This document shows positions 1 to 64,000 of a stretch of DNA of 64,000 bases, piece by piece (the first letter of the stretch is position 1; every line of letters starts with the position of its first letter). The notes under the pieces are model-generated. The model did no database searches and was not told where the DNA came from. It saw only the letters and a list, made by a program, of their open reading frames with translations. A program made the position numbers and the translations under genes. Source of the stretch: Armatimonadota bacterium (GTDB taxonomy: Bacteria; Sysuimicrobiota; Sysuimicrobiia; Sysuimicrobiales; Humicultoraceae); contig JAVKHP010000001.1 of NCBI GenBank assembly GCA_031459855.1, positions 62,001-126,000 on the forward strand. Reading direction: 5' to 3'.

Positions 1-1
1 G

Positions 2-124
2 TAGCTCGAACACCGGGGGTTCCTGCGCGGCGCCCGTCGAGATGGCGAAGAGCGGGAGCGTCAAGACAGTCATCAAAACGAGCACGGCGGCCCCACGGGC
101 CGCCACGCGACGAGCGAGGATCAC
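2..124 (-). CDS. Exported protein, 3' truncated; possible TonB-dependent receptor
   Basis: The window edge cuts this gene after about 41 codons. It opens with GTG at 124, preceded by a GAGGAGG-type ribosome site about 10 bases upstream. The visible peptide is a signal sequence: Arg-rich start, hydrophobic core (AAVLVLMTVLTLPLF), then a small-residue region ending near GAAQEPPVFEL. The leader contains a cobalamin riboswitch, so a role in corrinoid uptake or B12-dependent metabolism is likely. An outer-membrane BtuB-like receptor would fit a signal peptide behind such a switch. No domain of the mature protein is visible, so the function is inference from the riboswitch alone. Confidence 0.5.
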   Translation of the reverse strand, partial: MILARRVAARGAAVLVLMTVLTLPLFAISTGAAQEPPVFEL

Positions 125-164
125 GTCCTGCCCACCTCCTCTGCCTCGAAGGCGTGCGGCATCG

Positions 165-335
165 GCGCAGGCAGGTCTTCTGGCTTCGGATCATCGCCCG
201 CAGCCGGCCTTCCCGGGATGCCTCCCAGTGGCCAGCACACCGATGGCTGCCGGGCTCTCCGTCACAGCGGCGGGACCGCGCCGGACTCTCCCCAGCGGGG
301 GATCACCGGACTTCCCTATTCTGACGGGGCCATCG
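165..335 (-). promoter_or_regulatory. Cobalamin (AdoCbl) riboswitch
   Basis: Read on the minus strand, the leader shows the core elements of the cobalamin riboswitch in order. There is a purine-rich 5' part, then the GCGCGGTCCCGCCGCTGTGA core segment, the conserved GCCACTGGGAGG box (around 226-232), GGGAAGG, and the 3' B12-box form AGCCAGAAGACCTGCC (170-185). It lies directly upstream of the truncated exported gene starting at 124, so it most likely represses that gene when B12 is plentiful. The rest of the 383-base gap (336-507) shows no gene. Confidence 0.88.
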
Positions 336-507
336 TGCACGGCCCCGTCCACCTGCGCCGCCTCGTCTGGAGTTGTCGCCTGGCCTATTCGCGCCGCCCG
401 TCCCGACTCCTGCTGCGCCCACGCTGGCGGCCAAGGCCCCAGCGCCACCTGGCGCGGCGGCACGCGTGCGACGGTGGCGCCCGTCGCCTGCACAGACGCG
501 CCAGCGG

Positions 508-1416
508 TCAGGGCCGCAGCGCAAAGCCCACGACGAGCGGCATCTCGGTGGTCACGTCGCGCCGGACGACCACGTCGACCCGCACCTCGCCGCCGCGCCG
601 CAGGATCTCGGTGACGGCCCGGCGGTGCTCGTCGACGTCCACCTGCGTCGGGGGCGGATCGGTGATGCGGGCAAACGGCGGCGACAGCAGCCGCGACGCG
701 GCCCCCTCGGTCACCCGGTCCACCAGGGCGAGGAGTTCGAGCCCCACCCGCTCCCGTCCGAGTCGCGCGTCGATCACCCCGCTGCCCAGGCGGGTGCCGG
801 CCCGGTAGGCCAGGACGCGATCGTGGCGCATGACGAAGACGCGCAGCGCCTCACCCCGCAGCGTGTTCTCGGCGGCGACGATGCGCACGATGGTCTCGCC
901 GCGGCGGCTGGCCACCAGGCGGGCGATCGCCTCCCAGGTGACGTTGGGCGGGTCGAGGATCAGCACCGCGCCGCTCACCAGATCGGGCGCGATCCCCTTG
1001 GCCACCGCCAGGTCCACGGCGCGCAGGCGCATGGCGTCCAGCCGCGCCTGGATCTCTTCCAGGGGCCGCCGGCCGTCGATGACGTCCCGCAGCACCTCCT
1101 GGGCGCGCAGGTACGCGATGTCGCCCTGCTTGATCTGCTCGAGCCGGGCTTCGGCCTGCCGGATCTGCTCGCGCAGCTCGTTCAGGTGGAACAGGCCGGT
1201 GCGCGCGTCGCTGGACGCCAGCAGGATCGCCACGACGGTCACGACGGTGGTGAGCACGCCGGTCGCCACGGTGATGAGCTGGGCGGTGTGGCGGGGCCGC
1301 AGGCCGAACAGGCTGAGCCGGCGCCGGCCCGTGGCGCGGCCCACGGCGTTGCCGACGTAGGCGATGACGCCGCCGGCGACGATCAGGATGGGGAGCAGGA
1401 TCAGCCCGAACTCCAC
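508..1416 (-). CDS. DUF3084 membrane protein
   Basis: The 302-aa product starts VEFGLILLPILIVAGGVIAY, the typical opening of DUF3084 proteins. It has an N-terminal TM segment, the conserved patch RLSLFGLRPRHTAQLITVAT, a second TM (about residues 40-62), a coiled coil (about 70-110) and a C-terminal soluble part. GTG at 1416 is chosen because GGGGAGGACCT lies just before it; the open frame extends further upstream but that part overlaps the glycosyltransferase. The biochemical role is unknown. The family is found in cyanobacteria and other diderm Terrabacteria and here ends the LPS-transport train, so an envelope role is plausible. Confidence 0.8.
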   Translation of the reverse strand: MEFGLILLPILIVAGGVIAYVGNAVGRATGRRRLSLFGLRPRHTAQLITVATGVLTTVVTVVAILLASSDARTGLFHLNELREQIRQAEARLEQIKQGDIAYLRAQEVLRDVIDGRRPLEEIQARLDAMRLRAVDLAVAKGIAPDLVSGAVLILDPPNVTWEAIARLVASRRGETIVRIVAAENTLRGEALRVFVMRHDRVLAYRAGTRLGSGVIDARLGRERVGLELLALVDRVTEGAASRLLSPPFARITDPPPTQVDVDEHRRAVTEILRRGGEVRVDVVVRRDVTTEMPLVVGFALRP

Positions 1417-1462
1417 AGGTCCTCCCCGTACTGTCGCCAGACGCCGTCGCGCACCCGCACGC

Positions 1463-3166
1463 TCACGGTCGCCGTGGGGCACCGGACGGTGCGCCGGCGC
1501 AGGGCGCCGGGCCGTCCTTCCGCAAGAGGAACAGCGTTCCCTCCCGGCCGACGGCCCGCACGCGCGGGGGCAGCCCGCTGGCGAACCACGCGCGATAGAC
1601 GCCCTCGGGCACGACGAGGAACAGCCGGGGATGGCGGCACAGGGCCTGCGCCAGGTCGTGGCGCGTGGCCAGGAACTGCACGGGCCGGCCGGCATAGTAG
1701 ACGAGCGAGGGCGCCGTGCGCATCTGGACGGCGGCGAGCCCGTCGCCCGGGTGCATCAGGACGCGCAGGCGCGCCGCCAGGCGAGGGATCGGGCGGTGCT
1801 GCTCGACCGCCGGCAGCGTGCCGTGCACGATGACGGGCACCGCCACCACCAGCGTGAGCAGCAGCGCGCCGAGCGCGGCCTGTCGGCGCCCCGCCGCGGC
1901 CAGGGCCGCCGCGCCGAGCGGGCCGGCCGCGAGCACCCCCAGGGCGGGCGTGAGTGCTGCGCGCAGGGCCGCGGTCTCGGTCGGGTACTGTCGGAGCCCG
2001 AAGACCAGCGCACCGGCGACCAGGAACGCGGCGGTGCCAACCAGCAGCGCGACAGAGATCCGAACGAGGCGCCCGCTCCCCGGCGCATTGTCGGCCGCAT
2101 CGAGCCAGAAGCGGGCGATCCCCACCGCCAGCAGGGGATAGACGGGAAGGACGTAGTTGGGCAGCTTCGTGCCCGCGACCGAGTAAAAGAGCACCACCAG
2201 GCCCACCCACAGCAGGACCACGCGATCCGACGGCGCCCTGCGGCGCGCCAGGTGGACGAGCGCCGCGGGCACGAACGCCGTCCAGGGGAAGGCGCCAGCG
2301 GCCAGCACCGGCGCGTAGTACCACCACGGGCCCGGCTGCTCCTCGACCACGCCGACGAAGCGTGTGATCAGGTAGTAGCCCACCACCGGCCGCAGGAACG
2401 CCCAACCGTGCCGGACGGTCTCGACGAGGTACCAGGGCAGACCGATTGCGGCGTAGAGCAGCGGCCCCCCGACGAGCGACGCCCGCCAGCACCGCAGTCG
2501 ACCGCTGCGCGCCCCCAGCACCACAAGGGCCACGGCGGGCAGCAGCAGGCCGACCGGTCCCTTGGCCGCGGTCGCAAGCCCGGCCCACGCCCACGCCCAG
2601 AGCTGGGCGCCGCGCCCGCCCGTGGCCTGGGCGACCAGGCCCATGTAGAAGGCAGCCAGCATGCCCAGCACCAGCGTTGGGTCGAAGACCGCCAGCCGCG
2701 CCTGCACGACCACCTGGAGCATGGTGGCCGTCACGCCTGCGGCCAGCCACCCCGTGCGCGCGTCGTAGAGCAGCCGACCCAGCAGGAAGGTCACGCTCAC
2801 GACCCCGGCCTGGGAGACGGCCGACCACCAGCGCGCGGTCGCCTCGTGCCACCCCACCAGCCGTGCGGTGGCGGCCTGCAGCCACATGAACAACGGTGGG
2901 TGCACGAACCAGGGCTCGCCGTTCCACCGCAGGGTCCACCAATCGCCGGTGGCGAGGATCTCCACGGCGACCTGCGTGTACCTGGCCTCGTCCTGATCCC
3001 ACAGGCTGCCCGTACCGAGCCCGTAGCTGAAGAGCGCAAGCGCCGCCAGGGTCACGGCCACCAGGCGCCAACGCTCGCTTGCGGCAAGCGGAGCACGCGC
3101 TGCGGTGCCCGGCCAGGCGGCCGTGCCGTCGGCGGTACCGGCCGGTGGCGTCAGCGCGCCCGCCAC
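1463..3166 (-). CDS. ArnT/PMT-like polyprenol-dependent glycosyltransferase
   Basis: A roughly 567-aa polytopic membrane protein of the GT-C fold (PMT_2/ArnT-like). The first periplasmic loop carries SLWDQDEARYTQVAVEIL, the acidic DEARY motif of ArnT-like enzymes, followed by WFVHPPLFMWLQA, which matches the family's (K/H)PPL segment. About ten to twelve hydrophobic helices follow, then a soluble C-terminal domain. Such enzymes move a sugar from an undecaprenyl carrier to lipid A or another envelope acceptor; the acceptor here is not known. The GTG at 3166 overlaps the end of lptF/G by 16 bases; no ATG is available before the first motif, so the exact start is uncertain. Its place directly after the Lpt genes suggests lipid A or LPS core modification. 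Confidence 0.8.
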   Translation of the reverse strand: MAGALTPPAGTADGTAAWPGTAARAPLAASERWRLVAVTLAALALFSYGLGTGSLWDQDEARYTQVAVEILATGDWWTLRWNGEPWFVHPPLFMWLQAATARLVGWHEATARWWSAVSQAGVVSVTFLLGRLLYDARTGWLAAGVTATMLQVVVQARLAVFDPTLVLGMLAAFYMGLVAQATGGRGAQLWAWAWAGLATAAKGPVGLLLPAVALVVLGARSGRLRCWRASLVGGPLLYAAIGLPWYLVETVRHGWAFLRPVVGYYLITRFVGVVEEQPGPWWYYAPVLAAGAFPWTAFVPAALVHLARRRAPSDRVVLLWVGLVVLFYSVAGTKLPNYVLPVYPLLAVGIARFWLDAADNAPGSGRLVRISVALLVGTAAFLVAGALVFGLRQYPTETAALRAALTPALGVLAAGPLGAAALAAAGRRQAALGALLLTLVVAVPVIVHGTLPAVEQHRPIPRLAARLRVLMHPGDGLAAVQMRTAPSLVYYAGRPVQFLATRHDLAQALCRHPRLFLVVPEGVYRAWFASGLPPRVRAVGREGTLFLLRKDGPAPCAGAPSGAPRRP

Positions 3167-4224
3167 AGCAACAGCGCGCCGGCGGCGCCGGCGACCAGGT
3201 TGGGCGTCCACGCCGCCCAGAAGGCCCCGAGCCGCCCGCGCTCGCCGAGCGTGATCGTGAGGGACAGGCCGAAGTAGTACACCAGCAGGATGAGGACCGT
3301 CAGTCCCAGGCCCACCGAGCGGCCCGAGCGATGGGGCCGCAGCCCCAGGGGCACTGCCAGCAGGGCGAAGATCGCGGCCGACAGCGGCAGCGCCACCCGC
3401 GCATGCAGGTGCACGGCGTAGCGGGCCACGTTCTCGCCGGTCGTGCGCAGCCGTGCGAGTTGCTCCCGTAACTCGCGGATGGTCATCTCGGCGGGATCGC
3501 GGCGGACCGCCGCCAGCTGAGGCGGGGTGCGCGCAAGGCGCACCCGCAGGTCCTGGAAGCGCGTGGCGATGGCGCCGTCGGGGGTGAACAGGTGGAGCAC
3601 GCCGCGGCGCAATGTCCAGCCCCGCTGCGGGTCGTAGCGGGCCTCCTCGGCCTCGATCACGCGCACCGGCCGCGCACCGGCCAGTTGCACGATCACGACC
3701 GCGCGCATCGTGCCCTCCACCGGGTCCAGCGCCCGGGCGTAGAACAGCGATTCCAGGCCGTCGACGGGCTCGCGGAAGACCACGTGCTCCTGCACCTGCC
3801 GGCGCGGGGCGCGGACGACCTCGGCCAGCAGCGCGCGGTAGCGGCTCTCGCTGGCGGGCACCACCCACTCGTTGGCGACCAGCGCCCCCCCGGCCACGAC
3901 CACCGCGGCGGCCAGCACCGGCAGCGCCACGCGGCCGAGGCTCCAGCCACTCGTGCGCATGGCCGTGACCTCGTTCCGGTCGGACAGCCGGCCGACGGCG
4001 AGCAGGGTCGCGAGCAGCATGGCCATGGGCAGGCTGTAGGTCACGAAGTACGGCACCCGCAGGGCGAGCAGGGCGACCACGGCGCGCCACGAGGCGCCCA
4101 CGTCGGCGGCCACCCGGGCCAGGAAGAACACGTGGTTGAGGGCGAGCAGCGCGGTGAACAGCCCGACGCCGAAGGCGAAGACGCCGCCCACCTCGCGGAG
4201 GATGTAGCGGTCCAGCCGCCGCAC
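3151..4224 (-). CDS. LPS export permease LptF/LptG family
   Basis: The 357-aa permease has the usual length and layout of LptF/G (YjgP/YjgQ): start VRRLDRYILREVGGVF, three N-terminal TM helices, a periplasmic beta-jellyroll region (about residues 110-260) and three C-terminal TM helices. LptF and LptG normally form a heterodimer with an LptB2 ATPase and pull LPS out of the inner membrane. Only one copy lies in this locus, as is known for several diderm Terrabacteria, so it may act as a homodimer, or the partner lies elsewhere. GTG 4224 is preferred for its GAGGGCGGG site. It follows lptB by 58 bases. Confidence 0.85.
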   Translation of the reverse strand: MRRLDRYILREVGGVFAFGVGLFTALLALNHVFFLARVAADVGASWRAVVALLALRVPYFVTYSLPMAMLLATLLAVGRLSDRNEVTAMRTSGWSLGRVALPVLAAAVVVAGGALVANEWVVPASESRYRALLAEVVRAPRRQVQEHVVFREPVDGLESLFYARALDPVEGTMRAVVIVQLAGARPVRVIEAEEARYDPQRGWTLRRGVLHLFTPDGAIATRFQDLRVRLARTPPQLAAVRRDPAEMTIRELREQLARLRTTGENVARYAVHLHARVALPLSAAIFALLAVPLGLRPHRSGRSVGLGLTVLILLVYYFGLSLTITLGERGRLGAFWAAWTPNLVAGAAGALLLWRAR

Positions 4225-4282
4225 CGTCCCGCCCTCTACGCCGCCAGGACGCGCGCGGCCCGGCACGCGCAGGATCCCATCG

Positions 4283-4999
4283 CTACAGACGGAACCGCTC
4301 GCCCAGGTAGAAGCGACGGGCGGCCTCGCTGGCCATGATCTCCTCGGCGGTCCCCGCGAACAGGATGCGCCCCTCGTGCATGATCTCCGAGCGGTCGGTG
4401 ATGGCTAAGGTGTCGCGCACGTTGTGGTCGGTGATGACGACCCCCAGGCCGCGCTCCCGGAGCCGGACCACGATCTCCTGGATCTCCGCCACCGACTTGG
4501 GATCCACACCTGTGAACGGCTCGTCCAGCAGGATGAACGAGGGGTGCATGGCCAGGACCCGGGCGATCTCCACCCGGCGTCGTTCGCCGCCCGACAGGGT
4601 GCCGCCCACCTGGTGGCGCAGGCGTACCAGGTCGAACTCGTCGAGTAATGCCTCCACGATCGCGTCGTGCTGGGCGCGCGCCACGCCGTTCATCTCGAGG
4701 ACCACGCGGATGTTCTCTTCCACGGTGAGGCCGCGGAAGATCGACGGCTCCTGGCTCAGGTAGCCGATGCCCCGGCGCGCCCGCAGGTGGACCGGCCAGT
4801 GGGTGATGGCCACGTCGTCCAGCCACACCTCGCCCGCGTCGGGCCGGATGAGGCCGACCATCATGTAGAACGTGGTGGTCTTGCCGGCGCCGTTGGGCCC
4901 CAGCAGCCCCACGATCTCCCCGCGCTCGACGTGCAGGGTCACGCCGTCGACGACGGTACGCCGGCCAAACCGCTTGACCAGCCCGCGCGCGGCCAGCAT
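4283..4999 (-). CDS. lptB: LPS export ABC ATPase LptB
   Basis: A 238-aa ABC ATPase with Walker A GPNGAGKTTTFYMMVGLI, Q-loop YLSQEPSIFRGLTVEEN, signature LSGGERRRVEIAR, Walker B FILLDEPFTGVDP and the switch His in VVITDHNV. SIFRGLTVEEN and GGERRRVEIAR are typical of LptB rather than of generic importers. It powers LPS extraction with LptF/G. The ATG at 4999 has an AAGGAGG site eight bases upstream. Neighbours lptA and lptC upstream and lptF/G downstream give a full inner-membrane and periplasmic Lpt set, except LptD/E, which are not in the window. Confidence 0.95.
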   Translation of the reverse strand: MLAARGLVKRFGRRTVVDGVTLHVERGEIVGLLGPNGAGKTTTFYMMVGLIRPDAGEVWLDDVAITHWPVHLRARRGIGYLSQEPSIFRGLTVEENIRVVLEMNGVARAQHDAIVEALLDEFDLVRLRHQVGGTLSGGERRRVEIARVLAMHPSFILLDEPFTGVDPKSVAEIQEIVVRLRERGLGVVITDHNVRDTLAITDRSEIMHEGRILFAGTAEEIMASEAARRFYLGERFRL

Positions 5000-5076
5000 C
5001 GCGCCTCCTTCTCGACGTTGACGCTCGAGCACGGTCCCGGACCCGTGACGGCGCCCCGCCTGGTCCGGTGGCCGGC

Positions 5077-5925
5077 TCACGGCGGCGTGATGGTAAGGCG
5101 CGGTGCGCCCCGGGCGACGACCGACGACCCGTCGAGCGCCACCACGAGCTCTGCGGCGGTGATGACGTCGGCGCCCCGCTGCGCCCGCGCGTTCCCCGCC
5201 AGCGTGGCCACCCCGTCCCGCAGCCGCAGGTCTGCCCGGGCTGCCGTGGCCACGAGGTCCCCGCGGCGGACCCGCACCCCGCCCTCGCCCGTGACACGGT
5301 CCTCGTCGACCAGGAGCACCAGCGTCTGGGCCGTCAGCAGCGCCTCGCGCACGCGCAGCGCGGGGTCCCCCGTCACCACGGCCCTGCGCGTGCCGTCGTC
5401 GTAGTCGACCCGGTGTCCCTGCAGCGTCGCCTCGCCGCGGACCACCGTCACCCCGCCCGTGGCCACGAACCGCCGGGTGCGCAGGGACCCTTCGACCTGC
5501 GGGGCCCGCATACGGACCGGCACCGCGCCCTGCGTCGCCGTCAGCCGCACGTCGCCGTCGGCCCGCAACCACTCGTCGTCCAGCCGCAGCGCGGCGCGCT
5601 CGGCGTGCGCCTCCACGCCCGGAGCCGCCGCGTCGACACCGCCCTCGGCGTCCACCACGCCGGCGCGGACGTCGTAGCGCAGCCGCGGCGCGCGCAGCCG
5701 CAACTGGCCCCGCACCAGCTCCACCGGCGCGCCCAAAACCGTCCAGAGCCCGCGGGCGTCGTCCACCTCGACGCGCGTGGCGCCCCGCAGCTCCAGCGGG
5801 CCGGGGGCTGCTGGAACCGCCGCACCTGCGGCCGCGGCGAGGGCCAGGACCAACGCACTCAACGCCACCGCGCGCACAGGTGCTCTGCGGGCCAACGGCC
5901 GCGGCTTCGTCGCCTCGGCCTTCAT
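5077..5925 (-). CDS. lptA: Periplasmic LPS transport protein LptA (OstA-like)
   Basis: The 282-aa protein has an Arg/Lys-containing N-terminus, a hydrophobic signal segment (AVALSALVLALAAAAGAAV), then repeating short beta-strand units such as LRLDDEWLRADGDVRLT and LQGHRVDYDDGTRRAVVTGDP. These are the hallmarks of the OstA/LptA jellyroll. It is longer than E. coli LptA (185 aa) and probably holds two OstA repeats. LptA forms the periplasmic bridge that carries LPS from LptC to LptD. Its ATG overlaps the lptC stop by four bases (ATGA), so the two are translationally coupled. Confidence 0.82.
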   Translation of the reverse strand: MKAEATKPRPLARRAPVRAVALSALVLALAAAAGAAVPAAPGPLELRGATRVEVDDARGLWTVLGAPVELVRGQLRLRAPRLRYDVRAGVVDAEGGVDAAAPGVEAHAERAALRLDDEWLRADGDVRLTATQGAVPVRMRAPQVEGSLRTRRFVATGGVTVVRGEATLQGHRVDYDDGTRRAVVTGDPALRVREALLTAQTLVLLVDEDRVTGEGGVRVRRGDLVATAARADLRLRDGVATLAGNARAQRGADVITAAELVVALDGSSVVARGAPRLTITPP

Positions 5926-6515
5926 CGGGCCTCCTCCGTGACCGTGGCCCGGATGTTGCCGCGCAGGGTGGTCCGCTGCAACGTCACGTCGGCCCGCAGG
6001 TAGTCGGCCTGGATCCTCCACGTCCCCTGCTCCAGGACGACTCGCCCGATGGCCTCCAGCTCGTGGGTCCTGGGAAACCACCGCACCGTCTCGGCGAAGA
6101 CGCGCCGCCCGGTGGTGGACTGCGCGCGCACGCCACCCGAGAGGACCACCTCGCGGGAGGCGAGGTCGAAGCGTCCCCGCGGGGCGGAGAACGAGATGGC
6201 GGGCTCGCCCGTCTTGTAGTAGGTGCCGCGCACTGCGGTCAGCACCGCCACCCCGGCCGCGTTGTCCACGACCACGGTCTGCGCCTGCAGCTCCCACTGG
6301 CGGCGGCCCTGGGCGTCGACCGAGGTGATGGCGGTCTGCCGCACCTCCAGCGGGGGAACGGCGTGCTGCGCCGGTCGGGCCCCAGGCGCGTCCTGCGCCG
6401 CGAACGCGCTGACCGGCGTGCGCGCAGGAACACCCGGTCCGTGGAGCAGTGCGGCTACGACTACCGCCACCGTCGCGGGCGCGACCAGCCGCCGCGCCGC
6501 CCTTCGCGTTCCCAT
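5922..6515 (-). CDS. lptC: LPS export protein LptC
   Basis: The 197-aa protein has a basic N-terminus (MGTRRAARR), one TM segment (VAPATVAVVVAALL) and a periplasmic domain with the LptC pattern: QTAITSVDAQGRRQWELQAQ, then GVAVLTAVRGTYYK, then ETVRWFPRTHELEAIGRVVL. It receives LPS from LptF/G and passes it to LptA. Length matches the family. ATG 6515 is chosen for the GAAGGAG site just upstream and because the TM segment follows at once. It sits between lpxB and lptA and overlaps lptA by four bases. Confidence 0.82.
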   Translation of the reverse strand: MGTRRAARRLVAPATVAVVVAALLHGPGVPARTPVSAFAAQDAPGARPAQHAVPPLEVRQTAITSVDAQGRRQWELQAQTVVVDNAAGVAVLTAVRGTYYKTGEPAISFSAPRGRFDLASREVVLSGGVRAQSTTGRRVFAETVRWFPRTHELEAIGRVVLEQGTWRIQADYLRADVTLQRTTLRGNIRATVTEEAR

Positions 6516-6572
6516 GCGCGCTCCTTCGACGCCCGCCTCATGGTACTGGACGGACGAATCCCCCCGCAAGGT

Positions 6573-7799
6573 TCACCGCGCCGTCCCGCGGGCAGCGGCC
6601 AGGACCTCGTCTGCCGCCCGGCCCACTGCCCCCGGCGGCCCCAGCGTGCTGGCCAGGTCGAGCAACCGGCGCCGCATGCGCTCCCGCGCCGCCGTGTCGG
6701 CAAGCAGCGTGTGGGCGGCAGCGGCCAGACGCTGGGGCGTCACCGCGCGCTGCAGCAGTTCCGGCACCACTTCGGCTCCTGCCAGGATGTTGGGCATGGC
6801 CAGCCAGCGGACGTTCCAGACGAGGGGGGCGAGCCACCGGGTCGACCACGAGGCCCGGTACGCCACCACCATGGGCACGCCCCGCAGCATCGCCTCCACC
6901 GTGGCCGTGCCCGACGCGGTGAGCACCAGGCAGCTCGTGGCAAACACGTCCCCGGCGCCGTCGGTCACCACGGCCGGGAGTCCGGCCGCGCGCAGCGCAG
7001 CGTCGATCTCGCCCGAAAACAGCGGTGCGGCGCACGCCACCGCCACCGCCAGGTCGGGATGCCCGGTGCGCAGGCGGACCGCGGCCTCGACCATGGGGCG
7101 CAGCAGCCGGGCGAGTTCCTGCTGGCGACTCCCCGGCAACAGCCCCAGGACGGGCACCCCCGGCGGCAGACCCAGGCGGCGCCGCACGGCGCCGGCGGGC
7201 TCGTCGTCCTGCAGCTGATCGACCGCCGGATGACCGATGAAGGCGACGTCGGCGCCCGCGCGGCGGTAGGCCTCGGCCTCGAACGGGAACACGGCCAGCA
7301 GCCGTGCTCCCAGCCGCGCGACGCGCGCCGCGCGTCGGCCGCGGCGGATCGCCACCATGGGCGGGAGGTAGTAGACGACCGGGCACAGGCCGCGCACGCG
7401 GGCCAGCAACGCCAGGTTGAACCCGGGGAAGTCGATGGGGACGAGCACGTCGGGCGGCGCTGCGCGCAGCCACGCCGTCAGGTCACCCAGCCGACGCGCG
7501 AACGCCGGCAGGTCGCGGGCCACCTCCAGCCAGCCGATCCGTCCCCAGGCGCTGCTGTCGGCCACGAGGCGCACACCGGCGGCAGCCATACGGTGCCCGC
7601 CCACGCCCTCCAGCCGCACGGCCGGCTCGCGGGCGCGCAACGCCCGCGCCAGGGCCGCGCCCTGGACGTCGCCGGAGACCTCGCCGGCGACGAGCACGAT
7701 CCGCGGGCCCCAGGCCTCCCCCTGCGCGCGCTGTCTCGACTGACCCGTTGGCGGTCCGGACGACGCGCCCGGACCCGCGCCGGATCGGCTACCCGTCAT
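6573..7799 (-). CDS. lpxB: Lipid-A-disaccharide synthase
   Basis: A GT-B glycosyltransferase (family GT19) of about 408 aa that joins UDP-2,3-diacylglucosamine and lipid X to form the tetraacyl disaccharide of lipid A. The family opening IVLVAGEVSGDVQGAAL is clear, as are VLVPIDFPGFN, VFPFEAEAYRRAGADVAFIGHP, the nucleotide-binding GLLPGSRQQEL and LVLTASGTATVEAMLRGVPMV. About 30 extra residues precede the usual start. The ATG at 7799 overlaps the end of lpxI by 11 bases and has no strong ribosome site, so translation probably depends on coupling to lpxI. Confidence 0.93.
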   Translation of the reverse strand: MTGSRSGAGPGASSGPPTGQSRQRAQGEAWGPRIVLVAGEVSGDVQGAALARALRAREPAVRLEGVGGHRMAAAGVRLVADSSAWGRIGWLEVARDLPAFARRLGDLTAWLRAAPPDVLVPIDFPGFNLALLARVRGLCPVVYYLPPMVAIRRGRRAARVARLGARLLAVFPFEAEAYRRAGADVAFIGHPAVDQLQDDEPAGAVRRRLGLPPGVPVLGLLPGSRQQELARLLRPMVEAAVRLRTGHPDLAVAVACAAPLFSGEIDAALRAAGLPAVVTDGAGDVFATSCLVLTASGTATVEAMLRGVPMVVAYRASWSTRWLAPLVWNVRWLAMPNILAGAEVVPELLQRAVTPQRLAAAAHTLLADTAARERMRRRLLDLASTLGPPGAVGRAADEVLAAARGTAR

Positions 7800-8607
7800 G
7801 CACCGGCGTGCCCAGCGGGGGCACGTCGGCGGCCACTACGGTGATGCCCGCGGCCTCCGCGTCCGCCAGCATGCGCTCCCGTTCCAGCAGGAGCGTGCGT
7901 CGCGCGTCGATGCCCAGCACCCGCGCGCCGACCTCACGCATGGCGGCGATGGTACCCGGCCCCACGGCCGGGATGTCGAAGCGGGGATCCTGGTGGTTGC
8001 GGCTCGCCTTCACCACCACGGCCTCACGGGCCATGGCGCCCCCGCGCCGCACCGTCGCGTCGGTGCCCTCGGCGGCTTCGACGGCGAGGATGACGCCGCG
8101 CCGCACCACCACCGTCTGCCCCACGTCGAGGTCGGCCAGGCGACGGGCCACCGCACGGCCAAAGGTCAGGTCGGCCAGCTCCTCGGGCGTCGGGGGGCGC
8201 GCCGTCAACAGCCCCGGCGGCGCCAGCAGGTCGCCGACGAAGCGCGTCTGCTCCACCAGCGCCATCCCCAGCTCCGCCAGCAGCGCGGCCAGCCGCTCGA
8301 GCATCGGGACGTCCCGGCGGTCGGCATGCCCGCGCATCACCGCGTCGTGCAGCTCGTCGCCCTGCACCAGCAGGTTGGCGCGCGCGAACCGCCCGGCCAC
8401 CAGCACCTCGCGCACGTCGTGCGCCCGCAGCGTCTCCAGCACCTCGCGCAGCGCGCCGGGCGTGCACCGCCGGTAGTGGTCGGCCAGGGCGGGCAGCGTC
8501 GCCGACGGCTCGCCCACCTGCACGCAGACCAGCCGCAGCCCGCGCGCCTTCACCGCCGCCGCGATCACCTCGGGCAGCGCGCCCGCGCCGGCCAGCAGGC
8601 CTACCAT
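7789..8607 (-). CDS. lpxI: UDP-2,3-diacylglucosamine pyrophosphatase LpxI
   Basis: The 272-aa protein starts MVGLLAGAGALPEVIA and carries the LpxI signatures FDIPAVGPGTIAAMREVGAR and the DUF1009-type region around VEAAEGTDATVRRGG. It cleaves UDP-2,3-diacyl-GlcN to lipid X and UMP, the step done by the unrelated LpxH in E. coli. LpxI is the form used in alphaproteobacteria, chlamydia-distant lineages and other diderms. The start overlaps the lpxA stop (ATGGTAG), and its own end overlaps the lpxB start, so lpxA-lpxI-lpxB form a coupled block. Confidence 0.92.
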   Translation of the reverse strand: MVGLLAGAGALPEVIAAAVKARGLRLVCVQVGEPSATLPALADHYRRCTPGALREVLETLRAHDVREVLVAGRFARANLLVQGDELHDAVMRGHADRRDVPMLERLAALLAELGMALVEQTRFVGDLLAPPGLLTARPPTPEELADLTFGRAVARRLADLDVGQTVVVRRGVILAVEAAEGTDATVRRGGAMAREAVVVKASRNHQDPRFDIPAVGPGTIAAMREVGARVLGIDARRTLLLERERMLADAEAAGITVVAADVPPLGTPVHDG

Positions 8608-9434
8608 GCCGTCTCGCCCGGGTGCCACCGCACGATCCCCCGCTTGCGCGCCCTGGCGGCGCGGATGAACTCCACGAAGTGCCGGACCGGCTGGCTCGCC
8701 GCGGCCTCAGACTCCAGGGCTGCCAGGGCGTCGTCCATCGACAGCCCCGACTGGAAGAAGACGCGAAACGCCCGCCGCAGCGCCATGCGGTCCGCGGGCG
8801 GGATGCCGTGGCGCTGGAGGCCCACCACGTTGAGGCCGACCGCTCGCGTGCGCAGCCCCGCCACCATGACGTAGGGGGGCACGTCCTGGCGTACGGCCGT
8901 CATCCCCGCCACCATCGCCAGCCGGCCCAGGTGCACGAACTGGTGCACGCCGGACATGCCGCCGATGTAGGCGTCGCGGTCGACGCACACCCACCCGCCC
9001 AGCTGCGTCCCGCTCACGATCACCACGCCGTCGCCGACCGCGCAGTTGTGGCTGATCTTCACGCCCGACATCACGTAGGTGCCGTTGCCGATCCGCGTCT
9101 CGTGGCCCTCGCCCGTGGCGCGGTCGACGCTGGCGAACTCACTGAAGACGTTGTCGTCGCCGATCACCACCCTGGTGCGCTCCCCGCGCCACGCGCGGTC
9201 CTGGGGCCGCCCCCCGATCACCACGTGCGCGGCGAAGACGTTGTTGCGGCCGATGGTCACGCCGTCGTGGATGACGACGTGGGGCCCGATCACGGTGCCC
9301 GCGCCCACCGTGACGTCGGCACCGATCACCGCATACGGCCCGACCTCGACGCCGTCGTCGAGCCGGGCGTGCGGGTGCACGACGGCCGTGGGATGAATCC
9401 GGGGGCCGCGGGCCGCGCGGTCGGGCTGCACCAC
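8601..9434 (-). CDS. lpxA: UDP-N-acetylglucosamine O-acyltransferase
   Basis: The 277-aa protein is a left-handed beta-helix acyltransferase with hexapeptide repeats from about residue 12 (HPTAVVHPHARLDDGVEVG). The catalytic His is in VKISHNCAVGD (about residue 129), followed by SGVHQFVHLGRLAMVAGMT and the C-terminal helical domain. It adds the first 3-hydroxyacyl chain to UDP-GlcNAc, opening lipid A synthesis. GTG 9434 is chosen because it directly follows the lpxC stop and leaves the family's usual length; the longer frame would run through lpxC. A fabZ gene, which often sits between lpxC and lpxA, is absent. Confidence 0.93.
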   Translation of the reverse strand: MVQPDRAARGPRIHPTAVVHPHARLDDGVEVGPYAVIGADVTVGAGTVIGPHVVIHDGVTIGRNNVFAAHVVIGGRPQDRAWRGERTRVVIGDDNVFSEFASVDRATGEGHETRIGNGTYVMSGVKISHNCAVGDGVVIVSGTQLGGWVCVDRDAYIGGMSGVHQFVHLGRLAMVAGMTAVRQDVPPYVMVAGLRTRAVGLNVVGLQRHGIPPADRMALRRAFRVFFQSGLSMDDALAALESEAAASQPVRHFVEFIRAARARKRGIVRWHPGETAW

Positions 9435-9435
9435 G

Positions 9436-10293
9436 TCAGGCGCCGTCCCTGCCGTCGCCGGCCCCCAGCTGGTGCGCGATGGCCCGCGCCAGGGCGATGT
9501 GCAGGCTGTGCCCGGCACGCACCGCCAGGATCTGCGCCCGCAGCGGCCGCCCCAGCAGCGAGAGATCGCCCAGCGCGTCGAGGATCTTGTGGCGGGCCAT
9601 CTCGTTGGGGAACCGCGGCTCGTTGATGAACCCCTCGACCCCGATCACCAGCGCCGTGGCCAGCGAGGCGCCCCGCGCCAGCCCCCGGGCGCGGAGCTGC
9701 TCGGCCTCGGCCAGCAGGCCCCAGGTGCGTGCCGGCGCGATGGTGGTCGCGTAGTCGTCGCGGTCGGCGTCGAACTCCGCCATCTGCGGTGCCAGCGCGA
9801 CCCCGTTGGCGGTCGCCACGTAGGTGACCTGCAGCCGCGGCGCCGGCAGCGCGACGATGACGCTCGGCCCGCCACCGACCCAGACCGGCGCGGTGAGCTC
9901 GATGGGCGCCCGCCCGGCGGCCTGCTCGACGGCCCCGGCGCGCGCCAGGGCCTCCACGAAGATCTGCGCGCTGCCATCGCCGCAGGGCAGTTCCTCGCCT
10001 TCCACTTCCACCGCCAGGTTGTCGATGCCAAGCCCACACGCGGCCGAGAGCAGATGCTCGACCGTGGCCACCGGCGTCTGGCGACCCAGCACGACGCCGC
10101 GATCGGTGGCCACGACCTCGCCCAGGCGCGCGGGGATCACCGGCGCGCCGGGCACGTCGGCTCTCCGGAAGGTCACCCCGTGGTTGGCGGGCGCGGGCAG
10201 CAGGCGGGCGGTGACGGACGCCCCGGTGTGCAGCCCGGTGCCCGCCACCGTCACGGGCCGCGCGATGGTCCGTTGCACACCCGCGCCGATCAT
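9436..10293 (-). CDS. lpxC: UDP-3-O-acyl-N-acetylglucosamine deacetylase
   Basis: The 285-aa zinc amidase performs the committed step of lipid A synthesis. Visible key residues are the ligand His80 in VATVEHLLSA, the second zinc site His235 and Asp239 in RHKILDALGDLSLLG, and the catalytic His262 in GHSLHIAL. The opening QRTIARPVTVAGTGLHTG is typical. Length is slightly shorter than E. coli LpxC (305 aa). The ATG overlaps the stop of the upstream lipoprotein gene by four bases (ATGA), and lpxA starts right after its stop. Confidence 0.95.
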   Translation of the reverse strand: MIGAGVQRTIARPVTVAGTGLHTGASVTARLLPAPANHGVTFRRADVPGAPVIPARLGEVVATDRGVVLGRQTPVATVEHLLSAACGLGIDNLAVEVEGEELPCGDGSAQIFVEALARAGAVEQAAGRAPIELTAPVWVGGGPSVIVALPAPRLQVTYVATANGVALAPQMAEFDADRDDYATTIAPARTWGLLAEAEQLRARGLARGASLATALVIGVEGFINEPRFPNEMARHKILDALGDLSLLGRPLRAQILAVRAGHSLHIALARAIAHQLGAGDGRDGA

Positions 10294-12086
10294 CGGGGCC
10301 GCACCGACAGCCGCACCGGGTAGAACGATCCCGCCACCGGCATGGTCACCACGGTCAGGTCGCGCGTCTCACCCGCGGGCACGACGAACGTCGCCACCGC
10401 GCGGTCGACGCCGGGCGCGAGCAGACCGGCGTCGGTCATGGTCCCGTCGATCACGAACAGCCCCCGCGCCGGGCCTCCCGCGGCATTCGCCACGAGGGCC
10501 ACGGGCACCTCGGCCGCGGTGGGGTTGTGGAGGCGCAGCCGGATGCGGTAGAGGACGCCGTAGTCGCCGACCAGCGCCTCGCCCGTGCGCACGTCCTTGA
10601 GGTCGGCCATGATCCCCAGCTCGGCGACGTCGGCCGGGCGGTCGGCGCGTACCTCCCGTGCGACGTCGACCACGGTGCCAGGAAACGTGCCGCGTGGATG
10701 CGGGAACGCATACGGCCCCAGGTCGGTGGTGACCGTGCGGTCCAACAGCCAGGGGAGCCGCACCGCCACCCGCAGGCCCACCGGTCCACCGTCGACCACC
10801 TGGAACTGCATGATGCCCGACACCAGGGCCCGCGGCGGCAGCGTGTAGGCGGTGAAGGTGGTGGCCTGCTGCGCCGGCACCTCGACCAGGTACCCCTGCC
10901 CGCTGCCCAGCGCGGTCAGGAACCGGCCGGTAGCCATCGCCCCGACCTGCAGGGGGTCGGGTGCCGGACCGGCGTGCCCGCTGAGGTAGTGGACGCGGGC
11001 CCATCCCGGGCCGGCGTTGCTCAGGGTGATGCTGAGGATGCGGGCGCGCTCCGTCCCGTTCATGTGGTGGTAGAGCAGGCGCGCGCCCCGGCGGGGCTGC
11101 AGCGTCTCCTCGAAGAGCAGGCCGTTGCCGTCGATCGTCTCGGGGCGGTTGCTGACCAACAGGACGTCGGGGTCGCGCAGCGGCAGGGGCGCGTTGCGCA
11201 CGGTGATGGCCACGCGCCGATCCACCGGGCCCGCATAGGGGCTGCGCACGCTGACCGGCACGTGCACCGTGACGGCGGCGCCGACCTCCAGCGGCGTGTC
11301 CACCGGAATCGTGGACCAGCGCACCACGGCACCGGCGGTACGCACCACCGCGGCCTCCAGCCAGCGCCGCACGGCCTCATGGACGATCGCCGCGGGGGCG
11401 GGTGTTCCGGTCACGACCACCTCGGCCTCGGGCGGAATGCGGCCGGCCGGCGGCCGCACCGAGACCGGCACGCTGGTCTGGTAGGGCCCCAGCCGCACCC
11501 GCACCGTGGTGGCGCCCAGGGCGTGGCCGCGCAGCGTGACGGCCTCGCGTGTCGCCTCGACGCTGACGACACGCCGGTTCGCCGGCGTCGCCGAGAGCGG
11601 GCCGGGGACGACGGTCTGGACACGGAGGGTGGCCGTACCGTCCGGCGAGAGCACGACGCTCGTGGGGGTCACCGTCAGCGGGGGAATCGCCAGGGCCTCC
11701 CGCAGCCGCGCCGCCCACAGCGCAGCCAGCGTCGCCGGGTCGGTCCCGGCCCGCTGCGCGTCGCGCGCGCTGGCGATCAGCACGACCTGGCCATCGACGA
11801 GGAGCGCCGCCGACCCGCGACGCGCCCGCACCCTCACGGCCGCGGGCGGTGGTAGCGGTCGGCGCAGAGTCCGCACCGCCGCGCTGACGCGCGCCCATGC
11901 CCCTGGCCCGTCCAGACGCGCCACGGCGAGCTCCCGCACGCGCAGCTCGGCCGCCCGCCCGTCCGTCGAGGCACGCCAGGCGACGACCTCGCCCGGCAAC
12001 CACGACGTGTGATCGACGGCCTGCGCGGGACAACCCGTGGCGAGCACCAGCGCACCGGCTACCATCCACGGGTGCCACCGCCTCAT
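10290..12086 (-). CDS. Uncharacterised envelope lipoprotein within the lpx operon
   Basis: I do not recognise this 598-aa protein. It has a basic start (MRRWHPWMV), a hydrophobic stretch and [12 protein letters not shown], a plausible lipobox with Cys19, so it is probably an exported lipoprotein. The N-terminal part (about 20-135) is followed by an Ig-like segment (about 140-215, [20 protein letters not shown]), more beta-rich repeats, and a C-terminal region with [20 protein letters not shown] and a final Ig-like fold. No catalytic motif is visible. The start overlaps the lpxD stop (ATGA) and the stop overlaps the lpxC start (ATGA), so it is made together with the lipid A enzymes. A structural or LPS-assembly role is possible but is inference. 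Confidence 0.75.
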
Positions 12087-13120
12087 GGCGCCTGCGGCCC
12101 GCGGCCGGCGGCGTCCGCTGCCGCCAGTTTGGCTTCCAAGGCCGCCACCCGCTCCAGCAGCTCGGGCAGGCGGCGCAGCGCAGCCTGCAGGCGCAGCTCC
12201 TCGCGGTGGTCGCGGGCCGGATACCCGGACACCGTGGCACCCGACGGCACGTCCCGCGTCACGCCCGCCTTCCCCCCAACGCGGGCGGCAGCACCGATCG
12301 TGACGTGGTCGCTGACGCCGACCTGCCCGGCCAGCACCGCACCGGCACCGATGGTGACGCTGCCCGAGATCCCGACCTGCGCCACGATGAGGCACCCCGG
12401 GCCGATGGTGACGTTGTGCCCGATCTGCACGAGGTTGTCGATCTTGGTGCCGCGGCCGATCCGGGTCTCGCCGAGCGTGGCGCGGTCGACGCAGGTGTTC
12501 GCGCCGATCTCCACGTCGTCTTCGACGACCACGCGCCCGAGGTGGGGGATCTTGAGGGCCCCCTCCTCGGCGGCGGCGTACCCGAAGCCGTCGGCCCCCA
12601 GCACGGCACCCGCGTGCACGACCACCCGGTCGCCCAGCACAGCACGCGGGTAGAGCACCACGCCGGGGTAGAGCACGCAGTCGGCGCCGATCTCCGCCTG
12701 CGCCCCCACCACCACTCCTGCATGCAGCACCGTGCGCGGACCGATCCGGACGCCCGGCTCGATGGCCACGAAGGGACCCACCGTGACATCCGCGCCCAGG
12801 CGGACGTCGGGGGCGATCACCGCGGTGGGGTGCACGCCCCGACCCACCGCCGGTACCGGCGCGAACGCCGCCAGCACCCGGGCGAACGCCGCGCGGATGT
12901 TGGCGGCGCGCAGGGCCGGCTTGCGCACCGGCGGCGCGTCGGCGGCGACGAGCAGCGCGCCCGCCGCCGACGCCTCGGCGTCGGGCAGCCGGCGGAGGTC
13001 GGCAACGTACACCAGCGCCGCGGGATGCGCGTGGGCCAGCTCGGTGACGGCGTCGATCTCGACGTCGCCCGGGCCGGACAGCTCCGCGCGCGCCAGGCGG
13101 GCGAGGTCAGCGAGCTTCAT
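12083..13120 (-). CDS. lpxD: UDP-3-O-acylglucosamine N-acyltransferase
   Basis: The 345-aa enzyme adds the N-linked acyl chain in lipid A synthesis. It has the N-terminal uridine-binding domain ([20 protein letters not shown] to about residue 95), then the hexapeptide beta-helix ([20 protein letters not shown] onward). The signature [19 protein letters not shown] and the catalytic His of [12 protein letters not shown] follow, with a C-terminal coiled helix ([17 protein letters not shown]). Length and motif order match the family. It follows the OmpH-like genes by 12 bases and overlaps the next lipoprotein gene by four, continuing the coupled run. Confidence 0.95.
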
Positions 13121-13132
13121 GGACGGCCCCGG

Positions 13133-13591
13133 CTACTTGAGCCGGTCGATGACCTCCTGGGTGATGTCGACCGTGGCCCCGGGCTGGCTGTAGATGACCG
13201 GGCCTTTCACGATCACCCCGCGCAGCCGCTTCTCGCGGACGATCTGCTGGATGACGTCGCGGATCGCCCGGTTGAGGTCCTCCTCGAGTTGGGCCCGCAA
13301 CGCCTGCAGCTCCCTGATGTACTGCGCCCGCCGGGCCTCGAGGTCCTCCCGCGGCAGCTGCCGCGCCAGCAGCTGCAGGTCGGTGGTCATGGCGCGCTCC
13401 CGCTCGTCCAGTTCCCGCTGGTAGCGCAGCGCGAGCGCGCTCTCCGCCAGCAGCCGCCGGGTCTCCACGAGGCCCACGCGGCCGGCCGTGCACCCCGCGA
13501 CCAGCACCGCCACCACCAGGCCTGCGGCCAGCACCCCGCCGCGCGCCAGCACGCCCCGGGCCCGCATGCGGTCACGCCCCCTGCCGCTCAT
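13133..13591 (-). CDS. OmpH/Skp-like periplasmic lipoprotein (third of three)
   Basis: The 152-aa product has a basic N-terminus and a lipobox (VAVLVAGC, Cys about 34), followed by a helical, charged region and the closing RGVIVKGPVIYSQPGATVDITQEVIDRLK-type segment, which matches the C-terminus of OmpH/Skp proteins. Skp is a trimeric periplasmic chaperone for outer-membrane proteins; a lipid-anchored version would work at the membrane surface. Its ATG overlaps the stop of the longer OmpH-like gene by four bases. A start eight codons later is also possible. It lacks the long tentacle coiled coil of its neighbour. Confidence 0.72.
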   Translation of the reverse strand: MSGRGRDRMRARGVLARGGVLAAGLVVAVLVAGCTAGRVGLVETRRLLAESALALRYQRELDERERAMTTDLQLLARQLPREDLEARRAQYIRELQALRAQLEEDLNRAIRDVIQQIVREKRLRGVIVKGPVIYSQPGATVDITQEVIDRLK

Positions 13592-14721
13592 GGGCGGCGC
13601 AGCCGGGCGACCACCGCCTGGGTGAGGTCGACCGCACGCACGTTGGCTACCGCGCGCGTGAGCACCACGTCGACCTTCTGCTCCTGCGCCACGGTGGCCA
13701 CTTCGATCTGGATCTCGGCCAGCATGGTGCCTTCCAGGCGGAGCCGCTCCTGGTGCACGGCCTCGAGCTCCGCCTGCAGCCGCGCGCCCTCGGCACGCAG
13801 CTGCTTTGCGTACTGCTCCTGGGCTGCCCGGAGCTGAGCCTCGTTGCCGCCGACCAGCAGGCGGCGTCGCTCTTCCACCGCCTGCCGGAGCAGCCGGTCG
13901 CGCTCCCTGACCGCCTCCTCCAGCGCGGCCCGCAGTTCGGCCTGCCGCGCCTCGATCTGCCGACGGCCCTCCTCCTCCGCTGCGGCCACCAGCGCTTGAA
14001 ACCGCGCCTCGGCTTCGGCGGTCTTGGCCTTCTGGAACTCCTCCAGCTGCTGCTCCAGAGCCCGGGCGCGGGCGCGGATCTTCTCGTCCCGCTCCTTGGT
14101 CAGGCGATCGGCCTCGGCGGCGATCCGCTTGGCCTCTTCCTCGTTGGTGAGGCCCACCACGTCCGCCTTGAGCCGCAGGTTGAGCAGGGGGATGCGGTAC
14201 TCGGCCATGGTCTGGACCTCGAACCGCTCGAGCTCCCGCTGCATCTCGTCGCGTTTGGCCTCCACCGCCTTCCGCAGCTCGTCGTTGATGCGCCGGTGCT
14301 GCTCCGCCAGCTTCGCTTCCTGCGCGGCCTTCACCTCGGCCGCGAACGCCTCGAGGCGCTGGCGGGCCTGCTCTTCCATGGCCTGCAACTCCGCACGGTA
14401 GCCGGCGGCCAGGCGGTCCGCCTCGGCCTGCAGCTCGGGGCGCACGTCGCGCAACGGCACCGGGGGCGGTGGCGGCGGCGTGGCCAGACGGATCTGGAGG
14501 GCCTCGATCTTCTTCACCAGGGCCTCCAGCTGCGGCCAGCGGCGGTGCGCACGCAGCGCGGCGTGGAGGTCGACGACCCCGACCACCGGCGCCGCCGGCA
14601 CGGGCCGCTCGACCACGGGCGACGGCGGCTGGGGGACCGGTGCACGTGCGCCGGGACGCTGGCAGCCAGCAACCGCCAGCGCCGCGAGCCCGGCCGCGAC
14701 GAGCACCGCGCGGCGCGCCAT
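13588..14721 (-). CDS. Long coiled-coil OmpH/Skp-like lipoprotein (second of three)
   Basis: The 377-aa protein has a lipobox (LAALAVAGC, Cys20), a Pro-rich linker (about 21-45), an OmpH-like start VVGVVDLHAALRAHRRW, a poly-Pro patch, and then about 250 residues of charged coiled coil. It closes with VDVVLTRAVANVRAVDLTQAVV, as in Skp C-termini. It is more than twice the length of E. coli Skp (161 aa), because of the extended coil. The predicted role is a periplasmic holdase or a spacer anchored in a membrane. TAATG overlap with the upstream ompH gene, and a GGGGGAGG ribosome site, support this start. Confidence 0.75.
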   Translation of the reverse strand: MARRAVLVAAGLAALAVAGCQRPGARAPVPQPPSPVVERPVPAAPVVGVVDLHAALRAHRRWPQLEALVKKIEALQIRLATPPPPPPVPLRDVRPELQAEADRLAAGYRAELQAMEEQARQRLEAFAAEVKAAQEAKLAEQHRRINDELRKAVEAKRDEMQRELERFEVQTMAEYRIPLLNLRLKADVVGLTNEEEAKRIAAEADRLTKERDEKIRARARALEQQLEEFQKAKTAEAEARFQALVAAAEEEGRRQIEARQAELRAALEEAVRERDRLLRQAVEERRRLLVGGNEAQLRAAQEQYAKQLRAEGARLQAELEAVHQERLRLEGTMLAEIQIEVATVAQEQKVDVVLTRAVANVRAVDLTQAVVARLRRP

Positions 14722-15170
14722 TACCTCCCCCTGATCTGTTTGATGACCGCGTCGGTGAGGTCGGTGCCGCCGTAGAGCACGACCGAGCGGTCCAGCACGA
14801 CGGTCACCCCGGCCTGCTTGGCGACGACCTCCACCGCGGCCCGCAGCTCACGGTCCAACCCCCCCAGCAGCTCGTTCCGCTTCTCGAGGATCTGCTGCTG
14901 CAGCTGGCGGTCGAGCTCCTGGCGCTGGAACGCCGTCATGCCCTTGCTGCGCTCCTGAAACTCCCGTTGCTTCGCCGCGAAGAACTCCTGCAGCGCACGC
15001 TCGGAGCTGGCCTTGCGCGGATGGTTGTCCAGCGCCCGCTGCATGTCGACGTACCCGACGGTGAACGCCTGGCCCAGCGCGGGCGTGCGCTGGAGCACCA
15101 GGCCCACGGCGACGATGGCGATGACCGCCACGCCGGCCGCCACCGCCACCTTCCGCGCGTCGATTCGCAT
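14721..15170 (-). CDS. OmpH/Skp-family periplasmic chaperone (first of three)
   Basis: The 149-aa protein has a signal anchor (VAVAAGVAVIAIVAVGLVL), then FTVGYVDMQRALDNHP, the standard Skp opening. A coiled-coil arm follows (about 50-100) and the closing VTVVLDRSVVLYGGTDLTDAVI is nearly diagnostic for Skp. Skp shields unfolded barrel proteins on their way to BamA. Here it lies downstream of bamA and starts the run ompH-ompH-ompH-lpxD. ATG 15170 has an AAGGAGGGC site. The length matches E. coli Skp. Confidence 0.9.
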   Translation of the reverse strand: MRIDARKVAVAAGVAVIAIVAVGLVLQRTPALGQAFTVGYVDMQRALDNHPRKASSERALQEFFAAKQREFQERSKGMTAFQRQELDRQLQQQILEKRNELLGGLDRELRAAVEVVAKQAGVTVVLDRSVVLYGGTDLTDAVIKQIRGR

Positions 15171-15264
15171 GACTCGCCCTCCTTCCGCCGGTGCGGTCGC
15201 ACCGCACGCTCATTGTACCGTACCCGGGATCGCCCTCGGGCGCCATGCGACCCGATCTCCCGGG

Positions 15265-16518
15265 CTACAGGTTCGTGACCAGTCGCACCCATACGTCGCC
15301 CCGGGAGGTGGCGACGGCTTCCCACGAGACGAACTCGGTGAGCCGGTAGGACAGCGTCGTCTCCACCAGGCTCGCGCGCGCGAAGTGCCCTGCCCGGACC
15401 TCGAGATCCGGCGAGAACCGGTACTGCAGGAACGTCTCGGTGTCCTCGCCGTCCAGCCGCGTGCGCACGCCGACGGTGACGCTGCTGCCCAGGGCAAGGC
15501 GCACGCCCACGGCCCAGCGCCACGCCAGGTTGGAGGGGATCAGCGTCAGGTCGACGAACGGCTCCAGACCGCCGAACGCCCGTCCCAGCTGGGCGCGCAC
15601 GTCGGGCACCGGCGCGTGCGTGCCCAGGTTGAGCCTGGCCTCCAGTCGCCCGCGGTACAGCGTCGAGTCGGCGATCACGGTGATGCGCGTCACGTCTCCG
15701 ACCTGCACCTGCGGCCGCGCCACGATGCCGTAGTCCGTCGCCGGCCGGTAGGCGGCGAGACGGGCCGCCAGCAGGCGCTCCAGGTCGCTCCGATGGGTGC
15801 TGGCGAACGCCACGGGCAGGCCGCGCAACGGCTCGGCCATCGAGATCACCTGCGGCGTGTGCTGGTGCAACAGCCAGTAGGGGATCGAGGACGACCGGAA
15901 GCGCACCCCGATGTCGCGCACGACGCGCGCATCGCGCACGGTCACGGTGAGCACCAGCCGGGGCGGGGCGCCCTCGACGCGGCCGGCCGCGGTGAACCCC
16001 GGGAGGGTGCGCTCGACGACGGCCGCGACCTCCTGCGCGACCAGCGGCGCCGCCCACTCCAGGGCCGCCTGGGGCAGGCGCGCGGTGACCGCGGCCGCCT
16101 CCGGCAGCGCCGGGGCCAGCGCACGGTCCACCAGCGGCTGCACCTCGGCGTGGACGCCCGCGTACATCACCTGCACCGGCAGGGCGCCGAGCAGCGGCGC
16201 CTGGGGCTCGAGGCCCACGAGCACCGCCGTGGTGCCACCGGGCTGCAGGCTCACCGCGCGGACCCGGTACCCGGTGACGACCCGGTCGATGACCTCGCGC
16301 AACACGCCTGCGAAGGTCTCCTGCTGCGCCGCCACCAGGGCACTGTCACGGCCAAGCAGCAGCCGCTCGGCCGCGGTGCGCGCCACCTCGTGGAGGCGGC
16401 GGCCGACCATAGGCGCGGGATCGCCCCCGGCCACCACCACGCGCACCTCGACCTGCTGGACAGGCTGGGCCCACGCCGCCGGGGCAGCGAGGCCAAGGGT
16501 CGCGGCGGTCAGCAGCAC
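15265..16518 (-). CDS. Exported protein of the bamA-ompH cluster, possible outer-membrane barrel
   Basis: I do not recognise the family. The 417-aa product begins with a hydrophobic segment and an AAPAAWAQ signal cleavage-like site. The middle is alpha/beta. The last 170 residues alternate polar and hydrophobic residues (RLEARLNLGTHAPVPDVRA, GVRTRLDGEDTETFLQYRF, TTLSYRLTEFVSWEAVATS) and end in VRLVTNL, which looks like outer-membrane beta-strands. GTG 16518 gives a signal peptide without a basic start. Upstream in the same frame an RRARLRRAGAV stretch could be its n-region, which would need a CTG or ATT start overlapping the bamA stop near 16551. The place after bamA suggests an envelope role. 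Confidence 0.6.
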   Translation of the reverse strand: MLLTAATLGLAAPAAWAQPVQQVEVRVVVAGGDPAPMVGRRLHEVARTAAERLLLGRDSALVAAQQETFAGVLREVIDRVVTGYRVRAVSLQPGGTTAVLVGLEPQAPLLGALPVQVMYAGVHAEVQPLVDRALAPALPEAAAVTARLPQAALEWAAPLVAQEVAAVVERTLPGFTAAGRVEGAPPRLVLTVTVRDARVVRDIGVRFRSSSIPYWLLHQHTPQVISMAEPLRGLPVAFASTHRSDLERLLAARLAAYRPATDYGIVARPQVQVGDVTRITVIADSTLYRGRLEARLNLGTHAPVPDVRAQLGRAFGGLEPFVDLTLIPSNLAWRWAVGVRLALGSSVTVGVRTRLDGEDTETFLQYRFSPDLEVRAGHFARASLVETTLSYRLTEFVSWEAVATSRGDVWVRLVTNL

Positions 16519-16547
16519 CGCACCCGCGCGGCGCAGGCGCGCGCGTC

Positions 16548-18533
16548 TCAGAATGGCGCCCCGATCGTCAGCCAGGTCTGCCGCCCTCCCTGCGTATTCA
16601 CCGCGTAGTCGATGCGGATCGGTCCGACCGCCGTGTTGACCATCACGGCCGCACCGTAGCCCACGCCGCCCGCGCCCGCCGCCGCCGGCGCGGCGCCGGC
16701 GTCGACGTAGAGCGCGCCGGTGAACTCCCGCAGTTGCCGCAGGAAGGTGCCCAGGGGCAGACGGTACTCGAGGTTCACCAGCGCCTGGCTATCGCCCCGG
16801 AACTGCCCGTAGCCGAACGCGCGCAACGTCGACGGCCCTCCCAGCAGGAACTGCTCCTGGAGGGGCAGCGTCCCGTGGCTCCACCCGCCCAGCGCGCGGC
16901 CCACCAGCACGCCGGGCCCCAGGCGGAAGTACCGCGTGTACTCGGCGGTGTACTTGCCGAACCCGAAGTCGCCGCCCAGCGCGGGAATCCCCAGCTCCAG
17001 CGTCAACGCCAGGCGATCGCCCCGCGTGGGATTCAACCGGTTGTCACGGCGGTCGCGCGCACCCGACAGCGCCAGCGCGATCGTCCGGCCCGGCGTCAGC
17101 AGCGAGGGCGGCGTGCACGGATCGGGCGGACAGGTGTCAGTGGCCTGCTTGGGCAGGGGGGTGATGTCCACCTTCTCCGACCGCAGCCGCAGCGTCAGCA
17201 GCGTCTGCGGGTCCACGGGGCGGGTGAAGGTGAGGCTGCTGCCCAGGCGATCCAGCTGGAAGCGCGAGAAGATGCTCGTGCCGCTGTACTCGAGCTCGAT
17301 GGTCGATGCCTGGTAGAGGGCGACTTCCATGGAGGTGGGCCGGGCGTCCAGGTGCGGTTCGCGGAAGATCAGGGCGAAGTTGGTGCCGGCGGGACTGGTC
17401 AACGGGACGTTCCGCTCGCCCAGCCCGCGCTCCAGGCGCAGCGTCACCGACTGGTTGCGCCCTTTCCAGTTCTTCTCGGAGTACTCCACGAGCCCCACGA
17501 TGCCCGTGCGGTCGCTGTAGCCGACGCCGAACCGGGCCTGCTGCGTGCGCTGCTCCTTGACCTCGATCTCGACGACCACCGCGTCAGGCGTGCTGCCCGG
17601 CCGCGGCCGCGCCTGCACGCTCTCGAACAGCTCGAGGTTGAACAGCCGCTGCAGGTCCTTGTTCAGGTCGTTGACGTTGAACACCACGCCGGGCCGGACC
17701 AGCGCCCCGCGCTCGACGACGAAGCGCTGCGTCTTGACCAGCCCCTTGTACTCGATCGCCTCGACCTTGCCTTCGGCGATGCGCAGGCGCAGCCGCCCTG
17801 CCCCGTTGCCCGCCACGTCGATGTCGGCCACGCGGGCCAGGACGTATCCCCGTTCCTCGTAGAGCCGCTCGATGCGGCGCGCGCCGTCGCGCAGCCGGAC
17901 GATGTTCAGGACCTGGCCGGTGGGCACGTCGAGCGCCCGGAGCAGCTCGGGCGTGGGCACCACGGTGTGGCCCTCGATGGTGACGCTCTCGACGACCGGG
18001 TTCTCCACCACCAGGAACGCCACGCGCACGCCGTCTGCCGCGGGCTCCACCCGCACGTTGGCGTCCGCAAACCACCCCGTGGCGACCAGCGCCGCCACGT
18101 CGGCGCGCAGGCGCTCGTCGGAGAGCAGCTCGCCCACGCGGACGCCGATCGAGTCCATCACCACGGACAGGGGCACGTGCTCCAGCCCCCGCACCACCAC
18201 CTCGACGATGCGTGGCTGCGGCGTCGGACTCGGCACTGGCGTGGGGCTGGGTGCCGGTGCAGGACCCGGTGCGGGCGTGACGCCGGGTGCCGGTGTGGTG
18301 CCCGGTGTCGGGGTGGGACGCGGCGCCGGAGACGGCGTCGGCACGGCCGGGGGCGATGGCGCAGGCGCAGGGCTCGGCCCGGGCGTCGGTGTCGAGCCCG
18401 GCGAGGGCACCGGGCCTGGCGCGGGCGGCTGTTGCGCGGCGAGTGGACCCGAGAGCGCCACGAGCGCCAGACAGCCCAGGATCAGTCCAGTGGTCTGCAG
18501 AACGGCGATGCGACGTGGACGGCGGCTGGGCAA
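16548..18533 (-). CDS. bamA: Outer membrane assembly factor BamA (Omp85)
   Basis: A 661-aa Omp85 protein that inserts barrels into the outer membrane. After a signal peptide comes a Pro/Ser/Thr-rich linker of about 75 residues (33-107). Three POTRA-like domains follow (VVRGLEHVPLSVVMDSIGV; VESVTIEGHTVVPTPELL; VEAIEYKGLVKTQRFVVERG), then a C-terminal barrel with FLLGGPSTLRAFGYGQFRGD (the conserved Omp85 loop motif) and VGPIRIDYAV. E. coli BamA has five POTRAs and no such linker. The start is TTG at 18533, supported by GAGGAGG seven bases upstream. Confidence 0.92.
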   Translation of the reverse strand: MPSRRPRRIAVLQTTGLILGCLALVALSGPLAAQQPPAPGPVPSPGSTPTPGPSPAPAPSPPAVPTPSPAPRPTPTPGTTPAPGVTPAPGPAPAPSPTPVPSPTPQPRIVEVVVRGLEHVPLSVVMDSIGVRVGELLSDERLRADVAALVATGWFADANVRVEPAADGVRVAFLVVENPVVESVTIEGHTVVPTPELLRALDVPTGQVLNIVRLRDGARRIERLYEERGYVLARVADIDVAGNGAGRLRLRIAEGKVEAIEYKGLVKTQRFVVERGALVRPGVVFNVNDLNKDLQRLFNLELFESVQARPRPGSTPDAVVVEIEVKEQRTQQARFGVGYSDRTGIVGLVEYSEKNWKGRNQSVTLRLERGLGERNVPLTSPAGTNFALIFREPHLDARPTSMEVALYQASTIELEYSGTSIFSRFQLDRLGSSLTFTRPVDPQTLLTLRLRSEKVDITPLPKQATDTCPPDPCTPPSLLTPGRTIALALSGARDRRDNRLNPTRGDRLALTLELGIPALGGDFGFGKYTAEYTRYFRLGPGVLVGRALGGWSHGTLPLQEQFLLGGPSTLRAFGYGQFRGDSQALVNLEYRLPLGTFLRQLREFTGALYVDAGAAPAAAGAGGVGYGAAVMVNTAVGPIRIDYAVNTQGGRQTWLTIGAPF

Positions 18534-18686
18534 TCCAAACCTCCTCGACGACGGAGCGCGTGTGCACCCGCCCGCATGTCCCGGGGATTCACCGCGTCAC
18601 GCTGCGCGCGTGGCGCCGCGGCGGGCGCGCACCGGCCCAGCGTACCACCCTCGACTCACCGCCCGCAAGCGGATCTGGAGCGTGGG

Positions 18687-19415
18687 TTACTGATCGACCG
18701 TCCGGCGCAGCGACCGCTCTGCCGCCAGCACCAGGTCGATCAAGTCGGCCTGGCTCAGCATCGGCGGAGGCGCCGCAGGGGCCGTCGGGGCCGATGCCGA
18801 CGTCGCCGCAGGAGCTGCTGCCGGGACGAGCGCCGAAGGTCCTGCCGGTGCCGCCGGCGCCACCGGCGCTGCGGACGCCGGCAGTGGCGTGCGCTGAGCG
18901 TGGTGTTCCTCGCGCGCGGCCGCCAGGCCCGGCGCTGCGGCGGTCGTAACTTCCCGCCGTGCGGGCGTGGCCTCCTGCAGCGCCGGCGCAGCCGGCGCGG
19001 GCACGCGGACGACCCGCACCACGGTACGCTCGACCACCCGATCGGCCGGCTGCACAACGTCCACGAGGTGCAGCGTCGTCTGCGCCGGCCGCGGCAGCCT
19101 GAGCGCCGGGAGCGGCACCTCGGCACGCGGGCGGGCCGTCGCGGCCAGCCCACCCAGCAGCACCGCGGCTCCCGCAGCCAGCACCGCGCCCACGCTCGCC
19201 GCCAGCAGCAGCCCGCCGTCTCCCGCCTGCCGGCGCGGCAGCACCTCGGCGAGCCCCACCTCGGTGGCGCGGCGGACCTCCGCTTCCGCGAGCAGCAGCG
19301 CCAGCAGCCCTCGTCGCGGATCGCCCTGCTCCACCCCCTGGCGCGCGCGCGCCAGCCAGTCGGCGGCGGACGCGATGCGCACGGCCTGTGCGGCGCGTCG
19401 ATCGTCCATGCCCAT
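18687..19415 (-). CDS. Single-TM protein next to a sigma factor; possible anti-sigma factor
   Basis: The 242-aa protein (ATG 19415, with a second ATG at 19409) has a helical N-terminal cytoplasmic part of about 65 residues, one TM helix (about 68-92), then a low-complexity Ala/Pro/Val-rich periplasmic region and a short helical end (LSQADLIDLVLAAERSLRRTV). No known domain is visible. The order sigma gene, then one-TM gene, 28 bases apart, is the usual layout of a sigma/anti-sigma pair, with the N-terminus facing the cytoplasm. The anti-sigma role is inference from layout only. Confidence 0.6.
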   Translation of the reverse strand: MGMDDRRAAQAVRIASAADWLARARQGVEQGDPRRGLLALLLAEAEVRRATEVGLAEVLPRRQAGDGGLLLAASVGAVLAAGAAVLLGGLAATARPRAEVPLPALRLPRPAQTTLHLVDVVQPADRVVERTVVRVVRVPAPAAPALQEATPARREVTTAAAPGLAAAREEHHAQRTPLPASAAPVAPAAPAGPSALVPAAAPAATSASAPTAPAAPPPMLSQADLIDLVLAAERSLRRTVDQ

Positions 19416-19443
19416 CCCCCCGGGACGCACCCGTCTTCCCTTT

Positions 19444-20088
19444 CTAGTATCCGGGGACGCGCTGCTGCCGGTGCACGCCGTGCAGGCCCAGCAGGGCGCG
19501 CAGCCGCCCGACCGCCTGCTTCTGCAACCGGTAGAAGTGCGACAGGCTGATGTCCAGGTCGCGGGCGAGCTGCCGCGGTTCCCCAGCACCGACCACGGCG
19601 GCCAGCACGAGCCGCTCACGCGGTGGCAACTGGGCCAGCACCCGCGCCGCCGCCTGCGCCAGCGCGCGATCCTCGACGTCCTCCAGCGCCGACGTGGCGG
19701 CCGGATCGACCAGGCGCCACAGCGCTGCCACGTCCTCCCCTGCGAGCTGGTCGAGGGAGAGGACCGGCCGCGCGCGGTCCAGCGCGTTCAACGCGCGTCC
19801 CCGGATCCGGTACGCGGCGAACGTGGGGAACCGCACGCCCCGCTCCGGGTCGAAGCGCTCCACCGCCTCGATCAGTCCCACCAGCCCTTCCTGGATCAGG
19901 TCCATCACCAGGGGCTCGGGCGGCCGCAGGCGCATGACGATCTTGAAGACCAGGGGTTGGTAGGCCTCGATGAGGCGCTGGCGCGCGGCGCGCTCGCCCC
20001 GGCGACGATAGGCATGCCATAGGGCGGCCTCCTCGGCCGGCGCCAGCAACGCCACGTGTTGCAGCTCGTGCAGGTAGTCGGCCAGCAT
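19444..20088 (-). CDS. Sigma-70 family RNA polymerase sigma factor
   Basis: The 214-aa factor has region 2 (LIEAYQPLVFKIVMRL, DLIQEGLVGLIEAVERFDPERGVRFPTFAAYRI) and region 4 with an HTH (LPPRERLVLAAVVGAGEPRQLARDLDIS...). DLIQEG and FDPERGVRFPTFA place it with group 3 sigma factors (SigB/SigF/FliA-like) rather than ECF factors. Regions 1.1 and most of 3 are missing or short. It is coded between tamB and bamA, so control of envelope-assembly genes is a reasonable guess. The ribosome site at ATG 20088 is weak. Confidence 0.85.
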   Translation of the reverse strand: MLADYLHELQHVALLAPAEEAALWHAYRRRGERAARQRLIEAYQPLVFKIVMRLRPPEPLVMDLIQEGLVGLIEAVERFDPERGVRFPTFAAYRIRGRALNALDRARPVLSLDQLAGEDVAALWRLVDPAATSALEDVEDRALAQAAARVLAQLPPRERLVLAAVVGAGEPRQLARDLDISLSHFYRLQKQAVGRLRALLGLHGVHRQQRVPGY

Positions 20089-20160
20089 GCGTGCACCGTC
20101 CGGCCATCCTGCCGGTCGGAAGAGGTTTCGGTCCGCTGCTGCGAACTCCTGGTCGGACCG

Positions 20161-23100
20161 TCAGAACCGCACAGTGTACCACAGCAGCGCTTCGCGGCTC
20201 CCGTCGGAGCCGAGCCGCGTGGTCACCCGCCATCCGGGCGCGAACCGGTACTCCAGCCCCCAGAGGTAGCGCGTCTGCTCCGCAAACGTCGCTTCCAGGG
20301 TCACGTACCATCGGCCCGCCAGCAGCTTGCCGGCCCGCAGGGCCAGCGGGCCCTGGAAGTCGTACTCCAGCGACAGCTCGCTCAAGCCCAGCGCGCGGCC
20401 CACCGGGCCGGTGGCACCGCCGAACAGACGGCGGCTGATGGCCGCCCGCAGCGCGCCCTCCAGATCGCCTTCCAGCAGGCGCGCCATGCCGGCCTGGCGT
20501 CCCAGCAGGGCCACGATCTCCTGCCGGGACATCTCCGGATCGGAGCGCAGATCCAGCGTCAGCCCCTCTGGCGGCACACCGCGCACCGCCAGCGTCACGT
20601 GGGTCGCGCCGATCTGCGTCTCGGCCGTGGCCGTCACGTGCGGCAGAAGGCCCAGGTGCGGCTGGAACACCGCCGTGGCCTCGATCAGGTCGAACGTCGT
20701 GCCCAGGGCGACCAGCTTGCCCTCCCGGGCGCCGATCGTGCCGTCGAGGGTAGGAGCGCGCAGGGTGCCGCCAAGCAGCACGGCACCACCGGGCTGCAGA
20801 TCGAACCGCAACCCCCCGGCCTGTACGGCCAGGTCGCGGCCGACCTCGAGCCGCACCGCCCGAAACACCAGGGGCGCGGCCGCCGGCGCGCCGGGCGGTC
20901 CTGCCGCCACCGCCACCGTGCCGCTGGCGAGCGTGACCTGCCCGCTCGCGGTCGGCGGGCGGCGCGGATCGCCAAGTGTGCCCCACAGACGCAGCTGGCC
21001 CGTGGCCAGCGCGTCGACGACCGGAGGGACGGCGAGCCGCAGGTCGCGGCCCTGCACGACCAGCGGCGCGTCCTCGCCGACCGCCAGGATCAGGCCTCCG
21101 CCTGCAGACGGTACCAGACGCAGCGCGCCCCGCACCTCCGCGGTACCGCTGCCCAGGCGCGCCGATGCCTCGGCCAGCTGGATCGTGGTGCCGTCGAACC
21201 GCGCATCGAGGCGGATCGCCTCGATCGGCGTGCGCAGGCCGCTCACCCGTACCCGGCCGTCACGCACGCGCAGCCCTCCGGTGACCTCCGGCGCAGCCAC
21301 GGTCCCACCGACCCGCACCTCGCCCTCGACCGCTCCGGTGGCTTCCTCCACGCGGTCGGTGAGCAGCCGCAGCAGGCCCATGTTGGCGTCTGCCAGCCAG
21401 AACCGAAACTCCATGGGCCGCTGTGCGTCGAACCGCAGCAGTGCGGGGTTGAACGGGATCGCGCCCGCAGCCCGCAGCCGGTGGCCGTCCTGCACGAGGA
21501 ACGCCTGCGGGACCTGGAGCAGTCCGTCCCGGTAGTAGGCGTTGGCGACCAGCCGGTCGAAGGTCGCACCCTCGACGCCTCCGCCGGTGATCTCCTGGGA
21601 GAACCCGATCTCGGGTGCCGCCAGCGGCCCGTCGAGCTGCACCGTGAAGTCCCACCGACCCCGCAGCGGGCGGCGCAACCCGAGCAGGGGGCGCAGCAGG
21701 TCGAGCGACAGCCCGGCGCCGGTCACCTCCAGGGCGCTGGCGCCGCGCAGGTGCAACCGTCCCTGCATTGCCACGGTCCCCTGGGCCGGCCGCAGCAGAA
21801 AGCGGTCGATCGTCACCACGCCGTCGCGCAGCGTCAGGTCCACCGAGCCGTCAGTGAGCCGGTGGTCCCCGATGTGGCCCCCATCGATCGTGACGTTGAA
21901 CCGCGCGTCGGGGTTCCCCAGCGCGCCCTGCACCGCGGCCGTTCCGGTGATCGTCGCATCGACCGGCACGCCGAACCGCACGTTGCCCAGTCCGAGCAAC
22001 GTCGAGAGCCGGCCGTGCGCCACGTCCGCCGTCAACCCGATCGTGGGCGCCGGCCCGAACGCGATCGCGCCGTCCAGGCGGTAGGTCTCGGCAGCGCGGC
22101 GCAGGCGCAGGGGCGCCAGGCGCAGGGCGCGCCCGGTCCAGCCTACCTCGCCCTCCGCATCGTCGAAGCGGATGCCGTTGATCGACAGATCGCCGGACCG
22201 CACTGCAACGGTCATCTCCGGGGCATCGGGACGCCCGCGCAGGGTGCCGGTCAGGCTCACGTGGCCGTCCACCCAACTGCCCGGCAGGCGCGGGAGGGCC
22301 AGGTCGCGCAGTGCGAGGTCTCGTGCCGACAGGGTCAGGTCGAACCCGGTGCGCCGATCGACGGTCCCTGCGACTTCCAGGCGAGAGGAGCGCCGGCTCA
22401 GCCATGCGTGATCCAGCACGAGGCGCGTGCCGTCCCAGCGGAATGTGCCTTCCGCGCGGTCCACCGCCTGCCCGTGCACGACGGCGTCGCGCAGGACGAG
22501 GCGGCCGACTGCTGCAGGACGCTCGGCAACACCGGTAAGGCGCACCCGACCGTCGACGCTGCCACGCACCTCCACCGGTGCCCCCCACAGCCGCGCGAGC
22601 ACGTCGGCCGGCGCCCGCTCGGCCCCGATGGTGAGGTCGAGGCGCGCAGGAGACGCCCAGGTGACGGTGCCGTCGATCTGGTACCGTGCCCGGCCGGCGC
22701 GGGCGCCCACCTGCTCCAGCCTGATCTGGCCGGGGCGCACGTGTACGCGCCCGCTGGCGTCGTCCACCTCGAGCCCCAGCACCCGCCCCCGGCGCACCAG
22801 CGCGTCGCCGGCGATCTCCCAGGCCGCCAGCGTCCCGTCCACCCGGCCGGTGAACGCCGCGGTGCCGGCGATGGCCGCGGGCAGGCGCAGACCAGGCAGC
22901 GACGCGAGCTCGAGCCCGTCGGCCACCGCCCGCAGCGCCAGCCTGCCGTCGGGGCCCAGCAGGCCATGCCCGAGCGCCCACGCGGGCCCGGTGCGCGCGG
23001 CCGCATGCTCGATGTACAGGGTGCCGCCCTGGTAGCGGACGACGCCGCGCAGCGCGTCGATCTCGGCGTCGATCCCGCTGCCCTGCAGGCGCGCCGCGTC

Positions 23101-24555
23101 CACTCGCGCCCTCGCCGCCGCGTCCAGCCCTCCAGGACGTCCCAGCGCGATGACGTACCCGCTGACGCGCCCGCGCGTCACCGGCACAGGTCGGGACACC
23201 CAGCGGCCCAGCGCGCCCGCATCGGCGTCGTCGACGCGCGCCGCCACCTGGAACTGCGGGGCGTCCAGCCGCCACCATGCCTCGCCCCGCACGGCGCCGC
23301 CGGCGACGGCGGCTGTCGCCTCGCGCACCGTCACCAGGGATCCGTAGGTCTCGAACGTTCCCGAGGCCCGGGCGAACGCCCGCTTGGCCACCACGCCTGT
23401 CGCCGCGTCGACCCGACCGGCCAGGCGCAAAGCGCTGGCCGGCCCCACGATGCGGACGCTGCCAGCCGCCACCCCCCGCACCTGCACCCCGGCGCCCGCG
23501 AAGACCACCCGCCGCACCGTCTCGAGGTCGGCACGCGGGGAGCGCACGGCCAGGTCGAGGTACGGCTCGCCGGTGAAGCTCACCTCGCCACGCGCCGACA
23601 GCGGCGTGCCGTTCAGCGTGCCCCGCAGGTCGTCGAACGCCACGCGCCGGTTCTGCACCGCGAGCACGCCGGCGACGCCGTGCACCACCGCACCCCTCGC
23701 GGGGATGCGGGCTGCGCCGTCGCGCACCGTGACGCGACCCCACACGTCCGTCGCGTGTCCGCGGCCGGCCGGCGACCGCACGATCTGGAGGGCCGCGTCG
23801 AACGTCCCGCCGGTGATGCGGAGCGCGCGCGTGCCGAGCACGTAGCCGCCCCAGGCCGCCAGGTCGCCGCCGTGCACGTCGAGGGCGAGGTCCAGATGCC
23901 CGCTCGCGGGCAGGTGGACGCCCGTCAGCCGCGCGGCCGTCCGGCGCCCGTCGCGCACCTCGACGAACGAGACGCGCAGACGCACCCGGGATCCCGCGGA
24001 GACGTCGACCGTGCCGTTGACGTCCTCGAAGCGCGCCCCAAAGGCGTGCGGCCGCAGCGGGTACCGGTCGGTGAGACGCACGGTCCCGTGCAGCACGATG
24101 AGCCGCCCGCGAAACGCCGGCCCGTCACCGGGCCGCCCGGCCAGCTGCCCCAGGCCGTCCAGGTTCCAGCGCCCGGTAGCGTCGCGCGCGAGCGCGAGGA
24201 CCGGTTCCTCGACCAGGAGCTCCACGATGCCAGACGCGGGGCTGCGGCGGTGCCAGAGGGCGCGGAGCAGGACGCCGACGTCGAGTCGCACCGTCACGCG
24301 CCGTGCGACGAGCAGCGGCGCGTCGCCGGCAGGAGCCCCTCCTGCCAGCGTCACGTCCTCCAGCACGATGCCGCGCCAGGGATCGCCCCCGATCCGCCCG
24401 ATGCGCACCGGCTGGCCGATCAGCGTCGACGCGGCCACGACGGCCGCCTCGCGGGCGCGCTGCGGCAGCGCTGCCGCGGTCCACGCGAGCATGCCGGCCC
24501 CGCTCAGGAGCACGACGAGCGCTGCGGCGATGAAGGGCGAGGATGGCCGTCGCAT
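20161..24555 (-). CDS. tamB: TamB / AsmA-like translocation and lipid-transfer protein
   Basis: The 1464-aa protein has an N-terminal TM (AAALVVLLSGAGMLAWTAAAL) and an AsmA-like start, then over 1200 residues of repeating beta units (LRGTLNGTPLSARGEVSFTG-type). The C-terminal DUF490/TamB domain includes DPEMSRQEIVALLGRQAG, LSELSLEYDFQGPLALRAGK and a barrel-like end LLWYTVRF. Such proteins form a hydrophobic groove that spans the periplasm and helps move phospholipids and assemble the outer membrane, usually with an Omp85 partner; here bamA is only two genes downstream. Length is close to E. coli TamB (1259 aa), slightly larger. Confidence 0.9.
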   Translation of the reverse strand: MRRPSSPFIAAALVVLLSGAGMLAWTAAALPQRAREAAVVAASTLIGQPVRIGRIGGDPWRGIVLEDVTLAGGAPAGDAPLLVARRVTVRLDVGVLLRALWHRRSPASGIVELLVEEPVLALARDATGRWNLDGLGQLAGRPGDGPAFRGRLIVLHGTVRLTDRYPLRPHAFGARFEDVNGTVDVSAGSRVRLRVSFVEVRDGRRTAARLTGVHLPASGHLDLALDVHGGDLAAWGGYVLGTRALRITGGTFDAALQIVRSPAGRGHATDVWGRVTVRDGAARIPARGAVVHGVAGVLAVQNRRVAFDDLRGTLNGTPLSARGEVSFTGEPYLDLAVRSPRADLETVRRVVFAGAGVQVRGVAAGSVRIVGPASALRLAGRVDAATGVVAKRAFARASGTFETYGSLVTVREATAAVAGGAVRGEAWWRLDAPQFQVAARVDDADAGALGRWVSRPVPVTRGRVSGYVIALGRPGGLDAAARARVDAARLQGSGIDAEIDALRGVVRYQGGTLYIEHAAARTGPAWALGHGLLGPDGRLALRAVADGLELASLPGLRLPAAIAGTAAFTGRVDGTLAAWEIAGDALVRRGRVLGLEVDDASGRVHVRPGQIRLEQVGARAGRARYQIDGTVTWASPARLDLTIGAERAPADVLARLWGAPVEVRGSVDGRVRLTGVAERPAAVGRLVLRDAVVHGQAVDRAEGTFRWDGTRLVLDHAWLSRRSSRLEVAGTVDRRTGFDLTLSARDLALRDLALPRLPGSWVDGHVSLTGTLRGRPDAPEMTVAVRSGDLSINGIRFDDAEGEVGWTGRALRLAPLRLRRAAETYRLDGAIAFGPAPTIGLTADVAHGRLSTLLGLGNVRFGVPVDATITGTAAVQGALGNPDARFNVTIDGGHIGDHRLTDGSVDLTLRDGVVTIDRFLLRPAQGTVAMQGRLHLRGASALEVTGAGLSLDLLRPLLGLRRPLRGRWDFTVQLDGPLAAPEIGFSQEITGGGVEGATFDRLVANAYYRDGLLQVPQAFLVQDGHRLRAAGAIPFNPALLRFDAQRPMEFRFWLADANMGLLRLLTDRVEEATGAVEGEVRVGGTVAAPEVTGGLRVRDGRVRVSGLRTPIEAIRLDARFDGTTIQLAEASARLGSGTAEVRGALRLVPSAGGGLILAVGEDAPLVVQGRDLRLAVPPVVDALATGQLRLWGTLGDPRRPPTASGQVTLASGTVAVAAGPPGAPAAAPLVFRAVRLEVGRDLAVQAGGLRFDLQPGGAVLLGGTLRAPTLDGTIGAREGKLVALGTTFDLIEATAVFQPHLGLLPHVTATAETQIGATHVTLAVRGVPPEGLTLDLRSDPEMSRQEIVALLGRQAGMARLLEGDLEGALRAAISRRLFGGATGPVGRALGLSELSLEYDFQGPLALRAGKLLAGRWYVTLEATFAEQTRYLWGLEYRFAPGWRVTTRLGSDGSREALLWYTVRF

Positions 24556-24665
24556 GCTGGACCGCGTTGCTCCTGTCAGCCCTCCCGGGTCTGGGGTGCT
24601 CCGTACCCTTGCCAGATCCCGCCCGCGACCGTCGTGCTGGGGCGCGCCACGGGCGCAGACGCCCG

Positions 24666-26438
24666 CTACGGGCCGTCCACGGCGGTCGCCAGCTGCACGC
24701 GGCCGCGCACGACCCAGGGCGTCGGCACGCGCACTTTCGCCGTGCGCGACGCCACCCCGCCCGTGCCGTCGGGGAACCGCGCCGGCCCGGGCACCAGCTC
24801 CACCACGACGTCGGTGTTGCGGTCGCGATCGGCGAACGCGGCCAGCTGCTCTGCCGCCGACGTCCCCGCGATCTCGACCGGCTCGCTCAAGAGCGCTGCG
24901 GGCAGCCCACCCTCGGGGACCGGACGTCCCCCGGCGCGGACCAGCACCGTGGCCGGCCCGGTTGGGAACTGCTCGGGCACCGCCAGGTCCACCTCGCGCA
25001 CCACCGGCTCACCCTGGAACGGTCGAAGCGTGATGCGCACGGTGGCGGCGCCACCGCGCCGCAGCCGCGGCCGGCTGAGGTCGGCCTCGACGACGGCCGC
25101 GGTCTGCCTGGCCTTCGTGACCTCGGCCTCCACGGTCACGTCCACGGGGGCGGTGCGCACGAACTCGTTGGCGAACAACAGCCGCAGCGCCTCGGGCAAC
25201 TCCAGCATGGCGGCCGACCCGATGTCCCGCGGGTGGTAGAAGACGTTCTCCCGGACGATAGGGGCCTCCAGCCCGCGGCCACGCAGGGTCAGCCGCACGC
25301 GCGCCGTCCCCTCTCCGACGCGGTCGAGCGCCCGGTCGACGACGTCGAGCGCCGAGACCAGCACGAGCACCGGCCCCAGCTGCGGATCCGCCACTACCTG
25401 GGTCCCCAGCGTCGCCCGGTGCCCGCGGTCGCCGTCTCGCACCGACACCCGCACGCCGACCACCGGCGGCAGCCGGCCGATGATGCCCCCGACGCCGGCC
25501 CGCCGGTCCTGCGTGACGACGCCCACCGGCGCGCCCGCCGAGCCGATCTTGAAGGGGAACGACGCGCTCTGCACCACGCCGTGGATCACGGCCGACGTCA
25601 GCAGGTAGGCGCTCTCGCCGCGGTTGAGGACCGGGTGTCCGAACGCCAGGATCCGGTCGTCGTCGCGGTAGGTCAGGGTGCCGATGGCGACCACGTTGAG
25701 GTCGCCGCGGATCAACTGCACGCCGACCGCGCTGCCCGGCTCGAGCACCGGTCTGACGTCGGTCGATCCGCCGGCAGCGCCCTGCACCGGCTGGACCCCT
25801 GCAGGCCCCAGGGCTTCCTCCAGCAGGGCTGCGGCGCGCGTGCTCATGCCCGAGACCAGCAGCGGCCGCGCGAGCGGTACCATCACCGCCAGGTCGCTCC
25901 CCGCAGGTTCCCGGCGGACTACAGCGGACGAAGCCACCGCCACCCGCGCGATGCGCCGGCCGCCGAGGTACACCGGCACCGGGAGCGTCCACGGGCCGGA
26001 CGACGCCGCAGCGGAGGTCCGCCGATCGCGCGACGATGCGGGCAGCGCGCCCCGCATGGCCTCGATGGGCGTGACCAGGCCCAGCGTGTGGTCGGCGAAC
26101 GTCCACCCGAAGCCGACCGCGCCCGCCAGCCTGCCGCCGAAGTACACCGGGCTGCCGCTCATGCCGGCGGCGATTCCGCCGGTCCGTGCGATCAGCGGTC
26201 CAAAGGCCCGGACCAGGATCAGGTCACCCGCGGGTCCCGCACCCGGCACCACCGCCAGCGCCTCCACGTCGAAGGTCTCCACCGTGACCCCGCGGACGAC
26301 GGTGCGCGCCACACCCCGCATGCCCGGCCGGATGGCCGCGAGCGGCAGCCAGCCGTCGGGGGCCGGCGCCGGGGCGGCCGGCGCGGTCAGCGCGGTGCTC
26401 AACAGCGCGGCCAGCGCGAGCATCGTCCACCGCCTCAT
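24666..26438 (-). CDS. SpoIVB-type (S55) serine peptidase, copy 2
   Basis: The 590-aa exported protein has a signal peptide and the S55 core: LAAIRPGMRGVARTVVRGV at the start, the nucleophile motif GIAAGMSGSPVYFGGRLAGA, then ILAFGHPVLNRGE. Its C-terminal half is beta-rich and shared with its upstream neighbour. S55 peptidases in Bacillus (SpoIVB) cleave SpoIVFA during sporulation. No other sporulation gene is visible here, so the role is probably in envelope proteolysis or signalling. The two copies at 24666 and 26544 are tandem paralogues with matching motif order. ATG 26438 follows a GGAGAGAGG site. Confidence 0.85.
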   Translation of the reverse strand: MRRWTMLALAALLSTALTAPAAPAPAPDGWLPLAAIRPGMRGVARTVVRGVTVETFDVEALAVVPGAGPAGDLILVRAFGPLIARTGGIAAGMSGSPVYFGGRLAGAVGFGWTFADHTLGLVTPIEAMRGALPASSRDRRTSAAASSGPWTLPVPVYLGGRRIARVAVASSAVVRREPAGSDLAVMVPLARPLLVSGMSTRAAALLEEALGPAGVQPVQGAAGGSTDVRPVLEPGSAVGVQLIRGDLNVVAIGTLTYRDDDRILAFGHPVLNRGESAYLLTSAVIHGVVQSASFPFKIGSAGAPVGVVTQDRRAGVGGIIGRLPPVVGVRVSVRDGDRGHRATLGTQVVADPQLGPVLVLVSALDVVDRALDRVGEGTARVRLTLRGRGLEAPIVRENVFYHPRDIGSAAMLELPEALRLLFANEFVRTAPVDVTVEAEVTKARQTAAVVEADLSRPRLRRGGAATVRITLRPFQGEPVVREVDLAVPEQFPTGPATVLVRAGGRPVPEGGLPAALLSEPVEIAGTSAAEQLAAFADRDRNTDVVVELVPGPARFPDGTGGVASRTAKVRVPTPWVVRGRVQLATAVDGP

Positions 26439-26543
26439 GGTCCTCTCTCCCCGCTCGTGCCGCGGTCCCCCACGTCTCGCTACGCCCCTTATCCTTTTGT
26501 GCCCCGCGTTGTACCCTGCGCCATGGCTGGGGCGCAGCCAGCC

Positions 26544-28331
26544 CTACCGCACAAGGATCGGAATCGACTCCGACCCCTGGATGACCCACTCCGTCCGATC
26601 GAAGCGGGCCGCCGGGACGTCGAACTTGGTGAACTCCAGCTGCGTGGCAGGCAGCCCGAACGGCAGGATCCGCACCAGGATGTCGGTGTTGCGGCCGAAC
26701 TCCGCGAACAGCCGCAGCGCCTCGTCCAGGGAGCTCACGCCCCAGGGGACCGGCTCGGCCTGCAACGCGCCCGACAGCCGGGCCTCCACCGGCACCCCTG
26801 GCTCGTCCACGCCCGCGGACCGCACGACGACCACTGCGGGGCCCCGGGGGAAGTCGTTGGGGACGGGCACCTCGATCACGCGCGTGACCGGCCGCTCGGC
26901 CAGGTAGGGTTGCAGGCGCACGCGCACGCGCAGCGTCCCCCCCGGGCTCACCTCGCGCGAGGCGGCTGCGACGTCCACGATCGAGGCGGACTGCCGCCGC
27001 CGGGTCAGCGAGATCTCGACGGTCAGGTCGTAGGGTTCGAGCCGGCGCAGGTCGTTGTAGAAGGCGAGCTCCATGGCATCCAGCACGTCGAGCACCGACG
27101 CCGTGGCGATGTCCCGCGTGCTGTAGAACATGTTCTCGCGGACGATGGGCCGGTCCAGGCCCCGCGCGCGCAGGGTCAGCCGGACCGTGGCGGTCCCCTC
27201 ACCGGCCGCCTGGTTGCGGGCCCGCTCCACCGCCGACAGCGCCACCAGGGGCGCCAGCGCCCGCGCCATGTCGCGCCGGCGCACCATCTGCGCGCCAAGC
27301 TGCACACGGGCCCCGCTGTCGACGTCGGTCACCACCACCCGCAGGTTGAACAGGCGCGGCAACACGCCCAGGGTGGCGGCGATGCCGGTGCCGCGGTCCT
27401 GCTCGACGACGCCGATCACCTCGCCCAGGTTGCCCACCTTGAACGGCCGCTCCAGCGTGTTGACCACGGCGATGACCTCGGCGGCCGTCAGGACGTACTC
27501 GACGTCGCCCTGGTTCGCCCAGGGGTGGCCGCAGGCGACGATGCGGTCGCCCACCCGCACGGTGACCGTGCAGATCCCCCCGAACTCGACGTCGCCCCGC
27601 ACTTCCTCCACGCCGACGGTGCTGCCCGCCACCACGGGCTGCGCGGCGAACGTCCCCTTGCCCGCGTAGCCCTGGAGGATCTCCAGTCCCTGGGGCCGGA
27701 CGACGTCCGCCAGCAACCGGGCAGCGCGGGGGCTCAGGCCCAGCGCGTAGGCGGCCACTGCCGGCGCGGCCACGGCCAGGCCGGGCTGCCGGCCCACCAG
27801 CCGCACGGCTTCCCTCGCCGGCGCCACGAGCACGCGGTCGTAGCGCCGGCCGTCGACCGTAAACGGCCGCGAGGCGCGGTACAGCGCGGCGCCGCGGGGA
27901 CGCCGGGCCGGGCGCTCGAGGAGCGCCAGCATGTCGGCGATGGGCGTGGCCAGCGCAATGTCGCGGCGCGGGGTCTGCCAGATGAACGAGGCGGACAGCG
28001 CACCGACCAGCCGGCCGTTGATGTACAGGGGACTGCCGCTCATGCCCGCCGCGCTCCCGCCCGTGCGCTGGACCAGCGGGCCGCTCATGCGAAAGAGGAT
28101 CATGCGGTCGGACGTGATGGGCCCGCCAGCGCCCCGGAGGATGTCGAGGACCTCGAACTGGAACTCGTCGATGCGCTGGCCGGCGATGACGGTCTTGCCC
28201 ACCCCGCGCATGCCGGGCCGCACCTGCTCGATGGGCAGGATAGGCGGCAGCGTCGGGGCGGCGTGTGCCACCGGCGCGCCGGGAAGCGTCAGCAGCACGA
28301 CCAGCACCACGATGCCGGGACGCACGTTCAC
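26544..28331 (-). CDS. SpoIVB-type (S55) serine peptidase, copy 1
   Basis: The 595-aa protein resembles the downstream copy throughout. It has signal segment PGIVVLVVLLTLPGAPVAHA, the opening PIEQVRPGMRGVGKTVIAG, nucleophile motif GSAAGMSGSPLYINGRLVGAL and RIVACGHPWANQGDVEY, which corresponds to the FGHP motif of copy 2. A long beta-rich C-terminal half ends in QGSESIPILVR. The start is GTG 28331, eight codons inside the open frame, behind an AGAGGGGGCGAGG site. The retained Ser suggests both copies are active. The substrate is unknown. Confidence 0.85.
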   Translation of the reverse strand: MNVRPGIVVLVVLLTLPGAPVAHAAPTLPPILPIEQVRPGMRGVGKTVIAGQRIDEFQFEVLDILRGAGGPITSDRMILFRMSGPLVQRTGGSAAGMSGSPLYINGRLVGALSASFIWQTPRRDIALATPIADMLALLERPARRPRGAALYRASRPFTVDGRRYDRVLVAPAREAVRLVGRQPGLAVAAPAVAAYALGLSPRAARLLADVVRPQGLEILQGYAGKGTFAAQPVVAGSTVGVEEVRGDVEFGGICTVTVRVGDRIVACGHPWANQGDVEYVLTAAEVIAVVNTLERPFKVGNLGEVIGVVEQDRGTGIAATLGVLPRLFNLRVVVTDVDSGARVQLGAQMVRRRDMARALAPLVALSAVERARNQAAGEGTATVRLTLRARGLDRPIVRENMFYSTRDIATASVLDVLDAMELAFYNDLRRLEPYDLTVEISLTRRRQSASIVDVAAASREVSPGGTLRVRVRLQPYLAERPVTRVIEVPVPNDFPRGPAVVVVRSAGVDEPGVPVEARLSGALQAEPVPWGVSSLDEALRLFAEFGRNTDILVRILPFGLPATQLEFTKFDVPAARFDRTEWVIQGSESIPILVR

Positions 28332-28438
28332 ACCTCGCCCCCTCTCACCCACGGAGCCCGATGCTGCCCTGCAGATCCTTGCAACGGAACAAACGGCCGG
28401 CCGACCACCGGTGGGATGCGCGGCCGACGGGGCACTGC

Positions 28439-28765
28439 CTACCGGGGCTCCAGCCGCGCGACGACGGCGCCGAGTTCCCGGATCTCCATCCCAGGGCGGA
28501 CCAGCACTTCCACCACCCGGCCGTCCACGGGCGCGCGGGCCGCCACCGCCCGGCCGATCTGCGTGCGCACGTATACCAGAGGATCGCCCTCGCTCACCTG
28601 GTCGCCGACCTGGGCCAGCCCCTCGGCGAGCACCTCACCGCGCAGCGTCGCCCGGACGTCCACCAGCCGGGGGGCAGCACCGACCGCGGTGCCCGGCACG
28701 ACCAGGGTGCCGAGCACGACCACGATGATCGCGAGCGCGAGCCACGACCTCGGCGACGTCGTCAT
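28439..28765 (-). CDS. Membrane-anchored biotinyl/lipoyl-like (barrel-sandwich) domain protein
   Basis: A 108-aa protein: N-terminal TM or signal anchor (WLALAIIVVVLGTLVVPGTAVGA), then a single barrel-sandwich hybrid fold. The half-motifs VRATLRGEVLAEGLAQVGDQVSEGD and RAPVDGRVVEVLVRPGMEI show the fold. The usual MKM or DK-A modification motif is missing between the two halves (VRTQIGRA), so it is probably not biotinylated or lipoylated. It resembles an isolated HlyD/membrane-fusion hybrid domain facing the periplasm. ATG 28765 has a CAGGAGG site. It lies just upstream of the S55 pair. Confidence 0.7.
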   Translation of the reverse strand: MTTSPRSWLALAIIVVVLGTLVVPGTAVGAAPRLVDVRATLRGEVLAEGLAQVGDQVSEGDPLVYVRTQIGRAVAARAPVDGRVVEVLVRPGMEIRELGAVVARLEPR

Positions 28766-28858
28766 GCGCCTCCTGTGCGCGGCGGCCCACGTCACGCGGG
28801 CCGCCGCAGCGCGCAACGCGTGTTCGATTATAGCATACGGGGGTGCGGGCTTCGTGGT

Positions 28859-30007
28859 TCACGGGACGAACTCGTCCGGCCGCGCCGGTGCCCGTCCGAA
28901 CCAGAAGCGCAGGGCGTCGACGATGCGGCGGGCGGCCTGCCCGTCGCCGTAGGGGTTGCGCGCCCGGGCCATCGCGGCGTGCGCCGCCGGGTCGGCCAGC
29001 AGCCGGCTGGCGCGCTCCACGATCCGCGCCCGCGCGGTGCCCACGAGCTCCACGGTCCCGGCGGCGATGCCCTCGGGGCGCTCGGTGACCTCGCGCAGCA
29101 CCAACACCGGCGTGCCGAGCGCCGGCGCCTCCTCCTGCACGCCACCGGAGTCCGTGAGGATCAGGTACGCGTCCGCCATGAGCCGGACGAACGGGGCGTA
29201 GTCGGGCGGCTCGATGAGGTGCGCGCGGGGATGCCCGGCCAGGACCTCCGCAACGACGCGGCGGACCGCGGGGTTGCGGTGCACCGAGAAGACCACCGCG
29301 ACGTCGGGGAAGCGTTCCAGCAGGTCGAGCAGGGCCAGGTAGATCTGCCGGAGCGGCTCCCCCCAGTTCTCCCGCCGGTGCGTCGTGACCAGCAGCATCC
29401 GGTACCCGTCCAGCGCCGGCAGCCCGGGCGGCCACGGCAGGTCGGGGCGGCCGCGCACCTCCAGCAGCGCGTCGATCACCGTGTTCCCGGTGACCACGAT
29501 CCGGTCGGGCGGGACGCCTTCACGCAGCAGGTTCTCCCGGGCCTGCGGGGTCGGCGCAAAGTGCAGGTCCGCCAGCACCGTCGTCAGCCGGCGATTCATC
29601 TCCTCGGGGAAGGGCTGGTACTTGTCGTGGGTGCGCAGGCCGGCCTCCACGTGGCCGATGGGCACGCGGTGGTAGAACGCGGCCAGCGCCCCCAGGAACG
29701 TCGAGGACGCGTCGCCCTGCACCAGCACCATGGCCGGGCGCAGCTCGCGGAGCACGGGATCCAGCCCGGCGACGGCCCGGGCGGTGATGTCGAACAGCGA
29801 CTGCTCCGGCCGCATGATGTCCAGGTCCCGGTCGGGGACGATGCCAAAGAGGCGGAGCACCTGGTCGAGCATCTCGCGGTGCTGGGCGGTGACGACCACC
29901 TGGGGGACGAAGTCGTCGCTGGCGCGCAGCCGCGCGATGACGGGCGCGAGCTTCACCGCCTCGGGGCGGGTGCCGAAGATGGTCATGATGGGCAGGCGTG
30001 CGCCCAT
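28859..30007 (-). CDS. wecB: UDP-N-acetylglucosamine 2-epimerase (non-hydrolysing)
   Basis: The 382-aa enzyme interconverts UDP-GlcNAc and UDP-ManNAc. Typical motifs are MTIFGTRPEAVKLAPVI, VLVQGDASSTFLGALAAFY, GHVEAGLRTHD, FPEEMNRRLTTVLADLHFAPT, THRRENWG and LILTDSGGVQEEAPALGTP. Length is as expected. The ATG overlaps the wecA stop by one base (TGATG), so the pair is coupled. UDP-ManNAc would feed a surface or secondary wall polysaccharide or an LPS O-chain started by the adjacent WecA-type transferase. Confidence 0.95.
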   Translation of the reverse strand: MGARLPIMTIFGTRPEAVKLAPVIARLRASDDFVPQVVVTAQHREMLDQVLRLFGIVPDRDLDIMRPEQSLFDITARAVAGLDPVLRELRPAMVLVQGDASSTFLGALAAFYHRVPIGHVEAGLRTHDKYQPFPEEMNRRLTTVLADLHFAPTPQARENLLREGVPPDRIVVTGNTVIDALLEVRGRPDLPWPPGLPALDGYRMLLVTTHRRENWGEPLRQIYLALLDLLERFPDVAVVFSVHRNPAVRRVVAEVLAGHPRAHLIEPPDYAPFVRLMADAYLILTDSGGVQEEAPALGTPVLVLREVTERPEGIAAGTVELVGTARARIVERASRLLADPAAHAAMARARNPYGDGQAARRIVDALRFWFGRAPARPDEFVP

Positions 30008-31086
30008 CACCGCGCCAGCAGCCGCATCTGCCGGATGCCGACGACGAGGACGACGGTGATGACGCCCAGGGTGACTATCGCGGTGGTGCGGTTGATGTCG
30101 GCCAGCGCCAGCGCGCCGAGGCCCAGCGCCGCGCTGACCAGGTAGAGGAGCACCACGGTCTGCCGCTGCGTCAGGCCGCGGTCGAGCAGCCGATGGTGCA
30201 GGTGGCCGCGGTCCGGCAGGTAGATCGGCCGCCCGCTGCGGGCACGCCGCACGATGGCGAACGCCGCGTCGGCGATGGGCACGCCCAGGGCCAGGATCGG
30301 GACCAGCAGCGAGATGGCCGTGTACGACTTGTACAGGCCCATCACCGCCAGGCTCCCCAGCACGTAGCCCAGGAACATCGAGCCCGAGTCGCCCATGAAG
30401 ATCCGGGCCGGGTTGAAGTTGTGGCGCAGGAACCCCAGGGCCGCGCCCACCAGCCCGGCGGCCAGCGACGTGGCCACAACGTCCCGCTTGTGGGCCGCCA
30501 CCAGCAACAGCGTCGTGCCGGCGATGGCCACGATGCCGGCGGCGAGCCCGTCGACGCCGTCGATGAAGTTGATCACGTTCACCACGGCCACGACCCACAC
30601 CACGGTGAACACCGCGCCCCAGGCCCCGATCGCCACGGTCCGGCCGGTCAGCGGGTGCGTCACGAACTGCGTGGCGAGCCCAAAGGGGATCAGCACCGCG
30701 GCGGCCGCGACCATGGCCGCGAACTTCAGGGCCGGGTGCAGACCCCGCAGGTCGTCGTAGATGCCGACGGCCAGCAGGAACGTGCCTCCCAGCATGATGC
30801 CCAGCAGGGCCCGATCGGTGCGCAGGACGATGGGAATCCGCAGGAACATGCCCCCCTCGCCCTGGACCAGCTCGATCGGCCGCGTCAGCACCATGGCCAG
30901 CAGCGCGGCGGCCACGAAGCCCAGGTAGATCGCCACCCCGCCCAGCCGCGGTGTGGGCCGGACGTTGATGCGGCGGCCCCCAGGGTAGTCGATGGCGCCC
31001 ACCCGCCGCGCCAGGCGGCGGACCCCGGGCGTCAGGGCGTTGGTGACCGTCAGGGCCACCAGGGCCAGGAGGAGGGGGACGGCCAT
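30007..31086 (-). CDS. wecA: Undecaprenyl-phosphate GlcNAc-1-phosphate transferase (WecA/TagO type)
   Basis: The 359-aa polytopic protein is of the MraY/WecA superfamily. It shows RPTPRLGGVAIYLGF, the acidic pair AVGIYDDLRG, the catalytic-loop NVINFIDGVDGLAAG, FNPARIFMGDSGSMFLG and the WecA-type His motif DRGHLHHRLLDRGL. It puts GlcNAc-1-P on undecaprenyl phosphate, starting a surface glycan on the inner leaflet. The HLHHRLL motif separates it from MraY. It overlaps the prs stop by one base (TGATG) and precedes wecB. Confidence 0.93.
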   Translation of the reverse strand: MAVPLLLALVALTVTNALTPGVRRLARRVGAIDYPGGRRINVRPTPRLGGVAIYLGFVAAALLAMVLTRPIELVQGEGGMFLRIPIVLRTDRALLGIMLGGTFLLAVGIYDDLRGLHPALKFAAMVAAAAVLIPFGLATQFVTHPLTGRTVAIGAWGAVFTVVWVVAVVNVINFIDGVDGLAAGIVAIAGTTLLLVAAHKRDVVATSLAAGLVGAALGFLRHNFNPARIFMGDSGSMFLGYVLGSLAVMGLYKSYTAISLLVPILALGVPIADAAFAIVRRARSGRPIYLPDRGHLHHRLLDRGLTQRQTVVLLYLVSAALGLGALALADINRTTAIVTLGVITVVLVVGIRQMRLLAR

Positions 31087-32072
31087 CAGACCATGCGCAG
31101 GGGGACGGGCTGCGCGGGCGCGGCGAAGGGACTGAACAGCTCGCTGACCGAGCGGTCCTCGTGGATCCGGCGGATCGCCTCGGCCAGGATCGGGGCGATG
31201 GAGACGACACGGATGCGGTCCAGCCGTTTGGTCGCCGAGACCGGCACCGTGTTGGTCACCACCAGCTCCTGGATCGGGCTCTGGGCGATGCGCTGCGCCG
31301 CCGGTCCCGACAGGAGCGCGTGGGCGCAGCACGCGTAGACGCTCTCCACGCCCCGCGCCACCAGCGCCTGGGCCGCCATGGTCAGCGTCCCCGCGGTGTC
31401 CACGATGTCATCGACCAGGATCGCCGTGCGCCGGTAGACCTTGCCGATGACGTGGGTCACCTCCTTGACCTGGTTGGGGCGGTCCCGCCGCTTGTCGATG
31501 ATGGCGATCGGGGCCCCCAGCTCCGCGGCGAACTCGCGCGCCCGGGCCACCCCGCCGATGTCGGGCGAGACCACCACCACGTTGCGCAGCCCCTTGGCGC
31601 GGACGTACTGGGCCAGCAGCAGGCGCGAGGGCAGGTGGTCCAGGGGAATGTCGAAGAAGCCCCACAGCTGGCCGGCGTGGAGGTCCACGGCCAGGATGCG
31701 CTGGGCGCCGGCCGCCACCAGCAGGTTCGCCACCAGCTTGGCCGTGATGGGCTCCCGGGGCTTCGTCTTGCGATCCTGGCGCGCGTAGCCGAAGTAGGGG
31801 ATCACCGCGGTCACGCGGGCGGCCGATGCCCGGCGCAGCGCGTCCAGGATCACCAGCAACTCCAGCAGGTGCTCGTTGACCGGCGGCGACGTGGGCTGGA
31901 TCACGAACACGTCCTCGCCGCGCACGCTCTCGCCGATGCGCACGCTCACCTCGCCGTCGGCGAAGCGGAATACCTCCATCTCGCCCAGCGGGAGGTCCAA
32001 CAGCTCGGCGACTTCCTCGGCCAGCGCCGGGTTCGCCGACCCGCTGAAGACCTTGAGCCGCACGTCCCTCAC
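31086..32072 (-). CDS. prs: Ribose-phosphate pyrophosphokinase
   Basis: The 328-aa enzyme makes PRPP from ribose 5-phosphate and ATP. Motifs: LKVFSGSANPALAEEVA, FADGEVSVRI, the ATP-binding IPYFGYARQDRK, the metal-binding VDLHAGQLWGFFDIPLDHL and the PRPP loop AILVDDIVDTAGTLTMAA. Length is standard. The start GTG 32072 overlaps the glmU stop (GTGA); a second GTG nine bases on is also possible. The order glmU-prs is common across bacteria and feeds nucleotide-sugar supply. Confidence 0.95.
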   Translation of the reverse strand: MRDVRLKVFSGSANPALAEEVAELLDLPLGEMEVFRFADGEVSVRIGESVRGEDVFVIQPTSPPVNEHLLELLVILDALRRASAARVTAVIPYFGYARQDRKTKPREPITAKLVANLLVAAGAQRILAVDLHAGQLWGFFDIPLDHLPSRLLLAQYVRAKGLRNVVVVSPDIGGVARAREFAAELGAPIAIIDKRRDRPNQVKEVTHVIGKVYRRTAILVDDIVDTAGTLTMAAQALVARGVESVYACCAHALLSGPAAQRIAQSPIQELVVTNTVPVSATKRLDRIRVVSIAPILAEAIRRIHEDRSVSELFSPFAAPAQPVPLRMV

Positions 32073-33484
32073 CGGGGCTCCACCGACGCCGCATCAGCAT
32101 CGGCGGGCTCAGGGCGGGCCGCCGCCACGTCGGCGTCGGACCGGCGGCGGATCACGCGGGCCGGGACCCCCACGGCAACGCCCCGGGGCGGCACGTCCCG
32201 CCGCACCACCGCGCCGGCCCCGGTGACCGCCTCACGCCCGATCCGCACCGGCGCTACCAGCATCGTGTCGCTGCCGATGAACGCGCCGTCCTCGATGACC
32301 GTCACGTGCTTGGCGCGGCCGTCGAAGTTGCAGGTGATGGTGCCGGCGCCGATGTTGACCCGCGCCCCGACAAGCGCGTCGCCCAGGTAGCTCATGTGGT
32401 GGACCTTGGTGCCGTCGCCCACGGTGCTGTTCTTCATCTCGGCGAAGTTGCCTACCTCGACGCCGCGTCCCAGGCGCACCCCCGGCCGCAGGTGGCTGTA
32501 GGGCCCCACGCGGCTGTCGTCGCCCACGTGGCTCTGCACGATGGTCGAGGCCACGACCGTGACCCGGTCGCCGAGCTCCGCGTCCACCAGCCGGGCGTAG
32601 GGCCCGATGTGGCAGCCCTCGCCCACCACCGTAGCCCCTTCCAGGCTCGAGCCCGGGTAGATGACGGTGTCGCGTCCCACCCGCACGCCGGCGTGCACGT
32701 AGGTCGTCGCCGGGTCGATCACCGTGACGCCCGCCTCCATGAGCCCCTCGAGCAGCTGCGCGCGCAGCGCAGCTTCGGCCTCGGCCAGGTCCCGCCGGCT
32801 GTTGATGCCCAGCGTCTCGCGGCTGGAGGCCGCCACCACCGCAGCCACCGTCCGGCCGACGCGCAGTAGCAGGTCCACGGCGTCGGTGAGGTAGTACTCG
32901 CCCTGGGCGTTGGCCGGCTGCAGGGCCCGCAGCGCCTCACGCAGCGCCGCCGCCTCGAAGGCGTAGGTGCCGGCGTTGACCTCGCGGACCTCGCGCTCGT
33001 GGGGCGCGGCGTCGGTCTCCTCGACGATGCGCAGCACGTTGCCGCGCGCGTCGCGGAGCACCCGGCCGTACCCCGTGGGGTCGTCACGGACGTCGGTCAG
33101 GATCGTGACCGCCGCGCCCTGCTGGCGGTGGTGGGCGAGCAGCGTTTCCAGCGTCTCGGGCCGCAGCAGCGGCACGTCGCCGTAGAGCACCAGCACGGTG
33201 CCGGCAAACCCTTCGAGCAAGGGCAGCGCGCGCTGGACGGCATGCCCGGTGCCCAGCGGCTCCTCCTGATGCACGTAGCGCACGCCGTCGCCCAGCGCTG
33301 CCCGCACCTGGTCGGCGCCGTGGCCGACCACCACGATGGGCGACGGCACGCCGACCTGCGCCAGCGTCTCGAGCACGTAGGCGATCATGGGACGCCCGCA
33401 CAGCCGGTGCAACACCTTGGGCAGGGCCGAGCGCATCCGCTTGCCCTTGCCCGCAGCGAGCACGATGGCTTCGACCTGTGACAT
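32069..33484 (-). CDS. glmU: Bifunctional GlcNAc-1-P uridyltransferase / GlcN-1-P acetyltransferase
   Basis: The 471-aa enzyme makes UDP-GlcNAc. The N-terminal uridyltransferase domain has VEAIVLAAGKGKRMRSALPK, VLYGDVPLLRPETL and EPLGTGHAVQRALP. The C-terminal hexapeptide acetyltransferase domain has SHLRPGVRLGRGVEVGNFAE, KVHHMSYLGDALVGARVNIG and AGTITCNFDG. ATG 33484 gives the usual MSQVEAIVL start; an ATG 30 bases upstream is an alternative. It heads the run glmU-prs-wecA-wecB. Its product feeds peptidoglycan, lipid A (LpxA) and the WecA glycan. Confidence 0.95.
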   Translation of the reverse strand: MSQVEAIVLAAGKGKRMRSALPKVLHRLCGRPMIAYVLETLAQVGVPSPIVVVGHGADQVRAALGDGVRYVHQEEPLGTGHAVQRALPLLEGFAGTVLVLYGDVPLLRPETLETLLAHHRQQGAAVTILTDVRDDPTGYGRVLRDARGNVLRIVEETDAAPHEREVREVNAGTYAFEAAALREALRALQPANAQGEYYLTDAVDLLLRVGRTVAAVVAASSRETLGINSRRDLAEAEAALRAQLLEGLMEAGVTVIDPATTYVHAGVRVGRDTVIYPGSSLEGATVVGEGCHIGPYARLVDAELGDRVTVVASTIVQSHVGDDSRVGPYSHLRPGVRLGRGVEVGNFAEMKNSTVGDGTKVHHMSYLGDALVGARVNIGAGTITCNFDGRAKHVTVIEDGAFIGSDTMLVAPVRIGREAVTGAGAVVRRDVPPRGVAVGVPARVIRRRSDADVAAARPEPADADAASVEPR

Positions 33485-33654
33485 CGACGGCCCCGACGCT
33501 GCGTGCATCTCGACCCGACAGTTCCCCTTGGGGATTCTTGGCGACACGGGGGATTCCTCCGGTTGCGGCGCCGGGCACCGGCACCCGCGCCCGCCGTCGA
33601 GGCGCCGACACCCTGCGCGGCTCACCGCGGCACGGGCAGCGCGCGACTCGGCCT

Positions 33655-33749
33655 GGCGCGCCCCCAGCCCCGCCCCTCAGCAGCGGCGCGGGTGGACCGG
33701 CGAGCGCGGGCTAACAGGCGCGGCGCGCCCTCCAGCCCCGCCCGTCAGC
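33655..33749. repeat. Paired direct repeat E (27-28 bp, period 67)
   Basis: Two copies, 33655-33681 and 33722-33749, share GGCGCGCCC followed by CAGCCCCGCCC and TCAGC with only a one-base indel and one or two mismatches. They lie 12 bases beyond the end of the SnoaL-like gene and before glmU. Copy 2 also forms part of an AGCCCC/GGGGCT hairpin, which may act as a terminator for that gene. The remainder of the 276-base gap shows no gene. Confidence 0.6.
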
Positions 33750-33760
33750 TGGGGCTCAGG

Positions 33761-34285
33761 TCACCGCGGCCCCAGCAGCTGCTTGACCAGCTCGCGGGCG
33801 TCGTAGTAGACGCGGTGGCGCACCACCAGCCCGTCCTGGATCTCCCAGAAGGCAGCGAAGCCGTGCCGGTAGGTGCGGGGCGGGGTCACCGGGACGCGAC
33901 CCGGGATCTTCAGGTGGATCGTCCGGTGGCGCCCGGCCACCACGCCCTCTGCGGCGACCACGGCCCCTGCGGCCACCACGTGGCCGAGGGTGACCGTCTC
34001 GTCCCAGTCGGCGAAGAACTGCTCGTAGGCCCGGCGGATGGCGGCCTTCCCGTGGACCGGCGGGCTGGCCGGGTACTCGAGCACTGCCGCCTCGGCATAC
34101 GTCGCCATCAGGGCGTCGAGATCGTGGCGGTTGAGGGCGTCGACCTGACGGCGGATCAACGCGTCGCCGGCAGACGCCACGGGGGTGGCTGCCGGCGACG
34201 TCGGCGCCGCGGGCCCGCCCGGGGGCGTGCCGGCGCCGGTGGGACGGGAGGTAGAGCGCGGGGGGCGGGAGGGCTCAGAGGTCAT
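33761..34285 (-). CDS. SnoaL-like (NTF2-fold) protein
   Basis: The 174-aa protein has a Pro-rich low-complexity N-terminus (about 38 residues) and an NTF2-like domain of about 130 residues. The domain shows ALIRRQVDALNRHDLDALMATYAEAAVLEYP, KAAIRRAYEQFFADW and the closing FAAFWEIQDGLVVRHRVYYD, the pattern of SnoaL-like polyketide-cyclase or ester-cyclase proteins. Members of this fold have many functions or none known, so no reaction is assigned. The first reliable homology starts at about residue 40, so a later start is possible. Confidence 0.7.
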   Translation of the reverse strand: MTSEPSRPPRSTSRPTGAGTPPGGPAAPTSPAATPVASAGDALIRRQVDALNRHDLDALMATYAEAAVLEYPASPPVHGKAAIRRAYEQFFADWDETVTLGHVVAAGAVVAAEGVVAGRHRTIHLKIPGRVPVTPPRTYRHGFAAFWEIQDGLVVRHRVYYDARELVKQLLGPR

Positions 34286-34351
34286 CGGACTTCCGGCTGC
34301 ACCGGCTCATACGACTGCGCGTGGAACATGCCGGTGTACGGCCACGCACGC

Positions 34352-34427
34352 TGGCTGCGGGGCCAGGACTCGAACCTGGAATCTCCTGGTCCAAAGCCAG
34401 GCGTCTTTCCACTTAGACGACCCCGCA
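34352..34427 (-). tRNA. tRNA-Gln (anticodon TTG)
   Basis: On the minus strand the acceptor arm TGCGGGG (34427-34421) pairs with CCCCGCA (34362-34356). The anticodon arm is CCTGG-CTTTGGA-CCAGG with anticodon TTG. The T arm contains GGTTCGAGTCC. A discriminator G (34355) and an encoded CCA (34354-34352) follow. The 3' end of the HTH gene at 34413 runs 15 bases into the tRNA's 5' side. Confidence 0.93.
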
Positions 34428-35102
34428 GCACCTCACGAGCCCGCGCGTCCACCCGGCGATGCGGTGGTTCAGGGCGGTGCTCCGCCGTACTCGCATCTGC
34501 ATAGTACCATAGTAGCCCGTGCCCGTGTTCCTCCGGCGGGGCGATGGGTTGGGCCGCTTCAACGACACGCGGATTTGGCCTTGCGGCACGCCCAACTGGG
34601 CGGCCCAGAACGCCAGGGCCCTGGGGAGATCGGCCGTCGGGTGGATCTGCAGGAGGTAGACCAGATCGTCCTCTTGCACCCCGCAGTACCGCTGCAGCCA
34701 CGCGCGTACGATCCGGATCATGTCCGGATCCATGTTGCTGAAGCCCACCTTCCGTCCCGGGCGCCAGGGCTTGGGCTTGAACCCCTCCGCCCAGTAGAGG
34801 GCGGTCCCCAGGACCCAGAACCATTCGCCGGCCGTGAGCATGCAGCAGGCTTCGGCCTCGGCGTCGCGCAGCATGGTGGCGACACGCGCCACGCGCGCCT
34901 GCCGCAGTTTTTCGGCTCCGCGCCGACCCGCGGCCAGCCTCTTCGCCGTCAGCCGCTGCGCCTGCGTCCGGCTCAGCCCCACCGATCGCAACCACGCCGA
35001 CAGTGTGGCCTTGGCCACGGGAACCTGTTGCAGGATCTCGCGGTAGGAGCATCCTGCCCTGCGCAGGTCGATCGCTTTCTGCTTCTCCACGGGCTTGCTC
35101 AT
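34413..35102 (-). CDS. HTH protein with homing-endonuclease-like domain, ending inside tRNA-Gln
   Basis: The 229-aa protein begins with an HTH of the resolvase/transposase type (KQKAIDLRRAGCSYREILQQVPVAKATLSAWLRSVGL, about residues 6-42). Its C-terminal domain contains LGTALYWAEGFKPK, VGFSNMDPDMIRIVRAWL and LVYLLQIHPTADLPRALAFW, which resembles a family of HTH plus LAGLIDADG-like proteins in actinobacteria and related groups. I cannot see the catalytic acidic pair clearly, so nuclease activity is unproven. The TAA stop lies within the tRNA-Gln gene, so the last few codons read tRNA sequence. This suggests insertion next to the tRNA or replacement of the original C-terminus. Confidence 0.65.
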   Translation of the reverse strand: MSKPVEKQKAIDLRRAGCSYREILQQVPVAKATLSAWLRSVGLSRTQAQRLTAKRLAAGRRGAEKLRQARVARVATMLRDAEAEACCMLTAGEWFWVLGTALYWAEGFKPKPWRPGRKVGFSNMDPDMIRIVRAWLQRYCGVQEDDLVYLLQIHPTADLPRALAFWAAQLGVPQGQIRVSLKRPNPSPRRRNTGTGYYGTMQMRVRRSTALNHRIAGWTRGLVRCCGVV

Positions 35103-35255
35103 CGACGTCCGTCGGGATCCTCCGCCGTCACCCGGAACATCGGCCTGCTGCTCCCGCGTGTGCACGGTGCGCGCCTGGCGTCGTCTGCATGCGACCGCCT
35201 TGCCACGCCTCCGGGCGTGCTACACTACATGCAATCCACACTTAGGAGCGCCACC

Positions 35256-36236
35256 ATGCCCCTGATCCTCTCCGCCGCCCAGGTCCGTGACCTGCTGGAC
35301 ATGCGCGAGGCCATCGACGCCTGCGCCCAGGCGCTGGCCGAGCTCTCCGCCGGCCAGGCTGTGATGCCCGTGCGCACCACCACCGCCGTGCCCCCCCACG
35401 CCGGCGCGATGCTCTCCATGCCGGCCTACCTCGGCCGGGCCGATGCGCTGGGCAGCAAGATCGTCACCGTCTATGCCCGCAACCCGGAGCGCGGCCTGCC
35501 CACCATCCTCGCCGTGGTGCTCGTCCACGATCCCGCCACGGGCGCGGTGCTGGCGATCATGGACGGTGCCACCCTCACCGCCGTGCGCACGGCGGCCGCG
35601 TCGGGGGCCGCCACGCGCCACCTGGCTACGCCCGGGCCCAAGGTCCTGGCCGTGCTGGGCGCTGGCGTGCAGGGGCGAAGCCACCTGTGGGCGATGCGCG
35701 AGGTGGCGCAGGTGACCCGCTGTCGGATCTACTCGCGGACCCGGGCGAAGGCCGAGGCGTTCCAGCGCGACCTCGAACCGCGCTTCGGCGTGCCCATCGA
35801 CGTGGTCGACTCCGCGGAAGCGGCCGTGCGGGATGCCGATCTGGTCGTGCTGGCCACGACCGCCGTGCAGCCCATCGTGCGCTGGGAGTGGTTCCGCCCG
35901 GGCTGCCACATCAACGCCGTAGGCTCCCACGCCCCCACCGCGCGCGAACTCGACAGCGAGACCGTGGCGCGGGCGCGGGTCGTGGTGGACTCGCGCGAGG
36001 CCATCTTCACCGAGTGCGGCGACGTCCTGATCCCGCTGCAGGAAGGCCGCATCACCCGCGACCACGTCGCGGACGAGCTCGGCGAGGTGATCGAGGGGAC
36101 GAAGCCGGGGCGCACGCACCCCGACCAGGTCACGCTCTTCAAGTCGGTGGGCGTGGCGGTCGAAGACGTGGCCACCGCCGCGCTGGTCTACCGGAAGGCC
36201 CTGGCCCGTGGCGTCGGCACCATGGTGGACCTGTAG
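35256..36236 (+). CDS. Ornithine cyclodeaminase / mu-crystallin family protein
   Basis: The 326-aa NAD(P)-binding protein shows the family features SAAQVRDLLDMREAIDAC, MSMPAYLGRADALGSKIVTVY, DGATLTAVRTAAASGAATRHL, the Rossmann loop VLAVLGAGVQGRSHLWAM and INAVGSHAPTARELD. Members include ornithine cyclodeaminase, alanine dehydrogenase and ketimine reductases; the substrate cannot be told here. ATG 35256 follows TAGGAGCG. It is the first plus-strand gene in the window. A weak promoter (TTGCCA at 35200, TACACT at 35221, 15-base spacing) lies upstream. Confidence 0.87.
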   Translation: MPLILSAAQVRDLLDMREAIDACAQALAELSAGQAVMPVRTTTAVPPHAGAMLSMPAYLGRADALGSKIVTVYARNPERGLPTILAVVLVHDPATGAVLAIMDGATLTAVRTAAASGAATRHLATPGPKVLAVLGAGVQGRSHLWAMREVAQVTRCRIYSRTRAKAEAFQRDLEPRFGVPIDVVDSAEAAVRDADLVVLATTAVQPIVRWEWFRPGCHINAVGSHAPTARELDSETVARARVVVDSREAIFTECGDVLIPLQEGRITRDHVADELGEVIEGTKPGRTHPDQVTLFKSVGVAVEDVATAALVYRKALARGVGTMVDL

Positions 36237-36254
36237 CCGAGCAGAAGACTGACT

Positions 36255-36361
36255 GTCGCAAACGGCACGACGGCTGCTGGTCGTGCCTGGCCGGTCGCCA
36301 CGGCCACGCTGCTGCTGTGGTGGAGTCGCAAATGGCACGACGGCGTGCTGGTCGTGCCTGG
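36255..36361. repeat. Paired direct repeat A with internal hairpins (36-37 bp, period 70)
   Basis: Copies at 36255-36290 and 36325-36361 share GTCGCAAA, then GGCACGACGGC, then TGCTGGTCGTGCCTGG, differing by one substitution and one inserted G. Each copy contains the inverted repeat GGCACGAC/GTCGTGCC, able to form an 8-bp stem. The pair lies 18 bases after the cyclodeaminase-family gene and before the convergent DUF2207 gene, so the hairpins may end transcription from both sides. Confidence 0.7.
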
Positions 36362-36412
36362 AGTGCGCTGGACTCGTGCGATGGACGCGTGCGATGCAGG
36401 CGGGGCGCTGCC

Positions 36413-38278
36413 CTACCCCGCCCGGCTGCGCCCCCCGCCCCCTCCGCCTCCCCCGCCCCTGCCGAACCCGCCACCCGTGCGCGACGCCGTGGTCAGGGCC
36501 CTGGACAGGTTCTGGAAGTTCCGGAACGACCGCACCATGGCGTCGAGCGATCCGACCCCAGCGGCCTGCGGCCCATCGGCTGCCGAGCCCGAGCGGAACC
36601 ACCGCGCCCGCGGCGGAGGGTGGCCCAGGTCGACGGCGACCCGCTTGAGGTTCTCCAGCAGTCTTTCGGCCACCCCCAGGGCTGTAGCGTACACCAGGTA
36701 CGTGTCCCAGAGCGGCAGCAGCGCGGGACCCGCGTCCTTCATCGCGGAGAAGTCGGCCATGAAGCGGCGGAAGGCGTCCCAGCGTTTGACCTCGAGGGCG
36801 GCGTCGGCGGTCCGGCGCGACAGGCTCTTCGCCGCCAGCCCCAGGAGCGGGAACCCCACCGGGAGCACGACAGCCAGGCTCCCCGGCGCTACCCAGAACG
36901 CGCCGACCATGAGGCCGAAGAGCCCCAGCATGAACACGTTCCGCGCCGTCTCGCTCCGCCGGTCGTCCAGGGGGAAGTGGCGCTCCTCGAACCACCGCCG
37001 CAGGGTGGCTCCCCACGCCTCCACGAAACGCAGGAACGTGCTCTTCCGGCCCTCCATCCGCCTGCCCCAGGCCTCGATCTGGTCGCTGGTAACCTCGTCC
37101 TCGGCCCCGGCCCGCCGGAACACCACCTGCAGGATCTCCACCTCGAAGGGCTCCAGGGCTCGCTCGTCCCGCGCACGGTCCACCGCACGGGCCGCAAGCA
37201 GCGCCCGTCCTTTGTCCGTGAGCCGGTACACCAGGTCCGTGTCGCGAAACAGCCCCGTGCCCAGGAGCCCCGCGCTCTCGCGTTCCTCCACCTCCAGGTA
37301 GCCCAGACGCGCGGCCTCCAGCAACGTGGCGGCGAAGCCCCGCGCGAGGTCCTCGGGCCGGGCGCGAGACTGCGCCAGGATGGCCGACACCACCGCGGGC
37401 GGGATCGCTCTCGGCGGCTCGCGCTCGTAAATCCCCTCGTAGGAGATCGGCGGCTCGCGGCCATATCTCAGGTACGTCCACACGTAGGCCCCCACCAGGG
37501 CCAGCGCCACCAGGACGAGGTCGGCGGCCCTCCTCAAAGCTCCTGCCCCCTGGCGCAGTTCTCCCGCCACCTGGCGGCGCTCGTCTTCCAGCAGGCTCTC
37601 GTAGGTCTCGCTGCGCAGCAGGGGCGCTGCGGGGAACAGGGCCGGGTCCAGCAAGGCCCGCACTTCCACGAAGGAGTCCTGCGGCACCCGCCGCACCTGC
37701 ACGCGCGCGCTGGCGAGGTCGGGGGCGATCTCCAGGTCCCCGGGCTCCGTACGGCTGTGGACGAACACCTTGAACAGGTTGGGGTTGGGCCGCGGCAGGG
37801 AGACGGTGACGCGGACCACCCCGATGGGCGCGTGGTCGCCTTCCACCGCCTGCCAGTAGAACTGCGCGACGTCCGCGTAGCGCTGCACCGCGTGCGTGAT
37901 GCGGTAGCGGATCTGGAAGCGCTTCGTGGTATCCCGCGCGTGGTACGTCCACCGCAGGACCTCCTCGTCCCCCTCCCGCCGCTGGGTGAACGGCAGGGCG
38001 TCGCCGGTGTCGGCGTCCCAGACGCCCACGTAGCGGAGCCCGTAGGTGCCGTACCTGCCCCTCGTGGACCGCCGCACCTCCGCCCACGAGAACGTTCCCT
38101 CGAAGCGGAAGGCCCGGACTTCCTGGGCGTCGGCGGACCCGTCGGGCAGGAGGCGGAACGAGACGTCCACCGAGGGGTGGTCGTACGACGTGGCCCACGC
38201 GGCACCGGCCGCGAGTCCGCCCAGCACGGCGGCCAGCGCCGCCAGCGCAAGCGCGTCCCGCCTTCCCCCGCGTCTCAT
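36413..38278 (-). CDS. DUF2207 membrane protein
   Basis: The 621-aa protein has a signal peptide (LALAALAAVLGGLAAGAAWA), an extracytoplasmic DUF2207 domain (about 30-250, VDVSFRLLPDGSADAQEVRAF), a TM segment (LVLVALALVGAYVWTYL) and a cytoplasmic winged-helix-like part. A TM hairpin (FMLGLFGLMVGAFWVAPGSLAVVLPVGFPL split over two helices) and a C-terminal Gly-rich tail ending GGGFGRGGGGG follow. These features are standard for DUF2207 (YciQ-like) proteins, whose role is unknown. ATG 38278 has an AGAGGGGG site. Confidence 0.85.
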   Translation of the reverse strand: MRRGGRRDALALAALAAVLGGLAAGAAWATSYDHPSVDVSFRLLPDGSADAQEVRAFRFEGTFSWAEVRRSTRGRYGTYGLRYVGVWDADTGDALPFTQRREGDEEVLRWTYHARDTTKRFQIRYRITHAVQRYADVAQFYWQAVEGDHAPIGVVRVTVSLPRPNPNLFKVFVHSRTEPGDLEIAPDLASARVQVRRVPQDSFVEVRALLDPALFPAAPLLRSETYESLLEDERRQVAGELRQGAGALRRAADLVLVALALVGAYVWTYLRYGREPPISYEGIYEREPPRAIPPAVVSAILAQSRARPEDLARGFAATLLEAARLGYLEVEERESAGLLGTGLFRDTDLVYRLTDKGRALLAARAVDRARDERALEPFEVEILQVVFRRAGAEDEVTSDQIEAWGRRMEGRKSTFLRFVEAWGATLRRWFEERHFPLDDRRSETARNVFMLGLFGLMVGAFWVAPGSLAVVLPVGFPLLGLAAKSLSRRTADAALEVKRWDAFRRFMADFSAMKDAGPALLPLWDTYLVYATALGVAERLLENLKRVAVDLGHPPPRARWFRSGSAADGPQAAGVGSLDAMVRSFRNFQNLSRALTTASRTGGGFGRGGGGGGGGGRSRAG

Positions 38279-38293
38279 CGTGGCCCCCTCTCG

Positions 38294-38408
38294 CGCGTGG
38301 GCTGCCCGGATCCCTGTGGCACCTGCACTACTGCTCGATGGACTCCACAAGGATCCACGCCCCGTTGACGACCCGCGTGGGCTGCCCGGATCCCCGTGGC
38401 ACCTGCAC
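38294..38408. repeat. Paired direct repeat B (35 bp, period 80)
   Basis: Two copies, 38294-38328 and 38374-38408, of CGCGTGGGCTGCCCGGATCC followed by C(T/C)GTGGCACCTGCAC, with a single mismatch, lie between the DUF2207 start and the RidA end. The 45 bases between them are unrelated. The rest of this 358-base gap (38279-38636) holds no recognisable gene. Confidence 0.75.
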
Positions 38409-38636
38409 GGACGCCGTGAAGTTCGTCGCCGGGCCGCGACAGCGCGCGACACGCATCCCTCAGCGCATCACGGTCGTCAGGGACGGGACGTGTCCAGTGC
38501 GGCGGGCGCCGTGCCGGCCCGGGAACCACCCAGCGCCCCGCAACCGGCAGGAGCCCCCGGGAATGAGCAGTGCGTGTGGTGCGCCGTCGGAATACCCCGG
38601 CGTCCTGCGCCCGTACCGGGGCGCAGGGTCAGGCGC

Positions 38637-39020
38637 CTACCCGAGGGCGATGCACTCGATCATGACCAGCGCGTCGCGGGGCAGCCTGGCGACCTGCACC
38701 GTGGTGCGCGCTGGCGGCAGGTCGCGGAAGTACGCCGCGTACTCTTCGTTCATCGCGCCGAAGTCGGCCAGGTCCTTGAGGTAGACCGTCGTCTTGACGA
38801 CGCGGTCCAGCGACGAGCCCGCCGCCTCCAGCACCGCCCGCAGGTTGTCCAGGACGCGCCGCGTCTGGGTCTTGATGTCGGTGCCGGCGAGTTGCCCAGT
38901 GGCCGGGTCGAGCGGGATCTGCCCCGAGAGGTAGAGGACGCCGCCTGCCCGGATCGCCTGCGAGTACGGGCCGATGGGCAGGGGCGCGCCGTCGCTGCGA
39001 ATCACGTCCTTGGTCGGCAT
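38637..39020 (-). CDS. RidA family (YjgF/UK114) enamine/imine deaminase
   Basis: The 127-aa protein shows [49 protein letters not shown], the [21 protein letters not shown] run split across the domain, and [21 protein letters not shown] with the substrate-binding Arg and Glu. RidA hydrolyses reactive 2-aminoacrylate and similar enamines released by PLP enzymes. ATG 39020 has GGAGGACC just upstream; the longer frame adds seven unlikely residues. The CysM-type PLP enzyme nearby could be one source of such enamines. Confidence 0.92.
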
Positions 39021-39221
39021 TTGGTCCTCCTGTGCGCGCACAACGCATGGCGCGGCGCTCGTGGCGGAGTTCGCGCGGCCCGGCGCGATTCCTCTTCACG
39101 GCGGACGACACGGTCAGCGCCACCGTGGCACCCCCTCGAGCGTGGCGGCCGCGTCCCGTGGTGGGGGCATGGCACCGCGAGCCCGCACCGTTGGGCGCGG
39201 ACCACAGAGGTGCCCCGGCGG

Positions 39222-39467
39222 TTATCCGGTCTGGATCGTGATCCCCAGGAGGCGGGCGAGGTCCCGGCGCAGCGGTTCGGGTGCCCGCTCGCCGCGGCAC
39301 TTGTACTGGATGATCTCGCGCAGGCGCCGCTCGAACTCGGCGTGTTGTCGGCAGGGCAGGCAGCGGGCGATGTGGCGCTGCAGGTCCTCGCACAGCGGCG
39401 CGTCGGCCTCGCCGTCGAGATATGTCCACAGCTGCCGGAGGAGCTCGTGACAGTCGATCTCGCTCAT
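39222..39467 (-). CDS. Zinc-binding anti-sigma factor (RsrA-like)
   Basis: The 81-aa protein carries a ZAS-type zinc motif: Cys6 (MSEIDCHELL), then RHIARCLPCRQH giving His32-x3-Cys36-x2-Cys39. This is the layout of RsrA, where disulfide formation under thiol stress frees the sigma factor. It starts at ATG 39467 overlapping the stop of the ECF sigma gene by four bases, which gives stoichiometric synthesis. The tail EPLRRDLARLLGITIQTG is not informative. Redox sensing is inferred from the motif. Confidence 0.85.
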   Translation of the reverse strand: MSEIDCHELLRQLWTYLDGEADAPLCEDLQRHIARCLPCRQHAEFERRLREIIQYKCRGERAPEPLRRDLARLLGITIQTG

Positions 39468-40150
39468 CGGTGGCCCTTGCTGCGGGGCGGCGGCCCCGAT
39501 GGCCCGGTCTCCGGCGCCGTCCGCTCGGAGGCGGCGCGATCGCCGTTGACGTATCCGGCGCGCTTCGCGTAGTCCCACAGGAGCCGCTGCAGGTGGCGTC
39601 GGCCGCGGTAGAGGCGGGACATGACCGTCCCGATGGGAATGCCGAGGATCTCCGCGATCTCCCGGTACGAGAACTCCTCGAGGTCGGCCAGGATCACGGC
39701 CATGCGGAACGGCTCGGGCACCTGCTCCAGGGCCGCCTTCACGTCGGCGTCCATGATGCGGGCCAGCAGCGCCTCCTCGGGATCGCCGGCCCGTCGGTAC
39801 TCCTCGCTCTCCTGCGCCTTGGCGTACAGGTAGAAGTCGCCCACGTCCTCCTGGTCGACCAGCTCCGGTTCCCGCGACGCCCGCCGGTAGCTGTCGATGT
39901 AGGCGTTCATGAGGATCTTGTACAGCCAGGCCCGCGCGTTGGTGCCCGGCTGGAACGTGTGGAACGACCGCCAGGCCTTGAGGAAGGTGTCCTGCACGAG
40001 GTCCTCGGCCGCGGTGCGGTTGCGGGTCAGGCGCAACGCAGTGCCGTAGAGGCTGTCGAGGTGCTCGTTGACCAGGGTCTCGAACCTGGCGCGGTCCTCC
40101 TGGGAGACCGTGGGAGACGGATGCCCCGAGGTCACGGTGCACAGCCCCAT
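39464..40150 (-). CDS. ECF sigma factor, SigR/RpoE-like
   Basis: The 228-aa factor has sigma region 2 (FETLVNEHLDSLYGTALRLT, AAEDLVQDTFLKAWRSFHTF, NARAWLYKILMNAYIDSYR) and region 4 (LEQVPEPFRMAVILADLEEF, SYREIAEILGIPIGTVMSRL). These match SigR-type ECF factors paired with zinc anti-sigma proteins, and such a gene follows directly. Likely targets are thiol and oxidative stress genes. ATG 40150 has a GGGGAAG site; later GTG starts are possible since the first 15 residues are not conserved. Confidence 0.9.
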   Translation of the reverse strand: MGLCTVTSGHPSPTVSQEDRARFETLVNEHLDSLYGTALRLTRNRTAAEDLVQDTFLKAWRSFHTFQPGTNARAWLYKILMNAYIDSYRRASREPELVDQEDVGDFYLYAKAQESEEYRRAGDPEEALLARIMDADVKAALEQVPEPFRMAVILADLEEFSYREIAEILGIPIGTVMSRLYRGRRHLQRLLWDYAKRAGYVNGDRAASERTAPETGPSGPPPRSKGHR

Positions 40151-40276
40151 GGCTTCCCCTGCCCCAACGCCCGAGGGAGTCGGCGCATTCCCACCGCGGT
40201 GCCCCCGTGCATCGCTGCGCCCTGGGCGGTGCCCCTGGAGCCGCACCGGTCGCCGCAGCCAGCCGCCACCGCTGCC

Positions 40277-40759
40277 CTATCGCCTCCGGACGATGGGGCG
40301 GCGGGCGCGCACCGGGGCCCGCGCCGGCGCCGTCCCTGCCTGGGCCAGGGCGACGGGAGCAGGGCGGAGGTCGGCCAGCGTGAGCCGGTTGAGGACGCCG
40401 TCGGCCGCGGCCTGCACGGCCCGCCAGACGGGACGCAACCCGCAGCCGTCGACGAACGCGCAGTCGGGATCGTCCACCTCGACGCACCACCACGGCGCCG
40501 TGGTGCCTTCCAGCACCTCGAACGCCTCCCGCAGCGTGATGGCCGACGGTGGCCGCGACAGCACGTGCCCGCCGTGCGGCCCCCGCTTGCTTTCCACCAA
40601 CCCGGCGCGCCGCAACGCCGCCATCAGCTGGTTGAGGTAGGGCTCCGGCAGCCCCTGGCGCTCGGCGATCTGCCGGCTGTGCACCGGCCCCTCGCCGTAG
40701 TGCGCCACCAGGTCCAGCAGGGCCCGCAACCCGTACTCGGCCCGCGTCGAGACCCTCAT
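40277..40759 (-). CDS. Rrf2 family transcriptional regulator (IscR/CymR-like)
   Basis: The 160-aa regulator has the Rrf2 winged helix: MRVSTRAEYGLRALLDLVAH, SRQIAERQGLPEPYLNQLMA, LRRAGLVESKRGPHGGHVLS. Three cysteines in WWCVEVDDPDCAFVDGCGL sit where IscR-type proteins bind an Fe-S cluster. The gene is the last of the cysteine operon and overlaps mec by four bases, so it may sense cysteine or Fe-S status and control that operon, as CymR does in Bacillus. The target is inference. Confidence 0.87.
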   Translation of the reverse strand: MRVSTRAEYGLRALLDLVAHYGEGPVHSRQIAERQGLPEPYLNQLMAALRRAGLVESKRGPHGGHVLSRPPSAITLREAFEVLEGTTAPWWCVEVDDPDCAFVDGCGLRPVWRAVQAAADGVLNRLTLADLRPAPVALAQAGTAPARAPVRARRPIVRRR

Positions 40760-41178
40760 GCGATCACCAGCTCCTCCTCGGTGACCACGCCGTCGCGGAT
40801 CCGAAAGGCCCGGACCTCGACGGCCTCGGCCGGCGCTGCGGGGTCGCGGAGCGAGACGATGACGTACGCTGCGTCGGGGTAGTACGCCTTGGCGATGTCG
40901 GTGCGCGACGGGTAGGCGGCCGACTGGGTGTGGGAGTGGTAGATCCCCAGCAGCTCCAGCCCCGCGTCGTCGATCTCGCGGAAGAGGCGCAGCTGCTCGT
41001 GGGGGTCCAGCCGGTACGTGTACGGACTCTGGTCGGCGTTGCGGCCCCGGTAGACGCGCACCACGCGGTCGCCGACACCTGCCAGGAGCCCGCAGCACTC
41101 GTTGGGGTGCTCGGCGCGCGCGTGCTCGATCATGGCGTCCACCTGCGCCCGCTCCAGGATCAGGCCCATCCCGTTCAT
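40756..41178 (-). CDS. mec: JAMM/Mov34 metallopeptidase (Mec-like, CysO-cysteine peptidase)
   Basis: The 140-aa protein has a full JAMM zinc motif: Glu27 in HPNECCGLL, and HSHTQSAAYPSRTD (His81, His83, Ser91, Asp94; HxHx7SxxD). In Mycobacterium, Mec cuts cysteine from the C-terminus of the CysO-cysteine adduct formed by CysM. The same neighbours, cysM and a cysO-type gene, lie in this operon. The start overlaps the cysM stop (TAATG). A TATAAT string just before it is the coincidental result of this overlap. Confidence 0.9.
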   Translation of the reverse strand: MNGMGLILERAQVDAMIEHARAEHPNECCGLLAGVGDRVVRVYRGRNADQSPYTYRLDPHEQLRLFREIDDAGLELLGIYHSHTQSAAYPSRTDIAKAYYPDAAYVIVSLRDPAAPAEAVEVRAFRIRDGVVTEEELVIA

Positions 41179-42182
41179 TATATACCGGACGTCCTGGCGC
41201 CGGCCCCACCAGCAGGCCCCCGCGGCCCCGGCGGAGGAGCCAGGCGCGCGGCGCGCCAGACGGCCGTGGAGAGGTACCGGTCGCCCGCGTCCGGGAAGAC
41301 CACGACGACGACGCCCTCGCGCAGGTCCCGGGCGACCGCCAGCGCCGCCGCCAGCGCGGCGCCCGACGAGGGCCCCACGAACAGCCCCTCCGTGGCCGCC
41401 AGGCGCCGGGTGAGCGCGTAGGCGTCGTCGGTGCCCACGCGCAGGGTCCGGTGCGGCACCGACGGATCGTAGATGGCGGGGACGAGGGCAGACGGCAGGT
41501 GCTTCAGGCCCTCGATGCCGTGGAAGGCGTCGTCGGGCTCGACCGCCACGATCTCGACCGCAGGGTTCGTCTCGCGCAGGCGCCGGCCGACGCCGACGAC
41601 CGTGCCGCTGGTGCCCACGCCGGCGACGAAGTGCGTGATGCGCCCGTGGGTCTGGCGGACGATCTCGGGACCGGTGGTGTCGTAGTGGGCCTGCCAGTTG
41701 CTGGGGTTGCTGTACTGGTCGAGGTAGACGTACCGGTCCGGCGCCTGAGTGGCCATCTGCCGGGCCACCAGGATGGCGCCGTCGGAGCCCTCCAGCGGGT
41801 CGGAGAGCACGAGCTCGGCGCCAAACGCCCGCAGGATCCCCTTGCGCTCCTCGCTGGCGTTCCCCGGCAGCACCAGCGTGACGCGGTAGCCCTTGGCGGC
41901 CCCGATCATGGCGTAGGCGATGCCGGCGTTGCCGCTGGTGGAGTCCAGGATGACCTGGCCGGGCCGCAACCGCCCCTGGCGCTCGGCGTCCTCCACGATG
42001 CGCAGGACGGGGCGGTCCTTGACCGAACCGCCGGGGTTCTGCGACTCGAGCTTGGCGTACAGCTCGACCCCTGCGGGCAGCGGTGCGATCCGCGCCAGGC
42101 GGACCAGCGGCGTGTTGCCGATCAGGTCCAGGATCCCGCCGGCGATCGGCGTCGGCGCGGAGGGCACGAACCGGTACGCCAT
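41178..42182 (-). CDS. cysM: Cysteine synthase CysM (probably O-phosphoserine/CysO-dependent)
   Basis: The 334-aa PLP enzyme has the Schiff-base Lys55 in NPGGSVKDRPVL, the substrate loop ILDSTSGNAGIAYAMIGA, AGVGTSGTVVGVGRRLRE for phosphate binding and VGPSSGAALAAAL near the C-terminus. Neighbouring CysO-like and Mec-like genes point to the mycobacterial CysM type, which uses O-phosphoserine and CysO thiocarboxylate in place of O-acetylserine and sulfide. The upstream gene may supply the phosphoserine. It overlaps its neighbours on both sides (TGATG and TAATG). Substrate preference is inference. Confidence 0.9.
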   Translation of the reverse strand: MAYRFVPSAPTPIAGGILDLIGNTPLVRLARIAPLPAGVELYAKLESQNPGGSVKDRPVLRIVEDAERQGRLRPGQVILDSTSGNAGIAYAMIGAAKGYRVTLVLPGNASEERKGILRAFGAELVLSDPLEGSDGAILVARQMATQAPDRYVYLDQYSNPSNWQAHYDTTGPEIVRQTHGRITHFVAGVGTSGTVVGVGRRLRETNPAVEIVAVEPDDAFHGIEGLKHLPSALVPAIYDPSVPHRTLRVGTDDAYALTRRLAATEGLFVGPSSGAALAAALAVARDLREGVVVVVFPDAGDRYLSTAVWRAARLAPPPGPRGPAGGAGARTSGI

Positions 42183-43033
42183 CACTCGTCGTAGAGCACG
42201 GTGGGCTCGGGGTAGAGACGCACGCGGTGCTCCAGGAGGCGGGCGCGGATCGCCTCGTCGAGACGTGCCTGCTTGTCTGCGGTCCCCTCCGGCCCGCGCA
42301 GCAGCGCCAGGTCCACGTTCACCCGCAGCGCCCGCAGGGGAATCACGTGCCGGCTGATGCCCGTCGGGAGCTTCTCCGGCAGGTCCGCGATGGCGCGCAC
42401 GTCGGCCTTCGACAGGCGCGGGAAGACCACGAGCGCATCGGCCCGGCCGTACTCGCGGGCCAGGGCCTCCAGCGCCGCCGGCTGGACCCGATAGATCGTC
42501 TGGCGTCCCTTGTATGTCGCCACGACCACATGCATGGCGCGGATACGTCCGGCGAGGTCCGGGCTCCCGGGCATGCCGAACACCCCGGCGCGGGTCACCA
42601 GCCCGCAGGCAAGACGCCCGCTTGCCAGTCCGGCCTGCAAATCGTCGGCGGACACGGGCTCCCACCGGCCGGCGGCGCGGACCGCGCCGGCGTCGTCGGG
42701 CAGCAGGTGGGCCCAGACGTCCAGCACCACCGCAGGATCGTCGTAGTCGACCACCTGCACCACCTGGTGGGGGGCGCCCACCTGCTGCAGCGCCGTAACG
42801 CGGTTCGCGCCGTCGAGGACGACGTAGGTCTCGCCGCCCAGGGGCGCCACCACCGGAGGATTGCGCAGCACCCCGTCGGCCGCCAGACGCCGCGCCAGGC
42901 GCGCGACCCGCTCGGGGTCGCACTCCTCGTGCAGGCGCAGCGCTGCCGAGGGGACGACGCGGAGGTCGGGCAGCCGTGTGCGGGCCGCCGCGACCGGCCC
43001 GGAGGCCCGCGGGACGCCGGTGCGCTCGCTCAC
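42182..43033 (-). CDS. ParB/sulfiredoxin-fold protein, putative free serine kinase (SbnI/SerK-like)
   Basis: The 283-aa protein opens with a ParB-like domain: LRLHEECDPERVARLARRL, ADGVLRNPPVVAPL, YVVLDGANRVTALQQVGA and QVVQVVDYDD. HEE, LRNP and LDGxNR are the pattern of SbnI and archaeal SerK, which phosphorylate free L-serine to O-phosphoserine, rather than of chromosome-partitioning ParB. There is no HTH, no parA and no parS. Its place between cysO and cysM fits supply of the CysM substrate. GTG 43033 overlaps the cysO stop (GTGA). Kinase function is inferred. Confidence 0.72.
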   Translation of the reverse strand: MSERTGVPRASGPVAAARTRLPDLRVVPSAALRLHEECDPERVARLARRLAADGVLRNPPVVAPLGGETYVVLDGANRVTALQQVGAPHQVVQVVDYDDPAVVLDVWAHLLPDDAGAVRAAGRWEPVSADDLQAGLASGRLACGLVTRAGVFGMPGSPDLAGRIRAMHVVVATYKGRQTIYRVQPAALEALAREYGRADALVVFPRLSKADVRAIADLPEKLPTGISRHVIPLRALRVNVDLALLRGPEGTADKQARLDEAIRARLLEHRVRLYPEPTVLYDE

Positions 43034-43305
43034 ACGCCGCCGGCCATGGCGGGCAGGATCGCCACCTCGTCGCCGTCGGTCAGCGGTGTCTGCAGCCCGG
43101 CCAGGCTGCGGATCTCGGTGGCGTTCACGAAGATGTTGACGTAGGCGCGCAGGGCGCCGTGCTCGTCCAGCACGTAGTTGCGCACGCCGGGGTGCTGGGC
43201 GTCGAGCCGGTCCAGCAGGTCCGCCACGGAGTCGGCGGCCACCACGATGCGCGTCTGTCCGCCGGTCAGGCGGCGCAGCGGCGCCGGGATGAGGACAGTC
43301 GCCAT
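43030..43305 (-). CDS. cysO: CysO/MoaD/ThiS-family sulfur carrier with C-terminal GGV
   Basis: The 91-aa ubiquitin-like protein starts MATVLIPAPLRRLTGGQT and has the MoaD-type closing LTDGDEVAILPAMAGGV. Sulfur carriers are activated by adenylation and thiocarboxylation of a terminal Gly-Gly. Here one valine follows the GG, so it must be trimmed first, possibly by the JAMM peptidase of the same operon. By context it is the sulfur donor of CysM. The E1-like activating enzyme (MoeZ) is not in the window. ATG 43305 has a GAGGCAGAG site. Confidence 0.87.
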   Translation of the reverse strand: MATVLIPAPLRRLTGGQTRIVVAADSVADLLDRLDAQHPGVRNYVLDEHGALRAYVNIFVNATEIRSLAGLQTPLTDGDEVAILPAMAGGV

Positions 43306-43316
43306 GGTCTCTGCCT

Positions 43317-44099
43317 CTACGCAGGTGCCGGCGTAGGGCCGGCAGGATATCCCGCGGCCACCGGGGCGACGGCCGCGAGGGCAATGCGCTCGGCTGCGGC
43401 GCGACGCTGCACGTCGTCTGGCAGCGTCTGCAGGGACGCCGCGCGCAGGGGAATCCCCATGACCTGCGCGAACGCCGCAGCGTAGGCCCGCCGCACATCG
43501 GCCAGCGCGACCGGCCGCCCCAGCACCGCCGCCATGGACGTGACGGGGCGGCCCAGCCCGCACGGGTTGATGGTGGCGAAGGCCTCCGGCGGCGTCGCCA
43601 CGTTGAGGGCGAAGCCGTGCATCGTGACGGCCCGCTTCACCGCCACACCGATCGCGCAGATCTTCGCCCCATCGACCCACACGCCCGGAAAACCCCGCTC
43701 GCGCCCGGCGGCGATCCCGAACCGGGCCACCGTGACGATCACCGTCTCCTCCAGCAGGCGGACGTAGCGCACGACGTCCTCGCCCAGCGCCCGCAGGTGC
43801 ACGATCGGGTACCCGACCAGCTGGCCCGGCCCGTGGTAGGTCACGTCGCCGCCGCGCTCCACCTCGTACACGGCGATGCCGCGCCGGCGCAGCTCGTCGG
43901 GGGGCAGCAGCACGTGCTCCCGTCGGCCCCGACGCCCGATGGTGATCACCGGCGCGTGCTCCAGCAACAGGAGCAGGTCCGGCACCCGCCCCTCCTGCCG
44001 CGCCGCGACCAGCGCGCGTTGGAGCGCCCAGGCCTCGGCGTAGTTCACAGGGCCTGCATCGAAGGTGAGCAGCCACCCTTCCGGCGCCCGCACGCCCAC
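43317..44099 (-). CDS. lipB: Octanoyl-[ACP]:protein octanoyltransferase
   Basis: The 260-aa enzyme moves octanoate from ACP to lipoyl domains. It has LLEHAPVITIGRRGRREHVL, RGGDVTYHGPGQLVGYPI, the catalytic Lys in GVWVDGAKICAIGVAVKR and the catalytic Cys in FATINPCGLGRPVTSM. The C-terminus is about 30 residues longer than usual. GTG 44099 gives the start; it follows the Fe(III) ABC ATPase gene by three bases. LipA, which normally acts next, is not in the window. Confidence 0.93.
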   Translation of the reverse strand: MGVRAPEGWLLTFDAGPVNYAEAWALQRALVAARQEGRVPDLLLLLEHAPVITIGRRGRREHVLLPPDELRRRGIAVYEVERGGDVTYHGPGQLVGYPIVHLRALGEDVVRYVRLLEETVIVTVARFGIAAGRERGFPGVWVDGAKICAIGVAVKRAVTMHGFALNVATPPEAFATINPCGLGRPVTSMAAVLGRPVALADVRRAYAAAFAQVMGIPLRAASLQTLPDDVQRRAAAERIALAAVAPVAAGYPAGPTPAPA

Positions 44100-44102
44100 A
44101 GC

Positions 44103-45230
44103 TCAGCCTCCCGCCACCGCCCACGCGTCGGGTGCCGTTTCGCCGGACGCCACCACGGCCTGCCCGTCGCGGAAGCAGGTCAGCGTGTGTCCGGGCTCGA
44201 GGCGGACGTCCACGCGGGCCCCGGGCTCCAGCCGCACCGTGTGCGGCTGGAGGCTGTGCACGCGCCGCCCGGAGGGCAGCTCCACGCAGTACAGCACCGT
44301 GCCGCCCTGGAAGAGGCGCCGCACGACCACGCCGGCGCCGTCTGCGGCCGGGGCGATGGCCACGTCGTCGGGACGCACCAGCACCTCCACCGCGTCCCCA
44401 TGGCCCAGCGGCGGCCGCTGGGGCAGGAGACCCACCTCGGTCTGCAGCCCCTGCGGCGTCACCCGCGCGGGCAGGAAGTCGGCGCGGCCGAAGAACCGGG
44501 CGACGAAGCGGTTGCGGGGCGCGTGGAAGATGCGCTCGGGGGTGTCGATCTGCTCCAGCCGTCCCTCGTGCAACACCCCGACGCGGTCGCCCAGCAGCAG
44601 GGCCTCGTGCTGGTCGTGGGTCACGAAGATGGCGCTGGTGCCCGTCTGCTTCAGGATGCCGCGCACCTCGTCGCGCAGCTGCGCCCGCAGGTCGGCGTCC
44701 AGGTTCGAGAACGGCTCGTCCAGCAGCACGGCGAACGGCTGGGGGGCCAGCGCGCGCGCCAGGGCCACGCGCTGCTGCTGCCCGCCGGACAGCTCGTGGG
44801 GGTAGCGCCCGGCGAACGCCGTCATCCCCACGAGCTCGAGCGCCTCGCGGGTCCGTCGGGGACGCTGGACCCGCTGGACGCAGTGCAGGCCGAACGCCAC
44901 GTTCTCTTCCACGGTGAGGTGCGGGAACAGGGCGTAGTCCTGGAACACCATGCCCACGCCGCGCGCTTCCGGCGGCACCCACACGCCGTCGCCCGCCACC
45001 GGCCGGCCGGCGATCCACACCTCGCCCTCGTCCGGCCGCTCGAACCCGGCGACGAGCCGCAGCACCGTGGTCTTGCCGCTGCCCGAGGGTCCCAGCAGCG
45101 TGAGGATCTCGCCCTGCGCTACGACCAGGGAGAGCCGGTCGACCGCCGGCGGGCCCGCGGGATCGAACCGCCGGACGACGCCGCGCACGCTGATGACTGG
45201 CACGCCCCCCCGCTCGGTGCGCATCGACAT
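44103..45230 (-). CDS. fbpC: Fe(III) ABC transporter ATPase
   Basis: The 375-aa ATPase has Walker A LLGPSGSGKTTVLRLVAGF, Q-loop VFQDYALFPHLTVEENVAFG, signature LSGGQQQRVALARALAP, Walker B LLDEPFSNLDADLR and switch His in FVTHDQHEALLL. The C-terminal TOBE-type part (about 285-370) is as in FbpC and PotA. With the permease and the binding protein upstream it forms a ferric-iron importer. Two in-frame ATGs (45230, 45224) lack a clear ribosome site, so the start is uncertain. Confidence 0.88.
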   Translation of the reverse strand: MSMRTERGGVPVISVRGVVRRFDPAGPPAVDRLSLVVAQGEILTLLGPSGSGKTTVLRLVAGFERPDEGEVWIAGRPVAGDGVWVPPEARGVGMVFQDYALFPHLTVEENVAFGLHCVQRVQRPRRTREALELVGMTAFAGRYPHELSGGQQQRVALARALAPQPFAVLLDEPFSNLDADLRAQLRDEVRGILKQTGTSAIFVTHDQHEALLLGDRVGVLHEGRLEQIDTPERIFHAPRNRFVARFFGRADFLPARVTPQGLQTEVGLLPQRPPLGHGDAVEVLVRPDDVAIAPAADGAGVVVRRLFQGGTVLYCVELPSGRRVHSLQPHTVRLEPGARVDVRLEPGHTLTCFRDGQAVVASGETAPDAWAVAGG

Positions 45231-45319
45231 CGCGATCGTCTGCGGGCCGCCGGGCGAACGGCCGGCGGCGAGCCGCATCGACAGCGTACCAGAGCCCCGG
45301 GCCCCCAACAAGGCAGCCC

Positions 45320-46987
45320 TCACCGGCCCGCGGCCGCTGACGGGCCGTCGCGCGGGCCGCGCGCGCGGGCGATGGTGCGGTCGAGGATCAGCACCGGCAG
45401 GATCCCGACCGCCACGATGGCGAGCGCCGCGGTGGACGCCTGCGCCAGCCGCTCGTCGCTGGCCAGCTGGTAGACGCGCACCGCCAGCGTGTCGAAGTTG
45501 AACGGGCGCAGGATCAACGTCGCGGGCAGTTCCTTCAGCAGGTCGACCACCACCAGGAGCGCGGCGGTGAACAGGCTGCCGCGCATGAGCGGCGCGTGGA
45601 CGCGCAGCAGCGTGCTGCCGGGGCCGTGGCCGAGAGTGCGCGCGGCGTCGTCCATCGTGGGCCGGATCCGCGTCAGCCCGGCCTCCACCGTGCCCAGCGA
45701 GACCGCCAGGAACCGCACCAGGTACGCATACACCAGCGTGAAGACCGTGCCGCTCACGATCAGGCCCGGCGGACGGCCCGTCGCCGCGTGGAGCCAGGCG
45801 CCCAGGGCGCGGTCGACGTACCCGAACGGGATCATGACGCCGATGGCGATCACCGCCCCGGGCACGCTGTAGCCCAGGCCCACCACCCGCGCGGCCAGGC
45901 GCATGAGCGGGGACGGGGTCAGGCGCAAGCCGTAGGCGATCAGCGCGGCGATGGCCACGGCCAGGGCGCCGGCCAGCACGGCCAGCAGCAGCGTGTTGGC
46001 GGCCAGGCGCACGAACGCCGGCCCGAACAGCGGATCGCCAGCGGTCACGGCCATGACGAGCAGCGCGGCAGCTGGGAGCGCGAAGCCGCCCAGAGGGGGC
46101 ACCACGCAGGCGGCGACCGCAGCGGCGGCCCGCCATCCGCGCAGCGGGAAGACGGCTGGCCGGCGGGGCGCGCTGCCCGTGGCGTGGAAGCGCCGGCTGC
46201 CCCGCGAGAGCCGCTCGAGGCTCATCATGGCCAGCACGAACACCATCAGACCGGCGGCTAGGCGCGCCGCGCCCACCGGGGACCCCAGGGTGAACCACGT
46301 GAGGTAGATGCCCGTCGCGAACGTGTCGAGCTCGAAGTGCTTGACCGTGCCGAAGTCCGCCAGCACCTCCATGCCGACCAGGGCGACGCCTGCGGCGATC
46401 CCCGGCCGCGCCAGGGGCAGCGCCACGCGCCAGAAGGTGCTCCACGGCGAGTGGCCAAGCGTGCGGCTGGCCTCGAGCGCCGCGCCGGACTGCTCGAGGA
46501 ACGCCGCGCGGGCCAGCATGTACACGTACGGGTAGAAGGCCAGCGTCATGACGACGATCGCGCCGCCAAGCGAGCGGATCTGCGGGAACCAGTAGTCGCC
46601 CCGGCTCCAGCCGAACCACGCCCGCAGCGCGCTCTGCACCGGGCCCGCGTACTGCAGCAGGTCCGCGTAGGTGTACGCCAGCAGGTAGGCGGGCACCGCC
46701 ATCGGCAGCAGCAGCGCCCACTGCCACAGGCGCTGCCCCGGCACCCGGCAGACCGTGACGAGCCAGGCCGTCCCCACGCCGATCACCAGCGCGCCGGCGC
46801 AGACCCCGAGCACCAGCCACACCGTGGTGACGACGTAGCGCGGGAGCACCAGGCGGACGAACTCGACCCATGGGCCCTCGGCGGGGACGAGCACGCTGGC
46901 AGCGACCACCAGGACCGGCAGGGAGAGCCCGCCGGCGACCGCCAGGCCCGCCGCGGGCAGCGCCCAGGACAGCGACCGCGCGGTCAC
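45320..46987 (-). CDS. fbpB: Fe(III) ABC transporter permease (two fused halves)
   Basis: The 555-aa permease has about twelve TM helices and two copies of the ATPase-contact EAA loop: EASRTLGHSPWSTFWRVALP and DAARTLGHGPGSTLLRVHAP. Two fused six-helix halves are standard for FbpB/SfuB ferric transporters. It moves iron from the binding protein across the inner membrane. GTG 46987 is the first start after the binding-protein gene (67 bases). Confidence 0.9.
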   Translation of the reverse strand: MTARSLSWALPAAGLAVAGGLSLPVLVVAASVLVPAEGPWVEFVRLVLPRYVVTTVWLVLGVCAGALVIGVGTAWLVTVCRVPGQRLWQWALLLPMAVPAYLLAYTYADLLQYAGPVQSALRAWFGWSRGDYWFPQIRSLGGAIVVMTLAFYPYVYMLARAAFLEQSGAALEASRTLGHSPWSTFWRVALPLARPGIAAGVALVGMEVLADFGTVKHFELDTFATGIYLTWFTLGSPVGAARLAAGLMVFVLAMMSLERLSRGSRRFHATGSAPRRPAVFPLRGWRAAAAVAACVVPPLGGFALPAAALLVMAVTAGDPLFGPAFVRLAANTLLLAVLAGALAVAIAALIAYGLRLTPSPLMRLAARVVGLGYSVPGAVIAIGVMIPFGYVDRALGAWLHAATGRPPGLIVSGTVFTLVYAYLVRFLAVSLGTVEAGLTRIRPTMDDAARTLGHGPGSTLLRVHAPLMRGSLFTAALLVVVDLLKELPATLILRPFNFDTLAVRVYQLASDERLAQASTAALAIVAVGILPVLILDRTIARARGPRDGPSAAAGR

Positions 46988-47054
46988 GACCCTGGCACCC
47001 CGCGTTTCGCCGCCATGGCCACAGCGGTGGGCGCCTGGCCGCCTGCCGCCCGGG

Positions 47055-48110
47055 TCAGCGCCAGCCCGCGCCCACCATGAGCTGCAGCGCCCTGGCGCCG
47101 TTGGCAGCGTAGATACGGGCGTTCAGGGGGTCCTCCTTGAGGGACGCCGGCGCGATGGCCGCCATGGGATTGGTGATCCCTCGCACCGCCGGGAACTCGA
47201 AGTTCCCCCTGGCGAAGATCTCCTGCGCCCGGTCGGAGGCCAGGTACTCGAGGAAAGCCACGGCCGCCGCGCGGTGCGGCGCGGTGGCGACGACGCATGC
47301 GCCGCTCAGGTTGACGTGCACCCCGCGCTCCTCGGGGCCCTGGTTAGGGAAGAACAGCCCGACCTTGGCGGCCGCGGCGCGCTCGTGGGACCGGGCCGAG
47401 TTGAGGAGCCGGAGGTAGTAGTAGTGGTTGACGATGGCCACGTCCCCTTCCCCGGCGGCCAGCGCCAGGAGCTGGTCGGTGTCACCACCCTGCGGCGGAC
47501 GCGCGAAGTTCGCGACGATGCCACGGGCCCACCGCGCGACGAACGGCGCGCCGTGCCATGCGAGCATGGCGCCGACCAGCGACTGGTTGTACACGTGGCT
47601 CGAGCTGCGCACCAGCACGCGGCCCCGCCAGCGCGGCTCGGCCAGGTCCTCGTAGGTCGACAGCTGGTCCCGCGACACCCGATCCCGCGCGTAGGCGACG
47701 ACCCGCACCCGCTTGGTGAACCCGTACCAGAAGCCCTCAGGGTCGCGCAGGTTGGCGGGAATGCGCGCCGCCAGCACCGGCGAGGCCACGCGCTGACACA
47801 GGCCGGCCTGCTGCGCACGGTACAGCCGGCCCGCGTCCACGGTGATCAGCACGTCCGCGGGGCTGCCGGGGCCTTCCGCCTTGATGCGCTCGATGAGCTG
47901 GTCGGCGTCGCCCTGGATGAGGTTGACCCGCACCCCGGTCTGGCGCGCGAAGTCGTCGTAGAGCGCCTGGTCGGTGTCGTAGTGTCGCGCGTTGTAGAGA
48001 TTGAGGACCGGCGTCTGCGCGTCGCCCTGGCCGCTCGCGGTCATTGCCACAACGACCACCGCCACGAGCACGCCTGCGACCTTCCACCGTCTGCCACCCG
48101 CCATCCTCAT
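47055..48110 (-). CDS. fbpA: Fe(III)-binding periplasmic protein
   Basis: The 351-aa protein has a signal peptide (VAGVLVAVVVVAMTASGQGDAQ) and the ferric-binding protein pattern: VLNLYNARHYDTDQALYDDF, VLITVDAGRLYRAQQAGL, RVRVVAYARDRVS and the iron-ligand tyrosines in VAIVNHYYYLRLLN. It captures Fe(III) outside the inner membrane and delivers it to FbpB/FbpC. ATG 48110 has a GGAGGTGGG site. The promoter region carries a DtxR-type iron box. Confidence 0.92.
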   Translation of the reverse strand: MRMAGGRRWKVAGVLVAVVVVAMTASGQGDAQTPVLNLYNARHYDTDQALYDDFARQTGVRVNLIQGDADQLIERIKAEGPGSPADVLITVDAGRLYRAQQAGLCQRVASPVLAARIPANLRDPEGFWYGFTKRVRVVAYARDRVSRDQLSTYEDLAEPRWRGRVLVRSSSHVYNQSLVGAMLAWHGAPFVARWARGIVANFARPPQGGDTDQLLALAAGEGDVAIVNHYYYLRLLNSARSHERAAAAKVGLFFPNQGPEERGVHVNLSGACVVATAPHRAAAVAFLEYLASDRAQEIFARGNFEFPAVRGITNPMAAIAPASLKEDPLNARIYAANGARALQLMVGAGWR

Positions 48111-48143
48111 CCCACCTCCGGCCCCCCATTGCATCAGACCGGC

Positions 48144-48176
48144 GGTTAGGCTAGCCTTATTCTTGAGTTTCGTCAA
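48144..48176 (-). promoter_or_regulatory. fbpA promoter with overlapping DtxR/IdeR-type iron box
   Basis: On the minus strand TTGACG (48176-48171) and TAGCCT (48153-48148), with a 17-base spacer, form a good sigma-70 promoter. The -10 overlaps GGTTAGGCTAGCCTTATTC (48144-48162), with the perfect palindrome AGGCTAGCCT, close to the DtxR/IdeR consensus TTAGGTTAGSCTAACCTAA. Fe(II)-bound repressor would block polymerase directly. The dtxR gene itself lies about 600 bases away in the divergent operon. Confidence 0.75.
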
Positions 48177-48358
48177 TCCATTTGTCGCCCGATCCTGCGT
48201 CGGGTGCGCGGAGGATGTACGCGGGATGCGCGCACTGTCTGCGCGGCGGGCCACGACAGCGCAAGACAACAACCGCTGTTAGGTACCAGATGGCGTACCG
48301 GCAGCCTGCTGAGGATGACGGCCCACCACACGGTCACCCCGATGGAGGAGCACCCGGC

Positions 48359-48790
48359 GTGGGAGGGAACCAGACCGAGCGCAGCAACGGCATGGAAGGC
48401 TACTTCCGCGCGCACCGCAGACGGCTGACCCCGCAGCGGGCCCTGATCTGCCGCCTGCTGGACGGGAACCGGGAGCACCCGACGGCCGAGGGGCTGTACC
48501 GGCGGGCCCGCCAGACGATGCCGACCCTGTCGCTGCGCACCGTGTACGCGGTGCTGCACGAGCTCGTGGCCATGGGCGCGATCCAGGCCCTGGACCTGGG
48601 CACGGGCAGCACGCGCTACGACCCCAACCCGCGCCCCCACCACCACCTCGTCTGTGTCCGGTGCGGGCGGGCCGCCGACGTCCACGTGCCGCTGGGCCCG
48701 GTCGACCTGCCGCCCGACCAGCGGCAGGGCTACTGGGTGACCGACTTCCAGGTCGTCTTCCGCGGTGTGTGCCGGGAGTGCCGCCGATGA
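48359..48790 (+). CDS. Fur family metalloregulator
   Basis: The 143-aa regulator shows FRAHRRRLTPQRALICRLLD, EHPTAEGLYRRARQTMPTLS, LRTVYAVLHELVAMGAI, the metal-site PHHHLVCVRCGRAADVHV and a closing CRECRR, which completes a four-cysteine structural zinc site. Fur, PerR and Zur cannot be told apart here. GTG 48359 is chosen for a GGAGGAG site eight bases upstream; ATG 48392 is an alternative without one. It overlaps the dtxR-type gene by four bases (ATGA). Confidence 0.85.
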   Translation: MGGNQTERSNGMEGYFRAHRRRLTPQRALICRLLDGNREHPTAEGLYRRARQTMPTLSLRTVYAVLHELVAMGAIQALDLGTGSTRYDPNPRPHHHLVCVRCGRAADVHVPLGPVDLPPDQRQGYWVTDFQVVFRGVCRECRR

Positions 48791-49521
48791 CCGTCCACGA
48801 CATCGCCCGGACCGAACGCATCGAGATGTACCTGAAGGCGATCTACACCGTGGCGCACAACGCGCCGCCGGTCACGGTGTCGAAAGTCGCCGAGTACATG
48901 GGGGTCGCGCCGCCGTCGGCCTACGAGATGCTCAAGCGCCTCGAGGCCCAGGGCCTGGTCCAGGCCATGGCGGGCGCCGGCTACGGGCTCAGCGAGCGCG
49001 GGCTCGCCACGGCCCGCAAGGTCGTGCGGCGCCTGCGGCTCGCCGAACGCCTGCTCACCGACGTGCTGCGGGTGGACCTGCCCGACGTCTACGCCGAAGC
49101 GTGCAAGCTCGAGCACGTGATCAGCCCGGTGGTCGAGGCCCGCCTCGCAGAGGTGCTGGGGCATCCGGCCACCTGCCCCCATGGCCTGCCGATCCCGGGC
49201 GAGGCCGCCGAGGAGGACGGCGACCTCGTCACCCTGGACCAGATCCCGGTGTGGGGCCGGGCGATCGTGGCGAGCATTCCGGAGGAAGATCGCACGATCG
49301 TCGCCCACCTCGCCGCGCTCGGCGTCCTGCCCGGGGTGGTCGTGCAGGTGCGGGAGATCGGGTTGCTGGACGGCCCGATCACCGTGGAGGTGCGCCACCA
49401 GATTCGCGCCCTCGGGCGGGCGCTGGCGCAGCGCGTGCGGGTGCGCCCCGAGGTCGGCCATCAGCCACCGGCGGGGCCGCCACGCGGCCACGCGGACCCA
49501 CGCAGCGCAAGCGGTACGTGA
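48787..49521 (+). CDS. DtxR/IdeR-family iron-dependent repressor
   Basis: The 244-aa protein has an N-terminal winged helix (RIEMYLKAIYTVAHNAPPVT, VSKVAEYMGVAPPSAYEMLK), the metal-binding dimerisation domain (EACKLEHVISPVVEARL, GHPATCPHGLPIPG with the Cys/His ligands) and a C-terminal FeoA/SH3 domain (LAALGVLPGVVVQVREIGLL). It is the likely regulator of the iron box before fbpA. Cotranscription of a Fur-type and a DtxR-type gene is uncommon. ATG 48787 overlaps the fur stop. Confidence 0.9.
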   Translation: MTVHDIARTERIEMYLKAIYTVAHNAPPVTVSKVAEYMGVAPPSAYEMLKRLEAQGLVQAMAGAGYGLSERGLATARKVVRRLRLAERLLTDVLRVDLPDVYAEACKLEHVISPVVEARLAEVLGHPATCPHGLPIPGEAAEEDGDLVTLDQIPVWGRAIVASIPEEDRTIVAHLAALGVLPGVVVQVREIGLLDGPITVEVRHQIRALGRALAQRVRVRPEVGHQPPAGPPRGHADPRSASGT

Positions 49522-49571
49522 GCACCGCCGGGGGCCACCAGGGCTGCTCCGGCCATCAGGCCTCCCCGCCA

Positions 49572-49680
49572 GCGTGAGAGACACCTCAGAGCCCTGTGGC
49601 ACCGGGGCCGACTGCGTGAGGGATCGAAAGGTGTGCGCCGCCGCCCGCGGCGTGAGACGCACGTGAGAGCCCTGTGGCAC
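49572..49680. repeat. Paired direct repeat C (31 bp, period 78)
   Basis: Two copies, 49572-49602 and 49650-49680, share GCGTGAGA, then C.C, and AGAGCCCTGTGGCAC, with about four mismatches, 51 bases after the dtxR-type gene. The element CCCTGTGGCAC is also present in repeat B. The rest of the 358-base gap (49522-49879) is GC-rich and shows no gene. Confidence 0.65.
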
Positions 49681-49879
49681 TTCCCGTGAATGCGGGACGG
49701 ACGGGAGGGGACGGCTGGGCGCGGACCGCGGCGCCGGGCAGGACGCCGTCCCCTGGGGTCCCGGGCGCCCCGCTGCCGCCAGGACGTCCCGGGAAGGTCC
49801 GCCGCGTCCCTGCAGATGCTACCCCGGGCGCCCCCCGCTTGCGTGCCCACGTCGGAGGTTCATACCATAGGGGCAACGT

Positions 49880-50428
49880 ATGGCACGGCCCGACGTCGTC
49901 ACCCTCCTCGTTGCTGCGGTCGTCGTGGGGGACCTGGTGTTGCTGGCTCTGCTGCTCCGACACCTCCCCCGCGCCTCTGCCGCACGCCGCGCCCGCTACG
50001 ACCAGTGGCGCCGACGCCTGGAATCTGACCCACGTCTGCGGAGGCTGTACGACGCCCACCGGCGAAACTGGTGGCGCGTGGGCATCGTCAACTTCGTGGA
50101 CGTGGCGGTGAGTTTCGCGGCCTCCGGGATACTGTGGTGGCTCCTTGCAGGCGCCGGAGTCCTGCCGTCGGTCGACATCACGGACGGGGTCGCTGACTTC
50201 GAGGCTCTCGGGTTCCTCGCGCTGTGCCTGGGGGTATGGCTCGGGCTGTGGTACGTGGGCATCAAGAAGTTGGGTACCACTCCCGGCCTGCGCCTTGCCG
50301 GGCTCGTCGCGGTGTCCCCGGAGGACGGCCGGCCGGTGCCGCCGGACAAGCTGCGTCCGCCGTACAAAGGCGACTACCGACGGGACGACGCGCCGGGGTT
50401 GTTGTTCGTGCCCGCGCGTGACCTCTAG
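49880..50428 (+). CDS. Uncharacterised membrane protein
   Basis: The 182-aa protein has three or so hydrophobic segments: VVTLLVAAVVVGDLVLLALLL (N-terminal), VDVAVSFAASGILWWLLAGA and LGFLALCLGVWLGLWYV. Its C-terminus TTPGLRLAGLVAVSPEDGRP is faintly reminiscent of RDD-family proteins. No catalytic motif is seen. ATG 49880 follows AGGGGCAACGT. It is followed after 49 bases by an exported protein on the same strand, so the two may be an operon. Confidence 0.65.
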   Translation: MARPDVVTLLVAAVVVGDLVLLALLLRHLPRASAARRARYDQWRRRLESDPRLRRLYDAHRRNWWRVGIVNFVDVAVSFAASGILWWLLAGAGVLPSVDITDGVADFEALGFLALCLGVWLGLWYVGIKKLGTTPGLRLAGLVAVSPEDGRPVPPDKLRPPYKGDYRRDDAPGLLFVPARDL

Positions 50429-50477
50429 CACCCGGCGCCATTGCGCGCGGAGAAGCGCGCAGACAAGGGAGAAGACG

Positions 50478-51164
50478 ATGAAGCCTGCAAGGAGGGCGGA
50501 CCTCGCAGCTGCTCTCGCGACCGTCGCCGCTGTTGCACTGCTCCTTTCCACCGCGGGCGCCCCTGTGGGGGCGCAGGTCCGGGTGGAGGGGGACGCGCAG
50601 CTGTGGCAGGAGGTCCTTGAGGCCCTCAACCGCCTGTCCACGGCGCACACGTACCGGATGCGGACCGGCCCGGTGGTCGTGGAGGTCGACCAGCGCAGCT
50701 CACCCCCCTCGAGCCGCATGGTGGTGTCCTCAGGGGGCGTCCAGACCGAGATCGTGCAAGTCGGGGACCAGGCGTGGATGCTGACCGCCGGTATCTGCCG
50801 GCTGCTCCCCCGCCAGCAGTCCGCCGCGATGGCACCCACCCGCCCGCCTCGGCCGCAGGACATCACGGGCGTGGTCCGGATCCTCGGACGGACACCCGGC
50901 GCCCACACGACCCCACGGGGGGAGGTCCGTCCCGTCTACGTGTATGAGTACGAGTCCGATGTCGAGCAACCCGGCGCGGGTCGCGTGCGCGCGCGCACCC
51001 GGCTCTCGGTGGACCGCGAGACCACGCTGCCGCTTCGCATGGCCCTGGAGCCCCTGGGCGCCACCCCCGGATCTTCCACACGGCCCGGTACCTGGGAAGC
51101 GGACTTCTACGACTTCGGCGCGGACATTCGGATCACGGTTCCCCCGGAGTGCCCGCGCTCTTGA
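50478..51164 (+). CDS. Uncharacterised exported protein (LolA/LppX-like fold possible)
   Basis: The 228-aa protein has a signal peptide (LAAALATVAAVALLLSTAGAPVGAQ split over core and cleavage region) and a soluble part with VLEALNRLSTAHTYRMRTGP, YVYEYESDVE and WEADFYDFGADIRITVPP. The pattern of alternating strands, with a GTWEADFYDFG end, resembles LppX/LolA-type lipid carriers, but this is a weak guess. ATG 50478 follows AAGGGAGAAG. Confidence 0.6.
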   Translation: MKPARRADLAAALATVAAVALLLSTAGAPVGAQVRVEGDAQLWQEVLEALNRLSTAHTYRMRTGPVVVEVDQRSSPPSSRMVVSSGGVQTEIVQVGDQAWMLTAGICRLLPRQQSAAMAPTRPPRPQDITGVVRILGRTPGAHTTPRGEVRPVYVYEYESDVEQPGAGRVRARTRLSVDRETTLPLRMALEPLGATPGSSTRPGTWEADFYDFGADIRITVPPECPRS

Positions 51165-51446
51165 GAGCAGACGTCAGCACTAGGCCATTGCTTATCAACT
51201 GAGCAACGGAGCGCATGCGCGTTCCCGGGTACTGCTGGACTATCGCCTTGGCGTACAGCCATCTGCTGGAGGGTCCAAATCCGTTCTGAGTTTGTAGGAT
51301 CATCACCGATCCCCGAATCACTTCACGCACGTTGACGACACCTCAAAGGTATTCGCCCTTTTTCCTACGTCTAGAGTAGGCGCAACGCTCTACTAGCGTC
51401 CCTGGGTCGTTAGAGGCTAGCTGTCCGAACGCACGCTACCTTACTC
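51165..51446. other. AT-richer intergenic segment at the left edge of the defence island
   Basis: This stretch is visibly poorer in GC than the flanks. It holds no clear gene. A 65-codon frame on the minus strand (51133-51330) has unremarkable codon use and no ribosome site. The minus-strand string GTTGCTCAGTTGATAAGCAA near 51206-51187 looks like a tRNA D-arm, but no acceptor or T arm is visible. It may be a degenerate integration site. Confidence 0.4.
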
Positions 51447-51491
51447 GTCGCAAAATCCCCTCATTTCGGGTCTCGATCTTTCGAGGTGATG
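51447..51491. repeat. CRISPR-repeat-like element, left copy
   Basis: The sequence from GTCGCAAAATCCCC through CTCATTTCGGGTCTCGATCT to TTCGAG.TGATG recurs at 60413-60455 with only two inserted A bases and one mismatch. On the minus strand it begins with CTCGAAAGATCGAG, a small hairpin, and ends in GGGGATTTTGCGAC; the right copy ends in GGGGATTGCGAC, a 3' end typical of type III/I CRISPR repeats of Thermus. It lies directly after the last gene of the DISARM-like operon. No second unit is nearby. Confidence 0.7.
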
Positions 51492-51493
51492 TG

Positions 51494-52423
51494 TCATGGG
51501 CGCAATGTGTCGGCCTCCGCCAGGGCGGCGGCCACGCTGGCCACCGTCTTCGCAGACGTGCGCTCCCACACCTCCCGCAGGTGCTGGCCTAGCCGGGTCG
51601 GCGTCTCGAACTGCCGGTCGGCCACCATGTCCAGCAGGGTCACGTCGGGGGTGTGCCCGATGGCCGTCACCAGCACGCACGGCAGCTGCAGGGCCGCTCT
51701 GGCCACCGCGGGGTCCTCGAAGACCTCCAGGCCAGACCCGCCGCCCCGGACCACGGCCAGCACGGGAGGGGCGTCGTCGACGGCCCGGGCCAGGGCAGCG
51801 GCCACCTCCGCCGCCGAGCCCAGGCTGGCCCGCCGCCACTCCAGCCTGCAGGCCTCCGCGGCGGACCCCAGGGCAGCCAGGATGTCGCGGTCCACCACGC
51901 TCTCCAGGCCTGTGAGAAGCACGACGCGGGGCTTCTCACCCCGGTAGAAGGCGGAGGCCAGCAGACCATCGAGGTCCCGGCTTTCCCTCGCCGCCCGGGC
52001 TCGAAGGATCTCAGCCCGGGCGAGGTCCTGCTCGGAGAGCGCTGGTCTCTCCACGCCCATGAGCTCGGCCACGTGGAAGACCAGCCGCAGCCCCTCGCCG
52101 CTGTCCTGCGCCTGCACCCGCAGGACGCCTTTGAGCACCGCTGTCTGGCCCTCGCGGAGGGCGCCGCGCAGGGAGACCGGAATGCGGATCGAGATCTGCC
52201 TGCCCGGGACGTATTCGTCCTCCAGGCGGTCGTAGCAGAAGCCGTTGTACTCGCGACCGCTGCCGGGCCGCCAGACGCCCTTCAACAGGACCGGCGTGGC
52301 GTACCTGGAGATGCGCAGGCTGGCCTCCAGGGCGAGGAGGAGAGAGGAGGGGGTGTGGATTGAGCCCGCGCTCGATTCCCCCTGCACACTCTCGAATGTT
52401 CTTCCCTCCTGCCTTCCGTCCAT
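51494..52423 (-). CDS. Shortened exonuclease VII large-subunit-like nuclease
   Basis: The 309-aa protein has an N-terminal OB-like region (about 35-125, GREYNGFCYDRLEDEYVPG) and an XseA-type catalytic core with VLAVVRGGGSGLEVFEDPAV and CVLVTAIGHTPDVTLLDMVA DRQFETPT (residues about 250-275), as in XseA. E. coli XseA is about 450 aa; the long C-terminal coiled coil that binds XseB is absent, and no xseB is present. It could cut single-stranded DNA in the defence response. It is the last gene of the drm operon, 38 bases after drmC. I know of no XseA-like gene as a standard DISARM part. Confidence 0.8.
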   Translation of the reverse strand: MDGRQEGRTFESVQGESSAGSIHTPSSLLLALEASLRISRYATPVLLKGVWRPGSGREYNGFCYDRLEDEYVPGRQISIRIPVSLRGALREGQTAVLKGVLRVQAQDSGEGLRLVFHVAELMGVERPALSEQDLARAEILRARAARESRDLDGLLASAFYRGEKPRVVLLTGLESVVDRDILAALGSAAEACRLEWRRASLGSAAEVAAALARAVDDAPPVLAVVRGGGSGLEVFEDPAVARAALQLPCVLVTAIGHTPDVTLLDMVADRQFETPTRLGQHLREVWERTSAKTVASVAAALAEADTLRP

Positions 52424-52461
52424 GTCGCGTCGACCTGCGCCTCGTCAGCCACGTGCCTGCT

Positions 52462-52953
52462 TTACGGCGTTCTTCCCGTGGCCAGACGGTCGATGAGGGC
52501 GGCGATCTGCCATGCGGGGTCACCCTCCACGAGGAGCGCGATCTCGAGGTTGGCAACCAGGCCGCCCCAGGTGAGGTTGGCCGACCCGACGATGGCCCTC
52601 CGGCGGTCCGCCACGACCGCCTTCGCGTGGAGCAGGCCGGTGCCCCGCGCCGCAAGGTCGACCAGGGTCATATGCGGGTAGCTCCCCCGCAGACGGGCCA
52701 GCCTTGCGGCCGTCTCGGCGTCCACGCTGCTGGTCGACGAGACCACGCAGATGACCCGTACGCCAGCCGCCAGGGCGCGCTCCACGTGGTCCATCAGGAT
52801 CCCGGAACCCGGGCCCACCCGGTAGGCCGCGATGTGGAGTTCCGATGCGGCCGACCGGATGAGCTCCACGAGAGCTGGCTCGATGCCCCGGATTGAGCCG
52901 CCCACCAGCTCCGGCCCGGTCGCCAGCACCGTGACCATGGCGGGGACGCTCAT
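52462..52953 (-). CDS. drmC: DISARM protein DrmC (phospholipase D-like)
   Basis: The 163-aa protein has one PLD (HKD) motif: LLHAKAVVADRRRAIVGSAN followed by LTWGGLVANLEIALL, with His109, Lys111 and Asn126. The N-terminal half has the PLD-like strand LHIAAYRVGPGSGILMDHV. DISARM DrmC has this fold and is dispensable in some systems; PLD-type enzymes with one motif act as dimers. The ATG overlaps the drmB stop by four bases (ATGA). Confidence 0.87.
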   Translation of the reverse strand: MSVPAMVTVLATGPELVGGSIRGIEPALVELIRSAASELHIAAYRVGPGSGILMDHVERALAAGVRVICVVSSTSSVDAETAARLARLRGSYPHMTLVDLAARGTGLLHAKAVVADRRRAIVGSANLTWGGLVANLEIALLVEGDPAWQIAALIDRLATGRTP

Positions 52954-54698
52954 GCGTTCTCCAGCAGGATCTGCCTGTCCAGCCAGAGATTCCGGTGCTC
53001 GCAGGAGGTCTCCGGAAGAACCGTGCACGCGTAGCACGACGCCCCCGACGTCGACCCAGCAGAGAAGCGGCGCTCGTCGCACAGGCTTCCATTCGAGCAG
53101 TACAGCATGGCGTCCACAGCCAGATCCACAATCTCCTGGAACCGCGGCGCCAGGGCCACCAGTCCTCCCATGGACGCGTCCGTGCCGGGCTGGGCGGTGT
53201 ACAGGACCAGGGCCCCGGTGGCACCTTCGGACTCCTCGCGCAGGTAGACGCGCTCGCGTATGGACGCGGCTCCGTAGCCGGAGTGGATCGCGATTGCGCG
53301 GATGAGTAGGTGCGAAAGGGTGTGCCACCAGACGAACACGGGGTGCAGCTCGACGTGTGCGGGCGTGCAGACGAGTTCGTCATAGCGCCGGTCAGTTCTT
53401 GCCCGGTTCCATTCGCGCGCCGCATTTCCCTGCAGCGGCGGGTGGCGGAGGCCCGGGTGCGCGTCCGAATCGAGTGTGATGAGGATTCCCTCTCCCGGAT
53501 AGTCCAGACCGGGATACCACTTTGTGCCGCCGGCGTCCCTCCACGAGACATCGACGCGGGTCGCGCTGCGCTGGGGATCCACCATCCGGAAATAGCCCCG
53601 TTTGACCATGAGGACGCGCAGCCGGGGGATGGGTACGGCCCTGAGGCGGACCCCGGGGCCGTCCGCGGCTCCGGCACGCTGCGGGGTGATCTCAAAGCCA
53701 GCATCGGGGTCCCACGCCGCTCCGTGTGTTGCGGCCGACAGCAGGGCCTGCATCTCCGCATGGAGGAGTTCTTCCCGCGACCCGGGGGGCGGTTCGAGAA
53801 GCTCCAGGCAGGCGCGGATCACCCGTCTCGGGTCGTCCGAGGCCGCCCGGCGGATGTTCTCCACGGCGTCCCAGAGACGCGGCTGGCGGGTTGCCAGCCT
53901 TTGCAGCCTCCCGGTGAAGTCCTTCAGCCAGCTCTCCTCTCTGCCGGGGACCGGCGCGTCCAGCGATTGCAGGACGGCCATGATGGCCGGTATCTGAAGG
54001 AGCTGGTGCAGGCGTGTGTGCGCGGGTGGGAGCGTGAAGATGGCTTCGATGTCGGGGACGTAGAGATTGCTGGCCTGACGCTGCACAAGCACGGCGTGAT
54101 GGTCACACCCCGTGCGCGTGGGAGGATCCTCGGGCCGCTCGCGCTCGGGAAACCGACCGCTGCAGGGCCACCTGCCCTCGTACAGCCGGGCGAGCGAAGC
54201 ATCCGCCCCGCATAGCGGGCAGCGGACCCGCAGGTCGCGGATGCGGCTGACGCCGCCGAACCAGTGGAACCAGTCTCTGTGCTGGCACTGAGAGCCACGG
54301 CCGTGGATCAGCGAGTGCCAGCTGACCTCGTCCAGGTGACCCCTGCTGCAGGCCATGAGGAAGCGGACCGCCTGCACCCTCCTTTTCCCGCGCCCCCCGG
54401 GCCCGCACTCGGGACAGTCACGCGCGTAGAGGATGGAGTGCTCGGTGCAGATTGCCCACTTGGGGAAGGGCCGGGTGGGCCAGGGAGGATCGTGGACACC
54501 CGGAAGCCGGTACACCCGGCCGTCCAGCATGGCGGCCAGTCTGCCGGCAGAGATCTCCCTCTCCTGTGGATCCACCCGATCGGGGAAGTACCCGCAGTCG
54601 GGGTGGAGGATCATTCTCGGACCGTGAATGCTTTCCAGAAGCGCACCGGGCCCGTAAGTGATGAGGAACTGCGACTGGCGGACCTGCTGGCGGCCCAT
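52950..54698 (-). CDS. drmB: DISARM protein DrmB (DUF1998)
   Basis: The 582-aa protein starts with QSQFLITYGPGALLESIHGP, the characteristic DrmB opening. It has cysteine pairs that bind zinc (CTEHSILYARDCPECG; RVRCPLCGADAS), WWHTLSHLLIRAIAIHSGYG, and the DUF1998 end CDERRFSAGSTSGASCYACT with further cysteines. DrmB partners the helicase DrmA to form the core DISARM complex that senses incoming DNA ends. ATG 54698 has a GGAGGAAG site, 20 bases after drmA. Confidence 0.92.
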   Translation of the reverse strand: MGRQQVRQSQFLITYGPGALLESIHGPRMILHPDCGYFPDRVDPQEREISAGRLAAMLDGRVYRLPGVHDPPWPTRPFPKWAICTEHSILYARDCPECGPGGRGKRRVQAVRFLMACSRGHLDEVSWHSLIHGRGSQCQHRDWFHWFGGVSRIRDLRVRCPLCGADASLARLYEGRWPCSGRFPERERPEDPPTRTGCDHHAVLVQRQASNLYVPDIEAIFTLPPAHTRLHQLLQIPAIMAVLQSLDAPVPGREESWLKDFTGRLQRLATRQPRLWDAVENIRRAASDDPRRVIRACLELLEPPPGSREELLHAEMQALLSAATHGAAWDPDAGFEITPQRAGAADGPGVRLRAVPIPRLRVLMVKRGYFRMVDPQRSATRVDVSWRDAGGTKWYPGLDYPGEGILITLDSDAHPGLRHPPLQGNAAREWNRARTDRRYDELVCTPAHVELHPVFVWWHTLSHLLIRAIAIHSGYGAASIRERVYLREESEGATGALVLYTAQPGTDASMGGLVALAPRFQEIVDLAVDAMLYCSNGSLCDERRFSAGSTSGASCYACTVLPETSCEHRNLWLDRQILLENA

Positions 54699-54717
54699 GG
54701 TCTTCCTCCGCGACCCG

Positions 54718-57700
54718 TCAGCCGGTGCTCACGGGCACCGTGTCCTCGACGTCCCGGAGCGACTGGGGTGCCATGTCGTAGACGGCACGACCGGCATTCC
54801 TGTGTTCGGCATCGCCCAGCACCACGCTGTGCTGCGGGGGATCCCCGAAACAGTACTCGACGTAAACGAGGTCATGCCACGCCGCCGACGCCTGAGCCCA
54901 ACGGTCGAGAGCGGCGTCCAGGATCTGCCGGACGTGTCCGGGGTCAGGACGTCTGAGGCGCGGCTGTGCCGCGGCGCGGGCCTCAAAGGTCCCGGCAACC
55001 CACGCCTCGTCCTGGCGGCGGGAGCGCATGTCGCCTGCCGTTGTGTCCACATGCCAGGGGTGACCCGACTCCCTGGAGCACCGGAGCAGGGCGACGGCGG
55101 CCGGTCCGCCGGCCCGCCCGGCCACCTGCGGGGAGAAGGGCATCACGCTCACGGGCTCCACGAAGGCGTGAAGCCTGCGGTGGAACCCAATGAAGAACTC
55201 GTAGTGGCTGAGGTCCCTCGGCCTCGTCACCCGCAGGAAGGTGACCACCAGTCCGCCGCGGCCGCGGCCCACGCGCCCGGTGGCTTGGACGTAGGCCGAG
55301 GTTGTCTTCGGCTGGCCGGCCACAAACATCAGGCTGAGTCTCCGGACATCCACCCCGGTTCCGAACATGGAGGTGGTCAGCAGGATATCCGGGGCGCTGT
55401 CGGGCAGGCGCCGCTCCAGCCGGCTGAGGATTTCGGGCAGCTGGGTTGATCCGACACGGCTCGACAGCTCTATGAGGCCGTCCTCCGTGATGGGGCGCGG
55501 GTTCCCGTGGCCGGCGAGCGCGCCGCGGATCCATTCCTGGACGTCCTGCCGGCACAGGCTCCTGGCGCCGGCGAGCTCACGGATCGCGTTGAAGAACGCC
55601 ACCAGGGTCCACCACGGATCAGCGGTGCTGTCTCCCAGGTCCAGGCGGACCTCGTGAGCGGACTGGAGAAGCCGCGCCATGATCCTGAACACCGGCGTCA
55701 GGGGGCCGCGACCGGGAGCGCAGACGCCGACGTAGAGGCGACCGGGCGGCCCCTCCTCAAGCGGGTGCGGCTCCCTCTCGCGGAGGAAGAAGCGGTCGTC
55801 CCAGCTCAGGCCGTGCGGCGGAAACACGTAGAGCCTCCTGAGGAAGAGGGATTCCACCTGGTCCTGCGCCTGGCGGATGGTGGCGGTCGACGCTATGTAC
55901 TTCGCGTGGTACTCGGAATCGCTGCCCGCAGTTCGCCTGGCGCAGAGCTTGTCGACCACCGCCTCGTAGAGGCCGAACATGCTTCCGAGGGGGCCCTCCA
56001 GGAGGTGAAGCTCGTCCTGGATGATGAGCTGCGGAGGTTCGAAGGGAGCCACAACCTGTGCGAGTGCCTTGAGCACGGCGGGGCTTTCGGTTCCATCCCG
56101 GTAGTACCCCAGGAACGGATGGAACCGGTCGACGTTGCCGAATAATGAGGCCGCCCGCGGTTCCCAGGACAGCCTCGCGAACTTGTCCGCCGTTGCGATC
56201 ACCACCGAGGGGCAGCGGCGGTAAATCTGCTCGTCCACGGTGAGAGCCGGGATGGGCACCGACACACTGAGGTAAGTCCTGTGACTGCCGGAGCCCGGGC
56301 GCACGAAGGCAGGTGCGGTGCGGAAGGCGAGGCCGTCCGGCGAGGTCACGGCCTGGCCACGGGGCAACACCAGCTGGTAGACCTGTGTGGCGCCCGTGTC
56401 CGCACCTGGGCCGGCGCTCGCGTCACACGGGACGCCCTCCGCCCAGAGCACCCCGTCATTCAGCGGGCACCGCGGCCGCGGGCAGAAGATGTCGAAATCG
56501 ATTTCGTGAGCGCCACCCTTGGGCCCCGTGATCCTGCGGATGAAATAGCCGGGGCGCCCGGCGTGGGCGGTCAGCTGTACCCCGGACCCCTTCAGCACCG
56601 TCTCCAGCCAGTCGTGAATCTCGTCTGCCAGGACGTCCCGGCCGCAGGACAGGCGGACCTCCAGAGCAGCGGCGGTGCTGTCCGCCAGCCGAGTGAGGGA
56701 GACGTCGAGGACCTCAAAGGCGGGGTGGCCTGGCGATCGTCTCGCTGCCTGCAGGATCCGCTGGGGGCTCCGCGCTTCCACCAGCCAGGAAAGTGTGTGC
56801 ACGCCCTGGGGAAGCGTGTCGAACGCCAGGACGCCGCCGCACGCCGGGCACTCCAGCACCTGAGCCGGCTCCCCCCGGTGGGCTCCACCGCCCGACGGCT
56901 TCTTCAGGGCGTACATGGCCCCAGGGTTCGAGGGCGGACCTGAACCGAGATGGTTCGGCGTGACGTTGCCGCCCACCCAGAGTCCTATGGCGAACCGCGC
57001 CGTGCCCCAGATGAATTGATCGCGGATGTTGCACCGGGCAGGCCTCCAGCCCACCGGCCCGCCGCCCCTCAGCCCGAGTACCCGGAGGTACTCGCAGGCG
57101 GTTATCATCCGGAGGGCGCGTCGGAACTGCTGGATGGTCAGAAGCCGGAGGGTGTACCTGGAAATCACGGCGGTGCCGGCCCCGTTGCCGACCCTCCGGC
57201 GCAGCGCGCGCCTCCGGCGGTACGCGATGGCGAAGGCCATCAGCGCCAGGTAGGCCTCCGTCTTTCCCAGTCCGGTGGGGACCCAGAGTAGGTCCAGGGC
57301 GTCCCTGTCGTAAGAGTCCGGCCTGACGATCGACTCCAGCACGCTCAGGATGAACGCGAGCTGGAACGGCCTCCAGCGGAAGGGTCCGGCCATTTCGCCG
57401 CCGGCCCAATGGTGCTGCAGGGACACCGCCCGGCAGGAGAAGCAGAAGGCAAGGCGGGCCTCCCTGTCGCTCAGCAGGAGCTCCAGCCCGGCACGCATCC
57501 GGCGGGCCGCGTCGCCGGCCTGGTTGAACAGATGCCAGACCGCATCGTGGTACCCGCGGCTCTCCAGGGCGATCCGATCGGCCTCCTGCTTCCACTCCGC
57601 GACCCGCTGCTCGAAGAGGCGGACGAGCGGCTCAAGGGCGCGGCGCAGCTCTTCCGGCTCCCAGCACTCGGCGAGAACATCCGCGCGCAGCTCGGGGGTG

Positions 57701-58719
57701 GATGGCAGGTCCTCCGGCCAGCCGGCGTCGGAGGTGAGCACCGCGTAAACCGGAATGAACTCGCTCCGGACGTGCGGGGCGGTGAACCTTTCCCGGATCT
57801 CCCGCGCCAGGACGGCACCATCCGGCCAGGTGAGGGCGCGGAGGTGTTCCAGCTGCTCCGGAGGAGCGTCAGTTCCGGGATCGCGCTCGGGATCCACCTC
57901 CCTCCAGACGGCGGAGCACATGTGGCCCCGCGCCCGAATCGCTCTGTGACGGTGGAGGAGCTCGAGGACCAGTGCCTCCCGGTCAGCACCGCCGGTCATC
58001 GGAGTCCGCATGGGCGACGGCTCCGGATGCGACAGCACCCGAAGCTGCGGCTGGAAGATGTGGTCCGCGGGGTCGGTCCGGGAGGACCGGCGCTGCAGCC
58101 GGTTTATCAGGTACAGCGTGACCGTCGCTCTCGTCCGCCGTTCCCCGGGAACCCACCGCGTCCGGATGTGCAGGGAAAGCTCGCAGTCGGGGTGCTGCTC
58201 CGGGAGCGCTCCGTTGGGGCCCAGGCATACGACCCGGGCCTCGCCAATCCCGACCGTCACATCGCCGACCCAGACCCGCGGGTGACGCCTCCACTCGCGG
58301 GGCTTCTGCCGGTCATCCTCCGGCAGGTACCGCGCCCAGGTGACGCACAGATCCAGGGACACCCGGGAGTCGGTCTCGACCTCGAAGGTGATCCCCATCC
58401 CGCAGGGCCGGGCAGCGGGGTCGAGCTCCGGTGGTGCCACGAAAGCGCCGGGTTCTCCGGCATCATCCGTGTCGTCCTCAGCTGACAGAAACTCCACCTC
58501 GTTCACCGGGATGGCCTGCTCGGCTTCGGGGTCACGGGACCGGGGGACATCTCCTTGTTCCGGCCGGGGTGCCAGGACCGCCGTCAGGTACAGCGCACAG
58601 GGGTCGTCCCGCCGGACGAGCTCCTCAGGCCCATCCCGCGGTCCGAGCAGGTCCCTGACAAGGTCCGTCAGGATTCGGAGCCTCGTGCCGTCCGCGAAGA
58701 CCCCTCCGGATCCGGACAT
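54718..58719 (-). CDS. drmA: DISARM helicase DrmA
   Basis: The 1333-aa SF2 helicase has an N-terminal DrmA domain (LRILTDLVRDLLGPRDGPEE, CALYLTAVLAPRPEQGD), Walker A LLWVPTGLGKTEAYLALM (about 478-495), a DExH-type box LIIQDELHLLEGPLGSMFG, motif III IASTATIRQAQDQ, and motifs V/VI ILLTTSMFGTGVDVRRLSL and AYVQATGRVGRGRGG. Cysteine pairs (CPACGG, CPRPRCP) may bind zinc. DrmA with DrmB restricts phage DNA. ATG 58719 lies inside the end of the glycosylase gene (about 50-base overlap). Confidence 0.93.
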   Translation of the reverse strand: MSGSGGVFADGTRLRILTDLVRDLLGPRDGPEELVRRDDPCALYLTAVLAPRPEQGDVPRSRDPEAEQAIPVNEVEFLSAEDDTDDAGEPGAFVAPPELDPAARPCGMGITFEVETDSRVSLDLCVTWARYLPEDDRQKPREWRRHPRVWVGDVTVGIGEARVVCLGPNGALPEQHPDCELSLHIRTRWVPGERRTRATVTLYLINRLQRRSSRTDPADHIFQPQLRVLSHPEPSPMRTPMTGGADREALVLELLHRHRAIRARGHMCSAVWREVDPERDPGTDAPPEQLEHLRALTWPDGAVLAREIRERFTAPHVRSEFIPVYAVLTSDAGWPEDLPSTPELRADVLAECWEPEELRRALEPLVRLFEQRVAEWKQEADRIALESRGYHDAVWHLFNQAGDAARRMRAGLELLLSDREARLAFCFSCRAVSLQHHWAGGEMAGPFRWRPFQLAFILSVLESIVRPDSYDRDALDLLWVPTGLGKTEAYLALMAFAIAYRRRRALRRRVGNGAGTAVISRYTLRLLTIQQFRRALRMITACEYLRVLGLRGGGPVGWRPARCNIRDQFIWGTARFAIGLWVGGNVTPNHLGSGPPSNPGAMYALKKPSGGGAHRGEPAQVLECPACGGVLAFDTLPQGVHTLSWLVEARSPQRILQAARRSPGHPAFEVLDVSLTRLADSTAAALEVRLSCGRDVLADEIHDWLETVLKGSGVQLTAHAGRPGYFIRRITGPKGGAHEIDFDIFCPRPRCPLNDGVLWAEGVPCDASAGPGADTGATQVYQLVLPRGQAVTSPDGLAFRTAPAFVRPGSGSHRTYLSVSVPIPALTVDEQIYRRCPSVVIATADKFARLSWEPRAASLFGNVDRFHPFLGYYRDGTESPAVLKALAQVVAPFEPPQLIIQDELHLLEGPLGSMFGLYEAVVDKLCARRTAGSDSEYHAKYIASTATIRQAQDQVESLFLRRLYVFPPHGLSWDDRFFLREREPHPLEEGPPGRLYVGVCAPGRGPLTPVFRIMARLLQSAHEVRLDLGDSTADPWWTLVAFFNAIRELAGARSLCRQDVQEWIRGALAGHGNPRPITEDGLIELSSRVGSTQLPEILSRLERRLPDSAPDILLTTSMFGTGVDVRRLSLMFVAGQPKTTSAYVQATGRVGRGRGGLVVTFLRVTRPRDLSHYEFFIGFHRRLHAFVEPVSVMPFSPQVAGRAGGPAAVALLRCSRESGHPWHVDTTAGDMRSRRQDEAWVAGTFEARAAAQPRLRRPDPGHVRQILDAALDRWAQASAAWHDLVYVEYCFGDPPQHSVVLGDAEHRNAGRAVYDMAPQSLRDVEDTVPVSTG

Positions 58720-59408
58720 TCCTCCACACCCCCCTTCATGCAGGCGTCCTCCAGGGGGCACCGGGAGCACAGCGGCCCGCGCGGGCGGCACACCGTTGCC
58801 GCCAGGTCGATCAGGGCCCAGTTGAACTCCCTGGGCCGGCGCCGGTCCAGCAGGTGCTCCAGGAGCGCGGCCACCTCGCGGCTCCGCCGCGGCTCTCCCC
58901 GGCACCCGATTGCGAAGAAGCGAGACACAACCCTGGCCGTGTTGGTGTCAACGACCGCCACGGGGCGTCCGAATGCGAAGCACGCGACCGCCCTCGCCAC
59001 GTATTCCCCGACTCCCGGAAGCGCCCGGAGCGCCTCGGCGTTCGCGGGCACCCTGCCACCGGCCTCGCGCCCGAGCAGCCTCCCCGCGCGCACCACGTCA
59101 CCGGCTCGCCAGTGGAGTCCCAGGGGTCTCAGCACCCTCTTCACCGACCCCGGGGGCGCGTCTGCAAGGGACCGCGGGGTGGGGAAGAGCCGCAGGAAGC
59201 GCCTGAAAACCGGCACGACCTGCTCGGCTCGGGTTCTCCTGAGCATCATCTCGGCCATGAGCACGTGGTACGGATCGCGGGTGCGCCGCCAGGGGAAGCG
59301 CCTGCCCGCTGTTTCCCACCAGCGGATCAACCTCCGCCGGAACAGACGGGTGACCGCGGGCGGGAGTGGCACGGGTGGTCGGACCGCACCCCCCGCGGAT
59401 GCGCTCAT
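58668..59408 (-). CDS. MIG-type DNA glycosylase (probable T:G mismatch-specific)
   Basis: The 246-aa HhH-GPD glycosylase has LMAEMMLRRTRAEQV (as in MIG, where MutY has LQQTQ), the helix-hairpin-helix LPGVGEYVARAVACFAFG with Tyr136 at the position of the MIG catalytic-pocket Tyr, catalytic Asp154 in VVDTNTARV, and an Fe-S site Cys207-x6-Cys214-x2-Cys217-x5-Cys223. In Methanothermobacter, Mig sits beside a cytosine-5 methyltransferase and removes T from T:G pairs left by deaminated 5-methylcytosine. Here it follows a C5 methyltransferase with a four-base overlap. Substrate is inferred; MutY-type A:G activity is possible. Confidence 0.85.
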   Translation of the reverse strand: MSASAGGAVRPPVPLPPAVTRLFRRRLIRWWETAGRRFPWRRTRDPYHVLMAEMMLRRTRAEQVVPVFRRFLRLFPTPRSLADAPPGSVKRVLRPLGLHWRAGDVVRAGRLLGREAGGRVPANAEALRALPGVGEYVARAVACFAFGRPVAVVDTNTARVVSRFFAIGCRGEPRRSREVAALLEHLLDRRRPREFNWALIDLAATVCRPRGPLCSRCPLEDACMKGGVEECPDPEGSSRTARGSES

Positions 59409-60367
59409 GACCGTGGCCCGCTCAGGGTGCGCACCACCGCCTCCATGACCGGAGGGCACACGGCGTTGCCCAGGAGGTGGATGCGCTGCCTGCGTGTGCC
59501 GTGACGGAGCACGAAGGAGGCGGGAAGGCCCATGGCTGCCCGGAGCTCCTCCGGTTGGAGCATCCGCATCAGCGGTGTTCCGGACTCCCACTTCACGATG
59601 GCGAAACGGTCGCGGGTGGTCACCGTCCGCAGCGGAACGTCGAGCCGCTGCCAGCCCCCGGCCCCATCCGTCCCATAGTACACGACCAGGAACGGTTCTC
59701 CGGGTCCGAGGGTGCGAATGGCCCGCATGGCGCGTTCCACCGTCGCCCGCGCGCGGCCCGGGGCGAACAGGGGAGTCCAGGCGTAGCGGCCGTCGAGGTC
59801 CACGACGCGCAGCGCCGGCACGAAACGGCGGCACCTCGGGATCACGGGAGGAGGCACCCGTTCGAGGTCGCACATGATGAACAGTCTCCTGCGCGACTGG
59901 GGCACGCCGAAGTCCCTCGCGTTCAGGATCTGCTCCCTGACCCGGTACCCGATGGAGGCGAGGCTTTCGAGCAGGCGGGGATACAGGTGCCAGCGTCGCA
60001 TCTGCGGCACGTTCTCGATGACGACCCAGCGGGGCTTCAGGACGCGGGCGAAGCGCACCACCTCGAAGGCTGTCATGGAGCTGTCGTCCGGGATACACCA
60101 CCCGCCCCTCGCGGGCGTGTGAGCACGGCACTCGGGGGAGCCGACGATCAGGTCCACGGCACCGACCTCGCGGGCGACCTGCCCCGCGCTGACGCGCCTC
60201 AGGTCGCAGCAGCGGGCGGCAGCCTCCGGGAAGTTGTCCCGGAACGTGCGGATCGCGAGGTCCCAGCGGTCGAACCCGGCCACAATCCTCGCCCCGGCGG
60301 CACGCGCTCCCACGCTTGAGCCGCCGGCCCCGCAGAACAGATCAACCGCGCGGATCACGCAGGCCAT
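59405..60367 (-). CDS. drmMII: DISARM cytosine-5 DNA methyltransferase (DrmMII)
   Basis: The 320-aa enzyme has motif I VDLFCGAGGSSVGARAAG, motif IV DLIVGSPECRAHT with catalytic Cys80, motif VI VVIENVPQM, motif VIII FGVPQSRRRLFIM and motif X HLLGNAVCPPV. The usual PCQ of motif IV is replaced by PEC, as in some relatives. It protects host DNA at DISARM sites; the recognition sequence cannot be deduced. It is the first gene of the operon, with a short leader that includes the CRISPR-like repeat. Confidence 0.92.
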   Translation of the reverse strand: MACVIRAVDLFCGAGGSSVGARAAGARIVAGFDRWDLAIRTFRDNFPEAAARCCDLRRVSAGQVAREVGAVDLIVGSPECRAHTPARGGWCIPDDSSMTAFEVVRFARVLKPRWVVIENVPQMRRWHLYPRLLESLASIGYRVREQILNARDFGVPQSRRRLFIMCDLERVPPPVIPRCRRFVPALRVVDLDGRYAWTPLFAPGRARATVERAMRAIRTLGPGEPFLVVYYGTDGAGGWQRLDVPLRTVTTRDRFAIVKWESGTPLMRMLQPEELRAAMGLPASFVLRHGTRRQRIHLLGNAVCPPVMEAVVRTLSGPRS

Positions 60368-60412
60368 CTCCGCCCCACGGTTGCAACAAGCAGCCCTCTC
60401 CCCTTTTTGTTT

Positions 60413-60455
60413 GTCGCAATCCCCTCATTTCGGGTCTCGATCTTTCGAGCTGATG
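60413..60455. repeat. CRISPR-repeat-like element, right copy
   Basis: This copy lies 45 bases upstream of the drmMII start and about 65 bases after the stop of the CARF-HTH gene. It reads GTCGCAATCCCC, then CTCATTTCGGGTCTCGATCT, TTCGAG, CTGATGG. It matches the left copy at 51447 in the same orientation. The minus-strand hairpin CTCGA/TCGAG could also serve as an operator for the operon or for the adjacent HTH protein. Confidence 0.7.
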
Positions 60456-60519
60456 GAAGGGGCGCATACCCTTCTCATCGGAGCCGGGCGGGCGCTCGCA
60501 TGGGACGTCCTCCTCATTC

Positions 60520-61386
60520 TCACTGGGAAGTGTTTCCCATCTTCTGCCTGGACGCTCCCACCAGCTCGAAGTACGGAGCGAACTCGGCCACCAGCAGCCC
60601 TCGTCCCGCGGGCGGCCCCTGGAAACCCGACCAGTCCTGCAACTTGGCATACACGGCGGTGAGCTGATTGGCCACGGTGCGGACGCTGCGGTGAAGGCGC
60701 CGGGCGATGGCGGCGTTGTCCAGGCCCTGGCAGGCCAGATGCGCCACTTCGCGTTCTGCGGGGGTTAGCCAGCGCTCCACGAACTCTCGCCGTCTGCGCA
60801 TGCGTTCGCCCCTCACGATCTCTTCGTACCTGCGGATGGCCTCTGCGGGATCGTCGATCTCCGCGAGGGCCGCCAGCATGACCGCGGAATCCGTCCAGCG
60901 GAGCACCGGGATGGGAATCAAGCGGGCGGTCTTCCCAGGCGCCAGATGCATCTGGCGCGGAGCCCCCGGCGTCCAACCCTCGCTCAAGAGGTGCCACGCA
61001 CGGTCGTCGGGGCCGAACAGGAGCTGTGCCACGACCATCGCCGCAACGCTCATCACCTTGCGGCCACCGGCCAAGCACAGGTGCACGGCCCCGTGGGAAC
61101 GTTTGAGATCACGGACGGCCAGGTACAACACCGAGAGAAGCCGGCGAACGTCGGCCTCGGTGCGAAAATCGTCCAGGCCCCCAGCCTGGCCGCGCACTGG
61201 GATCGGCCGCAGCCGGATGGCCACATAGCGACCCGCCCTGAACTCCCGACGAATGCTGCGAACACCCTGCAGGACAGCCGCCGAGGTGGTGTGGACCACG
61301 GCCACTTCGCGGATGGGTCGGCGCCGTGCGAGGAGCAGGTCGAGGGCGATCGTAACGACCTGCGGTTCGTGGCCCAGAGTCGCCAC
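60520..61386 (-). CDS. CARF-domain (NE0113-type) protein fused to a LuxR-type HTH
   Basis: The 288-aa protein starts MATLGHEPQVVTIALDLLLA and has VAVVHTTSAAVLQGVRSIR, then LCLAGGRKVMSVAAMVVAQL, LFGPDDRAWHLL and SEGW. The opening ATLGxxPxVVT and the AGGRKxMS...LFGxxDRxxH string match the CRISPR-associated NE0113 family (Cas_NE0113/CARF). Residues about 206-250 form a LuxR/GerE HTH: LTPAEREVAHLACQGLDNAA, IARRLHRSVRTVANQL. CARF domains bind cyclic oligoadenylates made by type III CRISPR systems. A fusion with a LuxR-type HTH suggests a second-messenger-controlled regulator. GTG 61386 follows GGCGAGG. Confidence 0.8.
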   Translation of the reverse strand: MATLGHEPQVVTIALDLLLARRRPIREVAVVHTTSAAVLQGVRSIRREFRAGRYVAIRLRPIPVRGQAGGLDDFRTEADVRRLLSVLYLAVRDLKRSHGAVHLCLAGGRKVMSVAAMVVAQLLFGPDDRAWHLLSEGWTPGAPRQMHLAPGKTARLIPIPVLRWTDSAVMLAALAEIDDPAEAIRRYEEIVRGERMRRRREFVERWLTPAEREVAHLACQGLDNAAIARRLHRSVRTVANQLTAVYAKLQDWSGFQGPPAGRGLLVAEFAPYFELVGASRQKMGNTSQ

Positions 61387-61490
61387 CAGCGCCTCGCCGG
61401 TGGTGCCTGCGCGGCGGGCCGGAAGAGAACGTGGCGCGCGGAACGCGACGAGCGTGTCTCACCCCCTGAAGGGCAGGCCGATGCGGACCA

Positions 61491-61577
61491 GCCGTGTCCC
61501 TGGACGCAGAGAAGCCGCGTAGGGGCCCGCAGGATCTGGTCGGTCGCCGCCGTGTCCCTGCACGCAGAGAAACCGCG
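61491..61577. repeat. Paired direct repeat D (29 bp, period 58)
   Basis: Copies at 61491-61519 and 61549-61577 read GCCGTGTCCCTG, (G/C)ACGCAGAGAA, (G/A), CCGCG, differing at two positions. They lie 47 bases beyond the end of trpB2, in the 237-base gap before the CARF-HTH gene. No gene is seen in the gap. Confidence 0.65.
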
Positions 61578-61623
61578 CGCGGCACATCCCGTACTGTGCT
61601 CCCCTATGCCCCGACGCCGCGTC

Positions 61624-62982
61624 TCAGGGCTGAATCGCCGCCAGCTCCCGCATGGCGGCCCGGATCGCGTCCTCCGGATACGCGAAGTCCTCGAGCTCCC
61701 CTGCCAGGTGCTTCTCGTAGGCGGCCAGGTCGAAGTGGCCGTGGCCGGACAGGCCGAACAGGATGACCCGCGGCCGGCCCTCTTGCTTGGCCTCCAGCGC
61801 TTCGTCGATCGCCTTGCGCACGGCGTGGGCCGATTCGGGCGCGGGGATGATGCCTTCGGCCCGGGCGAACTGCACCGCAGCGTCGAAGACCGTCCGCTGC
61901 CCGTAGGCCACCGCCTCGACGTAGCCGTGGTGGTAGAGCAGGCACAGCAGCGGGGCGTCGCCGTGGTAGCGCAGGCCACCCGCGTGGATCGCCGGGGGGA
62001 CGAAGGTGTGGCCCAGCGTGTACATCTTGAGCAGCGGCGTGGTGGCGGCGGTGTCGCCGAAGTCGTAGAGGTAGTCGCCGCGCGTCAGCGTAGGGCACGC
62101 CTGGGGCTCCACCGCCACGAACCGCACGGCCCGCCCGCGGAACTTCTCGGGCATGAACGGGAACGCCAGCCCGGCGAAGTTGCTGCCGCCGCCGACGCAG
62201 CCGATGATCACGTCCGGTGCGTCTCCGGCCAGCTCCATCTGCTTACGGGCCTCGAGGCCCACCACGGTCTGGTGCATCAGCACGTGGTTGAGCACGCTGC
62301 CCAGCGAGTACTTGGTGTCATCGTGGGTGGCGGCGTCCTCGACCGCCTCGCTGATGGCGATGCCCAGGCTGCCGGGAGAGTCCGGATCTTGCGCGCGAAT
62401 CGCCCGGCCGGCCTGCGTCCGGTCGGTGGGGCTGGGCAGCACCTCGGCGCCCCAGGTCTGCATCATGACCTTGCGGTAGGGCTTCTGCTCGTAGGAGACC
62501 CGCACCATGTACACGGTGCAGGCCAGGTCGAACAGCCGGCACGCCAGCGCCAGCGCGCTGCCCCACTGCCCGGCGCCCGTCTCGGTCGTCAGGCGACGGG
62601 TACCTTCCTGCTTGTTGTAGAACGCCTGGGCCACGGCGGTGTTGGGCTTGTGGCTGCCGGCGGGACTGGTGCCCTCGTACTTGTAGTAGATGCGCGCGGG
62701 CGTGTCCAGGGCGCGCTCGAGCCGCCGCGCCCGGTGCAACGGCGTCGGCCGCCACAGCCGGTAGACGTCGCGCACCGGCTCGGGGATCTCCACCTCGCGC
62801 TCGGTGCTGACCTCCTGCATGATGAGCGCCATGGGAAACAGCGGCGCGAGGTCTGCCGGGCCGATCGGCTGCTTGGTCCCGGGGTGGATGACCGGCGGCA
62901 GCGGGACCGGCAGGTCGGCGGCGATGTTGTACCAGGCCTTGGGAATGTCGTGCTCGGACAGCAGGATCTTGGTCGCGTCCAT
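61624..62982 (-). CDS. trpB: Tryptophan synthase beta chain, TrpB2 type
   Basis: The 452-aa PLP enzyme is the TrpB2 form (longer than the 400-aa TrpB1): [19 protein letters not shown] start, [20 protein letters not shown] with PLP Lys112, [16 protein letters not shown], and the phosphate loop [18 protein letters not shown]. TrpB2 condenses indole and serine and often works without TrpA, for example as an indole salvage enzyme. No other trp gene is in the window. ATG 62982 has a GGGGGG-type site. Confidence 0.93.
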
Positions 62983-63028
62983 CGCGTCCCCCCTTGACCC
63001 GCACGCCCGCCGTCGCGCAACCGTCGCG

Positions 63029-64000
63029 TCAGGGTCGCGGTGGGTCGTGCGGGGCATCTGCGCTGTGAGGAGTGGGGTTCGGGCCGGAGGCGTCGGCTCC
63101 TGCAGCAGGACCCTCGGGGCCGAGGCGCACGAGGGCGACGTCCGCCGCTGCTGGTGCGCCGGGAGCCTCCGGTCCGGAGGCCGACGGCGCCTCCTCGGCG
63201 GCGGATGGCGTGGGCGGTGCGGGCGCCTCCTGCGGTTGGGAGCGCGCCGCGTCGAGATCGAGCGGCTGCCCGGGACGCCGGACGCGCACCTGCAGGGCGC
63301 GCAGGCGATTGAGCACCGCCGCCACCTCGTAGGGCCGCGGCAGCGCGTAGTCGCCCGATCCGCGTTCTCCCTCCGAGAGCAGGAGCAGGCCGCCGGCCTC
63401 GAGGTCGGCGAAGACCCGCGCCAGGATCTCGGCGATGGACGCCGCGCCGTCGATGTAGCCCTTCTCCACGGCGTAGAGGATCGCGTCGCCGGCCGCGCGC
63501 GCCTGGCCGGGCTCCACGAGTTGCGGCAGGCCGGCCAAGTCCACGCTCTCGCGCCCTACCACCAGCGCGCCGCGTCCGCGCATCTCGCTGGCGATCCGGC
63601 GCCCCCGCAGGCCGTTGAAGCCGCGCGGCAGCGGGCATCGGGGTGCGGGGACGGCGACCGTCGCCCGCCGTGCTGCCCGCGGTGCGCCCAGAGCCACCGC
63701 CTGCTGTGCCGCCGCGGTGGCCGCCCGCGGCTGAAAGGCGTCCATCACCAGCACGGTGTCGGCGACGGCGAGGAAGTCGCCGAGCCCCGCGGTGGCGACA
63801 ATCGAGGAGATCTCCAGGTCCTCCCACAGGGGACGCACCACGTCCACCAGGCGGGTCAGAGGATCGTCCGCCGGCGGGACGAGCGCTTCCATGCGCGCGT
63901 CGCGGGTCAGCAGCGCGGCCGGCAGGTCGTCCTCGTCGAACACGAACAGGCTGGTCCCCACCTCGAGGGCCTCGGCAAGGGACGCCACGACCGACAGCGC
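63029..64000 (-). CDS. ABC-class ATPase (PF09818-like), 5' truncated
   Basis: Only the C-terminal 323 residues are inside the window; the frame runs through position 64000. The segment [28 protein letters not shown], then [20 protein letters not shown] and [17 protein letters not shown] matches the predicted ABC-class ATPases (ABC_ATPase). Positions at its centre are the Walker B-like acidic VFDEDD. It ends in a Pro/Ala-rich tail. The family's role is not established. It lies upstream of trpB2 by 46 bases. Confidence 0.8.

What the first reader, a model, noticed from the sequence alone, without database searches (positions are those of the whole stretch)
51447..60455. DISARM-like operon bracketed by two CRISPR-repeat-like direct repeats
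The two elements, about 43 bp, are the same way round and nearly identical (a two-A insertion and one mismatch). One lies just after the last gene and the other just before the first. On the minus strand they end in GGGGATTGCGAC or GGGGATTTTGCGAC, like Thermus type III CRISPR repeats. The operon between them is lower in GC than the envelope genes. This may mark a unit that moved by recombination between repeats, or a Cas locus that was replaced.
Basis: partly seen in the sequence, partly recalled or inferred. Interest (0 to 1): 0.85.

Follow-up and report, generated by a model that had tools for sequence, protein, structure and literature searches.

The report
DISARM operon inside a CRISPR remnant
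A virus-defence operon (DISARM) sits between two leftover CRISPR repeats, directly behind a regulator gene and control site that in related bacteria head CRISPR genes, so one immune system seems to have taken over the remains, and perhaps the switch, of another.

Summary
Two direct repeats (45 bp at 51447-51491, 43 bp at 60413-60455) flank a complete DISARM operon of the drmMII type. They share an exact 32-bp core, the longest exact repeat in the window, and are the only copies in the 3.19-Mb genome. They are very probably CRISPR repeats. They align with the 36-nt Thermus thermophilus array repeat (0 of 2000 shuffles as good). Across 43 genomes of the phylum, the best two matches to Rfam CRISPR-DR8 are copy 2 and one element in genome G021. 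Both lie about 100 bp behind orthologous CARF-HTH genes.

Its orthologs head a complete type III-A cas operon (G011), a cmr1 gene (G014), or a lone repeat without cas genes (G021). A tandem palindromic operator just behind CARF is conserved in six loci. Here it lies upstream of DISARM, which no other genome of the phylum has. No Cas10 was found in this genome.

Best reading: DISARM entered or replaced a decayed type III CRISPR locus, and CARF-HTH may now control it. The CRISPR origin is well supported, the route of entry is inferred, and the regulation is untested.

The parts
51447..51491 (-). CRISPR-repeat-like element, copy 1 (distal; altered 3' end GGGGATTTTGCGAC)
   Evidence: 32-bp core identical to copy 2
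51494..52423 (-). XseA-like protein, 309 aa (exonuclease VII large-subunit core behind an N-terminal extension); the closest plasmid relatives are short XseA-like proteins of Thermus and Allomeiothermus plasmids (one of 305 aa), so it is probably complete
52462..52953 (-). DrmC, PLD-type nuclease, 163 aa
   Evidence: PADLOC DrmC 1.5e-40; PLDc_2 3.9e-15
52950..54698 (-). DrmB (MZB domain)
   Evidence: PADLOC DrmB 1.5e-165
54718..58905 (-). DrmA helicase; ORF from the first GTG, and the profile match starts at residue 75, so the true start is probably near 58680
   Evidence: PADLOC DrmA, 1374 bits
58668..59408 (-). HhH-GPD DNA glycosylase; best solved relative is the G/T-mismatch glycosylase 1kea, then MutY
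59405..60367 (-). DrmMII, C5-cytosine methyltransferase; first gene of the operon
   Evidence: PADLOC DrmMII 4.3e-105
60413..60455 (-). CRISPR-repeat-like element, copy 2 (proximal; canonical 3' end GGGGATTGCGAC)
60502..60538 (-). tandem palindromic operator GGGAAACACTTCCC-N9-GAGGAGGACGTCCC (23-bp register, followed by ATGCG); overlaps the CARF stop codon
   Evidence: same arrangement in six CARF-HTH loci
60520..61386 (-). CARF-HTH (GerE/LuxR-type HTH) transcription regulator, ortholog of type III CRISPR regulators
61624..63057 (-). conserved PLP-enzyme gene, right border of the variable site
50475..51164 (+). left-border gene; a 28%-identical homolog lies directly next to the PLP-enzyme gene in relative G003

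Best explanation
The two repeats are leftover CRISPR repeats of a decayed type III CRISPR locus. What remains of it is an orphan CARF-HTH regulator gene, its downstream tandem operator and two repeats; the cas genes are gone. A complete DISARM operon (drmMII, glycosylase, drmA, drmB, drmC, xseA-like) now lies between the two repeats, where the array or cas operon would be. The most likely route of entry is homologous recombination at CRISPR repeats: a DISARM-carrying molecule bearing a similar repeat crossed into the resident repeat, or the array shrank around an insertion. The operator that in relatives stands before the cas operon now stands before DISARM, so CARF-HTH most likely controls DISARM transcription. 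Shown: repeats, operon content, CARF orthology with type III heads, conserved operator, absence of DISARM in relatives. Inferred: the recombination route and the regulation.
For: Repeat identity: local alignment with the T. thermophilus array repeat scores 17 (GATCGAGACCCGAAATGAGGGGATTGCGAC against GATTGAGCCCCG---TAAGGGGATTGCGAC), reached by 0 of 2000 shuffles; that repeat is present in up to 40 or more copies on Thermus plasmids. Rfam CRISPR-DR8 over 43 genomes: the two best hits are copy 2 and the G021 element, both downstream of CARF-HTH orthologs 80% identical to each other; the other two hits lack any such context. The G021 element is followed by 15 bp that match, with one mismatch, that genome's own 30-nt array repeat (0 of 300 shuffles), so that site is a CRISPR remnant. 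Copy 2 also matches the array repeat of L132, which lies next to a CARF-HTH/cas10/csm locus (94.7% over 19 nt, E 0.057). CARF orthologs head a full III-A operon with cas6, csm1-5, cas1 and cas2 in G011, cmr1 in G014, and small ORF plus cas6 plus truncated cas10 in G018. Operator pair: 0 of 500 shuffles as good in the window, G021, G018b and G014, 2 of 500 in G018a, 8 of 500 in L104. No Cas10 in the genome. DISARM is unique to this genome in the phylum. The site is a defence hotspot in relatives.
Against: No array with this repeat survives anywhere in the genome, and no cas pseudogene fragment is detectable beside the elements. G011, which has the intact III-A operon, has no match to GGGATTGNRAC, so its own (unseen) array must have another repeat. 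Arrays near most CARF-HTH loci are of a different 30-nt class. In G018 no such element lies between CARF and the cas genes (in G011 part of that stretch is an assembly gap). Only one other genome (G021) carries the element behind CARF. Regulation of DISARM by CARF rests on position and conservation alone. The absence of Cas10 rests on one Pfam model in a 97.7%-complete genome.
Confidence: 0.62

Rival explanations
1. The elements are attachment sites (attL/attR) of an integrative unit carrying DISARM; G021 shows the unoccupied site with one copy.
For: Direct repeats exactly flank the operon. DISARM is absent from all relatives. G021 has one copy without DISARM.
Against: No recombinase or integrase among the genes between the repeats. 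The sequence resembles CRISPR repeats of Thermus and L132. The flank beyond G021's copy is a fragment of another CRISPR repeat and is not homologous to the window's flank.
Confidence: 0.12
2. The repeats are functional signals of the operon itself (a regulator-binding or RNA-processing element in the leader and another at the 3' end), duplicated for control rather than left by a CRISPR array.
For: One copy lies in the 5' untranslated region and one directly after the last stop codon. Both can form two small hairpins. In G021 the element likewise follows the CARF-controlled promoter region.
Against: The fold is not better than shuffles (z about -1.2). No terminator-like T run. Other DISARM loci lack such pairs. 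The CARF loci with cas genes whose stretch behind CARF can be read (G018, G014) lack the element.
Confidence: 0.16
3. A solitary repeat unit (SRU) on a virus or plasmid that carried DISARM recombined with a resident CRISPR repeat, which gives two direct repeats around the imported DNA. This is a specific version of the best explanation.
For: SRU-mediated integration into CRISPR loci has been proposed (PMC8616872). The closest plasmid relatives of the xseA-like gene are on Thermus and Allomeiothermus plasmids.
Against: No SRU of this sequence was found in viral contigs (one scan, GAGACCCGAANNNNGGGGATTGNRAC, 0 hits) or plasmids. No replication or phage gene remains between the repeats.
Confidence: 0.3
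4. Chance: the likeness to CRISPR repeats and the closeness to CARF are coincidental, and the pair is an ordinary duplication.
For: CRISPR-DR8 matches are below the Rfam gathering score (24.7 against 39 bits).
Against: The two best DR8 hits of 43 genomes both lie behind CARF orthologs. Thermus alignment 0 of 2000 shuffles. 30-nt repeat fragment beside G021's copy.
Confidence: 0.07

Closest known systems
DISARM of the drmMII type (drmMII-drmA-drmB-drmC; Ofir et al. 2018, summarised in PMC9142583)
   Same: All four core genes present in one strand-consistent operon.
   Different: Adds an HhH-GPD (G/T mismatch type) glycosylase and an xseA-like gene, lies between CRISPR-repeat-like elements and behind a CARF-HTH gene; DrmC is short (163 aa).
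Type III-A/III-B CRISPR-Cas loci headed by a CARF-HTH regulator (G011/L092, G014/L095, L132)
   Same: Orthologous CARF-HTH gene. The downstream tandem operator is shared with G014; in G011 that stretch is an assembly gap. CRISPR-like repeats in the same orientation (L132).
   Different: No Cas10 found, no array; DISARM stands where the cas operon stands.
Thermus thermophilus 36-nt CRISPR repeat (GTTGCAAGGGATTGAGCCCCGTAAGGGGATTGCGAC)
   Same: 13-nt identical 3' end (AGGGGATTGCGAC) and a similar CCC...GGGG core.
   Different: The 5' half differs; here two isolated copies 9 kb apart, not an array.
Solitary repeat units of mobile elements (Faure et al. 2019, cited in PMC8616872)
   Same: Single CRISPR-like repeats that could recombine with a resident array.
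   Different: The imported DNA is a defence operon, with no virus genes left.
Csa3-type CARF-HTH regulators responding to cyclic tetra-adenylate (PMC8844856, PMC8699464)
   Same: CARF domain fused to a DNA-binding domain, controlling defence genes.
   Different: GerE/LuxR-type HTH, CARF3/Cas_NE0113-like; ligand unknown; target operon here is DISARM.

Membership tests
DISARM (drmMII type) | DrmA helicase and DrmB (DUF1998/MZB) adjacent | tested here: met
   PADLOC DrmA 1374 bits, DrmB 1.5e-165
DISARM (drmMII type) | C5 methyltransferase DrmMII | tested here: met
   PADLOC DrmMII 4.3e-105
DISARM (drmMII type) | PLD nuclease DrmC | tested here: met
   PADLOC DrmC 1.5e-40, with HAKAVVAD...GSANLT motif
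DISARM (drmMII type) | phage restriction activity | not testable with these tools
   needs expression and phage challenge
CRISPR array | at least three repeats with regular spacers of 25-50 bp | tested here: not met
   only two copies, 9 kb apart, in the whole genome
CRISPR repeat (by descent) | sequence and structure match to a known CRISPR repeat family | tested here: inconclusive
   best DR8 hit of 43 genomes but below the gathering score; Thermus repeat alignment 0 of 2000 shuffles
CRISPR repeat (by descent) | genomic context of CRISPR-associated genes | tested here: met
   CARF-HTH ortholog of type III regulators 65 bp away; same pairing in G021
Type III CRISPR-Cas system | Cas10 and csm or cmr genes | tested here: not met
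   no Cas10 palm domain in the genome; no type III-A cas gene of G011 found in the window
CARF-HTH regulator | CARF domain plus DNA-binding HTH | tested here: met
   Cas_NE0113 1.2e-42, GerE 3.6e-7, PADLOC CARF3 2.8e-107; ring-nuclease SSO2081 and NarL chains in PDB
CARF-HTH regulator | ligand response and binding to the operator | not testable with these tools
   operator conserved in six loci, binding untested
Integrative element with att sites | site-specific recombinase encoded within the unit | tested here: not met
   no such gene among the six between the repeats

The most novel reading that the evidence does not exclude
DISARM has been rewired into a CARF-dependent circuit: a type III CRISPR regulator with its own operator now switches an innate defence operon on in response to a nucleotide signal, after DISARM entered the CRISPR locus by recombination at its repeats.
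Probability: 0.3. Interest if true: 0.82.

Novelty: new variant of a known kind. Interest (0 to 1): 0.62.

Why it matters
It would be a traceable case of one prokaryotic immune system taking over the locus, and possibly the regulation, of another. It makes two open questions testable: whether CRISPR repeats act as recombination sites that let defence cassettes swap, and whether CARF regulators of type III CRISPR control non-CRISPR systems such as DISARM when no Cas10 is found.

Tried and rejected
DrmA as single query in genome contigs found no relative. I first suspected that the xseA-like gene was cut by the repeat; short homologs on Thermaceae plasmids (305 aa in Allomeiothermus) argue against it. 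I suspected that the 30-nt arrays of G021 and G018 would show the same repeat; they do not. Region G021:C5 near a weak CARF hit holds no array. Other DR8 hits (G007, G024) lack any CARF or CRISPR context and look like chance. No repeat remnant at convincing significance was found on the distal side 51165-51446. No sigma-70-type promoter or terminator match was found near the elements. No DISARM gene was found in 36 other CARF-HTH loci. One viral scan and a plasmid search with the element found nothing meaningful.
Full report
OBSERVATION. The two elements exist as described. On the minus strand, which is the operon's strand, copy 2 (60413-60455) reads CATCAGCTCGAAAGATCGAGACCCGAAATGAGGGGATTGCGAC and copy 1 (51447-51491) reads CATCACCTCGAAAGATCGAGACCCGAAATGAGGGGATTTTGCGAC. 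They share an exact 32-bp core; the next longest exact repeat in the window is 21 bp. Shuffles give an expectation of 0.00. The whole genome (3.19 Mb, 4 contigs, 97.7% complete) contains only these two, even with 3 mismatches.

THE OPERON. All genes are on the minus strand, in transcription order: DrmMII methyltransferase (59405-60367), an HhH-GPD glycosylase (58668-59408) closest to the G/T-mismatch enzyme 1kea and then to MutY, DrmA, DrmB, a short PLD-type DrmC (52462-52953) and an XseA-like protein (51494-52423). This is a complete drmMII-type DISARM with two extra genes. The XseA-like gene is probably not cut by copy 1, because its relatives on Thermaceae plasmids are also short (305 aa in Allomeiothermus). 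DrmA is absent from all 42 other genomes of the phylum at E 1e-30. The closest DrmA proteins on plasmids are only about 35% identical, and none of seven such DISARM loci examined has a flanking repeat pair.

THE SITE. Right of the unit lies a conserved PLP-enzyme gene (61624-63057, 78-89% identical in the family). In G003 a homolog of the left-border gene lies directly next to it, and in G006 the site carries ordinary transporter genes. In G008 the same place holds a type I restriction system with a Fic protein, in G010 HsdM- and Fic-like genes, and in G002 a PIN/Phd toxin-antitoxin pair. So this is a defence hotspot, and the whole stretch CARF-repeat-DISARM-repeat (about 51165-61620) is variable DNA.

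At 60520-61386 lies a CARF-HTH protein (Cas_NE0113 CARF plus GerE-type HTH; PADLOC CARF3 2.8e-107). By profile it resembles ring-nuclease CARF domains and the NarL DNA-binding domain. Orthologs (59-80% identical) occur in five further genomes of the phylum. In G011 the gene heads a complete type III-A locus: small ORF, cas6, csm1 (cas10), csm2, csm3, csm4, csm5, a second CARF gene, cas1, cas2. In G014 it precedes cmr1. In G018 it precedes the small ORF, cas6 and a truncated cas10 that is followed by fragments of a PDC-S37 defence gene. Thirty more relatives, mostly Firmicutes, were fetched from GTDB genomes, several with cas1, cas6 or cas10 alongside. Only the window pairs CARF-HTH with DISARM: none of 36 other loci has any of the DISARM genes.

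THE ELEMENTS ARE PROBABLY CRISPR REPEATS. (a) The T. thermophilus array repeat is confirmed as an array on Thermus plasmids. It aligns with copy 2 as GATCGAGACCCGAAATGAGGGGATTGCGAC against GATTGAGCCCCG---TAAGGGGATTGCGAC, a score reached by 0 of 2000 shuffles. (b) CRISPR-DR8 of Rfam over all 43 genomes gives as its two best matches copy 2 and one element in G021. Both lie about 100 bp behind orthologous CARF-HTH genes and share GAGACCCGAANNNNGGGGATTGCGAC. Both are below the curated threshold, so the family match alone would not suffice; the shared context is the argument. (c) Directly behind G021's element lies GTTCGGAGCCTGCCT, 14 of 15 identical to the start of that genome's own 30-nt array repeat (0 of 300 shuffles). 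(d) L132 (Bipolaricaulota) has a 25-copy array of a 37-nt repeat ending AAAGGGATTGCGAC, immediately upstream of CARF-HTH-cas10-csm2-5-cas1-cas2, and copy 2 matches it. (e) The distal copy 1 is altered at its 3' end, as is often seen for the last repeat of an array (general knowledge, not tested here). Against: no array survives, no cas debris is visible, and G011, with the intact cas operon, has no repeat with this ending.

THE OPERATOR. Just behind the CARF stop codon, in the window and in five other loci (G021, G018 twice, G014, Anaerolineae L104), stand two 14-bp palindromes of the form GGGAA-N4-TTCCC in a 22- to 24-bp register, followed in most by ATGCG. Shuffles reach the observed score 0 of 500 times in four loci, 2 in one and 8 in the weakest. 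In G011 this stretch is an assembly gap and cannot be judged. In G018 the operator lies before the cas-operon genes, in G014 before cmr1, in the window before copy 2 and DISARM. It is the natural candidate for the binding site of CARF-HTH. In the 64-kb window no other place scores as well. The consensus was read from these same loci, so the shuffle counts are somewhat optimistic.

HOW IT MOST LIKELY WORKS. DISARM itself should act as described for DrmAB (PMC9142583): the methyltransferase marks self DNA, DrmA-DrmB load on unmethylated DNA with single-stranded 5' ends, and nucleases such as DrmC are recruited. The glycosylase probably repairs T/G mismatches that arise when 5-methylcytosine deaminates (inference from its closest solved relative). 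New here is the control: CARF-HTH, bound to its operator, would repress or activate the DISARM operon depending on a nucleotide ligand. Csa3, a different CARF-HTH, is known to bind cyclic tetra-adenylate (PMC8844856, PMC8699464). Since no Cas10 was found (one model), the ligand may come from another enzyme, or the regulator may be fixed in one state. These steps are inferred.

HOW IT AROSE. G021 shows CARF, operator and a single element with no cas genes, so loss of cas genes with a repeat left behind has happened elsewhere. In the window two repeats remain with DISARM between them. Homologous recombination between a resident repeat and a similar repeat on incoming DNA would give this picture; such recombination has been proposed for solitary repeat units of viruses (PMC8616872). 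Insertion into an array followed by array shrinkage would give it as well. The present data do not separate these.

VERDICT. The recombination route and the regulatory link remain hypotheses. In a full-text search of the open-access library, the papers returned for DISARM together with CARF and type III CRISPR showed nothing in title, abstract or term counts that describes this arrangement; their full texts were not read.

Noticed in passing
L094 (G018 C1) 8430-13427: Second example of a CARF-HTH-led type III locus that was overwritten: cas10 breaks off after about 126 aa and is followed by fragments of a PDC-S37/Hhe-like defence gene (DUF4011, AAA).
   Followed up: partly
window 51165-61620, and L040, L041, L042, L043: The stretch between the PLP-enzyme gene and an iron-dependent repressor is a defence hotspot in this family: type I restriction with Fic, HsdM/Fic-like genes, PIN/Phd toxin-antitoxin, or no defence gene.
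   Followed up: partly
L096 741-1151, L094 9361-9768, L092 9638-9904: A small ORF with signal-peptide-like start and no Pfam match lies between CARF-HTH and cas6 in three type III loci of this phylum.
   Followed up: no
L091 7989-8003 (G021): Fragment of the genome's own 30-nt CRISPR repeat directly behind the lone 37-nt-type element: remains of two repeat classes at one site.
   Followed up: yes
L132 7869-9702: 25-copy CRISPR array with a 37-nt repeat ending GGGATTGCGAC immediately upstream of a CARF-HTH/type III-A locus in a Bipolaricaulota genome.
   Followed up: partly
window 58668-59408: HhH-GPD glycosylase related to a G/T-mismatch glycosylase, placed between drmMII and drmA and overlapping drmMII by four bases; possibly repair of deaminated 5-methylcytosine, or a restriction glycosylase.
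   Followed up: partly
L105-L116, directly downstream of CARF: In many Firmicutes loci the gene after CARF-HTH encodes a small conserved protein (NFAHPLT...EPLLINLPSLN) not identified here.
   Followed up: no
L169 3469-4254 (Allomeiothermus silvanus plasmid pMESIL02): A short xseA-like gene lies about 4.4 kb from a gene annotated CRISPR-associated protein Csx16 on the same plasmid.
   Followed up: no
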